From positions 1 to 46,707 of the forward strand of contig LXQK01000094.1 in the NCBI GenBank assembly GCA_001683905.1: a DNA stretch of 46,707 nucleotides, in the 5' to 3' direction. Every line of letters starts with the position of its first letter. The first letter of the stretch is position 1. A program made the translations under genes and the position numbers. The notes beneath the pieces were generated by a model, which was not told where the DNA came from, made no database searches, and was given only the letters and a program-made list of their open reading frames with translations. Source of the stretch: Marivirga sp. ANT-B6 (GTDB lineage Bacteria > Bacteroidota > Bacteroidia > Cytophagales > Cyclobacteriaceae). This document shows positions 1-46,707 of the stretch, in pieces.

Positions 1-1
1 G

Positions 2-175
2 GACTTAAACGAATGGTTTAAGAATAACGACTTAGAAACAATTCAAAAACAAATAATTAATTGGAATGCTGCTGTATTTTCGTCCATACCTGAGAGTCGT
101 GAATTTTTTGAGACTGAAATTTATGGAGTTCTATTTAACGAGATAAAAAATGTAGCCCACGAAGTATTACAGTGA
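2..175 (+). CDS. C-terminal fragment of an unrecognised protein
   Basis: An open frame enters from the left edge and ends at a TGA at 173-175, giving 57 residues (…NEVAHEVLQ-like end: NVAHEVLQ). It is rich in Asn, Glu and Ile with no recognisable motif, membrane segment or repeat. Its start lies outside the window, so neither length nor family can be judged. It is the first of several small plus-strand genes or remnants in the first 1.4 kb. It could be the intact 3' end of a real gene or another decayed piece. Confidence 0.45.
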   Translation, partial: DLNEWFKNNDLETIQKQIINWNAAVFSSIPESREFFETEIYGVLFNEIKNVAHEVLQ

Positions 176-362
176 TACATTAACAGAGGACATTTACAAT
201 TACGCTTCGTTAGAATATATTAACTGTTTGCCCCCAAAGTTTTTAAAAAACCCTCTTAGTTCAAGAGTAATAAAAGCCAAAAACTGCAGAAACACAAACG
301 TTGGGTGCAAGCATACCTTGGACAGATTTACCATCGACAACGAATAAAAATAAATAATTGAA

Positions 363-652
363 ATGAGACGTTTGACCATCTTTTTATTGTTTGTTCTGTT
401 ATGTTCCTGTAAGGCCAAAGAAATAATTTTGGTTCAAATCAACCAGGACAGCCTCGTCATCGCGGAGAGAAAGTCGACTTTGAGAAGGAATTGAAAATCA
501 TAATTGAAGAAAAAATAGACGAAGGATTTGAGAGATCGGAATTGATAGTTCACGTTAAGGCTGACAAAAGGATTTCTACGACAGAGATGAGTGAAATTGA
601 AAAAGCCATAAGACGTTCAGGAATGAGGAGAGAATATTATTGGGCTGAGTGA
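363..652 (+). pseudogene. Frameshifted small lipoprotein gene
   Basis: An ATG at 363 opens a convincing lipoprotein signal peptide (MRRLTIFLLFVLLCSC), with the lipobox Cys at about residue 16. This frame stops at 492-494 after 43 codons. Another frame then runs uninterrupted from before 480 to a TGA at 650-652; it is Glu/Lys-rich and includes the stretch ELIVHVKADKRISTTEM. The total span is not a multiple of three. I infer one gene broken by a single frameshift near 450-490; the product would be about 96 residues. The second part faintly recalls the periplasmic domain of ExbD-like proteins, but that is only an impression. A sequencing error is the alternative to decay. Confidence 0.45.
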
Positions 653-684
653 CGAACATGTGACTTAGTGTCCATAAAAGTTAT

Positions 685-1272
685 ATGCGCTATAGCTCAT
701 GTCCAATTGTTACCTGCAGCGCTAAGAAACGATACGAAAATAAAAAAACTAATACTTACGAAATCAATTTTTTTTCACTTCCATCAGTATTCAGACAGAA
801 TGGACTAAAGGGCGGGAATTTATTCTTACTGCAAAATGATAAGAAAACGATTTCCATAAACTCGTATGAAAACGATAGAATAAATGAATTAAAAACCTTT
901 CAAGTTTCTGACAAATCAATTTCCACTACAGACCAAAAAGAAAGGGTTGTTATTCTAGATACAGCAAAAGGTGATGTAATCATATTTGACATTCATTCTT
1001 CTAATCAAATCAAACTTTCAATTCCATTTGAAATAAAACCAAACACAATTTTACCAAATTACGATAACCTATTTATTGGTGGAGAAATGGGAAAGGAAAT
1101 ACTCATTCAGTATCACTTTCAAAATTAAAATGGTATCAACTTGAAATTCCAAATGATGTGGTTTTTTTTGAAAAAGCAGTAGACGACTTTCGGAAAAACT
1201 TGTTTGGACTTTTCAACTGATGACGAATGCTGGATGCCATACCATATTATCAAAAAATGGGTCGTAGTTTAG
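685..1272 (+). pseudogene. Hypothetical protein gene broken by two apparent frameshifts
   Basis: An ATG-started frame at 685-1128 encodes 147 residues, with hydrophilic beta-type sequence and no recognised domain. Beyond its stop the coding character continues in a second frame (KLKWYQLEIPNDVVFFEKAV, ending 1220). It continues again in a third frame (DFSTDDECWMPYHIIKKW) to a TAG at 1270-1272. The amphipathic, protein-like character in all three consecutive frames suggests one gene of about 195 residues disrupted twice. The first 15 codons after 685 look less natural, so the true start may be elsewhere. No function can be assigned. Base composition is AT-rich like the other remnants here and unlike the genes after 1.5 kb. 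Confidence 0.4.
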
Positions 1273-1300
1273 AGGTGATTTGACTTCAGAAATAGTTTTC

Positions 1301-1387
1301 ATGGTTTTTAAGCTACTAATAATTGCAACATTTCTTTTGACTGGATACAAATTGGGAAGAAGAAAAATAGTGCCTAAAAAAAGCTGA
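1301..1387 (+). CDS. Possible 28-residue membrane peptide
   Basis: ATG at 1301 to TGA at 1385-1387 encodes a peptide with one hydrophobic segment (VFKLLIIATFLLTGYKLG) and a basic tail (RRKIVPKK). It may be a real single-pass peptide or the N-terminus of a lost gene. No ribosome binding site is visible and the surroundings are decayed, so support is weak. The 124 bases from here to the next gene hold nothing recognisable. Confidence 0.18.
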   Translation: MVFKLLIIATFLLTGYKLGRRKIVPKKS

Positions 1388-1511
1388 CAGAGCTTACAAA
1401 GGATTTGCCGCCTATCTCCCAGGGGTATTTTAATGATAATATTATCTTAACATGGTTTCTTTGCTTAATCAGGCTAATAAGTGAAAATTTACATCACCGA
1501 TTTTTTGAATA

Positions 1512-2132
1512 ATGCACCTAATGACTCACTTCCTATTTATAGCTGTTTTTTCTATATTCACATTTACGGGTGCCGAACAATGTCAAGAGGAAACGCAATT
1601 TTCTGCGGGGGCTACAGAACTTACAGCTATCTCACTAAAAAACACCAAAGGAGAGACAGTTTCTCTGGTCGATATTAAAAAACACAAAGCCTCCGTTTTT
1701 GTACTTCTTTCGCCGGAATGTCCTTTATCCCAGAATTATACGCTAATCCTTCATAACCTCGAAAGAAAATTTCGTAGTAAAAACATTAAATTTTATATCA
1801 TTATCCCGGGCAGTGATTTTTCTTTTGAGGAGATCACGGACTTTGAAAAACAATACAATGTTACGGCAACGGTACTCCTGGATAATAAGTATTTGCTCAC
1901 CAAAGCTTTGGCCGCAACGGTAACGCCTGAAGCGATTATTGCAGATCAGGAAGGGAAAAAAATTTATCAAGGTAAAATCGATAACTGGGCATTTGCATTA
2001 GGTAAAAAACGACAAGTAATCACGGAATACTATGTGGAGGATGCCCTGTATGCCCACCTCGAAAACCAGCCTATAACCACTAAGCAGACTACCCCTGTTG
2101 GATGCTTTATATTTGCGAAGGGCCATGAATAA
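1512..2132 (+). CDS. Secreted thioredoxin-fold (redoxin-like) protein
   Basis: A 206-residue exported protein. The N-terminus (about 1-22) is a signal peptide and the rest has the thioredoxin/AhpC-TSA fold pattern. A single active-site-type Cys70 sits in SPECPLSQNYT at the start of the first helix. A cis-Pro-like TPEAIIAD follows at about residues 136-143, with the strand pair GKKIYQGKIDN after it. The resolving Cys of a CxxC is absent, so thiol-disulfide exchange would need a partner. Redoxins of this kind are commonly paired with cytochrome c/copper-monooxygenase-like proteins, and here the next gene overlaps it by 8 nt. The pair probably works in the periplasm. ATG 1512 places the signal peptide well; an internal Met at residue 4 is the alternative start. 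Substrate unknown. Confidence 0.75.
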   Translation: MHLMTHFLFIAVFSIFTFTGAEQCQEETQFSAGATELTAISLKNTKGETVSLVDIKKHKASVFVLLSPECPLSQNYTLILHNLERKFRSKNIKFYIIIPGSDFSFEEITDFEKQYNVTATVLLDNKYLLTKALAATVTPEAIIADQEGKKIYQGKIDNWAFALGKKRQVITEYYVEDALYAHLENQPITTKQTTPVGCFIFAKGHE

Positions 2133-3480
2133 AGTAATCGCCGGTTTTATATTATATTTCTCATTTTGTGCTGATGCATTTCCACAAAGTGTTACCTTTT
2201 CAGAACATGTTGCCCCAATCGTTTTAACACACTGCGCTCCCTGTCACAGGCCGGACGGCACGGCGCCTTTTTCACTTCTTAGTTATAAGGATGTTGCAAA
2301 AAGAGCAAGCTTCGTACAGCATGTTACCGAAACCAGGTTTATGCCCCCCTGGAAAGCGAACCCTCACTATAGCACTTTTGCCAATGAAAAATTGCTTTCT
2401 GATGATGAGATCAAAACCATAAAAGACTGGGTTCAAAGTGGCACTCCGGCGGGACCGACGGAGGCTATGCCCACCTTACCGGAATTCGCCTCAAACGCTC
2501 AGCTGAAACAAAAACCAGATTTGGTATTGACCATGCGAGAACCATTTGTTATCAAAGGCAATAACGAAGAGACTTATATTTGCTACAAGATTCCTTATGA
2601 GCTTCATTCGGATATGGATGCCAAAGCGATCGAATTTATACCGGGAAACAGAAAGGTAGTTCATCATGTCAGCTATCAAATTCTGGGTGTTGCAGATGAA
2701 GTGGATCTTTACAATTCCCCTGATTATTTTATTTTTGAGGACGAGGACTATATTGATGATGCCCATGACTATGGGTTTTTTAAACTATATTCTGCTGACG
2801 GAAAACCTCCTGTAGAAACGTATCACGATGGTTGGCTTCCAGGCACCTCCCCTCACATTTATCCTGAGGGAGTTGGATTTAAGGTCCCAAAGAAGGGCGT
2901 TTTCCTTATCAGAAATCTGCACTATGGCCCGTCTCCCATCGAGCAGTCCGACCAGTCATCGATACATATTTACTTTTCAGAAAAACCGGTAGAAAGGACC
3001 ATTTTGTTTAGCACCTTTAGACCCAATGGTATTGATTTAACCCAAGATAACATTATCTCAGCCGATACAGTAGTCAAATACCACATGAACATCAAACTGA
3101 ATAATGATCTTTCTCTATTGAACATCAATCCGCACATGCATCTTTTAGGCAAATATTTTAAGTCCTATGCGGTGTTGCCAACGGGAGACACCCTGAGATT
3201 GATAGAAATAAAGGAATGGGATTTTAACTGGCAGGAGTTTTATCGCTTCAAAAAAATGCTAAAGATACCGAAAGGAAGCACCATTTACGCTGAGGCCATT
3301 TTCGACAATACCAGAGACAATCCAAATAACCCGCAAAATCCGCCAGCCCCGGTGTATTTCGAAAGAGGTATGGAAGACAAAGACGAAATGATGCGCCTTA
3401 CTTTCTTATACCTTCCTTATCGAAACGGGGATGAGGATATTGATCTGGAGAATATGTGGGAGAAAACATTGTTCAAATGA
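2125..3480 (+). CDS. Cytochrome c / type II copper monooxygenase-like protein
   Basis: 451 residues from ATG 2125. A signal peptide (about 1-21) is followed by a small c-type cytochrome module with one haem site, CAPCH at residues 37-41, and a likely axial Met in RFMPPW. After it comes a two-domain fold resembling peptidylglycine/dopamine copper monooxygenases. Candidate ligands for one copper are His180-His181 (VVHHVSY) and His266 (LHYGP). For the other copper they are His337 and His339 (NPHMHLLG), with Met422 or Met423 in DEMM. All expected copper ligands appear present. It overlaps the redoxin gene by 8 nt, so translation is coupled. Likely a periplasmic haem-copper oxidoreductase; its substrate cannot be told. 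Not a known bacterial enzyme by sequence alone. Confidence 0.75.
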   Translation: MNKVIAGFILYFSFCADAFPQSVTFSEHVAPIVLTHCAPCHRPDGTAPFSLLSYKDVAKRASFVQHVTETRFMPPWKANPHYSTFANEKLLSDDEIKTIKDWVQSGTPAGPTEAMPTLPEFASNAQLKQKPDLVLTMREPFVIKGNNEETYICYKIPYELHSDMDAKAIEFIPGNRKVVHHVSYQILGVADEVDLYNSPDYFIFEDEDYIDDAHDYGFFKLYSADGKPPVETYHDGWLPGTSPHIYPEGVGFKVPKKGVFLIRNLHYGPSPIEQSDQSSIHIYFSEKPVERTILFSTFRPNGIDLTQDNIISADTVVKYHMNIKLNNDLSLLNINPHMHLLGKYFKSYAVLPTGDTLRLIEIKEWDFNWQEFYRFKKMLKIPKGSTIYAEAIFDNTRDNPNNPQNPPAPVYFERGMEDKDEMMRLTFLYLPYRNGDEDIDLENMWEKTLFK

Positions 3481-3537
3481 TTTTGAGGTAGAAAACTTGA
3501 GCTAACCAGAAAATATAGAGCGTTAAAAATAAGATAA

Positions 3538-6500
3538 ATGAAATCCGCCGCTTTTCTATTCTCCACCTTTTACTTTCTGGTTTTTGCCGTTTCGGCACAG
3601 ACTAGTAAATCGGTTTTGTCGGAAGGGGAATTTTATAAACTCGCCATAGCTGAAAGAGGGATCTACAAGATGGATAAAAAATATTTGTCCTCGTTAGGAA
3701 TAGATATTGCCAATATTGACCCCCGAACAATTAAAATATATGGTAATGGCGGGGGAATGCTTCCCCAGGTAAATCAGGCTCCCCGGCCCGACGATCTTCT
3801 GGAAAATGCTATTGTTATCGCCGGGGAGGAGGACGGAAAATTTGACGAGGAAGATTATATACTTTTTTATGCTGAAGGGCCTGATGAACCAATCTATGAC
3901 CCAAGCGGGGAAGTATTCAGAACACAGAAAAATTTGTTCACTGAAGAGAATTATTATTTTCTCGTTATATCCAATACTGTTGGCAAGAGAATCACTACAA
4001 AACCGAGTATATACGGAATAAGTGGGCTTGTTGCTACTTTTGATGACTACATCAATCATGAATCGGATGAGTTTAACCTGTTGTCTTCGGGGAGAGAGTG
4101 GTTTGGAGAAGCTTTTGGCGAACAGAGCACCCATCATTTTACCTACCAGATAGCAGGAATTCTGCCAGAATCAACTACAACAATAGCTGCTGCTGTCATC
4201 TCGCAAACCAGTTACCCTACGCATTATGATTTCACAATAAATCAATTACAGGTAGGTACATTAAAAGCGGGTATAGCCTCAAGCTTTGAATACGGCTATA
4301 AAGGTGTTGAGGCTTCCGGTATTTTAACTGCCCAAAACATTTTCACCGATGCAGACCCTGAGCTTAGGCTGGAAATAAGTCTAAGGGAAGGCAGCAATTC
4401 CCTGGGCTACCTCAACTATTTTTCGATCAATTTTGAACGTGCGTTAAGGCTGTATGGAAACATTACTTTCTTTAGGTCGCTAAAAAGTACCAATCGTCTG
4501 ATATCTGAATTTCAAATTTCAGATGCCGGTGAAGGGGATATTATCTGGGATATTACTTCTCCTCAGGCCGTAGAAAACCAGGCTTATAACCTAAATTCCG
4601 GAAATATCGTCAGGTTTAAAGCCTATTCGGAAAATCTTAAAGAATATGTCATTTTCAGGGGGAATGATTTTCCTGCTCCTATGCACAATAAGAAAATTTC
4701 TCCTCAAAATTTACATGGCCTGCCGACGCCGGAGCTGCTAATTATAACACATCCGCTATTTGCATCAGAAGCGGAACGATTAGCAGAATTCCGTCGACAG
4801 CATGACAACCTTACCGTTGCAGTTGTTCCTACAGAAGAGATATACAACGAGTTTTCGAGTGGGAAACAAGACGTATCAGCGATAAGGGATTTTATCCGAT
4901 TTTTATACCTAAGATCCGACGAGAATGCCCCGCTACGATATGTCTTATTATTCGGTGATGCTTCCTACGATTTCAAAAGGAAGGATGAGACAAATACCAA
5001 TTTCGTTCCCGTTTATCAGTCACGGAATTCGTTACATAATGTCCTCAGCTATTCTTCCGACGATTATTTCGGATTTATGGATGCTGATGAAGGTGAATGG
5101 CCGGAAACCACCTCCTCGAATCCCCACGATCTGGAAATTGCCGTTGGACGGCTTCCGGTAAAAAGTAAGGCGGAAGCTAATATACTTGTAGATAAACTGA
5201 CTTATTATAGCAGCAATACAAATACTCTTGGCGAATGGCGAAATAAAATAGCTTTTATCGCTGATGATGGAGACCAAAACAAGCACCAGTACCAATCCGA
5301 TTTTTTGGCTGACTTTATAGATAATACCTACCACAATTTAAATGCGAGCCGGGTTTTTATAGATGCCTATCCACAAGACGCCGATAAAAATATCCAAAGC
5401 CCCGCTGTGCGGCAGCGCATTAATGATCATATTCAAAAGGGTGTATTGATTATGGACTATATCGGCCACGGAGGGGAAACGGCATGGGCTAATGAGCAGA
5501 TCCTTGATCTGGACATGATCAAAAAGTGGAATAATTATAATAACATGCCTTTGATACTTTCGGCCACCTGCGAATTCGGAAGGTACGACGATCCACAAAG
5601 AAGTTCAGGGGCTGAAGTGGCATTGCTGAACCCCGAGGGCGGAGCGATCGCATTGTTTACGACGACAAGGCCGGTATTTCCAAATACTATCATTTACCTA
5701 AACAAAGCGTTTTACGAATCGGCCTTTTTTCCTATAGACGGGCAGATGCCGAGGTTAGGGGATATTTTTCGAAAGACCAAAAATGTGGGGGTATCAGGCA
5801 ATACCAATAGAAACTTCTCTTTACTGGGAGATCCATCCATGCGACTTGCCTACCCTCAAAAGGATATCGTGATAACGGAAATAAAGGATAATGTCACCAA
5901 TGAGCAATCCCGAATCCGGCCGGTGAGCAATATTACAATGCGTGGCGAGGTAAGGTCAAAGGGGACAGTATCGACTGATTTTAATGGCCTGTTACACGTG
6001 ATCGTCTACGATCGGGAAACTGCAATCACCACTTTTGGAGATGAAGGAAGTCCGCCAATGGAATTTCATGACCGTCAGGACATAATTTTTAAAGGTAGAG
6101 CGACGGTAAAAAACGGGGAATTTAGCTTTACCTTTGTTGCGCCAAGATCTCTGGATGAATCTTTGGCCTACGGAAAAGTAAGCTTGTATGCGAGCCACAA
6201 AAGTAAGTACGAGGATGCTACAGGCAGTTATATAAACCTTGAAATAGGCGGTGCACCTACCAATATTGCTATTGACAATACGCCGCCAAAAATTAGGCTT
6301 TTTATGGATTCGGATTCGTTTCGATCAGGCGCAAAAGTTTCACCAAATACCACTCTAAATGCCCGGCTAAGTGATGAAAGCGGAATAAATACAAACAATG
6401 GCAAGGGCAACGGAATCAGCGCTATTCTCAATAACGATATTGCTAACCCTGTAGAGCTCACCGAATTTTTCACGACCGATATCGACAGTTATCAAGAAGG

Positions 6501-6939
6501 CAGCATCAGCTATCAATTTCATGGGCTGCCTTCTGGCAGACACGATATACTATTAAAGGCTTCTGATAATTTTAACAACAGGGCGAGCGCCTTCATCGAG
6601 TTTTATGTACTGGATGGAAACGTGCTTTTTGTGCATGAAATAATAGCTTATCCAAATCCTTCCCGTGATGATGTAAATTTCAGGTTTTCCCTGGACAATG
6701 CGATTGACGATTTTAAAGTAAATTTAAAAATTTATTCATTAAATGGAAAACTGGTAAGGCAATTTCATCACGATTTTACAAATAGCGCTGATAAAAATAC
6801 CCTAACCTGGGACAGAACAGACAGCTCCGGGTACAGGATGCATCCAGGGATATATCTCTTTTCTATTGTTTTTGAATCTGATCAACAAACCATTACTTAT
6901 AATGTCCCCTTGCAAGGCAAAATTGTCCTGCTGGATTGA
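3538..6939 (+). CDS. porU: Type IX secretion system sortase PorU
   Basis: 1133 residues with a cleavable signal peptide (about 1-20). The central domain is a C25 gingipain-type cysteine peptidase: catalytic His644 in DYIGHGGE and catalytic Cys678 in SATCEFGRYDDP. Downstream are beta-sandwich domains and a C-terminal T9SS-type domain (from about residue 1040, AYPNPSRDDV … GIYLFSI). PorU is the outer-membrane-surface sortase that removes the C-terminal signal of T9SS cargo and attaches the cargo. Length and domain order fit the family. It follows the monooxygenase-like gene by 57 nt on the same strand. In many Bacteroidota porV lies directly after porU; here a PhoX-family gene follows after 225 nt, so porV must be elsewhere. 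The 225-nt gap shows no clear promoter or terminator. Confidence 0.93.
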   Translation: MKSAAFLFSTFYFLVFAVSAQTSKSVLSEGEFYKLAIAERGIYKMDKKYLSSLGIDIANIDPRTIKIYGNGGGMLPQVNQAPRPDDLLENAIVIAGEEDGKFDEEDYILFYAEGPDEPIYDPSGEVFRTQKNLFTEENYYFLVISNTVGKRITTKPSIYGISGLVATFDDYINHESDEFNLLSSGREWFGEAFGEQSTHHFTYQIAGILPESTTTIAAAVISQTSYPTHYDFTINQLQVGTLKAGIASSFEYGYKGVEASGILTAQNIFTDADPELRLEISLREGSNSLGYLNYFSINFERALRLYGNITFFRSLKSTNRLISEFQISDAGEGDIIWDITSPQAVENQAYNLNSGNIVRFKAYSENLKEYVIFRGNDFPAPMHNKKISPQNLHGLPTPELLIITHPLFASEAERLAEFRRQHDNLTVAVVPTEEIYNEFSSGKQDVSAIRDFIRFLYLRSDENAPLRYVLLFGDASYDFKRKDETNTNFVPVYQSRNSLHNVLSYSSDDYFGFMDADEGEWPETTSSNPHDLEIAVGRLPVKSKAEANILVDKLTYYSSNTNTLGEWRNKIAFIADDGDQNKHQYQSDFLADFIDNTYHNLNASRVFIDAYPQDADKNIQSPAVRQRINDHIQKGVLIMDYIGHGGETAWANEQILDLDMIKKWNNYNNMPLILSATCEFGRYDDPQRSSGAEVALLNPEGGAIALFTTTRPVFPNTIIYLNKAFYESAFFPIDGQMPRLGDIFRKTKNVGVSGNTNRNFSLLGDPSMRLAYPQKDIVITEIKDNVTNEQSRIRPVSNITMRGEVRSKGTVSTDFNGLLHVIVYDRETAITTFGDEGSPPMEFHDRQDIIFKGRATVKNGEFSFTFVAPRSLDESLAYGKVSLYASHKSKYEDATGSYINLEIGGAPTNIAIDNTPPKIRLFMDSDSFRSGAKVSPNTTLNARLSDESGINTNNGKGNGISAILNNDIANPVELTEFFTTDIDSYQEGSISYQFHGLPSGRHDILLKASDNFNNRASAFIEFYVLDGNVLFVHEIIAYPNPSRDDVNFRFSLDNAIDDFKVNLKIYSLNGKLVRQFHHDFTNSADKNTLTWDRTDSSGYRMHPGIYLFSIVFESDQQTITYNVPLQGKIVLLD

Positions 6940-7164
6940 GAAGTTATCGAGTGATCGCTATTTATTTTTACTGGGCTGAATAGCTTCGAATCACTGACAT
7001 CATTCCTTATTTAAAATCAATCTAAAATCATCCTGATTTCTTAATAAAGCTCCGAATCAAATATCAGTGAATTAAAATGTGCTTAACAGATTGGTAACAC
7101 TAGAAATGTAAGTTTACAGTGTAAATAGAAACAATTTTTTTAATTAACAAACCAATCAAAAACC

Positions 7165-9042
7165 ATGAAAAAAATTTATCTTTTCTTTGTTTTGATATTA
7201 GCCGGAGCTAGCACTGGTTATTGTCAATTTTTTTTTCCTGTCGAAGTGGAGGCTGAATGGACTCCCACTACGGTGGTGATGCCGCCATCACCTTTGAAAT
7301 ACCAGGTCCTCTTTATCGGGCAGACCAACAAAGTACAAACAACCAGAACTTATGGGAATGCCCCCGGAGAAGCGCTTGCCAAGCAGTGGCATGATTTTAT
7401 TGGATTTACGCCTGATGATGATTCTGAAGATCTGGGCTGGGTAACCGTGAACCACGAAATGGTAAGTGCCAATGACAGCATCGGCGACGGTGGTGGAATG
7501 ACTGTATTTAAAGTAAGAAGAGATCCCGCAACCGATACCCTGATCATTGTGGATCAGACTTTGGCCGACGGCCGGTCTGGTAAATTTTTCAACATTGACT
7601 TCGTGAATACTGTCGGAGAAACCGGTATGAACTGCGGAGGTATCAGTTCGATTGTTGATGGAAGGATTTGGACTGCAGAAGAGTGGTTCAGAAGTAGCAA
7701 TGAATCCATAACCCCAGGTGTAAGAAACCAGTCTGAATGGACAATTTCTACTGACATACCCGGAGATTTTGCCGGTGCTTCTATTCCAAAGTACCAAAAC
7801 TTTAACTGGATGGTGGAAGTAGATCCAAGGGAAGCAAAAGCAATAAGAAAGCAGTATAACTGGGGACGACAAGGTTTCGAAGGGGCTATCATTATGCCTG
7901 ATAACAAAACCGTTTATACAGCCGAAGACAACACACCAGGTCTATGGTGCAAATTTGTTGCTGATACACCTGGTGACTTCACCAAAGGTAAAACTTATGT
8001 GTACAAGCATGATGCTACTGGATCAGATGGCCCCTGGGTAGAATTAAACAATAAGTCACTCGATGTAATGCTAAATATAAGAGAAGAAGCATTAAAGGTA
8101 GGTGCTACTATGTTTAATAGATTAGAATGGCCTGCAACAGACGGGGAGCGAATATTCGTGACTGAAACTGGAAGAGACAATCTCGGCAATCGCTTTAAGA
8201 ATGGAGCGGCCAAAGGCGGGGTATTAGATTACCATTGGGTTGAACCGGTGAAGGCAAGACACCCTCATATGGCCACTAAAACAGATGACCAAATTCTTGA
8301 TTTTGTTATGGCCGGATTTTTTAATGACTACTACGGTAGAGTATTAGAATTTGATCCTGCAACCGGTATCATGTCTACATTCCTTGAAGGTGGCCCTCAT
8401 TTGGAAGAGTCTCCCGAAGTCGGATCTTATCCTGACAAACATCTTTCGAATCCTGACGGTCTCAATATAATGAAGGTGAACGGACAATCTTTCATGGTGA
8501 TCCAGGAAGATCTTAATGGCTTATCGAAAGGAAGAATCCCTGCAGGTTATTCAAGACCTGTTTGTGAGATGTATCTGTTAGATATGAAAATCCAGAACCC
8601 TACCGTGAGCGACTTGGTAAGAATATCTACCACGCCAATGGGAGCAGAAATTACCGGTGCACAACCCACTCCTGACGGTAAAACGCTCATGGTTAACTCT
8701 CAACACCCTGACGGAAACCTTCCTTTCCCTTACAACAATTCTCTTACCTATGCGATCACAGGATGGGACGCAGCAATATCCGCGATTTCAAATAGTCAAG
8801 GTAAGTCAGTAGAAGTCGATGGCTTTAAAGTATGGCCAAACCCTGTATCCAGGGAATTGAAGTTCAACGAAGTAGTGGATGTAGCTATCTATGATTTGAC
8901 AGGAAAAAGATTAAAGGTTTCCAGAAATATAGAAATGATCGATGTGTCTGATTTAGTACCTGGCACTTATTTGTTAAAAACCTATAATGCAAGGACCAAT
9001 AAATCGAATAGTTCAAAGGTAATTATCGAAAGCGCTAATTAA
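7165..9042 (+). CDS. PhoX-family (DUF839) secreted protein with T9SS type A signal
   Basis: 625 residues. A signal peptide (about 1-20) is followed by a PhoX-type beta-propeller. Landmarks are an NHE motif near residue 97, MNCGG at 155-159 followed by WTAEEWF, GFEGAI near 237-242, and ETGRD at 334-338. PhoX enzymes are Ca/Fe-dependent phosphatases; whether this member hydrolyses phosphoesters is inferred only from family. From about residue 550 there is a T9SS type A sorting domain (VWPNPVSRELKF … DLVPGTYLLKTY), so it is exported and handled by a PorU-type sortase like the one encoded just upstream. The following peroxidase and CDF genes run in the same direction but are separated by a terminator-like hairpin. 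Confidence 0.85.
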   Translation: MKKIYLFFVLILAGASTGYCQFFFPVEVEAEWTPTTVVMPPSPLKYQVLFIGQTNKVQTTRTYGNAPGEALAKQWHDFIGFTPDDDSEDLGWVTVNHEMVSANDSIGDGGGMTVFKVRRDPATDTLIIVDQTLADGRSGKFFNIDFVNTVGETGMNCGGISSIVDGRIWTAEEWFRSSNESITPGVRNQSEWTISTDIPGDFAGASIPKYQNFNWMVEVDPREAKAIRKQYNWGRQGFEGAIIMPDNKTVYTAEDNTPGLWCKFVADTPGDFTKGKTYVYKHDATGSDGPWVELNNKSLDVMLNIREEALKVGATMFNRLEWPATDGERIFVTETGRDNLGNRFKNGAAKGGVLDYHWVEPVKARHPHMATKTDDQILDFVMAGFFNDYYGRVLEFDPATGIMSTFLEGGPHLEESPEVGSYPDKHLSNPDGLNIMKVNGQSFMVIQEDLNGLSKGRIPAGYSRPVCEMYLLDMKIQNPTVSDLVRISTTPMGAEITGAQPTPDGKTLMVNSQHPDGNLPFPYNNSLTYAITGWDAAISAISNSQGKSVEVDGFKVWPNPVSRELKFNEVVDVAIYDLTGKRLKVSRNIEMIDVSDLVPGTYLLKTYNARTNKSNSSKVIIESAN

Positions 9043-9052
9043 CCAGCCAGTA

Positions 9053-9083
9053 AAAACTACCGGGCAGCTTGTCCGGTAGTTTT
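9053..9083 (+). terminator. Rho-independent terminator after the PhoX gene
   Basis: A perfect 11-bp inverted repeat (arms 9053-9063 and 9073-9083, AAAACTACCGG / CCGGTAGTTTT) with a 9-nt loop, followed by a T-rich run to about 9096. It begins 10 nt after the PhoX stop codon. Leakage could still feed the downstream peroxidase gene. Confidence 0.8.
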
Positions 9084-9123
9084 CTTTTCATTTTTTGCGA
9101 TATCAATTTAAAATCAAATACGC

Positions 9124-11088
9124 ATGAGAAAAATCTACTTCCTGTTGCTTTCCCTAATCATTTTTCTACTCGTTGTCATCAATGCAGCTTTCATTGGCAA
9201 ACAAGTGTCAACATCATCTTCAGTTGCCTATACCATAGCTAAAAGCCATAATCTTAAATTAGAGGCATTTACGACCAGCCTTAGTAAGCTTGATCTTGCT
9301 ATAAAAAACCTTGAAGACAACAACGCTTCAACATCCAATCTTAAAGCGCAATACATTGCCACAAGACTAAAGTACAAGGAGATTGAGTATCTGGTGAGCT
9401 ATCTGGATCCGGAGTTTATCGAGGACTACATCAACGGCGCTCCACTACCGGGCCTGGAGAGAAATTCACCGTCGCTGAGTGTGTTGGAGCCTGAAGGATT
9501 TCAGGTAATGGAAGAGTTAATTTTCTCTGAAGAAGTATTTCACTCGAAAGTGGACCTCGCTGTCTATTCTGAACTTTTGGTTAGGAATGCAGCAACAATG
9601 GTAGGTTACCAAAAAAATATTTTCATAACTGATAGGCAGATCTTTGAGGCTGTTCGAAATCATTTGGTGCGCATTTTCACTCTCGGAGTTACCGGTTTTG
9701 ATTCTCCTGCAGCGCTTCAGTCCATTCCCGAAGCTGCTGTTTCCTTAAACGCAGCCCATGAGGCATTTAGTAAATATTACCCCCTCATCGAAAAACAGCA
9801 TAAAGCACTCTCCGATAGCTTAGCAATGAAATTTAATGAAGGTATCCGATACCTGCGGGACAACCAGGATTTTGATAGTTTTGACAGAATGCATTTCCTA
9901 AAAAACTTCATTAACCCATTGTATAAATTTATTCTGAAAGCACATCTGGCACTTGGGATTGAGACCTTGTATGAAACTTCGCCGTTGAATATGAAACATT
10001 CTGTTAACCTTTATGCGGAAGATCTTTTTGCCAATGATTTATTAAATCCTTTTTACTATACCGAGCTTTTGCCAAAAAACTATACTGATGAGCTTGTAAA
10101 CCTTGGCAGAACGCTTTTCTTTGACCCTATTTTATCTTCAAATAATCAGAGGGCCTGTGCTTCCTGCCACAATCCTGAAAGGGCTTTTACCGATGGACAG
10201 AAAAAAAGCCTGGCCTTCGACCACGAAGGAACTTTGACGCGAAATGCCCCGACGCTGATCAACGCGGTATATGCCGACCGGTATTTTTATGATCTCAGAA
10301 CAGATGTATTGGAAAATCAGATTGAACATGTACTGGTGGATAGAAAGGAATTACATACCAGTTATTTAGAAATTTTCGAAAAACTGAAGCAAAGTGAAGA
10401 GTATGTTGCACTATTTCAGGCAGCCTTTCCCGAATTTTCCAATTCGGAGCTTATTATGAAACACACCTTGTCTTCAGCGCTTTCTGCTTATGTCGTTTCG
10501 CTGTCAGGCTTCAATTCTCCCTTTGATCGATATGTGCGTGGGGAATCTGCGGAAATAGATCCTATGGTCATTTCAGGATTTAATCTTTTTATGGGCAAGG
10601 CTGCCTGTGGTACCTGCCACTTTGCTCCTGTTTTTAATGGTAGTGTTCCGCCTCTTTACCACGAATCAGAGACAGAAGTATTAGGTGTCCCGGAGATTGC
10701 CGGTGCGGCAAAGCCTGCAATAGATCCTGACCTGGGCCGCTATAAAGGTGTACTGAAGGAAGAAGCAGATATCTACAAACACTCATTTAAAACAACTACG
10801 GTCAGAAATGTAGCTTTGACAGCGCCATATATGCACAATGGCGTTTTTAGCACCCTGGAAGAAGTGGTTGATTTTTATAATAAAGGTGGTGGAATTGGAC
10901 TGGGTTTAGATGTACCCAATCAGACCCTGCCATCTGCCGCTTTAAACCTGGACGAGCTGGAAGTAAAGCAATTGATTGCCTTTATGCATGCGCTTACAGA
11001 TACAAGCAGTATGAACATAAAGCCAGCAAAGTTGCCTGCTTTCACTGATCAAAAGTTGAATGCTAGAATTATTGGAGGAGCTTACTGA
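9124..11088 (+). CDS. Di-haem cytochrome c peroxidase / MauG-family protein with N-terminal extension
   Basis: 654 residues with an N-terminal signal or anchor (about 5-25). Residues 30-320 are a mostly helical extension with no haem motif. From about 325 the di-haem peroxidase module begins. The first haem site is CASCH at 345-349 (LGRTLFFDPILSSN just before it), and the second is CGTCH at 495-499. The C-terminal APYMHNG motif is typical of the family. Such proteins reduce hydrogen peroxide with electrons from cytochrome c or carry out MauG-like oxidations in the periplasm. The usual length is 320-460, so the extension is large; it is seen in other Bacteroidota peroxidases and may be a separate helical domain. 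It lies 35 nt downstream of the terminator and its stop codon overlaps the next start (TGATG). Confidence 0.85.
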   Translation: MRKIYFLLLSLIIFLLVVINAAFIGKQVSTSSSVAYTIAKSHNLKLEAFTTSLSKLDLAIKNLEDNNASTSNLKAQYIATRLKYKEIEYLVSYLDPEFIEDYINGAPLPGLERNSPSLSVLEPEGFQVMEELIFSEEVFHSKVDLAVYSELLVRNAATMVGYQKNIFITDRQIFEAVRNHLVRIFTLGVTGFDSPAALQSIPEAAVSLNAAHEAFSKYYPLIEKQHKALSDSLAMKFNEGIRYLRDNQDFDSFDRMHFLKNFINPLYKFILKAHLALGIETLYETSPLNMKHSVNLYAEDLFANDLLNPFYYTELLPKNYTDELVNLGRTLFFDPILSSNNQRACASCHNPERAFTDGQKKSLAFDHEGTLTRNAPTLINAVYADRYFYDLRTDVLENQIEHVLVDRKELHTSYLEIFEKLKQSEEYVALFQAAFPEFSNSELIMKHTLSSALSAYVVSLSGFNSPFDRYVRGESAEIDPMVISGFNLFMGKAACGTCHFAPVFNGSVPPLYHESETEVLGVPEIAGAAKPAIDPDLGRYKGVLKEEADIYKHSFKTTTVRNVALTAPYMHNGVFSTLEEVVDFYNKGGGIGLGLDVPNQTLPSAALNLDELEVKQLIAFMHALTDTSSMNIKPAKLPAFTDQKLNARIIGGAY

Positions 11089-11768
11089 TGGAACAGATTT
11101 CAATGTTTATAAAATCATTACCTGCTTCATTTCAGACAATGGAGCTTCTATATGCCAGGATCGACAAGTCCAAGGCATTACTTTTTTGCATTTGCATTAC
11201 TTTGTCGGTCATGACTATAGAAATCATTTATAGCAAGATCGCAAACAGTCTGATGCTGTTCAGTGATGGCTTGCACATGCTTACACACGCACTGTCGCTT
11301 ATGGTTACTTTTATTGCCATTTTTTTGGCGAAAAAACAATCAAATTCGAGAAATCAAACCGGGCTAAGCCAAATAGAAACCATTGCCGCTCTCATTAATG
11401 GTGTAGGGCTGGTGATATTTACCGTCTATATTTTCTATGAAAGCCTGCTACGTTTCCAGGATTTGTCGTCTTTGAATGTTTACCAGACCCTGGTGATCGC
11501 AATCATTGGATTATTCGTCAATTTGCTTACGGCAACTATTTTATTCCGTGCCGGAATAGAAGACCTGAATACTAAGAGTGCCTACCTTCATTTACTTGCA
11601 GACACTTTTTCTTCAATCGCCATTATCGCAGGCTGTGTAGTCATATATTATACTAATTGGCTGATCATCGACCCACTCCTAAGCCTGGTGGTAGCTTTTG
11701 TAATCGGCAAATGGTCATACGGTTTGTTGAAAGAGGCATTTAAAAGCTTATTGCTTCGTCGCGGATAG
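11088..11768 (+). CDS. Short cation diffusion facilitator (CDF) transporter
   Basis: 226 residues with six predicted membrane segments. TM2 carries the CDF signature (SLMLFSDGLHMLTH) and TM5 carries HLLAD, i.e. the Asp/His residues of the transport site. Members export Zn2+, Co2+, Fe2+ or similar ions by proton antiport across the inner membrane. The protein ends right after TM6 (LLKEAFKSLLLRRG) and lacks the cytoplasmic metal-sensing domain of about 80-100 residues. The His-rich loop between TM4 and TM5 is also absent. No downstream frame restores the missing domain, so this looks like a natural short form rather than a frameshift. Its start overlaps the peroxidase stop by 1 nt, implying co-expression. 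Confidence 0.8.
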   Translation: MEQISMFIKSLPASFQTMELLYARIDKSKALLFCICITLSVMTIEIIYSKIANSLMLFSDGLHMLTHALSLMVTFIAIFLAKKQSNSRNQTGLSQIETIAALINGVGLVIFTVYIFYESLLRFQDLSSLNVYQTLVIAIIGLFVNLLTATILFRAGIEDLNTKSAYLHLLADTFSSIAIIAGCVVIYYTNWLIIDPLLSLVVAFVIGKWSYGLLKEAFKSLLLRRG

Positions 11769-11888
11769 TAACAGAAGATATCGAGGTACTAAATTGTAAC
11801 GGAATGCCAAAGTTAAAACAAAAAGTTTCCACACTAAAAGCAAAGTAATCAGACCCATCCATAAAGAGGCAATCGTTTCTATTTTCAT
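11748..11888 (-). CDS. Possible 46-residue single-pass membrane protein
   Basis: ATG at 11888 to TAA at 11748-11750 on the minus strand. The product begins MKIETIASLWMGLITLLLVW and has one long hydrophobic helix followed by a basic, hydrophobic tail ending SATKQ. An AGGGGG run lies about 8 nt before the ATG, a strong Shine-Dalgarno-like match in a genome that mostly lacks them. It overlaps the end of the CDF gene antisense by 21 nt. It sits downstream of the decayed minus-strand genes and may be a remnant. No family recognised. Confidence 0.3.
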   Translation of the reverse strand: MKIETIASLWMGLITLLLVWKLFVLTLAFRYNLVPRYLLLLSATKQ

Positions 11889-11989
11889 CGTAAAGCCCCC
11901 TAAATAGATGCCATATATCCTTAGCAACCTGATTACTCTTGTAATGTATTCTGATAATTGTAATTGTACTTTGAAATTATATCGCTGAT

Positions 11990-12262
11990 TTAAATTTCCT
12001 CTAAATACTTGTGGACCATACTAATCGACATGGCGCCTTCTCCAACTGCCGAAGCTACTCTATTCATGGCACCTGAACGCACATCTCCAGCAGAAAATAC
12101 ACCTGGGATACTGGTTTCCAAAAGGTGAGGATCTCTTTTGATTTCCAAATTTTTTTGAAGCGAGGTCATTTTTCAAATCTATGCCAGTTATTATTGATTG
12201 TCCGGAATATCTTTTAAGATTTCAAAGGTTTTTAGCGTTGAAAGTATAGTTTCTTTGATCAT
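11990..12262 (-). pseudogene. Remnant of a cNMP-binding domain / thioredoxin reductase fusion, internally deleted
   Basis: On the minus strand, an ATG at 12262 starts MIKETILSTLKTFEILKDIP, matching the start of cyclic-nucleotide-binding/thioredoxin-disulfide-reductase fusion proteins of Bacteroidota. After residue 23 two TAA codons follow. Immediately beyond them, in another frame, the reductase C-terminus appears (TGIDLKNDLASKKF). A further frameshift at an A-run leads into KRDPHLLETSIPGVFSAGDV and RSGAMNRVASAVGEG, ending at 11990. The C-terminal FAD-binding motif SAGDVRSGA is intact, but the sensor domain and most of the reductase (about 450 codons by family comparison) are missing. The start is 15 nt after the kefC remnant, so both were probably one operon. 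Confidence 0.72.
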
Positions 12263-12276
12263 TTAACCTATCTTTT

Positions 12277-13130
12277 TTATATGCTTTGTCTTCTGTTTGA
12301 ATTATCCCAAGCCGCATCTTCTCTTTGGTCAGAAAATTTAACATCCTCTGTAAGCAGTTTTTCCTGTGTTTCAATTTCCTCCCGTACAGATTCCACATAG
12401 CTCTCCTTTTTATGGCGCATTTCCCCGAGTTTTTGCAAGGCTTCTTCATCATACTGAATAAATTCTGCAGCTTTTCTGCTTGCTGTATATTTTCTGTGGC
12501 CTAAGCTTTGCAATACGTCTACTCCTAGATTAACAGAAGTATGTACGGATTCCCGAGAAATATGGGTAATGGCTAAATCAATTAATTCATACGCATCCAT
12601 CCTGTTTTTAGCTCTGATAAACAATTGAAGGTGTGGGAAATGCTTTTTCACTTCATCCACTAATTGATAGATGCGCTCCGGTGAATCAATAGCCGAGATC
12701 AAAATTTTGGCTTTTGTTGCCCCGGCAGATTCCAGTAAATCTATTCGGGTGGCATCACCATAGAATACTTTGAAACCCATCTTTCTGAGTAGATCAACAC
12801 GCTCACTGTTATTGTCTAATATAGTGGCAGATACTCCGTTTGCCCGTAAAAACCTGGCAATTGTGCTCCTAATGGCCCAAACCTGCAATGATTACGCTTT
12901 CTTCCTCCTCAATATCATCAGCCTGTTTAGGTTCAGATTCGTTGGTGCCAAAGCGTGGGGAATTTATTCTTTCGTTTAAAAAGAGAAAGATCAGGGAAAG
13001 AATCATGCTGATGGTGGTGACTGCCATTAAAAAATCAAGTGTTTCTGTATCGATAATCTCCAGTTGTCTGGTGGAAGCCAATAAAACAAAAGCGAATTCG
13101 CCTACCTGCATTGCAGATAGCTTATGGCGG
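12277..13130 (-). pseudogene. kefC: Truncated, frameshifted kefC (K+/H+ antiporter) remnant
   Basis: Two minus-strand frames join into the C-terminal half of a KefC/KefB-type potassium:proton antiporter. The upstream one (to a stop at 12869) carries the last antiporter helices (MQVGEFAFVLLA … FLMAVTTISMILSLIFLF) and the start of the RCK domain (VIIAGLGH). The downstream one carries the rest of the NAD-binding RCK domain (FLRANGVSATILDN, KVFYGDATRIDLLESAGA) and the acidic tail. The join lies near 12870-12890, inside the glycine-rich nucleotide loop, where a frameshift disrupts the frame. The roughly 300 N-terminal residues of the membrane domain are missing; homologous sequence starts near 13130 without a start codon. 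It cannot make a functional antiporter. Confidence 0.82.
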
Positions 13131-13214
13131 ATAAAGTGATAAATTGAGCTTTTCGGTTCTTTATCACGTTCGTCTCAGATAGACTTGAAGTCTCATCAAA
13201 TCTGCCATAATTAT

Positions 13215-13712
13215 TTATTTGCTCTCTACGACAATACCTAGATTGGCTTTACTTTTTTTATCCAATCTATGATTTTCGAACATTTCAATCGCGACCTTCA
13301 AAATTCCAATAAAACCTATTCCAAGCGTTAAAATACCAAAAGAAATATCTGAAATTTTTTGATTAGAAAAACTAAGATATCCTATCAGACCCGATATGAT
13401 AAATATTGAAGCCATCACTGATATGATGCCAATAAATACTCTTCCTTTCCTAGGGTTTTCATATATCTTTCTGGAAAATTTATTTTGCGTTTTAGTAGGA
13501 TCTTGTAGCGAGGAAAAGCTTAATGATATCCCCATAAATATCAATCCGCTATTCACATGGTTTAGCATTTGATCAATATCATCATCTTGAAATAATACTA
13601 AGTATCCTTTTCCTATAAAAAACATCGCAATTAATATCAATAAATATTGTAGATAACTGACGTAGTGAAAAAATAGTCTTACATTCATATTGATTTCAAT
13701 TAATGGATACAA
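13215..13712 (-). CDS. Small integral membrane protein, function unknown
   Basis: 165 residues with four predicted membrane helices, around residues 15-38, 50-65, 93-112 and 122-141, and a charged C-terminus. I recognise no family. ATG 13712 gives the full frame; an internal Met at 13688 places the start closer to the first helix and is equally likely. It lies upstream of the kefC remnant on the same strand, beside decayed material, but its own frame is intact and the helices are regular. No promoter or ribosome binding site is evident. Confidence 0.55.
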   Translation of the reverse strand: MYPLIEINMNVRLFFHYVSYLQYLLILIAMFFIGKGYLVLFQDDDIDQMLNHVNSGLIFMGISLSFSSLQDPTKTQNKFSRKIYENPRKGRVFIGIISVMASIFIISGLIGYLSFSNQKISDISFGILTLGIGFIGILKVAIEMFENHRLDKKSKANLGIVVESK

Positions 13713-14068
13713 AATACTTGCTCTTTTCGTATTTCTTCAATGAGTATTCTTTTAACGGCGGTCTTAAGCTCGTCTTTTTGCTTTACTCCTGAGGGGACAA
13801 AAAACAAGTAGCCCCAATTAATATCGGGGCTATACGAGATAAATCTCGTGCAACGGAACGTCAGAAGTCCTCTTTTCGCTTTAACGAAGTTAGAATAAAT
13901 TAATTTATTTATTTACCTTTTAAGACAATTCCTCATATATCTATATAGAAATATTAATCCCAGCAGAAGGGAATTTTTTAAGTGGGAGTTTTGAGTATAT
14001 TGCCTTCTAGCGCTAATTTTTTTTTAATACATTTTCCAACAATAAATCTTTAACCGTAATTCTTTTTT
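13713..14068. other. Gene-poor stretch with two tandem hairpins and an open frame without a start
   Basis: 356 nt without a credible complete gene. Two adjacent inverted repeats stand out: TAGCCCC/GGGGCTA (arms 13809-13815 and 13826-13832) and ACGAGAT/ATCTCGT (arms 13834-13840 and 13843-13849). On the minus strand a stop-free frame of about 67 codons runs from near 13900 through both hairpins to a TAA at 13700-13702. It has a protein-like end (GVKQKDELKTAVKRILIEE) but no start codon, so it may be the 3' end of a lost gene or part of a mobile or repeat element. The rest (13870-14068) is AT-rich with nothing recognisable. Confidence 0.35.
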
Positions 14069-14605
14069 ATGAAACATCTTAACCCTTTTTATTTTTTCGT
14101 GGTCATATTGTTTGTCATTGTTTTTTCTGGCTGTACCAAAAAATATACTGCATCATTTAACTATATGCCTGCAAAAACATATACGGCCGAGAGGAAAGCA
14201 CCCGTTGATGAACCACAGGCGCCTGCCGATAAAACCCTTTCCGCAAACACGGTAGAAACAGCTGTAGCTGATGCAACCACTTCTGCCGACGAGAAATTAA
14301 AGCGCATTGAAGAAAAAGTTACGGAGAACAATGCCTTAAAAGCGCCAGCCAAAAAATTAAATGTTGTGCAGAAGCTGGTTCTGAAGAAAGTATTAAAGAA
14401 AGCCGAAAAGGATTATAAAAACAGTTTGAAGGAAATCAAAGCGGCGGATGATTCAGATCAAACTAAGGATATAAACTCCAATATTCGACTAGGATTAATT
14501 CTCATAGTAGCGGGTGTAATTGTTGGTATATTCGTTCCAGTTGTTGGTGGAATAGTGGGCATCATTGGTCTTGTCTTCTTATTGATCGGACTGCTGGAGT
14601 TATAG
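14069..14605 (+). CDS. Lipoprotein with C-terminal glycine-rich membrane hairpin
   Basis: 178 residues. A lipoprotein signal peptide ends in the lipobox FSGC (Cys22). A low-complexity Ala/Pro/Thr/Lys linker (about 30-110) and a Lys-rich helix (VVQKLVLKKVLKKAEKDYKN) follow. The end is a hydrophobic pair of helices rich in Gly and Val (about 142-178). The same architecture occurs in many short Bacteroidota lipoproteins of unknown role; the terminal helices could insert into or peripherally bind a membrane. It stands alone, with no operon partner on its strand, and is convergent with the alanine racemase operon across a shared hairpin. Confidence 0.7.
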   Translation: MKHLNPFYFFVVILFVIVFSGCTKKYTASFNYMPAKTYTAERKAPVDEPQAPADKTLSANTVETAVADATTSADEKLKRIEEKVTENNALKAPAKKLNVVQKLVLKKVLKKAEKDYKNSLKEIKAADDSDQTKDINSNIRLGLILIVAGVIVGIFVPVVGGIVGIIGLVFLLIGLLEL

Positions 14606-14707
14606 CATGCATTGAAAGGAAAGACGCTACCGATGTGTGGCAGATTGCGAGCAAACAGTAGAAGATATTAGTTATAGCATGCATTGAAAGGAAAGACGCT
14701 ACCGATG
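14598..14707 (+). repeat. 38-bp exact direct repeat spanning a terminator arm
   Basis: The 38 bases at 14598-14635 recur exactly at 14670-14707, an offset of 72 bp. The first copy includes the stop codon of the lipoprotein gene. Only the second copy is followed by the complementary right arm that makes a terminator hairpin; the first copy is followed by unrelated sequence. It looks like a short tandem duplication of the gene end in which only one hairpin survived. Confidence 0.9.
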
Positions 14708-14718
14708 GCGTCTTTCCT
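14689..14718. terminator. Hairpin terminator between convergent genes
   Basis: Inverted repeat of 11 bp, AGGAAAGACGC (14689-14699) and GCGTCTTTCCT (14708-14718), with an 8-nt loop. It begins about 85 nt after the lipoprotein stop codon and abuts the stop codon of alr on the other strand. It therefore probably serves both transcripts, although neither side has a long T-run. Confidence 0.6.
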
Positions 14719-15873
14719 CTATTCTACAATTACCCTCGGAATATTGTGCGGTAGCCTGGTAAGTAGCTCATAGTTAGGCTGATTGGTTAATTCTTCAAAA
14801 GACGCCACGCTGATTTCTTCATTTTTTTGTTGTCCTATTAACACCACTTCGTCGCCTCTGTTCACGTCTTCATTGCCATTTAGATTAACCGACATGAGGT
14901 TCATATTTACAATTCCAATCACATCGGCGCGCTTACCATTAATCAGTACCGTACCTGTATTGCTGAGGTTTCTGCTAAAGCCATACGCATAACCCACGGG
15001 TATCAATCCGATGGTCATATCAGTAGCAGCCATATAAGAGCTACCATAGCCTATAAATTCCCCTTTTTTGACAAACTTTAATGACATTACCTGGCTTTTC
15101 CATTTGATGAGCCTCTTTAAAGGATCATCGGTGACCGTAGGGTTTAGCGCCTTAAAGTTCTCGTATATTTCCTTACTTGGCCAAAAGCCGTACATTACAA
15201 TGCCCAGCCTCACCATGTCCATGCGTGTCTCGGGATAACATATGGAAGCAGCAGAGCAGGCCGTATGGTGGATCTCGGCCTTTATTCCCATCGATGCAAG
15301 CCGCTGCTTTAATTGGGTAAATCTTACGATCTGTTTGGAGACCCGTTGGTGATTTGCTGTACTTTCCGCCCCGGCATAGTGGGTGCATAGCCCTCTAATC
15401 TGTATCCAGTTCACGTTTTCAAGAATGGTTTTACAGAGTGAATCGAGCTCCGCTTCTTTAAAGCCGGTTCTATTCATCCCCGTCTCCAGTTCCAGATGAA
15501 TGACTGCTTTTTGATCATTTTTTTGTGCTGCCTGAATGACTGCGTCTAGTCTTTCCTGGTCAAAAATATAAAGCTCAATGCCCTTTGCTATCGCCCATGC
15601 CAGGTGTTCATCGGCAATCATGCCCATCAGCATCACTGTGGATTCCGGTTTCTTTACTTGCAGGATATGGTGCGCTTCTTCGGCACTGAAAACAGAAAAA
15701 TGGTCGATCCCCAGGCTTTCAGCCAGAGGTACATAATATTGAATCCCATGGCCATAGGCATTGCCCTTTACGGTGGCAGAGATCCGAATATCGTTGCCAA
15801 TTAGGTTGCGTAGAAATTGTATGTTTTGCGCTAAGGCTGATTTACTGATCTCTATGATAGACGTATGAAACAC
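14719..15873 (-). CDS. alr: Alanine racemase
   Basis: 384 residues, full length for the family. The N-terminal TIM barrel carries the PLP lysine Lys36 in ATVKGNAYGHG. The C-terminal beta domain carries the second catalytic base, a Tyr in IGYGSSY near residue 271. The product interconverts L- and D-alanine in the cytosol, normally for peptidoglycan. It is the last gene of the five-gene minus-strand operon, 45 nt after the M20 amidohydrolase, so it may serve amino-acid catabolism here as well as or instead of wall synthesis. A second, wall-dedicated copy may exist elsewhere (Bacteroidota often have MurF-Alr fusions); that cannot be seen here. Substrate may be broader than alanine. Confidence 0.88.
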   Translation of the reverse strand: MFHTSIIEISKSALAQNIQFLRNLIGNDIRISATVKGNAYGHGIQYYVPLAESLGIDHFSVFSAEEAHHILQVKKPESTVMLMGMIADEHLAWAIAKGIELYIFDQERLDAVIQAAQKNDQKAVIHLELETGMNRTGFKEAELDSLCKTILENVNWIQIRGLCTHYAGAESTANHQRVSKQIVRFTQLKQRLASMGIKAEIHHTACSAASICYPETRMDMVRLGIVMYGFWPSKEIYENFKALNPTVTDDPLKRLIKWKSQVMSLKFVKKGEFIGYGSSYMAATDMTIGLIPVGYAYGFSRNLSNTGTVLINGKRADVIGIVNMNLMSVNLNGNEDVNRGDEVVLIGQQKNEEISVASFEELTNQPNYELLTRLPHNIPRVIVE

Positions 15874-15918
15874 GTATGATAAGTTTATGATGAAATAAAG
15901 GTGTAAACCCTATTGCAC

Positions 15919-17073
15919 CTATTCATTGTTTAGTATAATCTGAAAAGCTTCGAAGAATACCGCCGCCCCATGTTCAATGATTTCATCAGGAAAGTCATAG
16001 TCTTCGTGATGTAAGGCTGGTGAGTTTTCTCCAGCGCCTATACCAAACAGTGCAGCGGTGCATCGGTTGGAAAAATGCCCAAAATCTTCCGACCATTTAA
16101 AGGGGGTTTTGATGTACTGGTATGGAATATTCCTACTTTTAACCGCTTTTACGAGATAAGCTACCGCTTTCGGATGATTTTCGGTGGAAGGGAAAACTTC
16201 AGACCAGGAAACCTCCGATGATAAATGGTATTTCGCAGCTACTTGATTGATGAAAGCCAGTGCATCTGCTGTCATCGTCTCCATGTCTTGGTTGGTGAAA
16301 GACCGAAAGGTAGCCCGCAAGGTGGCATGAGCCGGGCTAACGCCAAAAGCTATTTCGCCCAAAATTGCATGAACTACAGTGATCAGGCTAAAACCATGGC
16401 AATTTCTTTTGTAAGCATTGCCATCACTTAAATACTGTATGATTTCAGCCAGTGCCGGTGAAGGACTTATACCATTTTCAGGTTCAGCAGCATGCGATGT
16501 CTTCCCCGTCAACTGTAAGGTCAACCCTTTGGAGGCGGCGGCAAAAACTGCCTTTTTTATAACGATTTCTCCTTTTTTGAAGCCTGGAAGGTTATGAAGG
16601 GCGAATGCATAGTCAGGTTGAAGGCGCTTAAAAAGCGGATCTTCAATCACCCTTAGAGCCCCCTCCCCAGTCTCTTCCGCGGGTTGAAACAAAAGGATCG
16701 CCTTACCCACAGTTGGCTTATCTTTAAAAACCTTTTGCGCTAGCCTGCACATGATAGCCATGTGGCCGTCGTGCCCACACAAATGGGCGATACCCATATA
16801 GGCTGAGCGATGCTCAAATGTATTATGTTCTTGTATTGGCAAGGCATCGAGTTCACACCGAAAAAGTACAGCTGGGCCAGGTTTTCCACTGCCATAGATT
16901 ACTGCCAGACCCGTTTCACCAATGGGATAGATAATTTCGTCAGGAGGGTAGGCCTTTAAAAACGCCAGGATGCGTAAGGGGGTTTCTTTCTCCATGCCTG
17001 ATAGTTCAGGATGCTGGTGAAGTTCCTTTCGCAAAACTTTTACAGCCTCTGCATGATCAATAAGTTCTGCCAT
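15919..17073 (-). CDS. M20 family amidohydrolase (N-acyl amino acid hydrolase type)
   Basis: 384 residues with the M20D landmarks: HQHPELSG at 19-26, Asp76 in ELDALPI, CGHDGHM at 99-105, the catalytic pair Glu130-Glu131 in PAEETGEGA, then the dimerisation domain containing TSHAAEPENG. A late HHEDYDFPDE supplies the remaining metal-site residues. Relatives deacylate N-acyl amino acids, indole-acetyl amino acids or N-acetyl-diaminopimelate. No signal peptide, so it is cytosolic. Its start overlaps the stop of the racemase-family gene by 1 nt, which implies coupled translation. In this operon it probably releases free amino acids from imported conjugates. The true substrate cannot be read from the sequence. 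Confidence 0.87.
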   Translation of the reverse strand: MAELIDHAEAVKVLRKELHQHPELSGMEKETPLRILAFLKAYPPDEIIYPIGETGLAVIYGSGKPGPAVLFRCELDALPIQEHNTFEHRSAYMGIAHLCGHDGHMAIMCRLAQKVFKDKPTVGKAILLFQPAEETGEGALRVIEDPLFKRLQPDYAFALHNLPGFKKGEIVIKKAVFAAASKGLTLQLTGKTSHAAEPENGISPSPALAEIIQYLSDGNAYKRNCHGFSLITVVHAILGEIAFGVSPAHATLRATFRSFTNQDMETMTADALAFINQVAAKYHLSSEVSWSEVFPSTENHPKAVAYLVKAVKSRNIPYQYIKTPFKWSEDFGHFSNRCTAALFGIGAGENSPALHHEDYDFPDEIIEHGAAVFFEAFQIILNNE

Positions 17074-18164
17074 CAGGTCATTAGTTTTTCTGCATATTCA
17101 ACCCGTTTTTCAATATATTGAGAATTGAGTATTTGTAAAGCACCCATATACTTCAATTTAAATCTTACCAGATCGCCAACGGTAAGGTTATGCTCATTCT
17201 GGCCCAAATCAATGACCAACATATCGGAGCTTGCTCCAACAATCTCAAAATCCATAGCATGGGGAAGCAGGTACTTTGGATCGATGTCCAACAAACCGAT
17301 ATCAAGTATAGCCCGATAGGATTCCTGGCCGTACAATGAGTCGTCAATCTGTAGCGTTTCTCCCTGTGGGTTTGCTGCAAGGGTGCCGTTAGGTAATTTG
17401 GGCTTCTTACTGATCTCTATGATCTCGGTGAATAGTTCGAAGACATCCGGTTTCATTCCTTCAATTACAGCATCTTCAAATAAATTTAAGCCGAAAAACA
17501 GCGTTTCTCCAATTCTGAAGTGATTCACACCCTTAGGTATTTGTTTATTAATAGCCAGCGCAAGGGTTACGGATGTGCCACCTGAAATCCACGGTATCTT
17601 TTTGTTGAACTTCAGCTCTACGATTTGCTTATACAGGCATAGCTGGATCAGTTTATCCTGAGAGGGCATCACTCCATGGAGACAATTTAAATTTGTGCCG
17701 ATGCCAATAATTTCAATATTTGGCAGCTCGAATACTTTTTCATAAAAAGCTACCAAATGATCGCCCATGATACCTTCCCGCAGGTCACCCGTTTCGATCA
17801 TGATAATAACCTTATGTTTTTTTTGTTGCTTTACAGCCTCTACAGAAAGAAGCTTAATCGTGTAGAACTCAGTATTCATGCTCACATCAGCATATTTGAT
17901 AATGTTGCTGATACTTCTTTTCGCTGGTGGCTTGATATAAACGGTTTGGATATCGGGGTTGATTTCTTTGATCGTTCTCAAATTACTGACGCGGGAATCG
18001 TGGATTTCCTTAACGCCCAGGTCAATCAGTTCCTTCAGGTAAGTAACGTTGCCACATAACAATTTAGAAACCACACCCCAATGAAGATCATTTTCTTCAA
18101 AGAGCGTATTTAGAAATTGGAAATTGTGTTTTAGATTATCTTTATATAATTTTAAAAATGCCAT
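17073..18164 (-). CDS. Alanine/ornithine racemase-family PLP enzyme
   Basis: 363 residues, a fold-type III PLP protein. The PLP lysine is Lys34 in VVSKLLCGN, as in the ornithine-racemase branch. Other family-like stretches are VIIMIETGDLREGI, GIGTNLNCLHG, SGGTSVTLALA and FRIGETLFFG. It therefore differs in type from the Alr at the end of the same operon. Ornithine racemases of clostridia feed D-ornithine into degradation, but no such degradation genes are present here, so the substrate is open (ornithine, lysine, serine or another polar amino acid). It starts 2 nt after the acetyltransferase gene and overlaps the M20 gene by 1 nt. Confidence 0.83.
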   Translation of the reverse strand: MAFLKLYKDNLKHNFQFLNTLFEENDLHWGVVSKLLCGNVTYLKELIDLGVKEIHDSRVSNLRTIKEINPDIQTVYIKPPAKRSISNIIKYADVSMNTEFYTIKLLSVEAVKQQKKHKVIIMIETGDLREGIMGDHLVAFYEKVFELPNIEIIGIGTNLNCLHGVMPSQDKLIQLCLYKQIVELKFNKKIPWISGGTSVTLALAINKQIPKGVNHFRIGETLFFGLNLFEDAVIEGMKPDVFELFTEIIEISKKPKLPNGTLAANPQGETLQIDDSLYGQESYRAILDIGLLDIDPKYLLPHAMDFEIVGASSDMLVIDLGQNEHNLTVGDLVRFKLKYMGALQILNSQYIEKRVEYAEKLMT

Positions 18165-18166
18165 TT

Positions 18167-18604
18167 TTATTTTTTTAGCCTCATTTCAAGGTATTTATTA
18201 GTAAACCCCAGCTTTTCGTATAGCCCTTTTGCCGGATTATCTGGTTCAACATGAAGTGCAATATCACCTTGCGTTGATTTGATGGCTTCCTGCATAAGTT
18301 GCTTGCCTACGCCTTTACCACGTTGGCTTTTATCTACCGCTATATAAACTAAAATATTCTCGGGGATATAACCCTTCATATTGGTATGGTTAATCACAAC
18401 TGCCCCAACAATCTTACCAGCATCCCTTGCTGTAAGTACAAATCCACCCTGATGGCTCTTGTTTCCTAACGCATAGTCCAGGCACTTGAGAATATCTTCT
18501 TTAGTGTCTCCATATTGGTCAAGGTGTTTCACCAGAAAATCCGCAACTTCATTTTTTTCTAATGTAGTAGCTTCGTTTTTTGCTGATATCTTTAGTATGT
18601 CCAT
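18167..18604 (-). CDS. GNAT family N-acetyltransferase
   Basis: 145 residues, a single GNAT domain. The acetyl-CoA binding motif A is IAVDKSQRGKGVGKQLM, preceded by the strand GKIVGAVVINH and followed by LYEKLGFTNKYLEMRL. Members transfer an acetyl group from acetyl-CoA to an amine, often an amino acid. It lies between the symporter (18 nt upstream) and the racemase (2 nt downstream). A reasonable inference is that it acetylates an amino acid or amine handled by this operon, the reverse of what the M20 enzyme would do; detoxification of a D-amino acid by N-acetylation is one possibility. No direct evidence of substrate. Confidence 0.8.
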   Translation of the reverse strand: MDILKISAKNEATTLEKNEVADFLVKHLDQYGDTKEDILKCLDYALGNKSHQGGFVLTARDAGKIVGAVVINHTNMKGYIPENILVYIAVDKSQRGKGVGKQLMQEAIKSTQGDIALHVEPDNPAKGLYEKLGFTNKYLEMRLKK

Positions 18605-18622
18605 CTCTTTTAAACAAGTTTT

Positions 18623-20068
18623 TTAATGTAATGATTTTAAATTTGTAGTTTTTAAACCCGATATACCAATAAAGGTGATAAATGAAGCCGAAATACCGAA
18701 TATGTTGGCATCCAAATCCAGGGGGAGCCGCCAGCCGCCCAATGTGAGAAGAACGGTTACCATACCTCCCACGAGCATTGCAGAAAAGGCTGCCGTTGCG
18801 TTCGTCTTTCCAAAAAATAAAGCCGCTATAATAGGTACAAACAATCCGGAAACCATAAATGCGTAGGAGTAGAGCATTAGGTCCAATACCTGCGTCATAT
18901 AACTTGCCAGTAATAAAGCGAGGGCACCCACAACCAGTGTTACCAGTTGTGATAAGCGTAGAAAATACTGTTCACTTTTCTGTGCAGGAATGTATCGTTG
19001 CAATAGATCGGACATAATATTACCTGAAGCTGCCATTAGGCAGCTGTCCGCAGTTGAAAGTATCGCCGAAAAATAGGCGGATAACATTAACCCCATCAGA
19101 CCCACCGGGAGGACCTTACTAAGTAGCATTGGAAGTCCCGTTTCAGGGTCGGCGCCCGCTATGCCATCTACGCCAAGGGATACAAACATCCCCTGCTCGG
19201 CGGCGACACGAGCGATTAACCCTAAGGCAACACCCATAAAAGCCATTATAGGCCATTCAAAGAGCCCTGCAATAAACCACGCCTTCTTTGCCGTCTTTTC
19301 ATCTTTACAGGCAAAAATCCTTTGGTAGAGTGTCATCCCGACAAACCAAATGGGGATAATCGTAACGCCCCAATTGACAAGGTCCTGCCACCTGATATTG
19401 CCAAGACTAAAAAATGAGGCCGGCAGTGTGCTCCTGATTACATCATAGCCTCCAACAGCATGATAGGAGATGGGAATGCCTATAAAGATCAAGCCGCCCA
19501 TTAGGATGATCCATTGGATGGTATCGGTGTAAATTACCGCTTTGATACCACCCATGACAGTATAGATGACAGCTAATACGCCCATGCAAATTAATGCTGT
19601 CGTTACATCCAAACCAGGAATGGTGCCGGAGGCAAGCTTTGCACCGGCCAATATTTGCGAACTGGTGAACCCTGTATATCCGATCGCTGAAATAATGGCT
19701 GCCAGGATAGCTACTTTGCCGTTGTAGAAGTGTCCGAAAATCTGTGGCAAGGTATAAAAATGAGCGAAAGCCTTATTTTGTTTTACCACAGGGATCAGGA
19801 ATACGGCGGCTAACCATGCCCCGATTAGCCCTGTAAATAACATCCACGATCCGGAGATTCCCATCACAAATCCCAGGCCTCCCAAGCCAATGGAGAATCC
19901 ACCACCGACATCAGTTGCTACAACGGAAAGGCCAATGTGGCCACTCCCCATGTTTCTGCCGCCAACGTAATAATCTTCTGTGCCTTCATTTTTTCTCAAA
20001 AAGTAGATGCCTACACCAAGCATAGCTGCCATGTAGATAATGAAGATTAAAATATCGATAAAGTGCAT
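18623..20068 (-). CDS. Sodium:solute symporter (SSS family)
   Basis: 481 residues with about 13 membrane helices. Family landmarks are the start IDILIFIIYMAAMLGVGIYF, the YYVGGRNMG loop, VVATDVGGGFSIG in TM2, GGIKAVIYTDTIQW, and TADSCLMAASGNI in TM9 with sodium-site Ser/Thr residues. Members use the Na+ gradient to import sugars, amino acids, carboxylates or vitamins. It is the first gene of the operon, so uptake probably supplies the substrate of the downstream hydrolase and racemases. The substrate cannot be told from the family. ATG 20068 begins right at the first helix. Confidence 0.87.
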   Translation of the reverse strand: MHFIDILIFIIYMAAMLGVGIYFLRKNEGTEDYYVGGRNMGSGHIGLSVVATDVGGGFSIGLGGLGFVMGISGSWMLFTGLIGAWLAAVFLIPVVKQNKAFAHFYTLPQIFGHFYNGKVAILAAIISAIGYTGFTSSQILAGAKLASGTIPGLDVTTALICMGVLAVIYTVMGGIKAVIYTDTIQWIILMGGLIFIGIPISYHAVGGYDVIRSTLPASFFSLGNIRWQDLVNWGVTIIPIWFVGMTLYQRIFACKDEKTAKKAWFIAGLFEWPIMAFMGVALGLIARVAAEQGMFVSLGVDGIAGADPETGLPMLLSKVLPVGLMGLMLSAYFSAILSTADSCLMAASGNIMSDLLQRYIPAQKSEQYFLRLSQLVTLVVGALALLLASYMTQVLDLMLYSYAFMVSGLFVPIIAALFFGKTNATAAFSAMLVGGMVTVLLTLGGWRLPLDLDANIFGISASFITFIGISGLKTTNLKSLH

Positions 20069-20090
20069 GAAGGAGGCGCTAGTACGATCC

Positions 20091-20098
20091 CAAAAATA
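20091..20098 (-). promoter_or_regulatory. Candidate -7 box of the symporter-racemase operon
   Basis: On the minus strand TATTTTTG fits the Bacteroidota consensus TAnnTTTG, 22 nt before the symporter start. A good TTTG-type upstream box is not seen at the right distance, so support is partial. Confidence 0.35.
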
Positions 20099-20124
20099 CG
20101 GACTATAGAATCCTTATAAAAGTA

Positions 20125-20157
20125 AAAAGGCCTAAAATGTGAAAATTAGGGCCTTTT
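20125..20157 (-). terminator. Second terminator-like hairpin between sdhB and the symporter operon
   Basis: Inverted repeat AAAAGGCC/GGCCTTTT (arms 20125-20132 and 20150-20157) with a 17-nt loop. On the minus strand the stem is followed by a T-rich run. It would catch read-through from sdhB and insulate the operon promoter just downstream. Confidence 0.55.
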
Positions 20158-20308
20158 GAAATCGCTAAACCAATAATGTGGGTGTTTTTAAAGCCTTTGA
20201 GTACGGTCTTAGCGCCTTTTTCTTGTGGCATCACCATAAGGATACAACTACTTTGGCTTGACATGCTTTGATGGCAAAAAATGGCTAATGTTGGCTTCTA
20301 AATTCGTA

Positions 20309-20338
20309 TAAAAAAAGACCCAGAAATCATCTGAGCCT
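20309..20338 (-). terminator. Rho-independent terminator of sdhCAB
   Basis: On the minus strand GGCTCAGA (20337-20330) pairs with TCTGGGTC (20324-20317), including two G-T pairs, with a 5-nt loop. A run of seven T follows (20316-20310). It lies about 28 nt after the sdhB stop. The stretch from here to 20158 contains no convincing gene. Confidence 0.75.
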
Positions 20339-20364
20339 CCAATTAATTTTAAACTTTGCAGCGG

Positions 20365-21120
20365 CTATTCCAGGTTATCAGATTTTGCTTTTGCGCTGTA
20401 ATACTCCCGGTTCATCCGTGCAATATTATCCTGAGAGATACCTACTGGGCACTCAATTGAACAGGCTCCTGTATTGGTGCAGGCACCAAAACCTTCAGCA
20501 TCCATTTGTGCTACCATACGTTCTACACGTGTCTTTCGTTCTACCTGACCTTGAGGTAACAACGCCAGTTGAGAAACCTTCGCGCTAACAAATAACATGG
20601 CAGAAGCATTTTTACAAGCTGCTACACAAGCGCCGCAAGCAATACAAGTGGCCGAATCAAATGCCTGATCAGCTTTAACTTTAGAGATAGGAATTTCATT
20701 GGCATCTGGTACACCTCCGGTATTAACTGAGACGTATCCTCCTGCCTGAATTATTCTATCAAAAGCACCTCTATTGACTACCAGGTCTTTAATCACCGGG
20801 AAAGCCGATGCTCTCCATGGTTCAATCGTAATATTGTCGCCGTCGGAAAAGCTACGCATATGTAGTTGGCAGGCTGCGGTTTTAATATTAGGGCCATGCG
20901 CCCTTCCGTTAATAAAAAGGTTGCAGGAGCCGCAAATGCCTTCCCTGCAGTCGTGGTCAAAATGAACAGGATCTTCGCCTTTTTCTACGAGCTGCTCATT
21001 CAAGACATCCAGCATTTCTAGAAAGGACATGTCTTCAGAAATATTGGAAATAGCATACGTTTTAAAAGCACCCTTGGTATCTGTATTTTTTTGGCGCCAA
21101 ATATCTAATGTCAGATTCAT
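20365..21120 (-). CDS. sdhB: Succinate dehydrogenase/fumarate reductase iron-sulfur subunit
   Basis: 251 residues. The [2Fe-2S] ferredoxin-like domain has CREGICGSC with a later Cys. The [4Fe-4S] site is [13 protein letters not shown], and the [3Fe-4S] site is in [12 protein letters not shown]. It passes electrons from the flavin subunit to the cytochrome b/quinone site at the inner face of the cytoplasmic membrane. It is the last gene of sdhCAB, 11 nt after sdhA. The Cys pattern fits the Bacteroidota enzyme, which is generally linked to menaquinone. Confidence 0.94.
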
Positions 21121-21131
21121 AATAGGTCGAT

Positions 21132-23045
21132 TTACTTGTAACTCCTTTGAGTTAGTTTAACATTTTCAAATTCCAATGCTTCTTTATGCAACGCTTCAGG
21201 TTGATTGTCACCTGTATATTCCCATGCAGCTACATAAGAAAAATTCTCATCGTCTCTTTTAGCTTCACCTTCTTCAGTCTGGTACTCTTCACGGAAGTGA
21301 CCGCCACAGGACTCTTCCCTGTTCAAAGCGTCGTCAATCATAAGCTCGCCAAGCTCAAGAAAGTCTGACACTCGAAGCGCTTTCTCGAGGGTCTGGTTAA
21401 GCTCTTCATTTTCTCCCACCACGTTCACATTGTTCCAAAACTCCGCTCTGATTTCCCTTATCTTTTCTTTGGCAAATTTCAACCCTTTGGCGTTCCGGGC
21501 CATGCCACAATAGTCCCACATCACCTTACCAAGTTCTTTGTGGAATGAATCTACCGTTCTGGTGCCTTTAATGATCAGTAATTTTGTGATGATCCCAGCA
21601 ACATTGGCTTCAGCCTCCTTAAAGGCAGGATGATCGTTATTTATTCTTTCGATGGGTATACTTGCCAGGTAATCACCAATAGTATAAGAAATCACGAAAT
21701 AACCGTCAGCAAGCCCCTGCATCAGCGCACTTGCTCCCAGTCTGTTGGCGCCATGGTCAGAGAAGTTACATTCTCCTGTGGCATATAAACCAGGTATGTT
21801 GGTCATTAAGTTATAGTCTACCCACAATCCACCCATGGTATAGTGTATAGCCGGGTAAATCATCATTGGCATCTCGTATGGATTTTGTCCTGTAATCTTT
21901 TCATACATTTCAAAAAGGTTACCATACTTTGCTTCAATCGTATTCTTTCCGTCTCGCTGAATAGCATCTCTGAAATCAAGGTATACGGCTAAGCCTGTAG
22001 GCCCTACACCTCTGCCTTCGTCGCATGCTTCTTTGGCATTCCTTGAGGCCACGTCACGTGGTACAAGGTTTCCAAAAGAAGGATATTTTCTTTCCAGGAA
22101 ATAATCTCGTTCGTTATCCGGAATATCTTTGGCTTTTCTTTTATCTCCCTTAGCTTTTGGCACCCAAACCCGGCCATCATTTCTCAATGACTCAGACATC
22201 AGCGTTAATTTTGACTGATGGTCGCCAGATACAGGAATGCAGGTGGGATGAATTTGTGTAAAGCATGGGTTGGCAAACAAGGCGCCACGCTTATGTGCAC
22301 GCCATGCAGCCGTAGTATTAGAGCCCATGGCGTTAGTAGATAAGAAAAAAACGTTTCCATAACCACCAGTAGCCAAAATAACAGCATGCGCGCTGTGCGA
22401 TTCGATTTTCCCAGTAATGAGGTTTCTGGTGACAATCCCTCTTGCTTTTCCATCAATTTTCACTAGGTCCAACATTTCCGTTCTTGGAAAAATCTGAACT
22501 TTTCCATTGGCTACTTGTCTGCTCAAAGCACTATAAGCACCTAGTAGCAATTGCTGGCCAGTTTGACCACGTGCATAAAATGTGCGTGATACCTGTGCGC
22601 CACCAAAAGATCGGTTGGCCAATAGACCGCCATATTCCCGGGCAAACGGTACACCTTGCGCTACACATTGATCGATAATGTTCACACTTACCTGGGCAAG
22701 CCTGTATACATTGGCTTCGCGCGATCTGTAGTCACCACCTTTGATGGTATCATAAAATAGTCTGAAAACGCTATCACCATCATTTTGATAGTTTTTAGCA
22801 GCATTGATCCCGCCCTGTGCCGCTATACTATGTGCACGTCTGGGACTGTCGTGAAAACAAAAGGCTTTGACATTGTAACCTAGCTCTGCAAGCGAAGCAG
22901 AGGCGGATGCACCTGCCAGGCCGGTGCCCACAACGATGATGTCGTATTTTCTTTTATTTGCTGGATTCACCAGCTTAATATTAAATTTATGTTTAGTCCA
23001 TTTGTCGGTTAATGGTCCTTCAGGTATTTTTGAATTTAACAGCAT
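21132..23045 (-). CDS. sdhA: Succinate dehydrogenase/fumarate reductase flavoprotein subunit
   Basis: 637 residues. The FAD-binding start is [20 protein letters not shown]. The covalent FAD histidine lies in [14 protein letters not shown]. Substrate-site stretches include [13 protein letters not shown] and the catalytic-Arg region. The C-terminal helical domain contains [17 protein letters not shown]. It oxidises succinate to fumarate, or the reverse, in the TCA cycle. Length of about 640 is usual for the type-B enzyme. It sits between the cytochrome subunit (56 nt upstream) and sdhB (11 nt downstream). Confidence 0.95.
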
Positions 23046-23101
23046 AACTAAATATTTTTAGTTCTTTTATAATTCGAAGTCAGTAATTTAAGGTACTCCA
23101 A

Positions 23102-23791
23102 TCAGCCCAGGCTTTTTATTAAGAAGAATATAGGCATAGCAGCAAATACAGCAGGTACTATGATGGCAAAAGCATACCCAGCTTTTTCTATGGCAGGGGT
23201 ATATTTTCTGTGCTTCATTCCGAGCGTCTGAAAGGCGCTCTTGAAGCCATGCCATAAGTGGAAGGCGAGAAAAACCATCATCACAATATATAAAATCGAG
23301 TACCACCAGATAGAAAAAGTGCTGGCGACGAGTGTATACAAATCTTTTACTCTACCTAAATCACCATAATCTACATAAGCAACATCACCAAATTTCATCT
23401 CATATAGAAATGTTCTCAGGTGAATAACGAGAAAGACAAATATGATCGTTCCTAAGATTCCCATATTTCTTGCTGGCCATTCGGTATTGGCGCCCGGTTT
23501 GGTAACCTTATACTCAACTGGCCTGGCTTTTCTATTAATGCGGGTGAGTAAAATCGAATAAATGATATGCAAGATAAAACTTGCTGCAGTCAATATCCTT
23601 AAGACCTGTACAATCGGGCTGGTGGTCATAAATTCTGCATAAAAGTTGTAAGCCTGCCCTCCGTCATCTTTGAAAAGCAATAAATTACCTGAAACGTGGC
23701 CGAGTAAAAAAATAATCAGGAACAAGCCTGTGCTTGCCATAACAAATTTCTTTCCCAATGAACTTGATATTGCTTTAGTAAACCAACTCAT
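23102..23791 (-). CDS. sdhC: Succinate dehydrogenase cytochrome b subunit (type B)
   Basis: 229 residues with five membrane helices, the single-anchor arrangement of type-B succinate:quinone oxidoreductases that hold two b haems. Candidate haem histidines are in LLGHVSGNLL, SFILHIIYSI, VFLVIHLRTF and LAFHLWHGFK. It anchors SdhAB to the membrane and reduces the quinone. It is the first gene of sdhCAB, 40 nt downstream of a good candidate promoter. Confidence 0.92.
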   Translation of the reverse strand: MSWFTKAISSSLGKKFVMASTGLFLIIFLLGHVSGNLLLFKDDGGQAYNFYAEFMTTSPIVQVLRILTAASFILHIIYSILLTRINRKARPVEYKVTKPGANTEWPARNMGILGTIIFVFLVIHLRTFLYEMKFGDVAYVDYGDLGRVKDLYTLVASTFSIWWYSILYIVMMVFLAFHLWHGFKSAFQTLGMKHRKYTPAIEKAGYAFAIIVPAVFAAMPIFFLIKSLG

Positions 23792-23830
23792 TCGTTAATA
23801 TAAATTTAAAAGTTTATGATGATGTCCTGC

Positions 23831-23862
23831 CAAAGTTAACTCACGATTAAATACCAAGCAAT
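23831..23862 (-). promoter_or_regulatory. Promoter of sdhCAB
   Basis: On the minus strand ATTG (23862-23859), a 20-nt spacer, then TAACTTTG (23838-23831). This matches the Bacteroidota sigma-A form TTTG-N19-TAnnTTTG except for one base of the upstream box. The -7 box is 40 nt from the sdhC start. Confidence 0.6.
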
Positions 23863-23881
23863 TGAGAAGGCAATTTTGATA

Positions 23882-23903
23882 CATTCTAAATAGATATAGA
23901 ATG
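23882..23903. promoter_or_regulatory. Inverted repeat upstream of sdhC, possible operator
   Basis: CATTCTA and TAGAATG (arms 23882-23888 and 23897-23903) separated by 8 nt, just upstream of the -33 box of the sdh promoter. The position suits an activator or repressor site; no regulator can be named. Confidence 0.35.
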
Positions 23904-24244
23904 ACACTAGTTTTAAACTGATTCAATAATTTTTTGTTTAGTTTTAAAATTTTTTTTTTAAACAAAATTGATGCAAAAAGCACAGGATATAATATGTTTC
24001 AGTTATTAAAATATAAAGAGGAAAAATATGTTTATTATACATCAAAGTGCTCCGTTTTCTTACATCCCTAAGTGCGCTTGAAATAAAATTTCGAATTTTC
24101 ATTTACCTAATAGGATCTTAAGGCATATATAGGAACCAGCATCTCATTTTGAGTTAAATAAAGTAGGTTGTGAATGGGTTGTATCGGTAGAAATCATCCT
24201 GGCGGCTTGTTTTTACGTACATGGACCTTATAAACTTTTTATAT

Positions 24245-24252
24245 TAAATTTG
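24245..24252 (+). promoter_or_regulatory. Candidate -7 box of the Fn3 gliding-associated gene
   Basis: TAAATTTG fits TAnnTTTG, 35 nt before the ATG at 24288. No matching upstream TTTG box is seen at the usual distance. Confidence 0.35.
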
Positions 24253-24287
24253 TTCGGTGGATATTATTGAATTGTGGCTGATATGAC

Positions 24288-27182
24288 ATGAAAATATTAC
24301 ATAAATTATTGCTTTCTATTTTCTCTCTTCTTTTGTTCCAAAGCCACTTTGCTTTGGGCACGCACATCCGTGCCGGTGAAATCATTGCAGTTCCTAACTC
24401 ATCTTCTAATCCTCTTAGCTATAAGTTTATTATTGTTGGCTATACTGATACGGGGTCAAATGTTCAATTTGGAAACGGTGAAATCAACTTTGGAGACGGA
24501 AGTGATCCTATCAATCTGGAAACGGAAAAAGTATTTTCTTTTAAGCGAGAGCTCGGAGATCAGATTGCTCTGAATGAATTTGTCATAGAGCATACGTTTC
24601 CATCACCGGGCAGATATTTGATTACTTTCAGAGAGTTTAACAGAAATGAAGGGGTGTTAAATATGGCGGGATCTGTAAACACACCATTTTATATAGAAAC
24701 CGAAATAATCATAGATCCTTTCGTGAGGTTCAATCGGTCACCTTTGCTGCTGGTTCCTCCAATCGACCGTGCTGCTACAGGTGTAGTCTTTATTCATAAT
24801 CCAGGCGCTTATGACCCTGATGGCGATAGCTTATCTTACAAGCTTGTGGTTTGTAAGCAGGACCGCGATACGCCCGTAAACAGCTATAAGTTTCCTAATC
24901 ATCCTGCGTTGTACCAGGGGATGGATTACAACACCTCCAATCAGGCAGGAACGGGGCCGCCAACTTTCACCTTAGATTCTATTACCGGAGATCTTGTTTG
25001 GGACGCACCGGGTGTAGCCGGTGAATACAATATGGCCTTTATTGTAGAAGAATGGCGCAAACTAAATGGAGAATTTCGTCGCATAGGATATGTGACCCGC
25101 GATATGCAGGTGATTGTGCAGGAAAGCGACAACAAGCCACCGGAGCTTCTGATGCCTAAAGACACTTGTATTGTAGCAGGGAGTATATTGGAGGAGATCA
25201 TCCGTGCCGACGACCCTGATGGGGATGATGTTCGGATAGAATCTTTTGGTGGGGTTTATGAGATAAACTCCCCTGCCAGCTTTACGCCTAACCCTCCGAT
25301 ATTTCAGCCCGTTATTGCAGCGCTTGCTTTCCGTTGGCCTACCAATGGTAGACATGTGCGTGAGCGGCCTTACGAAGTGCAGTTCAAGGCCACCGACAAG
25401 CCTCCGCTTGGCCCTGCGCTAAGCGATATCCAGACCTGGCGTATTACGGTGGTTGGCCCGGCACCGGAGAATTTAAGTGCCGAAGTTTTACCTGGCAGGA
25501 ATATCCAGTTGAACTGGAACCCCTACATCTACCGTGCACAGGCCGACCGGATGCAGGTATGGCGGAAGACAGGTAGCTTCTCATTTATACCAGACAACTG
25601 CCAGACGGGTATTCCCGAGGGTGCAGGTTATGAGTTGGTTGGTGAGATCAATGTTACCGACGCCTCATTTACCGATACCAATGGCGGGGAAGGCTTTGCT
25701 GCCGGTGCCACTTATTGTTACCGTTTGGTGGCAGTATGGCCATTTCCGGGTGGTGGAGAAAGCTATGCATCAGAAGAAGCCTGCGTACGGCTGGCCATTG
25801 ATGTGCCGGTACTTACCCGTGTGAGTATAGAAGAAACGAGCGAAAATGCAGGAGAGATAGATGTACGATGGAGTCCACCGCTGGAGATAGATCCGGCGCA
25901 GTACCCACCGCCTTATACCTATGAGTTGTTGCGAGGCACAGGCTTTTCTGGCGGCGGATGGAGTCCACCGCTGGAGATAGATCCGGCGCAGTACCCACCG
26001 CCTTATACCTATGAGTTGTTGCGAGGCACAGGGTTTGGTGGTGGCGAACTCACCAGCGTCACGACAACCACGGACACAGCATTTAGAGATACGGGTTTGA
26101 ATACAGCCGGTACAGCCTACTATTATGTGGTACGGCTATTTGATGGTAATGCCCAGGAAGCAGGCGACTCACCTCCGGCGTCGAGCGTACGGCTGGAAGC
26201 AGCCTCGCTGCTTGGGGCAATAGAGCTCAGTTGGGAGGCGGCTGTTCCGTGGAGCAATAGCGACCAGCGTTACCCCTACCACCGCATCTACCGCGACGAC
26301 GGACAGGGCGGTGCCATGACGCTGATAGATAGTGTGAATGTAACCACCAATGGATTTACCTACCGTGACGAAGGGCAACACAATGGTGTTTCCTTGCTGG
26401 ACACCCAACTGTATTGTTATATCGTGGAGACATCAGGGAGTTATAACAATCCTTTGCTGGCCGAGCCCTTGCTGAACAAGTCGCAACGGGTATGTGCCCA
26501 GCCCAACGATACGGTGCCCCCTTGCACACCACCGGGCCTTGGCTTCGACCTGGGTGACCTGGAAGATTGTGCCGCTTTTTTTGAAGGCCGGACAGGTTCA
26601 GCGTGTAATATCAGTACGTATGCCAATACCCTGCTATGGGAAGAAGAGGTAGGCGAAGGCTGTGACGATGACATTCGTTTTTACCGGGTGTATTACTCAC
26701 GTAGTGGTGTGGAAGGCAGCTTTGAGGTGGTATCGCCACCCAACCTGTCCCAGCAGATGTTTGTGCATGGCAATCTGTCATCTTTTGCAGGATGTTACAA
26801 GATCACCTCTGTAGATAGATCGGGCAATGAGAGTGAATTTAGCGAGACGATATGCCGGGAGAACTGCCCGTCGTACAGGCTGCCCAATATCATCACCCCG
26901 GGCAATCTGGATGGGAAGAATGACGTGTTCAGGCCCTTTGACTGCCCACAGTTTGTGCTCTCTGTGCAATTCAGGGTGTATAACCGATGGGGCAAGGAAG
27001 TGTATAGCTATAGCTCAGACAATGGCGAAAATACGATATTTATCAACTGGGACGGAAGAAGTAATTCTGGTGAGGAGCTGGCCAGCGGCGTTTATTATTA
27101 TGTAGCTGATGTGACCTATGATATGCTTGACCCTGCACAGGCCCAGCAGGTAATCAAAGGGTGGGTACATGTGGTGCGGTAG
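24288..27182 (+). CDS. Secreted Fn3-containing protein with T9SS type B (gliding motility-associated) C-terminal domain
   Basis: 964 residues. The signal peptide is followed by THIRAGEI, typical of gliding-associated surface proteins. A PKD/cadherin-like N-terminal half (about 25-370, with DPDGD calcium-site-like motifs at two places) leads to several Fn3-type domains (about 375-850). The last about 100 residues are the T9SS type B sorting domain (LPNIITPGNLDGKNDVF, then VYNRWGKEVY and SGVYYYVADV). It is therefore exported through the T9SS and may stay on the surface or be released. Around residues 527-586 a 30-residue unit is duplicated (see the repeat entry). The 3' half has noticeably higher GC than the first third. 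It is transcribed alone. Confidence 0.87.
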   Translation: MKILHKLLLSIFSLLLFQSHFALGTHIRAGEIIAVPNSSSNPLSYKFIIVGYTDTGSNVQFGNGEINFGDGSDPINLETEKVFSFKRELGDQIALNEFVIEHTFPSPGRYLITFREFNRNEGVLNMAGSVNTPFYIETEIIIDPFVRFNRSPLLLVPPIDRAATGVVFIHNPGAYDPDGDSLSYKLVVCKQDRDTPVNSYKFPNHPALYQGMDYNTSNQAGTGPPTFTLDSITGDLVWDAPGVAGEYNMAFIVEEWRKLNGEFRRIGYVTRDMQVIVQESDNKPPELLMPKDTCIVAGSILEEIIRADDPDGDDVRIESFGGVYEINSPASFTPNPPIFQPVIAALAFRWPTNGRHVRERPYEVQFKATDKPPLGPALSDIQTWRITVVGPAPENLSAEVLPGRNIQLNWNPYIYRAQADRMQVWRKTGSFSFIPDNCQTGIPEGAGYELVGEINVTDASFTDTNGGEGFAAGATYCYRLVAVWPFPGGGESYASEEACVRLAIDVPVLTRVSIEETSENAGEIDVRWSPPLEIDPAQYPPPYTYELLRGTGFSGGGWSPPLEIDPAQYPPPYTYELLRGTGFGGGELTSVTTTTDTAFRDTGLNTAGTAYYYVVRLFDGNAQEAGDSPPASSVRLEAASLLGAIELSWEAAVPWSNSDQRYPYHRIYRDDGQGGAMTLIDSVNVTTNGFTYRDEGQHNGVSLLDTQLYCYIVETSGSYNNPLLAEPLLNKSQRVCAQPNDTVPPCTPPGLGFDLGDLEDCAAFFEGRTGSACNISTYANTLLWEEEVGEGCDDDIRFYRVYYSRSGVEGSFEVVSPPNLSQQMFVHGNLSSFAGCYKITSVDRSGNESEFSETICRENCPSYRLPNIITPGNLDGKNDVFRPFDCPQFVLSVQFRVYNRWGKEVYSYSSDNGENTIFINWDGRSNSGEELASGVYYYVADVTYDMLDPAQAQQVIKGWVHVVR
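25867..26032 (+). repeat. 90-bp in-frame tandem duplication inside the Fn3 protein gene
   Basis: Bases 25867-25942 and 25957-26032 are identical over 76 bp. The period is 90 bp, exactly 30 codons. Each unit encodes WSPPLEIDPAQYPPPYTYEL followed by LRGTGF and a Gly-rich turn. Perfect identity at synonymous sites means a recent duplication, or slippage during replication or assembly. Confidence 0.95.
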
Positions 27183-27261
27183 GTGGAATTGAAGACTGTA
27201 GCTGTAAAATTGGGTTTTTAGAACGTTTATGCAGCCACAGTATAAATTTTGCCACGGGTAT

Positions 27262-28029
27262 TTAAATATAGCCCGCTATTTTGTAAGCCACCATACCTAG
27301 CCATTCTTTGATCATGATACCCCATTTGACGACTGCCATATCGGAGGGTACGACGAACACATCTGGTGTGAATTTTCTTTCAAATGTATAAAAATCTGTA
27401 GGAAAGCTGTCCGCTTTTACGCCGACTTTTTGAAAACAAGCCTGTGCCCGCCGCATATGAAAGGCAGAGGTTACCAGGAGATACGTTTTACCGGAAAATT
27501 TTTCATTTAAAATTTCAGCACTGTAAACTGCGTTTTCGTGGGTATTTCGCGATGCATCATCAATGAAGATGTGTTCCGCTGCTACTCCGGAAAGCAGTAA
27601 TACATTTTTTATCGCCTCTGATTCTTTGTAATCCTGCACCAGTAATCTTCCCGATCCACCGCTGATTAATATTCTTTTGATTTTTCCCAACCTATAAAGG
27701 TGTACCGTGTGCATGATTCTGTCCGCACCCTTGTTGAGGTAAACCCGATCGCGAGGTGCTTTTTCGCTGTCTGTTACACCTGAAAGGACAATGGCAACAT
27801 CATAGGGCGCTTTTATTTCTTGTAGCGGAACAGCCGAAATCTCCCACTTTAACATAATTTCGTTGATCAAAAAATCATTGGAGAAAACGACAAGCAAAAA
27901 AAAGCCAAAAAAGAAAAATAATTTTTTCGTCCGTTTATTTTTCAGCACATAAGCGAAAATAAAGCAAAAAATGATAAGGCTAAGTGGCATTACCAATGCT
28001 GTAAGAATTTTGGAAAGGATAAAGAACAT
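27262..28029 (-). CDS. YdcF/ElyC-like DUF218 membrane protein
   Basis: 255 residues. Two N-terminal membrane helices (about 5-28 and 35-53) are followed by a soluble DUF218 domain. Its signature stretches are VAIVLSGV, a GGSGR loop, ESEAIKNVLLLSGV, DDASRNTHENA and LLVTSAFHMRRA. Family members such as ElyC and SanA influence envelope integrity; the enzymatic role is not established. It is convergent with the Fn3 gene (79 nt between stops, no clear hairpin) and divergent from the phosphoesterase gene. Confidence 0.82.
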   Translation of the reverse strand: MFFILSKILTALVMPLSLIIFCFIFAYVLKNKRTKKLFFFFGFFLLVVFSNDFLINEIMLKWEISAVPLQEIKAPYDVAIVLSGVTDSEKAPRDRVYLNKGADRIMHTVHLYRLGKIKRILISGGSGRLLVQDYKESEAIKNVLLLSGVAAEHIFIDDASRNTHENAVYSAEILNEKFSGKTYLLVTSAFHMRRAQACFQKVGVKADSFPTDFYTFERKFTPDVFVVPSDMAVVKWGIMIKEWLGMVAYKIAGYI

Positions 28030-28141
28030 ATTAAATATTTAGAACTGTTGAAGGCCTATTGCGTAGAATTGGGAAGACACAAAAATATATGATAATTTTG
28101 TAGCATTGGCTTCAAAGCTAAAGGAATTGTGCGATTTATTT

Positions 28142-28981
28142 ATGAACATGCCTTATAAGAATGCCATCTATAAGTTTTGCTCGGGGTTCAATGTAAAGAT
28201 CTTATTGGTTTTTGCTTTCCTTTTAGTGGTAGGGTGCGACCTTTTTGAATATAGCCCGTATCAAATCGTTTTGGCTGATGACGAAAAAAACCTGACTGAA
28301 AAAAATCTGCAGAAAATATACTTACAGACACCGGACGACACCGTTCGAATAATTCTGATGGGAGATACGCAAAGGTTTTATGATGATGTGGACGATTTTG
28401 TGAAGAAGGCCAATACCCTGGAAAATATTGATTTTGTGCTGCATGCAGGAGATATTTCTGATTTTGGACTTGCTCAGGAGTTTAAATGGGTGCATCATAT
28501 CATGAGAAAACTGGAGGTTCCTTACCTTACCGTCGTTGGAAATCACGATTTAATAACCAATGGCCCCAAGGTATACCGAGAGATGTTTGGTGATTTCAAT
28601 TATTCCATGATATATGGAGGTATTAAATTTATTTTTGTCAATACCAACTCCAGGGAGTATGATTTTGATGGCACAGTTCCTGACCTGAACTGGCTGGAAG
28701 CGCAGTTGAGCGGCGATGATTTCGATCGGGCAGTAATTGTCGCACATATTCCTCCTTTTGACAATGATTTTGACACAGAAAAAGAACTTGCCTTCTCCGG
28801 GCTGCTGAGAAACTCGGGCAAAGTTGATTTGTCTTTACATGGTCATTTACATTCCTTTTCTGAATCGGAGCCTTATAATGACGGCATCACATATTTTATC
28901 ACAACGGCGCAAAAAAAGCGAGGTTTTGCCTTGATTACTCTATGGGAAGGGGGAAAACGCATCGAAAGAATAGAATTTTAG
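28142..28981 (+). CDS. Calcineurin-like metallophosphoesterase lipoprotein
   Basis: 279 residues from the ATG at 28142. An in-frame TTG at 28106 is possible but only adds residues before the signal. The signal peptide ends in a lipobox, LLVVGC. The metallophosphoesterase motifs appear in order: GDTQ, HAGDISD, VGNHD, AHIPP and GHLHSF. They supply the ligands of a two-metal centre, so the enzyme is probably active on a phosphomonoester or diester at the outer or inner membrane face. The next gene starts 1 nt after its stop, implying an operon. Substrate unknown. Confidence 0.82.
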   Translation: MNMPYKNAIYKFCSGFNVKILLVFAFLLVVGCDLFEYSPYQIVLADDEKNLTEKNLQKIYLQTPDDTVRIILMGDTQRFYDDVDDFVKKANTLENIDFVLHAGDISDFGLAQEFKWVHHIMRKLEVPYLTVVGNHDLITNGPKVYREMFGDFNYSMIYGGIKFIFVNTNSREYDFDGTVPDLNWLEAQLSGDDFDRAVIVAHIPPFDNDFDTEKELAFSGLLRNSGKVDLSLHGHLHSFSESEPYNDGITYFITTAQKKRGFALITLWEGGKRIERIEF

Positions 28982-28982
28982 T

Positions 28983-29591
28983 ATGAAAATTAAGCTAATC
29001 ATCATATGCTTTTTCTTTCCGATGTATTTGAATGGGCAGGATTCCACCAGTTTAGTCAATGACACGGCTGAAAAAAAGGCACGTTCATTTTTACCGCATC
29101 ATATGAAAGTACAGTTTGCGGGAGGTATCGGTTTTCTGGCCATCGGCGCTGGATATACCCATTTAAAGAAAAAAGTAGATACTGATTTATACTTCGGCTA
29201 TGTACCGGAAAAAATAGGGGGCGATGAAATTTTTTCTCTTGCCCTCAAATCGACCTATTCGCCCTGGACTTTGGGCAAACCCAAGCGATATACGTTTTAC
29301 CCGTTTAGTACAGGCGCCTTTATCAATTATACCTTTGGCTCCCAGTTTTGGATAATAGAACCCGACAGATATCCTGACAGCTATTACGGTTTTCCTACTT
29401 CGCTAAGAATAGGGATTTTTGTTGGCGGTAGGGTGAGATATCAGTTAAAAAACAAAAAAGTAAAGGGGGTAGGTCTTTATTATGAGGTAGGAACAAATGA
29501 TCTTGAATTAATAAGTTATATTCAAAATCCTGAATATCTAAGCCCTCTTAAAATTATTAATCTATCTTTTGGGATAAAGGCAGATTTTTAA
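28983..29591 (+). CDS. Predicted outer-membrane beta-barrel protein
   Basis: 202 residues with a cleavable signal peptide (about 1-18, ending LNGQD). The rest alternates aromatic and hydrophobic strands with polar turns (VQFAGGIGFLAIGAGYTHL, LYFGYVPE, FINYTFGSQFW, IFVGGRVRYQL, GLYYEVG). It ends with a strand closing in Phe (INLSFGIKADF), as is usual for outer-membrane barrels inserted by BamA. About eight strands are plausible. It is probably co-transcribed with the preceding phosphoesterase. I recognise no named family. Confidence 0.7.
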   Translation: MKIKLIIICFFFPMYLNGQDSTSLVNDTAEKKARSFLPHHMKVQFAGGIGFLAIGAGYTHLKKKVDTDLYFGYVPEKIGGDEIFSLALKSTYSPWTLGKPKRYTFYPFSTGAFINYTFGSQFWIIEPDRYPDSYYGFPTSLRIGIFVGGRVRYQLKNKKVKGVGLYYEVGTNDLELISYIQNPEYLSPLKIINLSFGIKADF

Positions 29592-29707
29592 TCCGCGTTG
29601 TTCTATCACTTCTTATCCATATCTAAAAAATATCCACCAATATTTAATTTGATGATTATTTTAACTAAAACAGCTTGTTTCGGTTATTCAGGTTAAACTA
29701 TAGGCAT

Positions 29708-30469
29708 ATGATAATTAGAGAAAGCGAGAATAGTTTTATAATGGTTGCACAGCATGATCACGCCAGCTTATCTGGTCAAATTGCTGCACACTTTAAAAAG
29801 GAATTTTTTATAGAAGAAGTTTTCTTTGATGATGTAGTGTTAGCTGTTCAGGAACATGACAGAAGTTGGATAGGCCTTGACGACACGCCTCTTTGGAACG
29901 ATCGCAGGCTAGAACCTATCTCCTTCATGGATTATCCTAAGATACCTAAGCTTACCTTCTATTCCGCTGGCCTGGACGAGACAGAAATCATGAATCCCTA
30001 TGCTGCTTTATTATGCAGCCTACATTACACCTCTTTTTATGCCCATAGCCAGGATAAGGAGATAACACAATTTTTAAACAACGAGCGGGAACGGCAAAGC
30101 AGAATAATGGCCACCGTTCCACATATTTCAGAGAAAACAATATCTTACCATTTTCGCCTGCTACAATTATGCGATGACCTTTCACTTTATGTTTGCCTGA
30201 ACGAACCTGGGGTTTCAAAAGAAGAGGAACATAAGTGGTATCGAAAGGGATTTAAAAACTCTGAAATATTTAGCGTAAACCATGAATTCATCAAAGCAGA
30301 ATGGAAGAGCAAGCAACATGTTTCCATCCATGATTTCCCTTTTGAACAGGACTTCCAGGCACAAATAGCCATCAAGCATATTTTGAAATCCGAAAGAGAT
30401 AAGGAAGGTGTTGAACAAGCCTATCACCAAGCCGAATTAAATATCCAGCCTATATGGTTTATCAGGTAA
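29708..30469 (+). CDS. DUF3891 family protein
   Basis: 253 residues from the ATG at 29708, which starts IIRESENSFIMVAQHDHASL. The earlier in-frame start at 29675 adds 11 residues without homologous character. HDHASLSGQIAAHF near the start, VQEHDRSWIGLDD, and SLHYTSFYAH with DDLSLYVCLN later give the His/Asp-rich helical pattern of DUF3891. That pattern suggests a metal-dependent HD-like fold. No function is established. No signal peptide, so it is cytosolic. The SLC13 permease gene follows after 41 nt. Confidence 0.75.
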   Translation: MIIRESENSFIMVAQHDHASLSGQIAAHFKKEFFIEEVFFDDVVLAVQEHDRSWIGLDDTPLWNDRRLEPISFMDYPKIPKLTFYSAGLDETEIMNPYAALLCSLHYTSFYAHSQDKEITQFLNNERERQSRIMATVPHISEKTISYHFRLLQLCDDLSLYVCLNEPGVSKEEEHKWYRKGFKNSEIFSVNHEFIKAEWKSKQHVSIHDFPFEQDFQAQIAIKHILKSERDKEGVEQAYHQAELNIQPIWFIR

Positions 30470-30510
30470 ATTGCTTATTTTCATTTTTTTTATGATCAAT
30501 ATTTTTTGAA

Positions 30511-32292
30511 ATGACTGTAGATATAGCCATTGTATTAGTGATTATTGGTTTCGCTATCTACATGTTTGTGAGCGAGATGTTTTCTATAGATACGGTGTCT
30601 ATTCTCATCATGATTTTACTGATGGTTACAGGGATACTTACGCCCAATGAGGGATTTGCAGGTTTTAGTAATCCTGCGACGATTACAGTGGGCGCCATGT
30701 TCGTCATTAGTGCCTCCATCTTCAAATCGGGGGCTTTAAATAATGTGGGATCGCTTCTAACAAGGGTAGGGAGAAAAAGCTATTTCTTATGCCTACTTTC
30801 TATCATGCTATTTTCAGGGATCTTGTCTGCCTTCATCAACGATACCGCTGTAGTAGCTTTGATGATGCCGATTGTGATTCAGGTAGGCAGAGATAGCAAT
30901 ATCAGCCCCTCAAAACTATTAATGCCCTTATCCTTTGGCGCATTACTAGGTGGAATCTGTACTTTGATTGGAACATCTACCAATATCCTTGTCAGTGGTA
31001 TCGCTCAGGAGCTTGGTGAGGAGCCATTCAGGATGTTCGAAATGACACCTGTTGGTGTTATATTGCTGGTGGCAGGTATATCATATATGTTATTTGTTGG
31101 CTATTTTTTACTTCCCGACAGGAAGATAGCAGCCAACCTTACAGAAACTTATGATATGGGTAACTACCTTACTGAGATAGTCTTGCTTCCGACCTCAAAA
31201 TCAGTTGGCGTTGCCATTTCGGATTCACCCTTAACCAAGGATCTGGATATAGAAATAATTCAGATCACCAGGGATGGTAATCAGCGGATCAGGGCTTACC
31301 CAACGACTATTCTGCAAGCTAATGATGTTTTGAAAGTAAGGTGTGAGGTGGAAAAGTTAAAGAAGCTAAAGGATGAAAAAGGAATAGAATTAAAACCGGA
31401 TGTTAAGTTGCTTGATGAGGATATTAAAACTAAAAACACAAAGTTATACGAGGCTATTGTGACCCCCAATTCAAGGTTGAGAGGAAAATCGCTGAAAGAG
31501 TTAAATTTCCGAAATCATTATGAAGGAGCATCGGTTTTGGCAATCCGGCACCGGGACGAGATAGTGAATCAAAAGCTAACGCGAACGAATCTTGCTGCGG
31601 GCGATGTATTATTAATTGATGCGGAACAGTGGCAGCTGGAAAAGCTGCGGGAAAACGATGACTTGCTCATCATTTCAGAAACGGAACGGCCAAGGTTTAG
31701 TTATAGAAAAATCGCAGCTGTGATCCTTATCGTTACAGGCATCGTGTTGGCAGCAGCATTAAATATTGCTCCGATAATTTTAAGCGCTTCGGTAGGCGTA
31801 ACCCTAATGATTTTATTGAATCTTATATCTGCTGAAGAAGCCTACAAAGCAATCGAATGGAAGGTTATCTTTTTACTGGCAGGTGTACTTTCGATGGGTG
31901 TAGCGCTTCAAAAAACAGGAGCAGCCGATCTGCTATCGGACCTTTTAATTAATTCCTTCGGGTTAATGGGCCCACATGCTGTGTTAGCCGTTATCTTTTT
32001 TATATGTTTTATGCTTACCAACTTCATGTCTAATAACGCTACAGCGGTTTTGTTAGTACCGATTGCCCTTGCTACGGCAAACAGTTTAGGCGTAAGCTCA
32101 CGGCCATTTCTAATGGCCGTAACGTTTGCCGCATCTCTGGCTTTTATGACTCCAATGGGTTACCAAACCAATACCATGATCTACAGTCCCGGTAACTACC
32201 GGTTTAAAGACTACCTGCGGGTTGGCACCCCCTTGAATATCATCTTATGGATATTAGCCTCATTGCTAATCCCTTATTTTTTCCCGTTCTAA
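30511..32292 (+). CDS. SLC13/DASS-family permease with two RCK_C domains
   Basis: 593 residues. There are two membrane halves (about 1-205 and 395-593) of the Na+/dicarboxylate or sulfate symporter type. Hairpin-loop signatures are INDTAVVALMMPIV and TLIGTSTNILVSG in the first half and SNNATAVLLVPIA and GYQTNTMIYSPG in the second. Between them lie two TrkA-C (RCK_C) regulatory domains (about 215-390). This layout is usual for bacterial sulfate, phosphate or carboxylate permeases; the substrate cannot be chosen. It ends 7 nt from the convergent GT35 gene, with no terminator in the gap. Confidence 0.87.
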   Translation: MTVDIAIVLVIIGFAIYMFVSEMFSIDTVSILIMILLMVTGILTPNEGFAGFSNPATITVGAMFVISASIFKSGALNNVGSLLTRVGRKSYFLCLLSIMLFSGILSAFINDTAVVALMMPIVIQVGRDSNISPSKLLMPLSFGALLGGICTLIGTSTNILVSGIAQELGEEPFRMFEMTPVGVILLVAGISYMLFVGYFLLPDRKIAANLTETYDMGNYLTEIVLLPTSKSVGVAISDSPLTKDLDIEIIQITRDGNQRIRAYPTTILQANDVLKVRCEVEKLKKLKDEKGIELKPDVKLLDEDIKTKNTKLYEAIVTPNSRLRGKSLKELNFRNHYEGASVLAIRHRDEIVNQKLTRTNLAAGDVLLIDAEQWQLEKLRENDDLLIISETERPRFSYRKIAAVILIVTGIVLAAALNIAPIILSASVGVTLMILLNLISAEEAYKAIEWKVIFLLAGVLSMGVALQKTGAADLLSDLLINSFGLMGPHAVLAVIFFICFMLTNFMSNNATAVLLVPIALATANSLGVSSRPFLMAVTFAASLAFMTPMGYQTNTMIYSPGNYRFKDYLRVGTPLNIILWILASLLIPYFFPF

Positions 32293-32299
32293 ATGCATG

Positions 32300-33949
32300 C
32301 TATCGATACATAATATCATAATATTCCATGGCCATACGATCTGCGCCAAACATCGGAAGTACATCTTCCATACTCTGCTTCATGATATTTGTCCATTTTT
32401 TGTGATCCTGGTAGTAGGTTGGGATAATTTCTTTTTCAAGAATGCGCATCATGTTGATGTAATCAGTCTCATCCTGGACTTCTATAGGAAGATCAGTGTC
32501 TACAATTGGAAGTATAAAGCTGTTTTCGCCATGTTTGGCGAATTCTGGAAGCCAACCATCCTGTACCGAAAAATTAATAGCGCCGTTCATGGCTGCTGTC
32601 ATGCCACTTGTACCTGATGCTTCCCGTGGTCTTCTTGGGGTGTTTAACCAAATATCCGCACCCTGCTTAAGCATCCTTGATAGCTCGATTTCATAGCCTG
32701 TCAATACAGCAAAATTGTCTTTCTTATATGAATGGTGTACTAAATTATTAAAAACCTGAATTGCACCATGATCAAAAGGGTAGGGTTTGCCTGCCCATAT
32801 AAATTGAACGGGCTGTTTTGTATCATTGATAAGTTCAAAAAAACGATAAATGTCCTTGAGCATTAGATCAGCACGTTTATAGGAAGCAAAGCGCCTCGCC
32901 CAGACCACCGTTAAAACGTCCGGGTTAAATATTTTGCCGGTTTGATTGGCTACTATATCGAAAAGCGCCTTTTTTAAAGCTTTTTTTCTGCTGACCAAGG
33001 CCAGGTCATCGTGGGTCTCAAGGGCCTTTTTTAAGCTTTTATCTCGCCAGAAAGGCTCATTTTGTGCATTGGTAATGGCCTTGATTTCACAAATGCCATT
33101 ATTGCCATACCACATCAATCTGGCTACTTCACCATGTAGCTGGGAAACACCATTGGCTACTTTTGCCAGCCGCAAAGCAGCAAGGGTATGGTTGAACATT
33201 TCACCATCCATACCGGTTATATTACGTGCATCTTCCAGCGATGTAGCGTTGAAGAAGCTCATCTTATTCAAAAGGTGGATGTCGTGTTCTTCATTCCCAG
33301 CCTTCTCTGGTGTATGGGTTGTAAATACAAGTCGCTTTTTGATTTCATTGACGTCTTTATATTTTTCCTGCAAATGAAATGCAAGGGGTAGGGCATGCCC
33401 TTCATTCATATGGTAGATATCGGCTCCTCCCAGAGCATCCACTACTTTTGCGCCTCCAATTCCTAAAACAATGCTTTGTGCAATACGGGCAGCTGTATCT
33501 GCATCGTATAGCCTGTGGGTGATGGTACGGGCGAGGTAGTCATTTTCAGAAATATTGGTGGTAAGGAAATACATGGGTACGGTGCCAAAAACCTCCGGTT
33601 TTAGCACGAGGGCCTTTACTATCACCGGATGGCTGTTGATATTAACCTTTACATTTATGCCTGTGTCCTCTAAATAGGTATAATATTTCTTCTGGAACAT
33701 GACCCGCAACGACTGGTCATCATTTCTTTCCTGGTCATAATATCCGTATTTCCATAGGATGCCAATTCCTATCATGTTTTGACGAAGATCGTAGGCGCTC
33801 CGCATATGGGAACCCGCCAGAAAGCCCAGCCCGCCAGAATAGGTCTTCAGCGCCTGGTCGATGCCAAATTCCATGCTAAAGTAGGCGACTTTTTTGCTAT
33901 ATTTTTTATCTATTTCGTAAGGATGAAACCATGTGTTGTACTGACTCAT
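32300..33949 (-). CDS. Short alpha-glucan phosphorylase-like protein (GT35) with Thr at the PLP-lysine position
   Basis: 549 residues, similar in type to the short alpha-glucan phosphorylases. Family stretches are VAYFSMEFGI, YSGGLGFLAG, HMNEGHA, WARRFASYKRADL and PRRPREASGTSG. Glycogen phosphorylases release glucose-1-phosphate from glucans using PLP bound by a lysine in a G-T-x-x-M-K motif. Here the matching stretch reads SGTSGMTAAMNGA, with Thr451 (ACA) where Lys is expected. No lysine is nearby. Either the clade lacks Schiff-base PLP or activity has changed. The fold otherwise looks intact. It is divergent from the gluconokinase-like gene, which suits sugar-phosphate metabolism. Confidence 0.83.
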   Translation of the reverse strand: MSQYNTWFHPYEIDKKYSKKVAYFSMEFGIDQALKTYSGGLGFLAGSHMRSAYDLRQNMIGIGILWKYGYYDQERNDDQSLRVMFQKKYYTYLEDTGINVKVNINSHPVIVKALVLKPEVFGTVPMYFLTTNISENDYLARTITHRLYDADTAARIAQSIVLGIGGAKVVDALGGADIYHMNEGHALPLAFHLQEKYKDVNEIKKRLVFTTHTPEKAGNEEHDIHLLNKMSFFNATSLEDARNITGMDGEMFNHTLAALRLAKVANGVSQLHGEVARLMWYGNNGICEIKAITNAQNEPFWRDKSLKKALETHDDLALVSRKKALKKALFDIVANQTGKIFNPDVLTVVWARRFASYKRADLMLKDIYRFFELINDTKQPVQFIWAGKPYPFDHGAIQVFNNLVHHSYKKDNFAVLTGYEIELSRMLKQGADIWLNTPRRPREASGTSGMTAAMNGAINFSVQDGWLPEFAKHGENSFILPIVDTDLPIEVQDETDYINMMRILEKEIIPTYYQDHKKWTNIMKQSMEDVLPMFGADRMAMEYYDIMYR

Positions 33950-33987
33950 ATTACCTAAAATTTCGATTTGATTTAATTATGCTATAC

Positions 33988-34018
33988 TAAAGATAAAATG
34001 GAAATAAAAAAATCCAAT
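33988..34018 (-). promoter_or_regulatory. Promoter of the GT35 gene
   Basis: On the minus strand ATTG (34018-34015), a spacer of exactly 19 nt, then TATCTTTA (33995-33988). It fits the Bacteroidota consensus except for the final base of the -7 box. The GT35 start is 38 nt downstream. Confidence 0.5.
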
Positions 34019-34144
34019 ACAGGTAAATTTACCAGGAATCGATCCTGCGCAGGTGGTTTGTATTTATCGTGGGCGTTTGGGTTTTTTATTCATTTTTTAA
34101 TCCTTAGTTTTAGTATCTAAGGCACATACGGCGAATTATCTTAT

Positions 34145-35647
34145 ATGGACTACATTATTGGATTAGACATTGGCACTACCAGCACCAAGGCAATAGCGCT
34201 GAATCTTGAAGGCAATCTATTGGTTGAAAATCAAATTGGCTATCCGATCTTACAACCTTTACCGACCCACAGCGAGCAAGATCCTGATGAAATTTTCAAT
34301 GCTGTACTTCAAAGCATCAGGTTTGTCACTGATACGTTAGCTGGCAAAGCTAATGTACTACGCGGAATTAGTTGTAGTAGCGCCATGCATAGCCTTATCG
34401 TAATGGATCAGTGGCATATGCCTCTCACCAATTCCATCATCTGGGCCGATACACGCAGTACACAAGTTGCTGCTAAAATCAAAGATACAGACCTGGGGAC
34501 TAATATCTATCATCAGACGGGCACACCGATTCACCCGATGTCTCCCTTGACAAAAATAATATGGATAAGAGAACATATGCCTGATGTTTATAGGAGGGCT
34601 TTTAAATATATATCTATTAAGGAATATATTATTTACCGGCTTTTCGGGCAATACATTGTCGATTATTCCATTGCTTCGGCTACGGGACTTTTCGATATTT
34701 ATCTATTTCAATGGCACCAGGATGCGCTTGCTTTAGCTGGTATTAAAAGCGAACAGTTATCTGAGCCCGTGCCTACTACCCATATTGTCAGGGGCGTGAG
34801 AAAGGAATTTTTAAAGGTGTTGAATATAGCAAAAGAAACGCCTTTTATCGTAGGAGCTAGCGATGGTTGCCTTTCCAATGTAGGATCTGGCGCGATAAGA
34901 AAAGGGGAAGCTACGGTAACCATTGGTACTAGCGGCGCTATTCGGGTGGTTACCGATGAACCCAAAGAGGACCAGAAGCAGCGGATTTTTAACTATATTC
35001 TTACGGAGGAAAAGTATATTTCTGGTGGTGCTATGAACAATGGTGCTATCATTTTGCAGTGGTTTATGGATAATTTTTTAAATCTGGAAATAGAAAAAGT
35101 AAAAGCGCAAAACCATGATCCTTACGCCTTCATTGCTGAGGAGGTATTTAAAGTGCCAACAGGGAGCGATGGATTGATATTTTTGCCTTATTTATTGGGT
35201 GAAAGGGCGCCACATTGGAATGCTTCAGCGCGCGGTGTATTTTTTGGTATCCATATGAAGCACGAGCGGCCTCACTTTATCAGGGCAGTGATGGAAGGTG
35301 TCATCTTTGGTATCTACAGTATTGGAGAGGCCATGGAGGATGTGACTGGGCATATCGACGTCATATATGCCAATGGCGGATTTTCCAAATCGCCCTTTTG
35401 GGTTCAGATGCTTTCCGATATCTTCAATAAGAGAGTCCGCTTGACGCAAACCTCTGAAGGGTCTGCTGTAGGTGCCTGCCTGTTGGGAATGAAGGCGTTG
35501 CACATCATCGACGATTTCGATGATGTTTCTGACTTCGTAGAAATGGGAGAAGAGTTCGTTCCTGATTATGAGACACATCTGGCTCTAATGGCCAATTATC
35601 AGATATTCAAACGGATTTACCAGAAGCTTGAAAGTGAATTTGTTTAA
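34145..35647 (+). CDS. gntK: FGGY-family carbohydrate kinase, probably gluconokinase
   Basis: 500 residues with the two-domain actin-like FGGY fold. The phosphate-1 loop is DIGTTSTKA (8-16), followed by SEQDPDEIFNAV. The catalytic region is GISCSSAMHSL with WADTRS. The phosphate-2 loop is TIGTSGAIRV, and the adenosine-site region is YANGGFSKSPFWVQMLSDIF. The subtype resembles the gluconate kinases annotated as GntK more than xylulokinase or glycerol kinase; this is a judgement by motif, so the substrate (gluconate, xylulose) is not certain. It phosphorylates the sugar with ATP in the cytosol. Its end is marked by a strong hairpin shared with the convergent ABC gene. Confidence 0.75.
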   Translation: MDYIIGLDIGTTSTKAIALNLEGNLLVENQIGYPILQPLPTHSEQDPDEIFNAVLQSIRFVTDTLAGKANVLRGISCSSAMHSLIVMDQWHMPLTNSIIWADTRSTQVAAKIKDTDLGTNIYHQTGTPIHPMSPLTKIIWIREHMPDVYRRAFKYISIKEYIIYRLFGQYIVDYSIASATGLFDIYLFQWHQDALALAGIKSEQLSEPVPTTHIVRGVRKEFLKVLNIAKETPFIVGASDGCLSNVGSGAIRKGEATVTIGTSGAIRVVTDEPKEDQKQRIFNYILTEEKYISGGAMNNGAIILQWFMDNFLNLEIEKVKAQNHDPYAFIAEEVFKVPTGSDGLIFLPYLLGERAPHWNASARGVFFGIHMKHERPHFIRAVMEGVIFGIYSIGEAMEDVTGHIDVIYANGGFSKSPFWVQMLSDIFNKRVRLTQTSEGSAVGACLLGMKALHIIDDFDDVSDFVEMGEEFVPDYETHLALMANYQIFKRIYQKLESEFV

Positions 35648-35724
35648 ATTGCCGGGTTGCCCTGGGGTTATGTGGAAAAATCATTCATCTATCCCTTAAA
35701 GAAGCCTTATTACGATAAAAGTAA

Positions 35725-35750
35725 AAAATGGCGCCTTCTGGCGCCATTTT
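35725..35750. terminator. Bidirectional terminator between gntK and the ABC ATPase
   Basis: Perfect 11-bp stem AAAATGGCGCC/GGCGCCATTTT (arms 35725-35735 and 35740-35750) with a TTCT loop. The T and A ends serve as U-tracts on either strand. It lies between convergent stop codons. Confidence 0.88.
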
Positions 35751-35772
35751 AATTGGTGTGGTTTTTACTTTA

Positions 35773-36477
35773 TTATAGCGAGTCAGCCTTGGCGACAACA
35801 GATGTGTCTTCATGTACGTATCCATCCAACAACTGAATCGTTCTGGTGCCATAGGCTGCATTGTCAAGGGAATGGGTGACCTGTATAATTGTGATGCCTT
35901 CTTCCTGGTTAAGTTTCCTGAACAGCTCCATGACCTGAACGCCCTGTCCCGAATGTAGATTGCCCGTAGGCTCATCTGCCAGCAATAACTTCGGACCGCT
36001 GATAAGCGCTCGGGCTATGCCTACCATTTGCTGTTGCCCCCCCGATAATTGATGTGGAAACAGGTCTTTTTTAGCGACCATATTGAACCTGTCGAGCATC
36101 TCCGCAACCAGTGCTTTTCTTTCACCTCCCTTGACACCCTTGTAAAGCAGTGGCGTCTCGATGTTTTCGTATACCGTTAGTTCGTCAATCAGGTGGTACG
36201 CCTGGAAAATAAAACCGATGTTATTTTTATGAAGCTCACTTCTTTTTCGTTCCTTTAATTCGTGAACAGGCTGGTCCATAAAATAATATGCACCTTGAGA
36301 TGGTTCATCCAGCATGCCGATGATATTCACCAGGGTCGATTTTCCCGCACCGCTGGGGCCCATAATGGTAACGAATTCTCCTTCTCGAATTTCAAGATCA
36401 ATTCTTTTTAAGATAAAGGTTCTTTGAAACCGGGAATCGTAAAATTTATCAATATTTTCTAAGCGTATCAACGTCAT
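35773..36477 (-). CDS. ABC transporter ATP-binding protein (MacB/LolD type), no permease nearby
   Basis: 234 residues from the ATG at 36477. A start at 36504 would overlap the previous gene and adds nine residues before the conserved LIRLENI. Walker A is GPSGAGKST (40-48), the Q-loop FQAYHL, the signature LSGGQQQ (144-150), Walker B LLLADEP (164-170) and the H-loop VTHS. The residue after the signature is Met (QQQMVGIARAL), where Arg is common in this family. Such ATPases power MacB-type efflux or LolCDE lipoprotein release and need a permease, yet none is encoded here. It follows the TSGGS-repeat gene by 16 nt. Confidence 0.85.
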   Translation of the reverse strand: MTLIRLENIDKFYDSRFQRTFILKRIDLEIREGEFVTIMGPSGAGKSTLVNIIGMLDEPSQGAYYFMDQPVHELKERKRSELHKNNIGFIFQAYHLIDELTVYENIETPLLYKGVKGGERKALVAEMLDRFNMVAKKDLFPHQLSGGQQQMVGIARALISGPKLLLADEPTGNLHSGQGVQVMELFRKLNQEEGITIIQVTHSLDNAAYGTRTIQLLDGYVHEDTSVVAKADSL

Positions 36478-36493
36478 AAGTGAGTAGTTTTGG

Positions 36494-37471
36494 CTATTTG
36501 GCAAAGGCGAGGTTCACGTTACCCCCAGATGTTTTCATTTTCACAACAGTACCACCGCCGTGCATGGTGCCTATGATATGGTCTTTTTCCTTGCGCCCTT
36601 CGAAATTTTGTAGTTGGGTGATCACGCTACTTCCTTTAAGGTCAAGATCCAGGCCTTTTCGTGAAGGAATATTCGCATGAATGCTCCCACCACTGGTTGA
36701 TAAAATCAGGTATTCCTCCAGCTCTACGATGTTCGCCTTAATACTTCCTCCGCTGGTTGATGCATCTATTGCTCCAGCTACTTCATCTAAGGAAATGCTG
36801 CCACCAGAGGTGTGCACCCTAAGCTTTCCTGATCCCTTCTTCACCTGAATGGAGCCACCACTTGTCGTGGCATCAAGTTTTCCTTCGTAGCTTTCGATGC
36901 GGATAGAGCCTCCGGAAGTTTTTGCTTCCGTGTTGCCCCGGATCGCACTGCATTTGATGGAGCCACCGCTGGTACGTATCTTCTGTTCCCCATCCAGATC
37001 ACTTACCTGGATACTTCCACCGCTGGTTTTTAAATCTGATGAGACGTGATGCGGGATATATACCTTAAACGAGATACTAGGCTTTTCAGTAAACCAGCCA
37101 CCATCGTTATGGGCTTCTGCAATAGCACGAATGGTATTACCATCCTGTTCAATCGTAATGGTATAATCTTCTAAAGCTTTCTCAATTGATGAACCAATGG
37201 AAAAAAAGCCACCCTTACCCTTTTTTACATACATTTCTACCTTTACATCATTTCCTTGCTGTCCTACCACAGTGATTGCTCCGCCTGAGGTTTTAACGAT
37301 CAAATTACCAGCTCCTGACAGCTTAAATTTCTTGATAAGAAAAGGATCATTCTCGTCGACGCTCGTGTGTTTTGGATATAAGTTAAAGTCGGGAAGAACA
37401 ACTTCGTTGAGAACCGAACTGTTGATAAAAACAGCTGTAAAAAAAGCAGTTACAAGTTTTATATAATCCAT
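36494..37471 (-). CDS. Secreted DUF4097-like beta-solenoid protein with TSGGSI repeats
   Basis: 325 residues with a signal-like N-terminus (about 1-20). Nine TSGG motifs occur (TSGGAI, then seven TSGGSI, then TSGGNV). From the second to the eighth they are about 18-23 residues apart, each at a turn before a short beta-strand, the pattern of a parallel beta-helix of the DUF4097 'putative adhesin' type. The middle carries an insertion (about 80-145). It is probably periplasmic or surface-exposed. It is the first gene of a two-gene operon with an ABC ATPase, preceded by a sigma-54-like element and a long inverted repeat, so expression is probably stress- or signal-controlled. Function not known. 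Confidence 0.75.
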   Translation of the reverse strand: MDYIKLVTAFFTAVFINSSVLNEVVLPDFNLYPKHTSVDENDPFLIKKFKLSGAGNLIVKTSGGAITVVGQQGNDVKVEMYVKKGKGGFFSIGSSIEKALEDYTITIEQDGNTIRAIAEAHNDGGWFTEKPSISFKVYIPHHVSSDLKTSGGSIQVSDLDGEQKIRTSGGSIKCSAIRGNTEAKTSGGSIRIESYEGKLDATTSGGSIQVKKGSGKLRVHTSGGSISLDEVAGAIDASTSGGSIKANIVELEEYLILSTSGGSIHANIPSRKGLDLDLKGSSVITQLQNFEGRKEKDHIIGTMHGGGTVVKMKTSGGNVNLAFAK

Positions 37472-37519
37472 GGCTGGTTGGGGCGTATTTTTTGAAATTT
37501 AATATTACAGATAATCTTT

Positions 37520-37535
37520 ACCAATATCAATGCCA
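37520..37535 (-). promoter_or_regulatory. Sigma-54-like promoter element upstream of the TSGGS/ABC operon
   Basis: On the minus strand TGGCATTGATATTGGT resembles the -24/-12 form TGGCAY-N5-TTGCW. The GG and the TTG are correctly spaced; the -12 GC reads GG. It lies 49 nt before the start codon. No TAnnTTTG box is seen in this intergenic region, which favours a non-housekeeping promoter. Confidence 0.35.
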
Positions 37536-37587
37536 GAGCTTAAATAACTGTATTCTAACTAGTTAAGTCGATTGAACATATAGTAAC

Positions 37588-37623
37588 TGTACGGATATGA
37601 ACAATAGTGTTCAAAAGTGTACA
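37588..37623. promoter_or_regulatory. 36-bp inverted repeat, probable operator or enhancer
   Basis: Two 16-bp half-sites of the form TGTAC-N5-TGAACA face each other (37588-37603 and, inverted, 37608-37623) around a 4-bp spacer ATAG. Twelve of 16 positions match. It lies 53-103 bp upstream of the sigma-54-like element, a typical place for an enhancer-binding activator dimer. A further TGAACA lies at 37573-37578. Confidence 0.6.
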
Positions 37624-37703
37624 TGATATATGGTGAAGTTAAAATATGGGGATTTGAAGGTCAAATACTAACGATGTAAAAGTCAATACCAGGTGTTTAC
37701 TCC

Positions 37704-38264
37704 TCAATCGTTAAAGAGATTCATCGTTCTTTCTATTCCGACCGTACAAAATGATAAAATCATTTCGCCGGCTTTATCCATTAAAGTTGGCAAAACGGCA
37801 AGTTCATTTGGCGTGAAATTACTTAAGACATAGTCTACCTGTTGCCCCTTGTGAAAATTATCACTTATACCAAATTTTAACCTCGCATAGTCATTGCCAC
37901 CCAGATGTTCTTCTACGCTTTTCAATCCGTTGTGTCCGGCTGCAGAACCCTTTGCTCGCATGCGCATCTTTTCGTAGGGTAAGGCGATGTCGTCTGTGAT
38001 CACCAGAACATTTTCTTTCGCGATCTTAAGGTCTTTCATCCAATAGTTAACGGCTTTACCGCTTAGATTCATGAAAGTAGTCGGTTTAATGAGGTAAATC
38101 TGTCGGCTTTTAAATTTAAAATCGGCCTGAAAAGCCAACCCGCTGCTATTGAAGGTAATCTTTTGCTGTTCTGCAAGTCTATCCAGTACCAGGAAGCCAA
38201 TATTATGGCGGGTAAGCTCATAGGCAGGGCCAATATTTCCTAATCCTACTATTAGATATTTCAT
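37704..38264 (-). CDS. pth: Peptidyl-tRNA hydrolase
   Basis: 186 residues, full length. The catalytic His20 is in TRHNIGF, Asn10 in GLGNIG, the conserved Asp in ITDDIALP near residue 93, and AGHNGLKSV follows. Pth cleaves the ester bond of peptidyl-tRNA dropped by ribosomes and recycles the tRNA. It is the last gene of the tRNA-Gln-prs-rplY-pth set, a common order in bacteria. It lies 133 nt after rplY and beyond a terminator, so expression may depend on read-through or its own promoter. Confidence 0.94.
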   Translation of the reverse strand: MKYLIVGLGNIGPAYELTRHNIGFLVLDRLAEQQKITFNSSGLAFQADFKFKSRQIYLIKPTTFMNLSGKAVNYWMKDLKIAKENVLVITDDIALPYEKMRMRAKGSAAGHNGLKSVEEHLGGNDYARLKFGISDNFHKGQQVDYVLSNFTPNELAVLPTLMDKAGEMILSFCTVGIERTMNLFND

Positions 38265-38352
38265 GCTTGGTCGAGATTCAGTTTATAACGGAATAACAGT
38301 TGTATTGAAAGGTAAATGATATACCTTGGCAAAACTATACAATGAAAAAAAA

Positions 38353-38371
38353 ATCCTGCCATGAGCAGGAT
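38353..38371 (-). terminator. Terminator after rplY
   Basis: Inverted repeat ATCCTGC/GCAGGAT with a 5-nt loop, followed on the minus strand by eight T (opposite A 38345-38352). It separates rplY from pth, so it may act as an attenuator. Confidence 0.75.
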
Positions 38372-38397
38372 CTTTCTTTTCTAAAACCTTGAGAATG

Positions 38398-39030
38398 TTA
38401 TTCTGCAGTAGCTTCGGTTTCTCCTTCTTCGCTACCTTCAGCTTCAGTTTCAGCCAACTCTTCGTCTTCAGCTCCAACACCACGTAATGCTCTTGGCGTT
38501 TCGACAGAAGCAATAGTAACCAATGGGCTGGTCAAAATATCAAAGCCCTTTGTTTTTATTTCAGCTACCTTCAAAGATTTGCCAAGCTTAAGCTTAGAGA
38601 CATCTACTGAAATGGTGTCCGGCATTTTGTCTGGCAAAGCTTTTACAGATAATGTTCTTTTCTTGATGTATAATTTACCACCCTTTAGCACACCAGGAGC
38701 ACTTCCTTCCATTTTTACTGGAATCTCCATCTTCATTTCTTTATCGTCGAAAACCTGAAGAAAGTCAGCATGTAATATGATTTCATTTACCGGGTGGAAC
38801 TGTATATCCTTTAGGATACACCTGTACTCATCTCCTTCAATGTTTAGCAACACCATGGCTGCATCTGGCGAATACACCAAACTTTTAAAAAGTATCATCG
38901 GTGAGAAAAAGTGGATCTGATCTTTTCCGCCATACATTACACATGGCACGTGACTTTCAGCACGAAGCCTTTTGGCTTCTTTCTTACCGAGATTTGCTCT
39001 GTTATACCCTATAATCTCTATTGTTTTCAT
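38398..39030 (-). CDS. rplY: 50S ribosomal protein L25 (Ctc form)
   Basis: 210 residues from the ATG at 39030 (MKTIEIIGYNRANLGKKEAK); an upstream ATG at 39048 adds six residues without homology. The N-terminal L25 domain (about 1-95, VPCVMYGG and FHPVNEIILHADFLQV) binds 5S rRNA. The C-terminal TL5/Ctc domain (about 100-185, GVLKGGKLYIKKRTL) follows. The last about 25 residues are a Glu/Ala-rich acidic tail, common in Bacteroidota. It lies 75 nt after prs and is presumably co-transcribed. Confidence 0.93.
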   Translation of the reverse strand: MKTIEIIGYNRANLGKKEAKRLRAESHVPCVMYGGKDQIHFFSPMILFKSLVYSPDAAMVLLNIEGDEYRCILKDIQFHPVNEIILHADFLQVFDDKEMKMEIPVKMEGSAPGVLKGGKLYIKKRTLSVKALPDKMPDTISVDVSKLKLGKSLKVAEIKTKGFDILTSPLVTIASVETPRALRGVGAEDEELAETEAEGSEEGETEATAE

Positions 39031-39105
39031 TGTATTATAATTTTTCAAAAAGCAAATGGAACCCCTACATTTACTCCTTGTTTTAGTTGTTTTGGGGTTC
39101 TGATA

Positions 39106-40035
39106 TTATATAAATAAAGAACTAATAGATTCTTTATCATGAATTCTTTTTACAGCTTCAGCAAATAGCTCAGCAACAGACAGAACTTTAATCTTCGGAG
39201 ACTCTCTTCTTAGAGGAATGGTATCTGTAACTGCGAGCTCCAGGATGACACTATTTTCGATATTTTCATATGCCTTTCCGGAAAGCACAGGGTGCGTACA
39301 TATTGCACGAACCGACCTTGCACCTTTTTTCATGATAATCTCTGCTGCCTTGCATAACGTTCCTCCTGTGTCGATCAAATCGTCAACAAGAATAACATTC
39401 TTATCTTCTACGTCGCCAATGACCTGCATCGATGCTATTTCATTCGCCCTCTTCCTGTGTTTGTCACAAACGACAATATCGGCATGAAAAAACTTGGCGT
39501 ACGATCTTGCTCTACCTACACCACCTACGTCGGGAGCAGCAAATACTAGATTTTCCTGTACTCCTAGCGACTTGATGTAGGGGATGAAGATCGCCGAACC
39601 ATATAAATGGTCTACGGGAAAATCGAAAAACCCCTGGATCTGGCCTGCATGAAGGTCGCAAGTCATCAGACGATCAGCACCAGCGGCAGAAAACAAATTT
39701 GCAACAAGTTTTGCTGCAATAGCAACTCTCGGCCTATCTTTCCTATCCTGCCTTGCATATCCGAAATAAGGTACAATTACAGTAACATAATGGGCTGATG
39801 CGCGCCTGGCTGCATCTACCATCAACAAAAGCTCCATCAAATTATCTGATGGTGGAAATGTAGATTGTATTAAAAATACATCGGACCCTCTAATTGATTC
39901 ATCAAAACTTACTGAAATCTCTCCGTCACTAAATTGCTGGCTGGTGAAGGCCCCTAAATCTTTTCCGTAGTGTGTGGAAATTTTTTTTGCAAGGTACTCT
40001 GAATTTCTTCCTGAAAAGAGTTTAACTGCGGTCAT
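39106..40035 (-). CDS. prs: Ribose-phosphate pyrophosphokinase
   Basis: 309 residues, full length. Markers are KLFSGRNSEYLA at the start, FSDGEISV, FLIQSTFPPSDN, YFGYARQDRK (ATP site), CDLHAGQIQGFF, the flexible loop DKHRKRAN, and the ribose-5-phosphate loop VDDLIDTGGTL. It makes PRPP from ribose-5-phosphate and ATP for nucleotide, His and Trp synthesis. It lies 57 nt after tRNA-Gln on the same strand and probably shares its promoter. Confidence 0.95.
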   Translation of the reverse strand: MTAVKLFSGRNSEYLAKKISTHYGKDLGAFTSQQFSDGEISVSFDESIRGSDVFLIQSTFPPSDNLMELLLMVDAARRASAHYVTVIVPYFGYARQDRKDRPRVAIAAKLVANLFSAAGADRLMTCDLHAGQIQGFFDFPVDHLYGSAIFIPYIKSLGVQENLVFAAPDVGGVGRARSYAKFFHADIVVCDKHRKRANEIASMQVIGDVEDKNVILVDDLIDTGGTLCKAAEIIMKKGARSVRAICTHPVLSGKAYENIENSVILELAVTDTIPLRRESPKIKVLSVAELFAEAVKRIHDKESISSLFI

Positions 40036-40092
40036 GAGGTGTTTTCTATTTTAAAAAAGTAATCCCGGCATTTACCAGGATTATTTTTTTGT

Positions 40093-40164
40093 TGTCCGAC
40101 CAGGTCTCGAACCTGGACTCTTCTGAACCAAAATCAGACGTGTTGCCAATTACACCATCGGACA
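40093..40164 (-). tRNA. tRNA-Gln (anticodon TTG)
   Basis: 72 nt that fold as a cloverleaf. The acceptor stem is TGTCCGA/TCGGACA, the D stem GTGT/ACAC, the anticodon stem TCTGA/TCAGA with loop TTTTGGT (anticodon TTG), and the T stem CCAGG/CCTGG with TTCGAGA. CCA is not encoded. It sits in the leader of prs, 57 nt upstream, so processing would release the prs mRNA. Confidence 0.96.
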
Positions 40165-40190
40165 TTAAAGGGCCTTTTTATTTGGGAATA

Positions 40191-40223
40191 CAAATGTATG
40201 TTTATTTTTTTTAAAAGTACAAA
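40191..40223 (-). promoter_or_regulatory. Promoter of tRNA-Gln-prs-rplY-pth
   Basis: On the minus strand TTTG (40223-40220), a 21-nt spacer, then TACATTTG (40198-40191), an exact match to TAnnTTTG. It lies 27 nt before the tRNA 5' end. Confidence 0.65.
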
Positions 40224-40333
40224 TTGACTGCCTAAAAAGTTCTAACAAAATTCAATTACTTTTATTTGCAACAAGCGTTTGTTCCTTAACTCATGCGCAA
40301 CATCAACCTATACTACTTATTATCATGTATATA

Positions 40334-42385
40334 TTAACTCACAGCAGACCCGTTCGATATGGTCGAGGGAGGATGAATGAAATGAAGACTTCCATCTTTA
40401 TCTTCAGCCATTAAAATCATTCCCTGAGACTCTATCCCCATAATTTGTCTGGGTGCCAGGTTAACAAGGATGCTTACTTGCCTTCCTACAACAGTCTCCG
40501 GTTCGAAATGCTCAGCTATGCCACTTACGACAGTGCGTTGGTCGAAGCCGGTATCTACTTTTAATTTCAAAAGCTTTTTTGACCTTGGAACGCGCTCTGC
40601 AGCTAGTATGGTAGCAATGCGGATATCATTTTTTGTAAAGTCATCAAATTGAACGGTTTGCTTTGCTGGTGTTACTACTTTATTCTCCAATGCGTTGGCT
40701 GCCTTTGTATCCATAAGCTTCTGTACTTGTTTTTCTATTAGTTCATCTTCAATTTTTTCAAATAAAAGGGAGCTTTCTCCCAGCTGGTGCCCCGGTTGTA
40801 GTATACTAATTTTACCAGCATTTTCCCATTTCAGCAGATCTAACTGAAGCATCAATAATAACTTAGCGGAAGTAAAGGGCAAAAATGGTTCTGAAACAAT
40901 GGCTAATGTTGCAGCAATCTGCAAGCTGATATTCATAATCGTTGCTACCCGCTCTGCGTCGGTCTTAATCAGCTTCCATGGTTCAGTATCGGCCAAATAT
41001 TTGTTACCTAGCCTGGCTAAATCCATTAATTCCGACAGTGCATCGCGAAATTTAAAGATCTCTATAGCTTTTCCTATACGCAAGGGAAATTCTTCCAGCT
41101 TTGCAATTACTTCCTCGTCAATAGAATAAAGCGTTTTACGTGCAGGCACTTTTCCCTGGTAGTATTTGGCCGTAAGCACCAGCACTCTATTGATGAAGTT
41201 GCCAAAAATGGCCAATAATTCATTATTATTTCTTGCCTGGTAATCTTTCCAGGTAAAATCGTAGTCTTTGGTTTCAGGGGCGTTGGCACACAATGCAAAA
41301 CGCAGTACATCTTCTTTTCCAGGCAGGTCCTGCAAATATTCATGCAGCCATACCGCCCAGTTTCGGGAGGTTGAAATCTTATTGCCCTCCAGGTTTAAAA
41401 ACTCGTTGGCAGGTACATTTTCTGGCAGGATAAACCCACCATGTGCCTTTAGCATCGTAGGAAAGATGATACAGTGGAAGACAATATTATCCTTGCCAAT
41501 AAAGTGGACGAGTTTCGTTTCTTTATCCTGCCAGTAAGGAACCCAGTCTTTCTGGTTTTGTGCAGCCCAATCCTTGGTAGCGGAAATATAGCCTATAGGT
41601 GCATCAAACCAGACATACAATACTTTACCTGCTGCATCTTGTAGGGGTACCGGCACACCCCATTCCAGGTCTCTGGTGACAGCACGGGGCTGCAAACCTT
41701 GCTCAATCCAGGATTTACACTGGCCATATACATTACTCTTCCATTCCTGATGTCCTTCCAAAATCCACTCCCGCAGCCACTTTTCATATTTGTCGAGCGG
41801 CAAATACCAGTGTCGGGTTTCCTTAAGTACTGGCTTTTCTCCACTGATCATCGAACGTGGGTCTTTCAGATCGTTAGGGCTTAGCGTGGATCCACAACTT
41901 TCACACTGATCGCCATAGGCATCTTTATTGCCGCAAACCGGGCAGGTACCCATGATATATCGGTCGGCCAGGAATTGCTCATTTTTCTGATCATAATATT
42001 GCTCCGAGGTCTTCTCTTCAAAAACCCCTTTTTGGTAGAGCGTGGTGAAAAAATCAGATGCTGTTTGATGGTGAACAGGTGACGACGTTCGGCTATAAAT
42101 ATCAAAACTTATACCTAGCTGATAAAAGCTTTCCTTAATAAGGCCATGGTACTTGTCTACAATTTGTTGCGGTGTGGCACCTTCTTTTTTCGCCCTCAAA
42201 GTAATCGGTACGCCATGTTCGTCAGATCCGCATACAAAAGCTACTGCTCGGTCATTTGCCCTTAGATACCGTGCATAGATATCAGCAGGGATGTAAACTC
42301 CGGCCAGGTGGCCTATATGGACAGGTCCGTTGGCATAGGGCAGGGCAGCAGTTATCGTATATCTCTGGAAATTTTTCGAGCTCAT
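40334..42385 (-). CDS. metG: Methionyl-tRNA synthetase
   Basis: 683 residues. The HIGH motif is at 23-26 ([10 protein letters not shown]). The zinc knuckle contains CPVCG and CESCG. The KMSKS-type loop reads KISTS (336-340). An anticodon-binding helical domain and a C-terminal tRNA-binding/dimerisation domain (about 580-683, [18 protein letters not shown]) follow. It charges initiator and elongator tRNA-Met. Length and domain order fit the two-knuckle MetG with the C-terminal extension. The 169 nt between its stop and the tRNA hold only the prs promoter. Confidence 0.96.
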
Positions 42386-42401
42386 CAGACATAATTTTGA
42401 A

Positions 42402-42409
42402 CAAAGTTA
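42402..42409 (-). promoter_or_regulatory. Candidate -7 box of metG
   Basis: TAACTTTG on the minus strand, an exact TAnnTTTG match 16 nt before the metG start. A clear upstream box is not seen. Confidence 0.4.
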
Positions 42410-42468
42410 TCAAAATTAATTTTTAAAACAGCCCAATTAAGAATGTAATGCAGTGGATTTGGCAAGCG

Positions 42469-44658
42469 CTATGCAGACTGAAGGGTCATCTTGCTTTGGA
42501 TAACTGGAATTTGGAAAGGTATTTCGATTTCAAATTCTGTGAGGTCGGGGTTATTTTCCAATAAGGCGATTTTTCCTTTCAGCTTTTCTACACTCAGTTT
42601 GACCATATATAGCCCTAAACCGGCTGTTTGGTGTTTGCCGCTACCTCGGGCAAACATCTCGAAAATCTGTGGAAATTCAGCCTTATTGATACCGATGCCG
42701 TTGTCGGCAACATTAATATATAACTTGTTGTTCTTTTTGTAGACGTTGATATCTACAAAAGATTCACTCTTCTCAGTTTTTCTATGGAACTTGATCGCAT
42801 TCTCGATCAGATTGTGCATCACCAATTTCAAAAGCGTTTGATCAGAGAAAAACTTAATGTTCTTGCTTACGGATACATTAAATTTGATTTTACTAAAACC
42901 ATCATAAAGGCTGTTTTCTGCCAGAACAGAATCCGTAAGCTCAATAAAATCAATAGGTTCTAGCTTTAGCTCCATGTTTTTAATATCACTTACGGTAGAG
43001 AGCCGGGCCAGCATACTATTGAGATAGTTAGCAGTGCCATTAAGCATCTCAAAATAGTTCAAAGACTTTTCATCTTCGACATCCATTAAAGCGACATTGC
43101 AAAGCCCCATAAGTCTGGCAAGTGGCCCGCGGATGTCATGACTGGTCTTGTAGATAAAAGAATCAAGTTCCTTCAGTGCAATTTCCAGTTCGCTGTTGGT
43201 GGTCTTTAGTTCTTTAGTTCTGGACTTTACAATACTTTCTAATTGCGCATTGATTTCATTAAGCACATCGTTTTGCTCTTTAATTACCTGCTGCGCCTTT
43301 TCGAGTTCCAGGTTGTTTTTGACAAGGCTTTCCTTTTGGTTTTCAATTTCAATTTTTTGCGATAAAATCTCGTCGTTACTGTCCTGAAGCTTGGCATTTA
43401 ACCTGTTTTTGCTTTTGTACATGGAATAGAAAAGAGCCACCAGCGCAAGGGTTAATATAAATATGGTGAAGAGGAAGGTAGTTTTGGCTTTGTTTTCACT
43501 GATCTCCATGTCTTTCCTTGCCAGTGCCTGTTGCTTCTTTTCCTCCTCAATCTCCATCTGAATGTTTGACAGATTCTTGGCTAGCTTCTCATTGAAAAGA
43601 TAATTTTTTAGATCGATGTACTTGTTTTGATATCGGTAAGCTTTTTCATAGTCTCCGAGTTTATCAAAAATCTTGGCATACAGCTCAAAGTTCTCCATCA
43701 GTCGCTCTTTGGTGCGTGAGCTTTCCGCCAGCGCATGGCTTTTATCTAATAAAATGAGGGAGTTCTCGTATTCATTTTTAAAGAATTCCAGCCTGCTCAG
43801 ATAAAAATAATTTCCAGAGATATTGTTCTTATCTTTTATCTGCTGGCTTAGTTTCAAAGAACGGTTGTAGTACAACCCTGCGCGATAATTTTTTCCTTCG
43901 CTCTCATACAACTGGCCAAGCCCCTTGTAAGCAATAGCAAGGCCATTCAGGTTTTTTGTTTTTTTACTTAGCTTGATGGAGGCATTAAAATGTTTAATGG
44001 CAAGCGGTTCGTTCTTTAGTTCGCTATAAAGTGAACCTATATTATTAATCGTACTTACCAATAAGCTGGACTTATTAAGCTTATTGAAGATTTCCTGCGA
44101 CTCTGTGTAGTATTTCAGCGCATTTTCATAGTCCTTTAATTTTTGATGCACCATGCCTATGTTATTCAAAGAGATGCCGATCCCAAGCAGGTCGTTCATC
44201 TCCTTTTTCATCTTTAAGGCTTCAAAGTGATAAAATAGAGAATTTTTATAGTCGCCAATAGTGTAATAAAGCGAGCCCAGGTTATTCTGACTGCTTTTTA
44301 TCCCAATTTTATCGTCATTAACACGAGATATTTTAAGTGCGTTGTAGAAGTAGCTGAGTGCTGTATTTAATTCACCATTGTATTGATATACATCACCAAC
44401 GTGGCGTAGCGAAGAGGAGATTCTTCTTGCGTTGTTTACTTTATAGGAAAGCTTAAGCGCCTTTTCTGCAAATACCAGGGCTTCTTCAGGATCCTGATTA
44501 AGTAATCTATTACTTTTTTTATTCAGGTCGTCGATCTTCTGAAGCTCCAGCTTAAGAGATTGTGCAGGTTCAATGTCATCACCTTGGTCTGCTATTGCTT
44601 TAGACAGGCAAACAAAGAGGATCAAAAAGAGGATAAGACCTTTTCTTGCTATGACCAT
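42469..44658 (-). CDS. Sensor histidine kinase with N-terminal TPR repeats
   Basis: 729 residues. A signal or anchor helix (about 6-24) leads to a run of tetratricopeptide repeats (about 35-380, e.g. SSLRHVGDVYQYNGEL, ALSYFYNALKISR). Then come a membrane helix near 390-412 and a coiled coil (about 420-490). The dimerisation/phosphoacceptor helix has His507 in TSHDIRGPLARL. The ATPase domain has the N-box NLIENAIKFHR, G1 DNGIGI and G2 GLGLYMVK. The TPRs would be periplasmic and the kinase cytosolic. No response regulator is adjacent, so it is an orphan kinase by position; phosphatase activity cannot be judged. Confidence 0.9.
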   Translation of the reverse strand: MVIARKGLILFLILFVCLSKAIADQGDDIEPAQSLKLELQKIDDLNKKSNRLLNQDPEEALVFAEKALKLSYKVNNARRISSSLRHVGDVYQYNGELNTALSYFYNALKISRVNDDKIGIKSSQNNLGSLYYTIGDYKNSLFYHFEALKMKKEMNDLLGIGISLNNIGMVHQKLKDYENALKYYTESQEIFNKLNKSSLLVSTINNIGSLYSELKNEPLAIKHFNASIKLSKKTKNLNGLAIAYKGLGQLYESEGKNYRAGLYYNRSLKLSQQIKDKNNISGNYFYLSRLEFFKNEYENSLILLDKSHALAESSRTKERLMENFELYAKIFDKLGDYEKAYRYQNKYIDLKNYLFNEKLAKNLSNIQMEIEEEKKQQALARKDMEISENKAKTTFLFTIFILTLALVALFYSMYKSKNRLNAKLQDSNDEILSQKIEIENQKESLVKNNLELEKAQQVIKEQNDVLNEINAQLESIVKSRTKELKTTNSELEIALKELDSFIYKTSHDIRGPLARLMGLCNVALMDVEDEKSLNYFEMLNGTANYLNSMLARLSTVSDIKNMELKLEPIDFIELTDSVLAENSLYDGFSKIKFNVSVSKNIKFFSDQTLLKLVMHNLIENAIKFHRKTEKSESFVDINVYKKNNKLYINVADNGIGINKAEFPQIFEMFARGSGKHQTAGLGLYMVKLSVEKLKGKIALLENNPDLTEFEIEIPFQIPVIQSKMTLQSA

Positions 44659-44683
44659 TCAAAAGAAAAATTTATTTGACATA

Positions 44684-44691
44684 CAAAGGTA
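44684..44691 (-). promoter_or_regulatory. Candidate -7 box of the histidine kinase gene
   Basis: TACCTTTG on the minus strand matches TAnnTTTG exactly, 25 nt before the start codon. No clear upstream TTTG. Confidence 0.4.
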
Positions 44692-44911
44692 TAACTATAT
44701 CCAAAAATATAGGGATTTAGTAACCATAAAAAAAAGAATAATTTTCTAATTTAAATAAAATAGGTCGATGTCCAAATAAATTGTATCTCCCGTTTCGCTC
44801 CTTTTGCAGAATTCTTGCTCTTAGGATAAATCCCTCCTCATAATAATATAACTCCTCGATGATCAAATTGTGAATTTTATTATTATTGAGAATAATCTTG
44901 AATATAATACG

Positions 44912-44919
44912 TATCTTTG
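44912..44919 (+). promoter_or_regulatory. Candidate -7 box of typA
   Basis: TATCTTTG matches TAnnTTTG exactly, 21 nt before the start codon; the following GCGGC is often seen at Bacteroidota start sites. The nearest TTG upstream gives a 23-nt spacer, longer than usual. The rest of the 282-nt gap between the divergent kinase and typA is AT-rich and holds no gene. Confidence 0.5.
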
Positions 44920-44940
44920 CGGCTTAAATTGTAAAACCGC

Positions 44941-46707
44941 ATGCAAAGTATTAGAAATATTGCCATTATAGCCCACGTTGACCACGGTAAAACCACGTTA
45001 GTGGATAAGATTATTCATGCCTCCAAGTTATTCCGGGAGAATCAGGAATTTGGTGACCTTATTCTTGATAACAATGACCTGGAAAGAGAAAGAGGAATTA
45101 CCATCCTATCTAAAAACGTTTCTGTGCGCTATAATGGTGTAAAAATAAATATCATAGATACTCCTGGTCACGCCGATTTTGGTGGTGAAGTGGAGAGAGT
45201 TTTGAAAATGGCAGACGGTGTACTGCTATTGGTGGATGCCTTTGAAGGACCAATGCCACAGACAAGATTTGTTTTAAGTAAAGCTTTGGCTTTGGGGCTG
45301 AAGCCTATTGTTGTTGTCAACAAAGTAGATAAAGAAAATTGCAGACCCGACGAGGTACACGAGCAGGTATTTGATTTGATGTTCAACCTTGATGCCACCG
45401 AGGAGCAGCTTGACTTTGTGACCGTTTATGGGTCTTCCAAGCAGGGATGGATGAGTACCGACTGGAAGCAGCCAACGACCGACATTGTGCCATTATTAGA
45501 TTCCATCATCAAGAATATTCCACCAGCACCGTATAATGAGGGGATTCCTCAATTGCAGATTACTTCACTGGATTACTCAGCGTTCGTTGGTCGAATAGCT
45601 ATTGGTAGAGTGTATCAGGGTGTATTGAAAGAAGGGGCTACAATGGGCCTTTGCAAAAGCGATGGCACAGTGAAAAAGGTAAAAATTAAGGAGTTGCAGG
45701 TATTTGAAGGTCTCGGAAAACTTCGTGTGCAGGAAGTAAGTGCCGGTGATATTTGTGCTGTAGTAGGTATCGAAGATTTTGAAATTGGTGATACACTTAC
45801 TGATTTTGAAAATCCAAAGCCTCTTCCAAGGATATCTATTGATGAGCCAACGATGAATATGCTCTTTACCATCAACAATTCTCCCTTTTTTGGTAAAGAA
45901 GGTAAGTTTGTGACATCGCGCCACCTTCGTGACAGGTTATTCAAGGAAATTGAAAAGAATCTGGCGCTTAAAGTTGAAGCTACGGATAGCGAAGACAAGT
46001 TTATGGTCTATGGAAGAGGTATCCTTCACCTTTCTATATTAATTGAGACCATGAGAAGAGAAGGCTATGAATTACAGGTAGGCCAGCCACAGGTGATTTT
46101 CAGGGAGATCGATGGTGTTCGATGCGAGCCTATAGAAACGTTGGTGGTGGATGTGCCGCAGGAATCATCTGGGAAAGTTATTGAGCTGGTTACCCAAAGA
46201 AAAGGTGAGCTACTTATTATGGAGCCAAAAGGTGATTTGCAACATCTTGAATTTATAATTCCATCAAGGGGATTAATTGGTTTGCGAAATAATGTACTTA
46301 CCTCTACAGCAGGCGAAGCTATTATGAATCACCGGTTTAAAAGTTACGAGCCTTACAAAGGTCCTATAGCAGGAAGGAATAGCGGATCGTTAATTTCTAT
46401 GGAAACTGGCCCTGGAACAGCCTACTCTATTGATAAACTGCAGGATAGAGGAATCTTTTTTGTTGATCCCGGCGTTGAAGTGTATGCAGGCCAGGTAATA
46501 GGCGAGCATTCGAGAGAAAATGATATTGTCGTAAATATCCAAAAGGGTAAAAAGTTAACCAATATGCGTGCTTCCGGAACGGATGATAACGTAAAGATAT
46601 ATCCCGCCAGAAAATTTTCTTTAGAGGAGGCGATGGAGTATATTCAGAAAGATGAGTATCTTGAAATTACACCTAAATCCATCAGAATGCGTAAGATCTA
46701 TCTTGAC
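44941..46707 (+). CDS. typA: Translational GTPase TypA/BipA (3' end outside window)
   Basis: 589 codons from the ATG at 44941, open to the window edge; the family is about 600-610 residues, so only the last few are missing. G1 is AHVDHGKT (11-18), the switch I motif RERGITI, G3 DTPGHADFGGE and G4 NKVDK. EF-G-like domains III and V (GRGILHLSILIETMRREG) and the TypA-specific C-terminal domain (NNVLTSTAGEAIM, then GTAYSIDKLQDRGIFFVDPG) follow. It is a ribosome-associated GTPase for stress and low-temperature growth and 50S assembly. Confidence 0.96.
   Translation, partial: MQSIRNIAIIAHVDHGKTTLVDKIIHASKLFRENQEFGDLILDNNDLERERGITILSKNVSVRYNGVKINIIDTPGHADFGGEVERVLKMADGVLLLVDAFEGPMPQTRFVLSKALALGLKPIVVVNKVDKENCRPDEVHEQVFDLMFNLDATEEQLDFVTVYGSSKQGWMSTDWKQPTTDIVPLLDSIIKNIPPAPYNEGIPQLQITSLDYSAFVGRIAIGRVYQGVLKEGATMGLCKSDGTVKKVKIKELQVFEGLGKLRVQEVSAGDICAVVGIEDFEIGDTLTDFENPKPLPRISIDEPTMNMLFTINNSPFFGKEGKFVTSRHLRDRLFKEIEKNLALKVEATDSEDKFMVYGRGILHLSILIETMRREGYELQVGQPQVIFREIDGVRCEPIETLVVDVPQESSGKVIELVTQRKGELLIMEPKGDLQHLEFIIPSRGLIGLRNNVLTSTAGEAIMNHRFKSYEPYKGPIAGRNSGSLISMETGPGTAYSIDKLQDRGIFFVDPGVEVYAGQVIGEHSRENDIVVNIQKGKKLTNMRASGTDDNVKIYPARKFSLEEAMEYIQKDEYLEITPKSIRMRKIYLD

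Follow-up and report, generated by a model that had tools for sequence, protein, structure and literature searches.

What might two PLP enzymes of racemase families do beside an acetyltransferase, a deacylase-type hydrolase, and a Na+ symporter? The question is raised by contig LXQK01000094.1 of Marivirga sp. ANT-B6, of which we analyzed positions 1 to 46,707 (46,707 nt, hereafter the window), and on whose minus strand five ORFs adjoin one another in the order SSS symporter, GNAT, Orr-like PLP enzyme, M20D amidohydrolase, and Alr-like enzyme (Table 1). Recomputed from the ORF coordinates, the intergenic gaps are 18, 2, −1, and 45 nt, exactly as given in a preliminary description of the locus, and profile searches confirmed the families that it had assigned to all five genes.

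Table 1. Features of the five-gene locus, numbered along the window
Feature	Position	Strand	Remarks
SSS-family Na+/solute symporter	18623..20068	-	481 aa, first gene; PF00474
GNAT N-acetyltransferase	18167..18604	-	145 aa; PF13508/PF00583; conserved acetyl-CoA loop RGKGVGK
Orr-like PLP fold-III enzyme (racemase by family)	17073..18164	-	363 aa; PF01168, and NF040742 below cut-off
M20D amidohydrolase (N-acyl amino-acid deacylase type)	15919..17073	-	384 aa; PF01546, and TIGR01891 above cut-off
Alanine-racemase-like PLP enzyme	14719..15873	-	384 aa, GTG start; PF01168, PF00842, and TIGR00492 above cut-off
Bacteroidota −7-like promoter box TATTTTTG	20091..20098	-	22 nt upstream of SSS start; suggestive by position only
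sdhB-SSS intergenic hairpin with trailing T-rich tract	20125..20157	-	z −2.68
Strong 13-bp hairpin at end of unit	14687..14720	-	−21.7 kcal/mol, z −5.58

The upstream hairpin is likely the terminator of sdhCAB, and the downstream one probably terminates both this unit and the convergent gene at 14069-14605. Position 20098, which the preliminary description gave as the end of the unit, is 30 nt upstream of the symporter start and coincides with the −7-like box TATTTTTG; since such boxes are no commoner in the window than expected by chance (53 observed, ~50 expected), the one at 20098-20091 is only suggestive by its position. Cotranscription with sdhCAB was also considered, as the two gene sets are adjacent in ~50 loci, but the hairpin intervenes in the window and the cluster occurs in other families with no sdh genes beside it, and we rejected it.

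Conservation of the gene set in Bacteroidota

The five-gene set recurs across Bacteroidota. In a survey of 107 non-redundant loci, found via the Orr-like gene, a GNAT gene lies near it in 105 and an SSS symporter gene in 90, and all five genes occur together in 23, in five different orders. Persicobacter sp. JZB09 has a second GNAT-Orr-like pair in addition to the full cluster. Several genomes keep the GNAT and Orr-like genes only, with Usp and AraC neighbors replacing the transporter (loci L157-L160), and import and deacetylation are therefore not essential parts. The M20 and Alr-like genes make up a second module, often found elsewhere in the same genome as the Orr-like gene, and they adjoin each other even where unlinked from it. 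Moreover, a GNAT-M20 pair (locus L197) and an SSS-M20 pair (locus L210) are present in genomes where the Orr-like gene is located elsewhere.

The co-distribution of these genes was assessed with models built from the linked genes and with a Fisher test that ignores kinship although the genomes are related: among genomes that have the Orr-like gene, 43/60 also have the window-type Alr and 46/60 the window-type M20, vs. 0/51 and 6/51, respectively, among those that lack it. A gene matching the Orr-like protein was found in 72 of 395 sampled Bacteroidota genomes (about one in five), and most of the strong matches in this sample fall in the GNAT-linked clade. The recurrence of the complete cluster 23 times, in five different orders, and the nested distribution led us to reject an accidental neighborhood. 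The single five-gene operon of the preliminary description is only one arrangement, the conserved units being (SSS)-GNAT-Orr-like and M20-Alr-like. Its view of the genes as a coherent but uncharacterized set held up, with the set conserved in other genomes and no description of the five-gene cluster found in the literature that we searched. This two-module architecture gives concrete gene pairs for assay.

Family membership and catalytic residues

The symporter scores 174.5 bits with PF00474, 174.6 with TIGR00813 (cut-off 184), and 148 with the PutP model (cut-off 515); among solved structures its best match was vSGLT, which is uninformative as to substrate. The GNAT protein has 29 invariant columns across 41 relatives and an AlphaFold model of pLDDT 95, with which a fold search returned generic GNAT matches only and hence no pointer to substrate. 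The M20 enzyme exceeds the TIGR01891 cut-off (199 bits vs. 154), its metal ligands CGHDGH, EE, H160, and H355 are invariant in 25 relatives, and its nearest structures are YxeP and homologues of plant IAA-amino acid hydrolase. As with Alr, DadX, and MurF-Alr, the last gene exceeds the TIGR00492 cut-off (294 bits vs. 168) and keeps the catalytic Lys and Tyr (K36 and Y276, both invariant). It differs from them in that VCMD is replaced by VNMN throughout its subfamily, as aligned with the MurF-Alr of the same genome and with 4y2w, and in being a paralogue beside that MurF-Alr fusion, which lies on contig C249. Because the separate fusion is present, the Alr-like enzyme would be dispensable for cell-wall D-Ala supply, and a role as the cell-wall alanine racemase is unlikely.

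The Orr-like enzyme has the Alr fold, the PLP lysine (Lys34), and the substrate/PLP arginines (R129 and R217, the equivalents of Alr R136 and R219), all three residues being invariant, and thus belongs to the PLP fold-III alanine-racemase superfamily. A sequence search for solved relatives gave spurious repeat matches only; with the AlphaFold model (pLDDT 92), the best Foldseek matches were VanTG serine racemase and alanine, broad-spectrum, and lysine racemases (TM ~0.75). Fold and family together predict that the enzyme interconverts D and L forms. It forms its own clade, separate from other Orr-family members, and lacks a C-terminal Gln and His common to 10/10 compared Orr-family members outside the clade, with L292 in place of Gln and M315 in place of His (35 M and 2 I among 37 clade members). 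As the clade has lost these residues, the racemase activity is itself best called putative.

The preliminary description had called this enzyme “ornithine-racemase-type,” which fails as a statement of substrate: its NF040742 score of 305 bits is below the curated Orr cut-off of 480, and the Gln and His that outside relatives keep are lost. The clostridial Orr that works with ornithine 4,5-aminomutase belongs to the same PLP family, and the Orr-like protein is ~35% identical to aminomutase-linked copies. We nevertheless rejected a true ornithine racemase on the score, the separate clade, the replaced Gln and His, and the missing linkage, ornithine 4,5-aminomutase genes being absent beside the Orr-like gene in the window and in the GNAT-linked loci and present at the sister-lineage locus L175. 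Sister lineages have other partners: one, from Vibrio, Ruegeria, and Bacteroidota, combines the same racemase family with DUF1611 in adjacent, mostly overlapping gene pairs, and others pair with ornithine aminomutase. Publicly, the family is annotated as “alanine/ornithine racemase,” a substrate name that our sequence tests do not support for the GNAT-linked clade.

Proposed role and competing explanations

We tentatively propose, at somewhat below an even chance, that the cluster is a module that edits stereochemistry and N-acetylates, acting on one amino acid or a few related ones. The analysis establishes how the genes are ordered, conserved, and co-distributed, which families they belong to, and that the catalytic motifs are retained; the DUF1611 pairs of the sister lineage and the separate MurF-Alr fusion also speak for this reading. 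Judging by its family, the SSS protein would import the compound with Na+, and the Orr-like enzyme would act on the free amine, switching it between D and L. With acetyl-CoA as donor, the GNAT may acetylate either one enantiomer or a side-chain amine; this would pull the racemic mixture one way and separate the product from the metabolism of cell wall and protein. When an M20 enzyme is present, it would take the acetyl group off again, and the Alr-like racemase would complete the conversion to a form that the cell can use. The PLP racemases would thus act before acetylation or after deacetylation, in place of an enolase-type racemase acting on the N-acyl compound. PLP racemases work through an aldimine with the substrate α-amino group (PMC8142540), and because they need this amine free, racemization of an Nα-acetyl intermediate is unlikely. 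The opposed GNAT and M20 chemistry from which the preliminary description derived an N-acetylated intermediate, racemized or stored, stands in outline, as such logic is known around the racemase of the N-succinylamino acid racemase pathway, but the racemized Nα-acetyl intermediate fits the PLP enzymes poorly. Scavenging from peptidoglycan and the making of D-amino acid signals, which the preliminary description also raised, are roles that the cluster may have. It is further conceivable, though rather doubtful, that an Orr-derived PLP enzyme of new specificity and an enantiomer-specific GNAT use a free amino acid to make an N-acetyl-D or side-chain-acetyl metabolite for storage, protection, or signaling, which a detachable M20-Alr module returns to the L pool, in a pathway previously undescribed.

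Salvage of D-amino acids or small peptides from cell walls, as in the recycling of peptidoglycan or noncanonical D-amino acids, appears unlikely to us. Here, a cytoplasmic M23-type peptidase, found in some lineages, would cut the peptide, M20 and GNAT would handle acyl groups, and the racemases would return D-residues to the L pool. An M23-family gene, lacking an obvious signal sequence but with motifs HxGxD, YGHL, and HLH intact, indeed lies between the Orr-like and M20 genes in Balneolia and just upstream of M20-Alr at loci L177, L178, L182, and L186, and at locus L174 an M15 D-Ala-D-Ala dipeptidase-like gene follows the DUF1611-linked racemase. However, most loci, including the window, are without a peptidase, and the usual cargo of SSS transporters is single small solutes, which counts against this reading. 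So does the wide occurrence of the M23 family in genomes that lack the cluster; being wider than the cluster, the family is ruled out as an obligatory member.

A distinctly improbable explanation is that a compatible or storage solute is made from a diamino acid (of the ornithine, lysine, or diaminobutyrate type, possibly D) through acetylation of its side-chain amine by the GNAT, and that M20 would release the diamino acid from this solute, with the SSS protein recovering leaked solute and the α-amine staying free for the PLP racemases. Relatedness to Orr, a match of M20 to the model for the N-acetyl-diaminobutyrate deacetylase DoeB2 (170 bits, below the cut-off of 550), and a weak GNAT match to EctA are in line with such an osmolyte, as is the marine or saline-lake origin of many of the named carriers, which include Cyclobacterium, Balneolia, Belliella, Indibacter, and Persicobacter; but the DoeB2 and EctA matches are far under cut-off, relatives without the cluster are usually marine too, and no osmotic regulator was seen. 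That the cluster serves detoxification, with N-acetylation by the GNAT neutralizing a harmful D- or nonprotein amino acid and the Orr-like enzyme turning part of it into the harmless enantiomer, is very improbable. In its favor, GNAT with the Orr-like gene is the smallest conserved unit, and some copies lack the transporter, M20, and Alr and sit beside a universal stress protein (locus L157), but the frequent presence of the symporter argues for wanted import, and M20 would reverse the neutralization.

Resistant organic matter in the sea contains D-amino acids as an important component (PMC12363236), and an unrecognized route for them would therefore matter for carbon and nitrogen turnover.

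Comparison with known systems

The pathways of Bacillus subtilis YxeP-type M20D deacylases share with the cluster an M20D hydrolase and a GNAT in one operon; they insert an oxidation between the acetylating and deacetylating reactions and, to our knowledge, include no PLP racemase. Another parallel is the N-succinylamino acid racemase (NSAR) pathway, reportedly described by Sakai et al. (2006, Biochemistry 45:4455) as converting D- to L-amino acids in Geobacillus kaustophilus, a conversion that is irreversible. Like the cluster, whose GNAT and M20 genes lie in one operon, it applies a GNAT acyltransferase, a racemase, and an M20 deacylase in sequence to amino acids. However, its racemase belongs to the enolase superfamily and acts on the N-acyl compound, whereas both racemase-family enzymes of the cluster belong to PLP fold III and require the α-amine to be free, and a dedicated SSS symporter further sets the cluster apart from that pathway. 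We found no enolase-superfamily N-acylamino-acid racemase among the five genes, and the MR_MLE_C matches of the genome lie on other contigs and indicate the generic family only.

In the outline given in PMC10845958, DgcN-DgcA forms a route from D-Glu to L-Glu. It resembles the cluster in combining an N-acetyltransferase with a racemizing step for D-amino acids in marine bacteria, and differs in that the window has a GNAT instead of DUF1611, to which the D-glutamate N-acetyltransferase DgcN belongs, and that the cluster contains no DgcA-type enzyme; DUF1611 is found paired with the sister lineage of the Orr family. By analogy with the GNAT/NSAR/M20 and DgcN/DgcA logic, the cluster looks like a new version of a known D-to-L conversion.

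Gene layout in the window

The window comes from contig C250 of a draft genome (3.6 Mb, 83% complete). The preliminary description placed five genes in one transcription unit with gaps of 18, 2, -1 and 45 nt, and the recomputed coordinates of the window ORFs, all on the minus strand, match. By Pfam and NCBIfam, the first gene encodes an SSS symporter and the second a small GNAT; then come an Orr-like PLP enzyme (related to ornithine racemase), an M20D amidohydrolase and an alanine-racemase-like (Alr-like) enzyme. The sdhCAB genes lie upstream on the shared strand, with a hairpin before the SSS gene, and a strong hairpin closes the five-gene unit. The sequence TATTTTTG, 22 nt upstream of the SSS start, resembles a -7 box, but such boxes are no more frequent in the window than by chance.

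At the convergent gene end is a perfect 38-nt direct repeat (copies 72 nt apart), one copy being an arm of the strong terminator hairpin and the other a truncated duplicate. Elsewhere, a frameshift seems to divide a potassium transport gene of the Kef/TrkA type, which could be an assembly error, and a large protein carries a type IX secretion C-terminal domain and a near-perfect tandem duplication (WSPPLEIDPAQYPPPYTYELLRGTGF).

Coordinates of features in the window and on the Persicobacter sp. JZB09 plasmid (L242)
Feature	Position	Strand
Hairpin between sdhCAB and SSS gene	20157-20125	-
SSS	20068-18623	-
GNAT	18604-18167	-
Orr-like	18164-17073	-
M20	17073-15919	-
Alr-like	15873-14719	-
38-nt repeat, hairpin arm	14670-14707	
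38-nt repeat, truncated duplicate	14598-14635	
Kef/TrkA-type gene	12277-13111	-
ORF ending ...VIIAGLGH	13111-12869	
Overlapping ORF, TrkA_N domain	12888-12277	
Large protein	24288-27182	+
L242, full five-gene cluster	5394-10628	-
L242, second GNAT-Orr-like pair	23349-25202	+

Conservation and co-distribution of the five genes

Matches to the Orr-like protein comprise 56 named loci and occur in 25 of 59 close relatives and in 72 of 395 genomes sampled across the phylum. We took 12-20 kb of surrounding DNA for 60 of the matches, and counted 107 loci once duplicates and four outgroup loci were taken out. GNAT lies near the Orr-like gene in 105 of these, SSS in 90, M20 in 30 and Alr in 25, fractions that describe the neighbourhood of the Orr-like gene and not the reverse, since the loci were collected through it. 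The search for the set in other genomes, as proposed earlier, shows that it recurs: 23/107 loci are complete, in five gene orders, namely SSS-GNAT-ORR-M20-ALR (the window's arrangement), SSS-GNAT-M20-ALR-ORR, GNAT-SSS-M20-ALR-ORR, GNAT-ORR-SSS-M20-ALR and M20-ALR-GNAT-SSS-ORR. Because order is rearranged while content is kept, there is good evidence that the five genes function jointly. The Persicobacter plasmid bears a second GNAT-Orr-like pair 12.7 kb from its full cluster.

When unlinked from the Orr-like gene, M20 and Alr are often present elsewhere in the genome, adjacent to each other as a second module (e.g., L177, L178, L182, L186). Using a profile search that separates Alr resembling the window's copy (at least 400 bits) from cell-wall Alr (below 250 bits), we found this window-type Alr, a second subtype counted in, in 43 of the 60 genomes that carry the Orr-like gene and in 0 of the 51 that lack it, and window-type M20 in 46 of 60 versus 6 of 51 (Fisher values of 3e-17 and 4e-12, descriptive only as phylogeny is ignored). 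GNAT adjoins M20 in one genome (G056) and SSS adjoins M20 in another (G345), which further ties the parts of the cluster together. Window-type GNAT was not found in the tested genomes with an Orr-family gene of the sister lineages, linked to DUF1611 or ornithine aminomutase (G019, G035, G400, G212). Some genomes retain GNAT and the Orr-like gene alone, with genes for a universal stress protein and an AraC regulator as neighbours, and so reveal the GNAT-Orr-like pair as the minimal unit.

Alr of either subtype was seen only in genomes with the Orr-like gene. The second paralogue (L187, L188, L189, L191-L194, L213) shares 42-47% identity with the window Alr and comes third in a row of genes, behind an L-amino-acid-ligase-like ATP-grasp protein and a ~660-aa protein that matches nothing in Pfam or the PDB. 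In G028 (L211), a ~1.6 kb insertion with a 510-aa ORF breaks up the window-type Alr gene.

Putative racemases and a possible pathway

The confident AlphaFold model of the Orr-like enzyme, from 35 relatives (pLDDT 92), best matches the structures of VanTG serine racemase, alanine racemases, and broad-spectrum and lysine racemases; the PLP lysine K34 and the equivalents of alanine racemase R136 and R219 are invariant. The enzyme falls short of the Orr model NF040742, the score being 305 bits against a cut-off of 480. All GNAT-linked copies form a single clade, separate from DUF1611-linked, aminomutase-linked and other copies (FastTree, midpoint-rooted, no formal test), and are sharply set off by their residues, with Y76 for L, K78 for R, D288 for A/G, L292 for Q and M315 for H. 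M315 aligns with the D of the alanine racemase CMD motif, a region which in that enzyme contributes to the partner subunit's substrate entry, and the Alr-like enzyme is altered there too (CMD to NMN). These changes suggest a new specificity for both enzymes and leave the Orr-like enzyme a putative racemase.

PLP racemases engage their substrate through an external aldimine to its alpha-amino group (PMC8142540). Because of this requirement, neither racemase should use an N-alpha-acetyl amino acid, which argues against the earlier proposal that an N-acetylated intermediate is racemised; racemisation would instead have to precede acetylation or follow deacetylation, or the acetyl group would have to sit on a side-chain amine. 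In the simplest scheme, the substrate would be imported and racemised, one enantiomer would be acetylated as a one-way pull, and the M20-Alr module would later deacetylate and racemise it. Analogy supports this scheme, because sister-lineage racemases pair with the DUF1611 acetyltransferase family. A link to the cell wall is also possible, given that a cytoplasmic-looking M23 peptidase lies within the cluster in Balneolia and precedes M20-Alr in several Cyclobacteriaceae, although the M23 family is distributed more widely than the cluster. Where it is linked to the cluster (L038, L144-L148, L177, L178, L182, L186), this peptidase keeps its metal motifs intact, shows no obvious signal peptide and resembles one portion of PRK06148, a large model of 1015 positions.

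Comparison with known systems

The N-succinylamino acid racemase pathway of Geobacillus reportedly follows a GNAT, racemase and M20 logic. Its racemase is enolase-type, whereas those of the window are PLP racemases by family, which excludes the cluster as a member of that pathway; at most, it may work like it by analogy.

On a Salmonella Infantis plasmid (L239), an alanine racemase, an APC permease, an Orr-like enzyme and a second permease lie beside a sigma-54 activator. On plasmids of Vibrio and Ruegeria (L236, L237, L240), a DUF1611 gene overlaps the gene for an Orr-family racemase, and in V. parahaemolyticus and Ruegeria the opposite strand carries hflC and hflK a few kb from this pair. 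Sister-lineage racemase genes adjoin a DUF1611 gene, mostly overlapping it, in Vibrio, Ruegeria and Bacteroidota, and DgcN, the N-acetyltransferase of D-glutamate use, belongs to the DUF1611 family. With GNAT in the cluster and DUF1611 in the sister lineages, this one racemase family has partners from two acetyltransferase families that are unrelated to each other.
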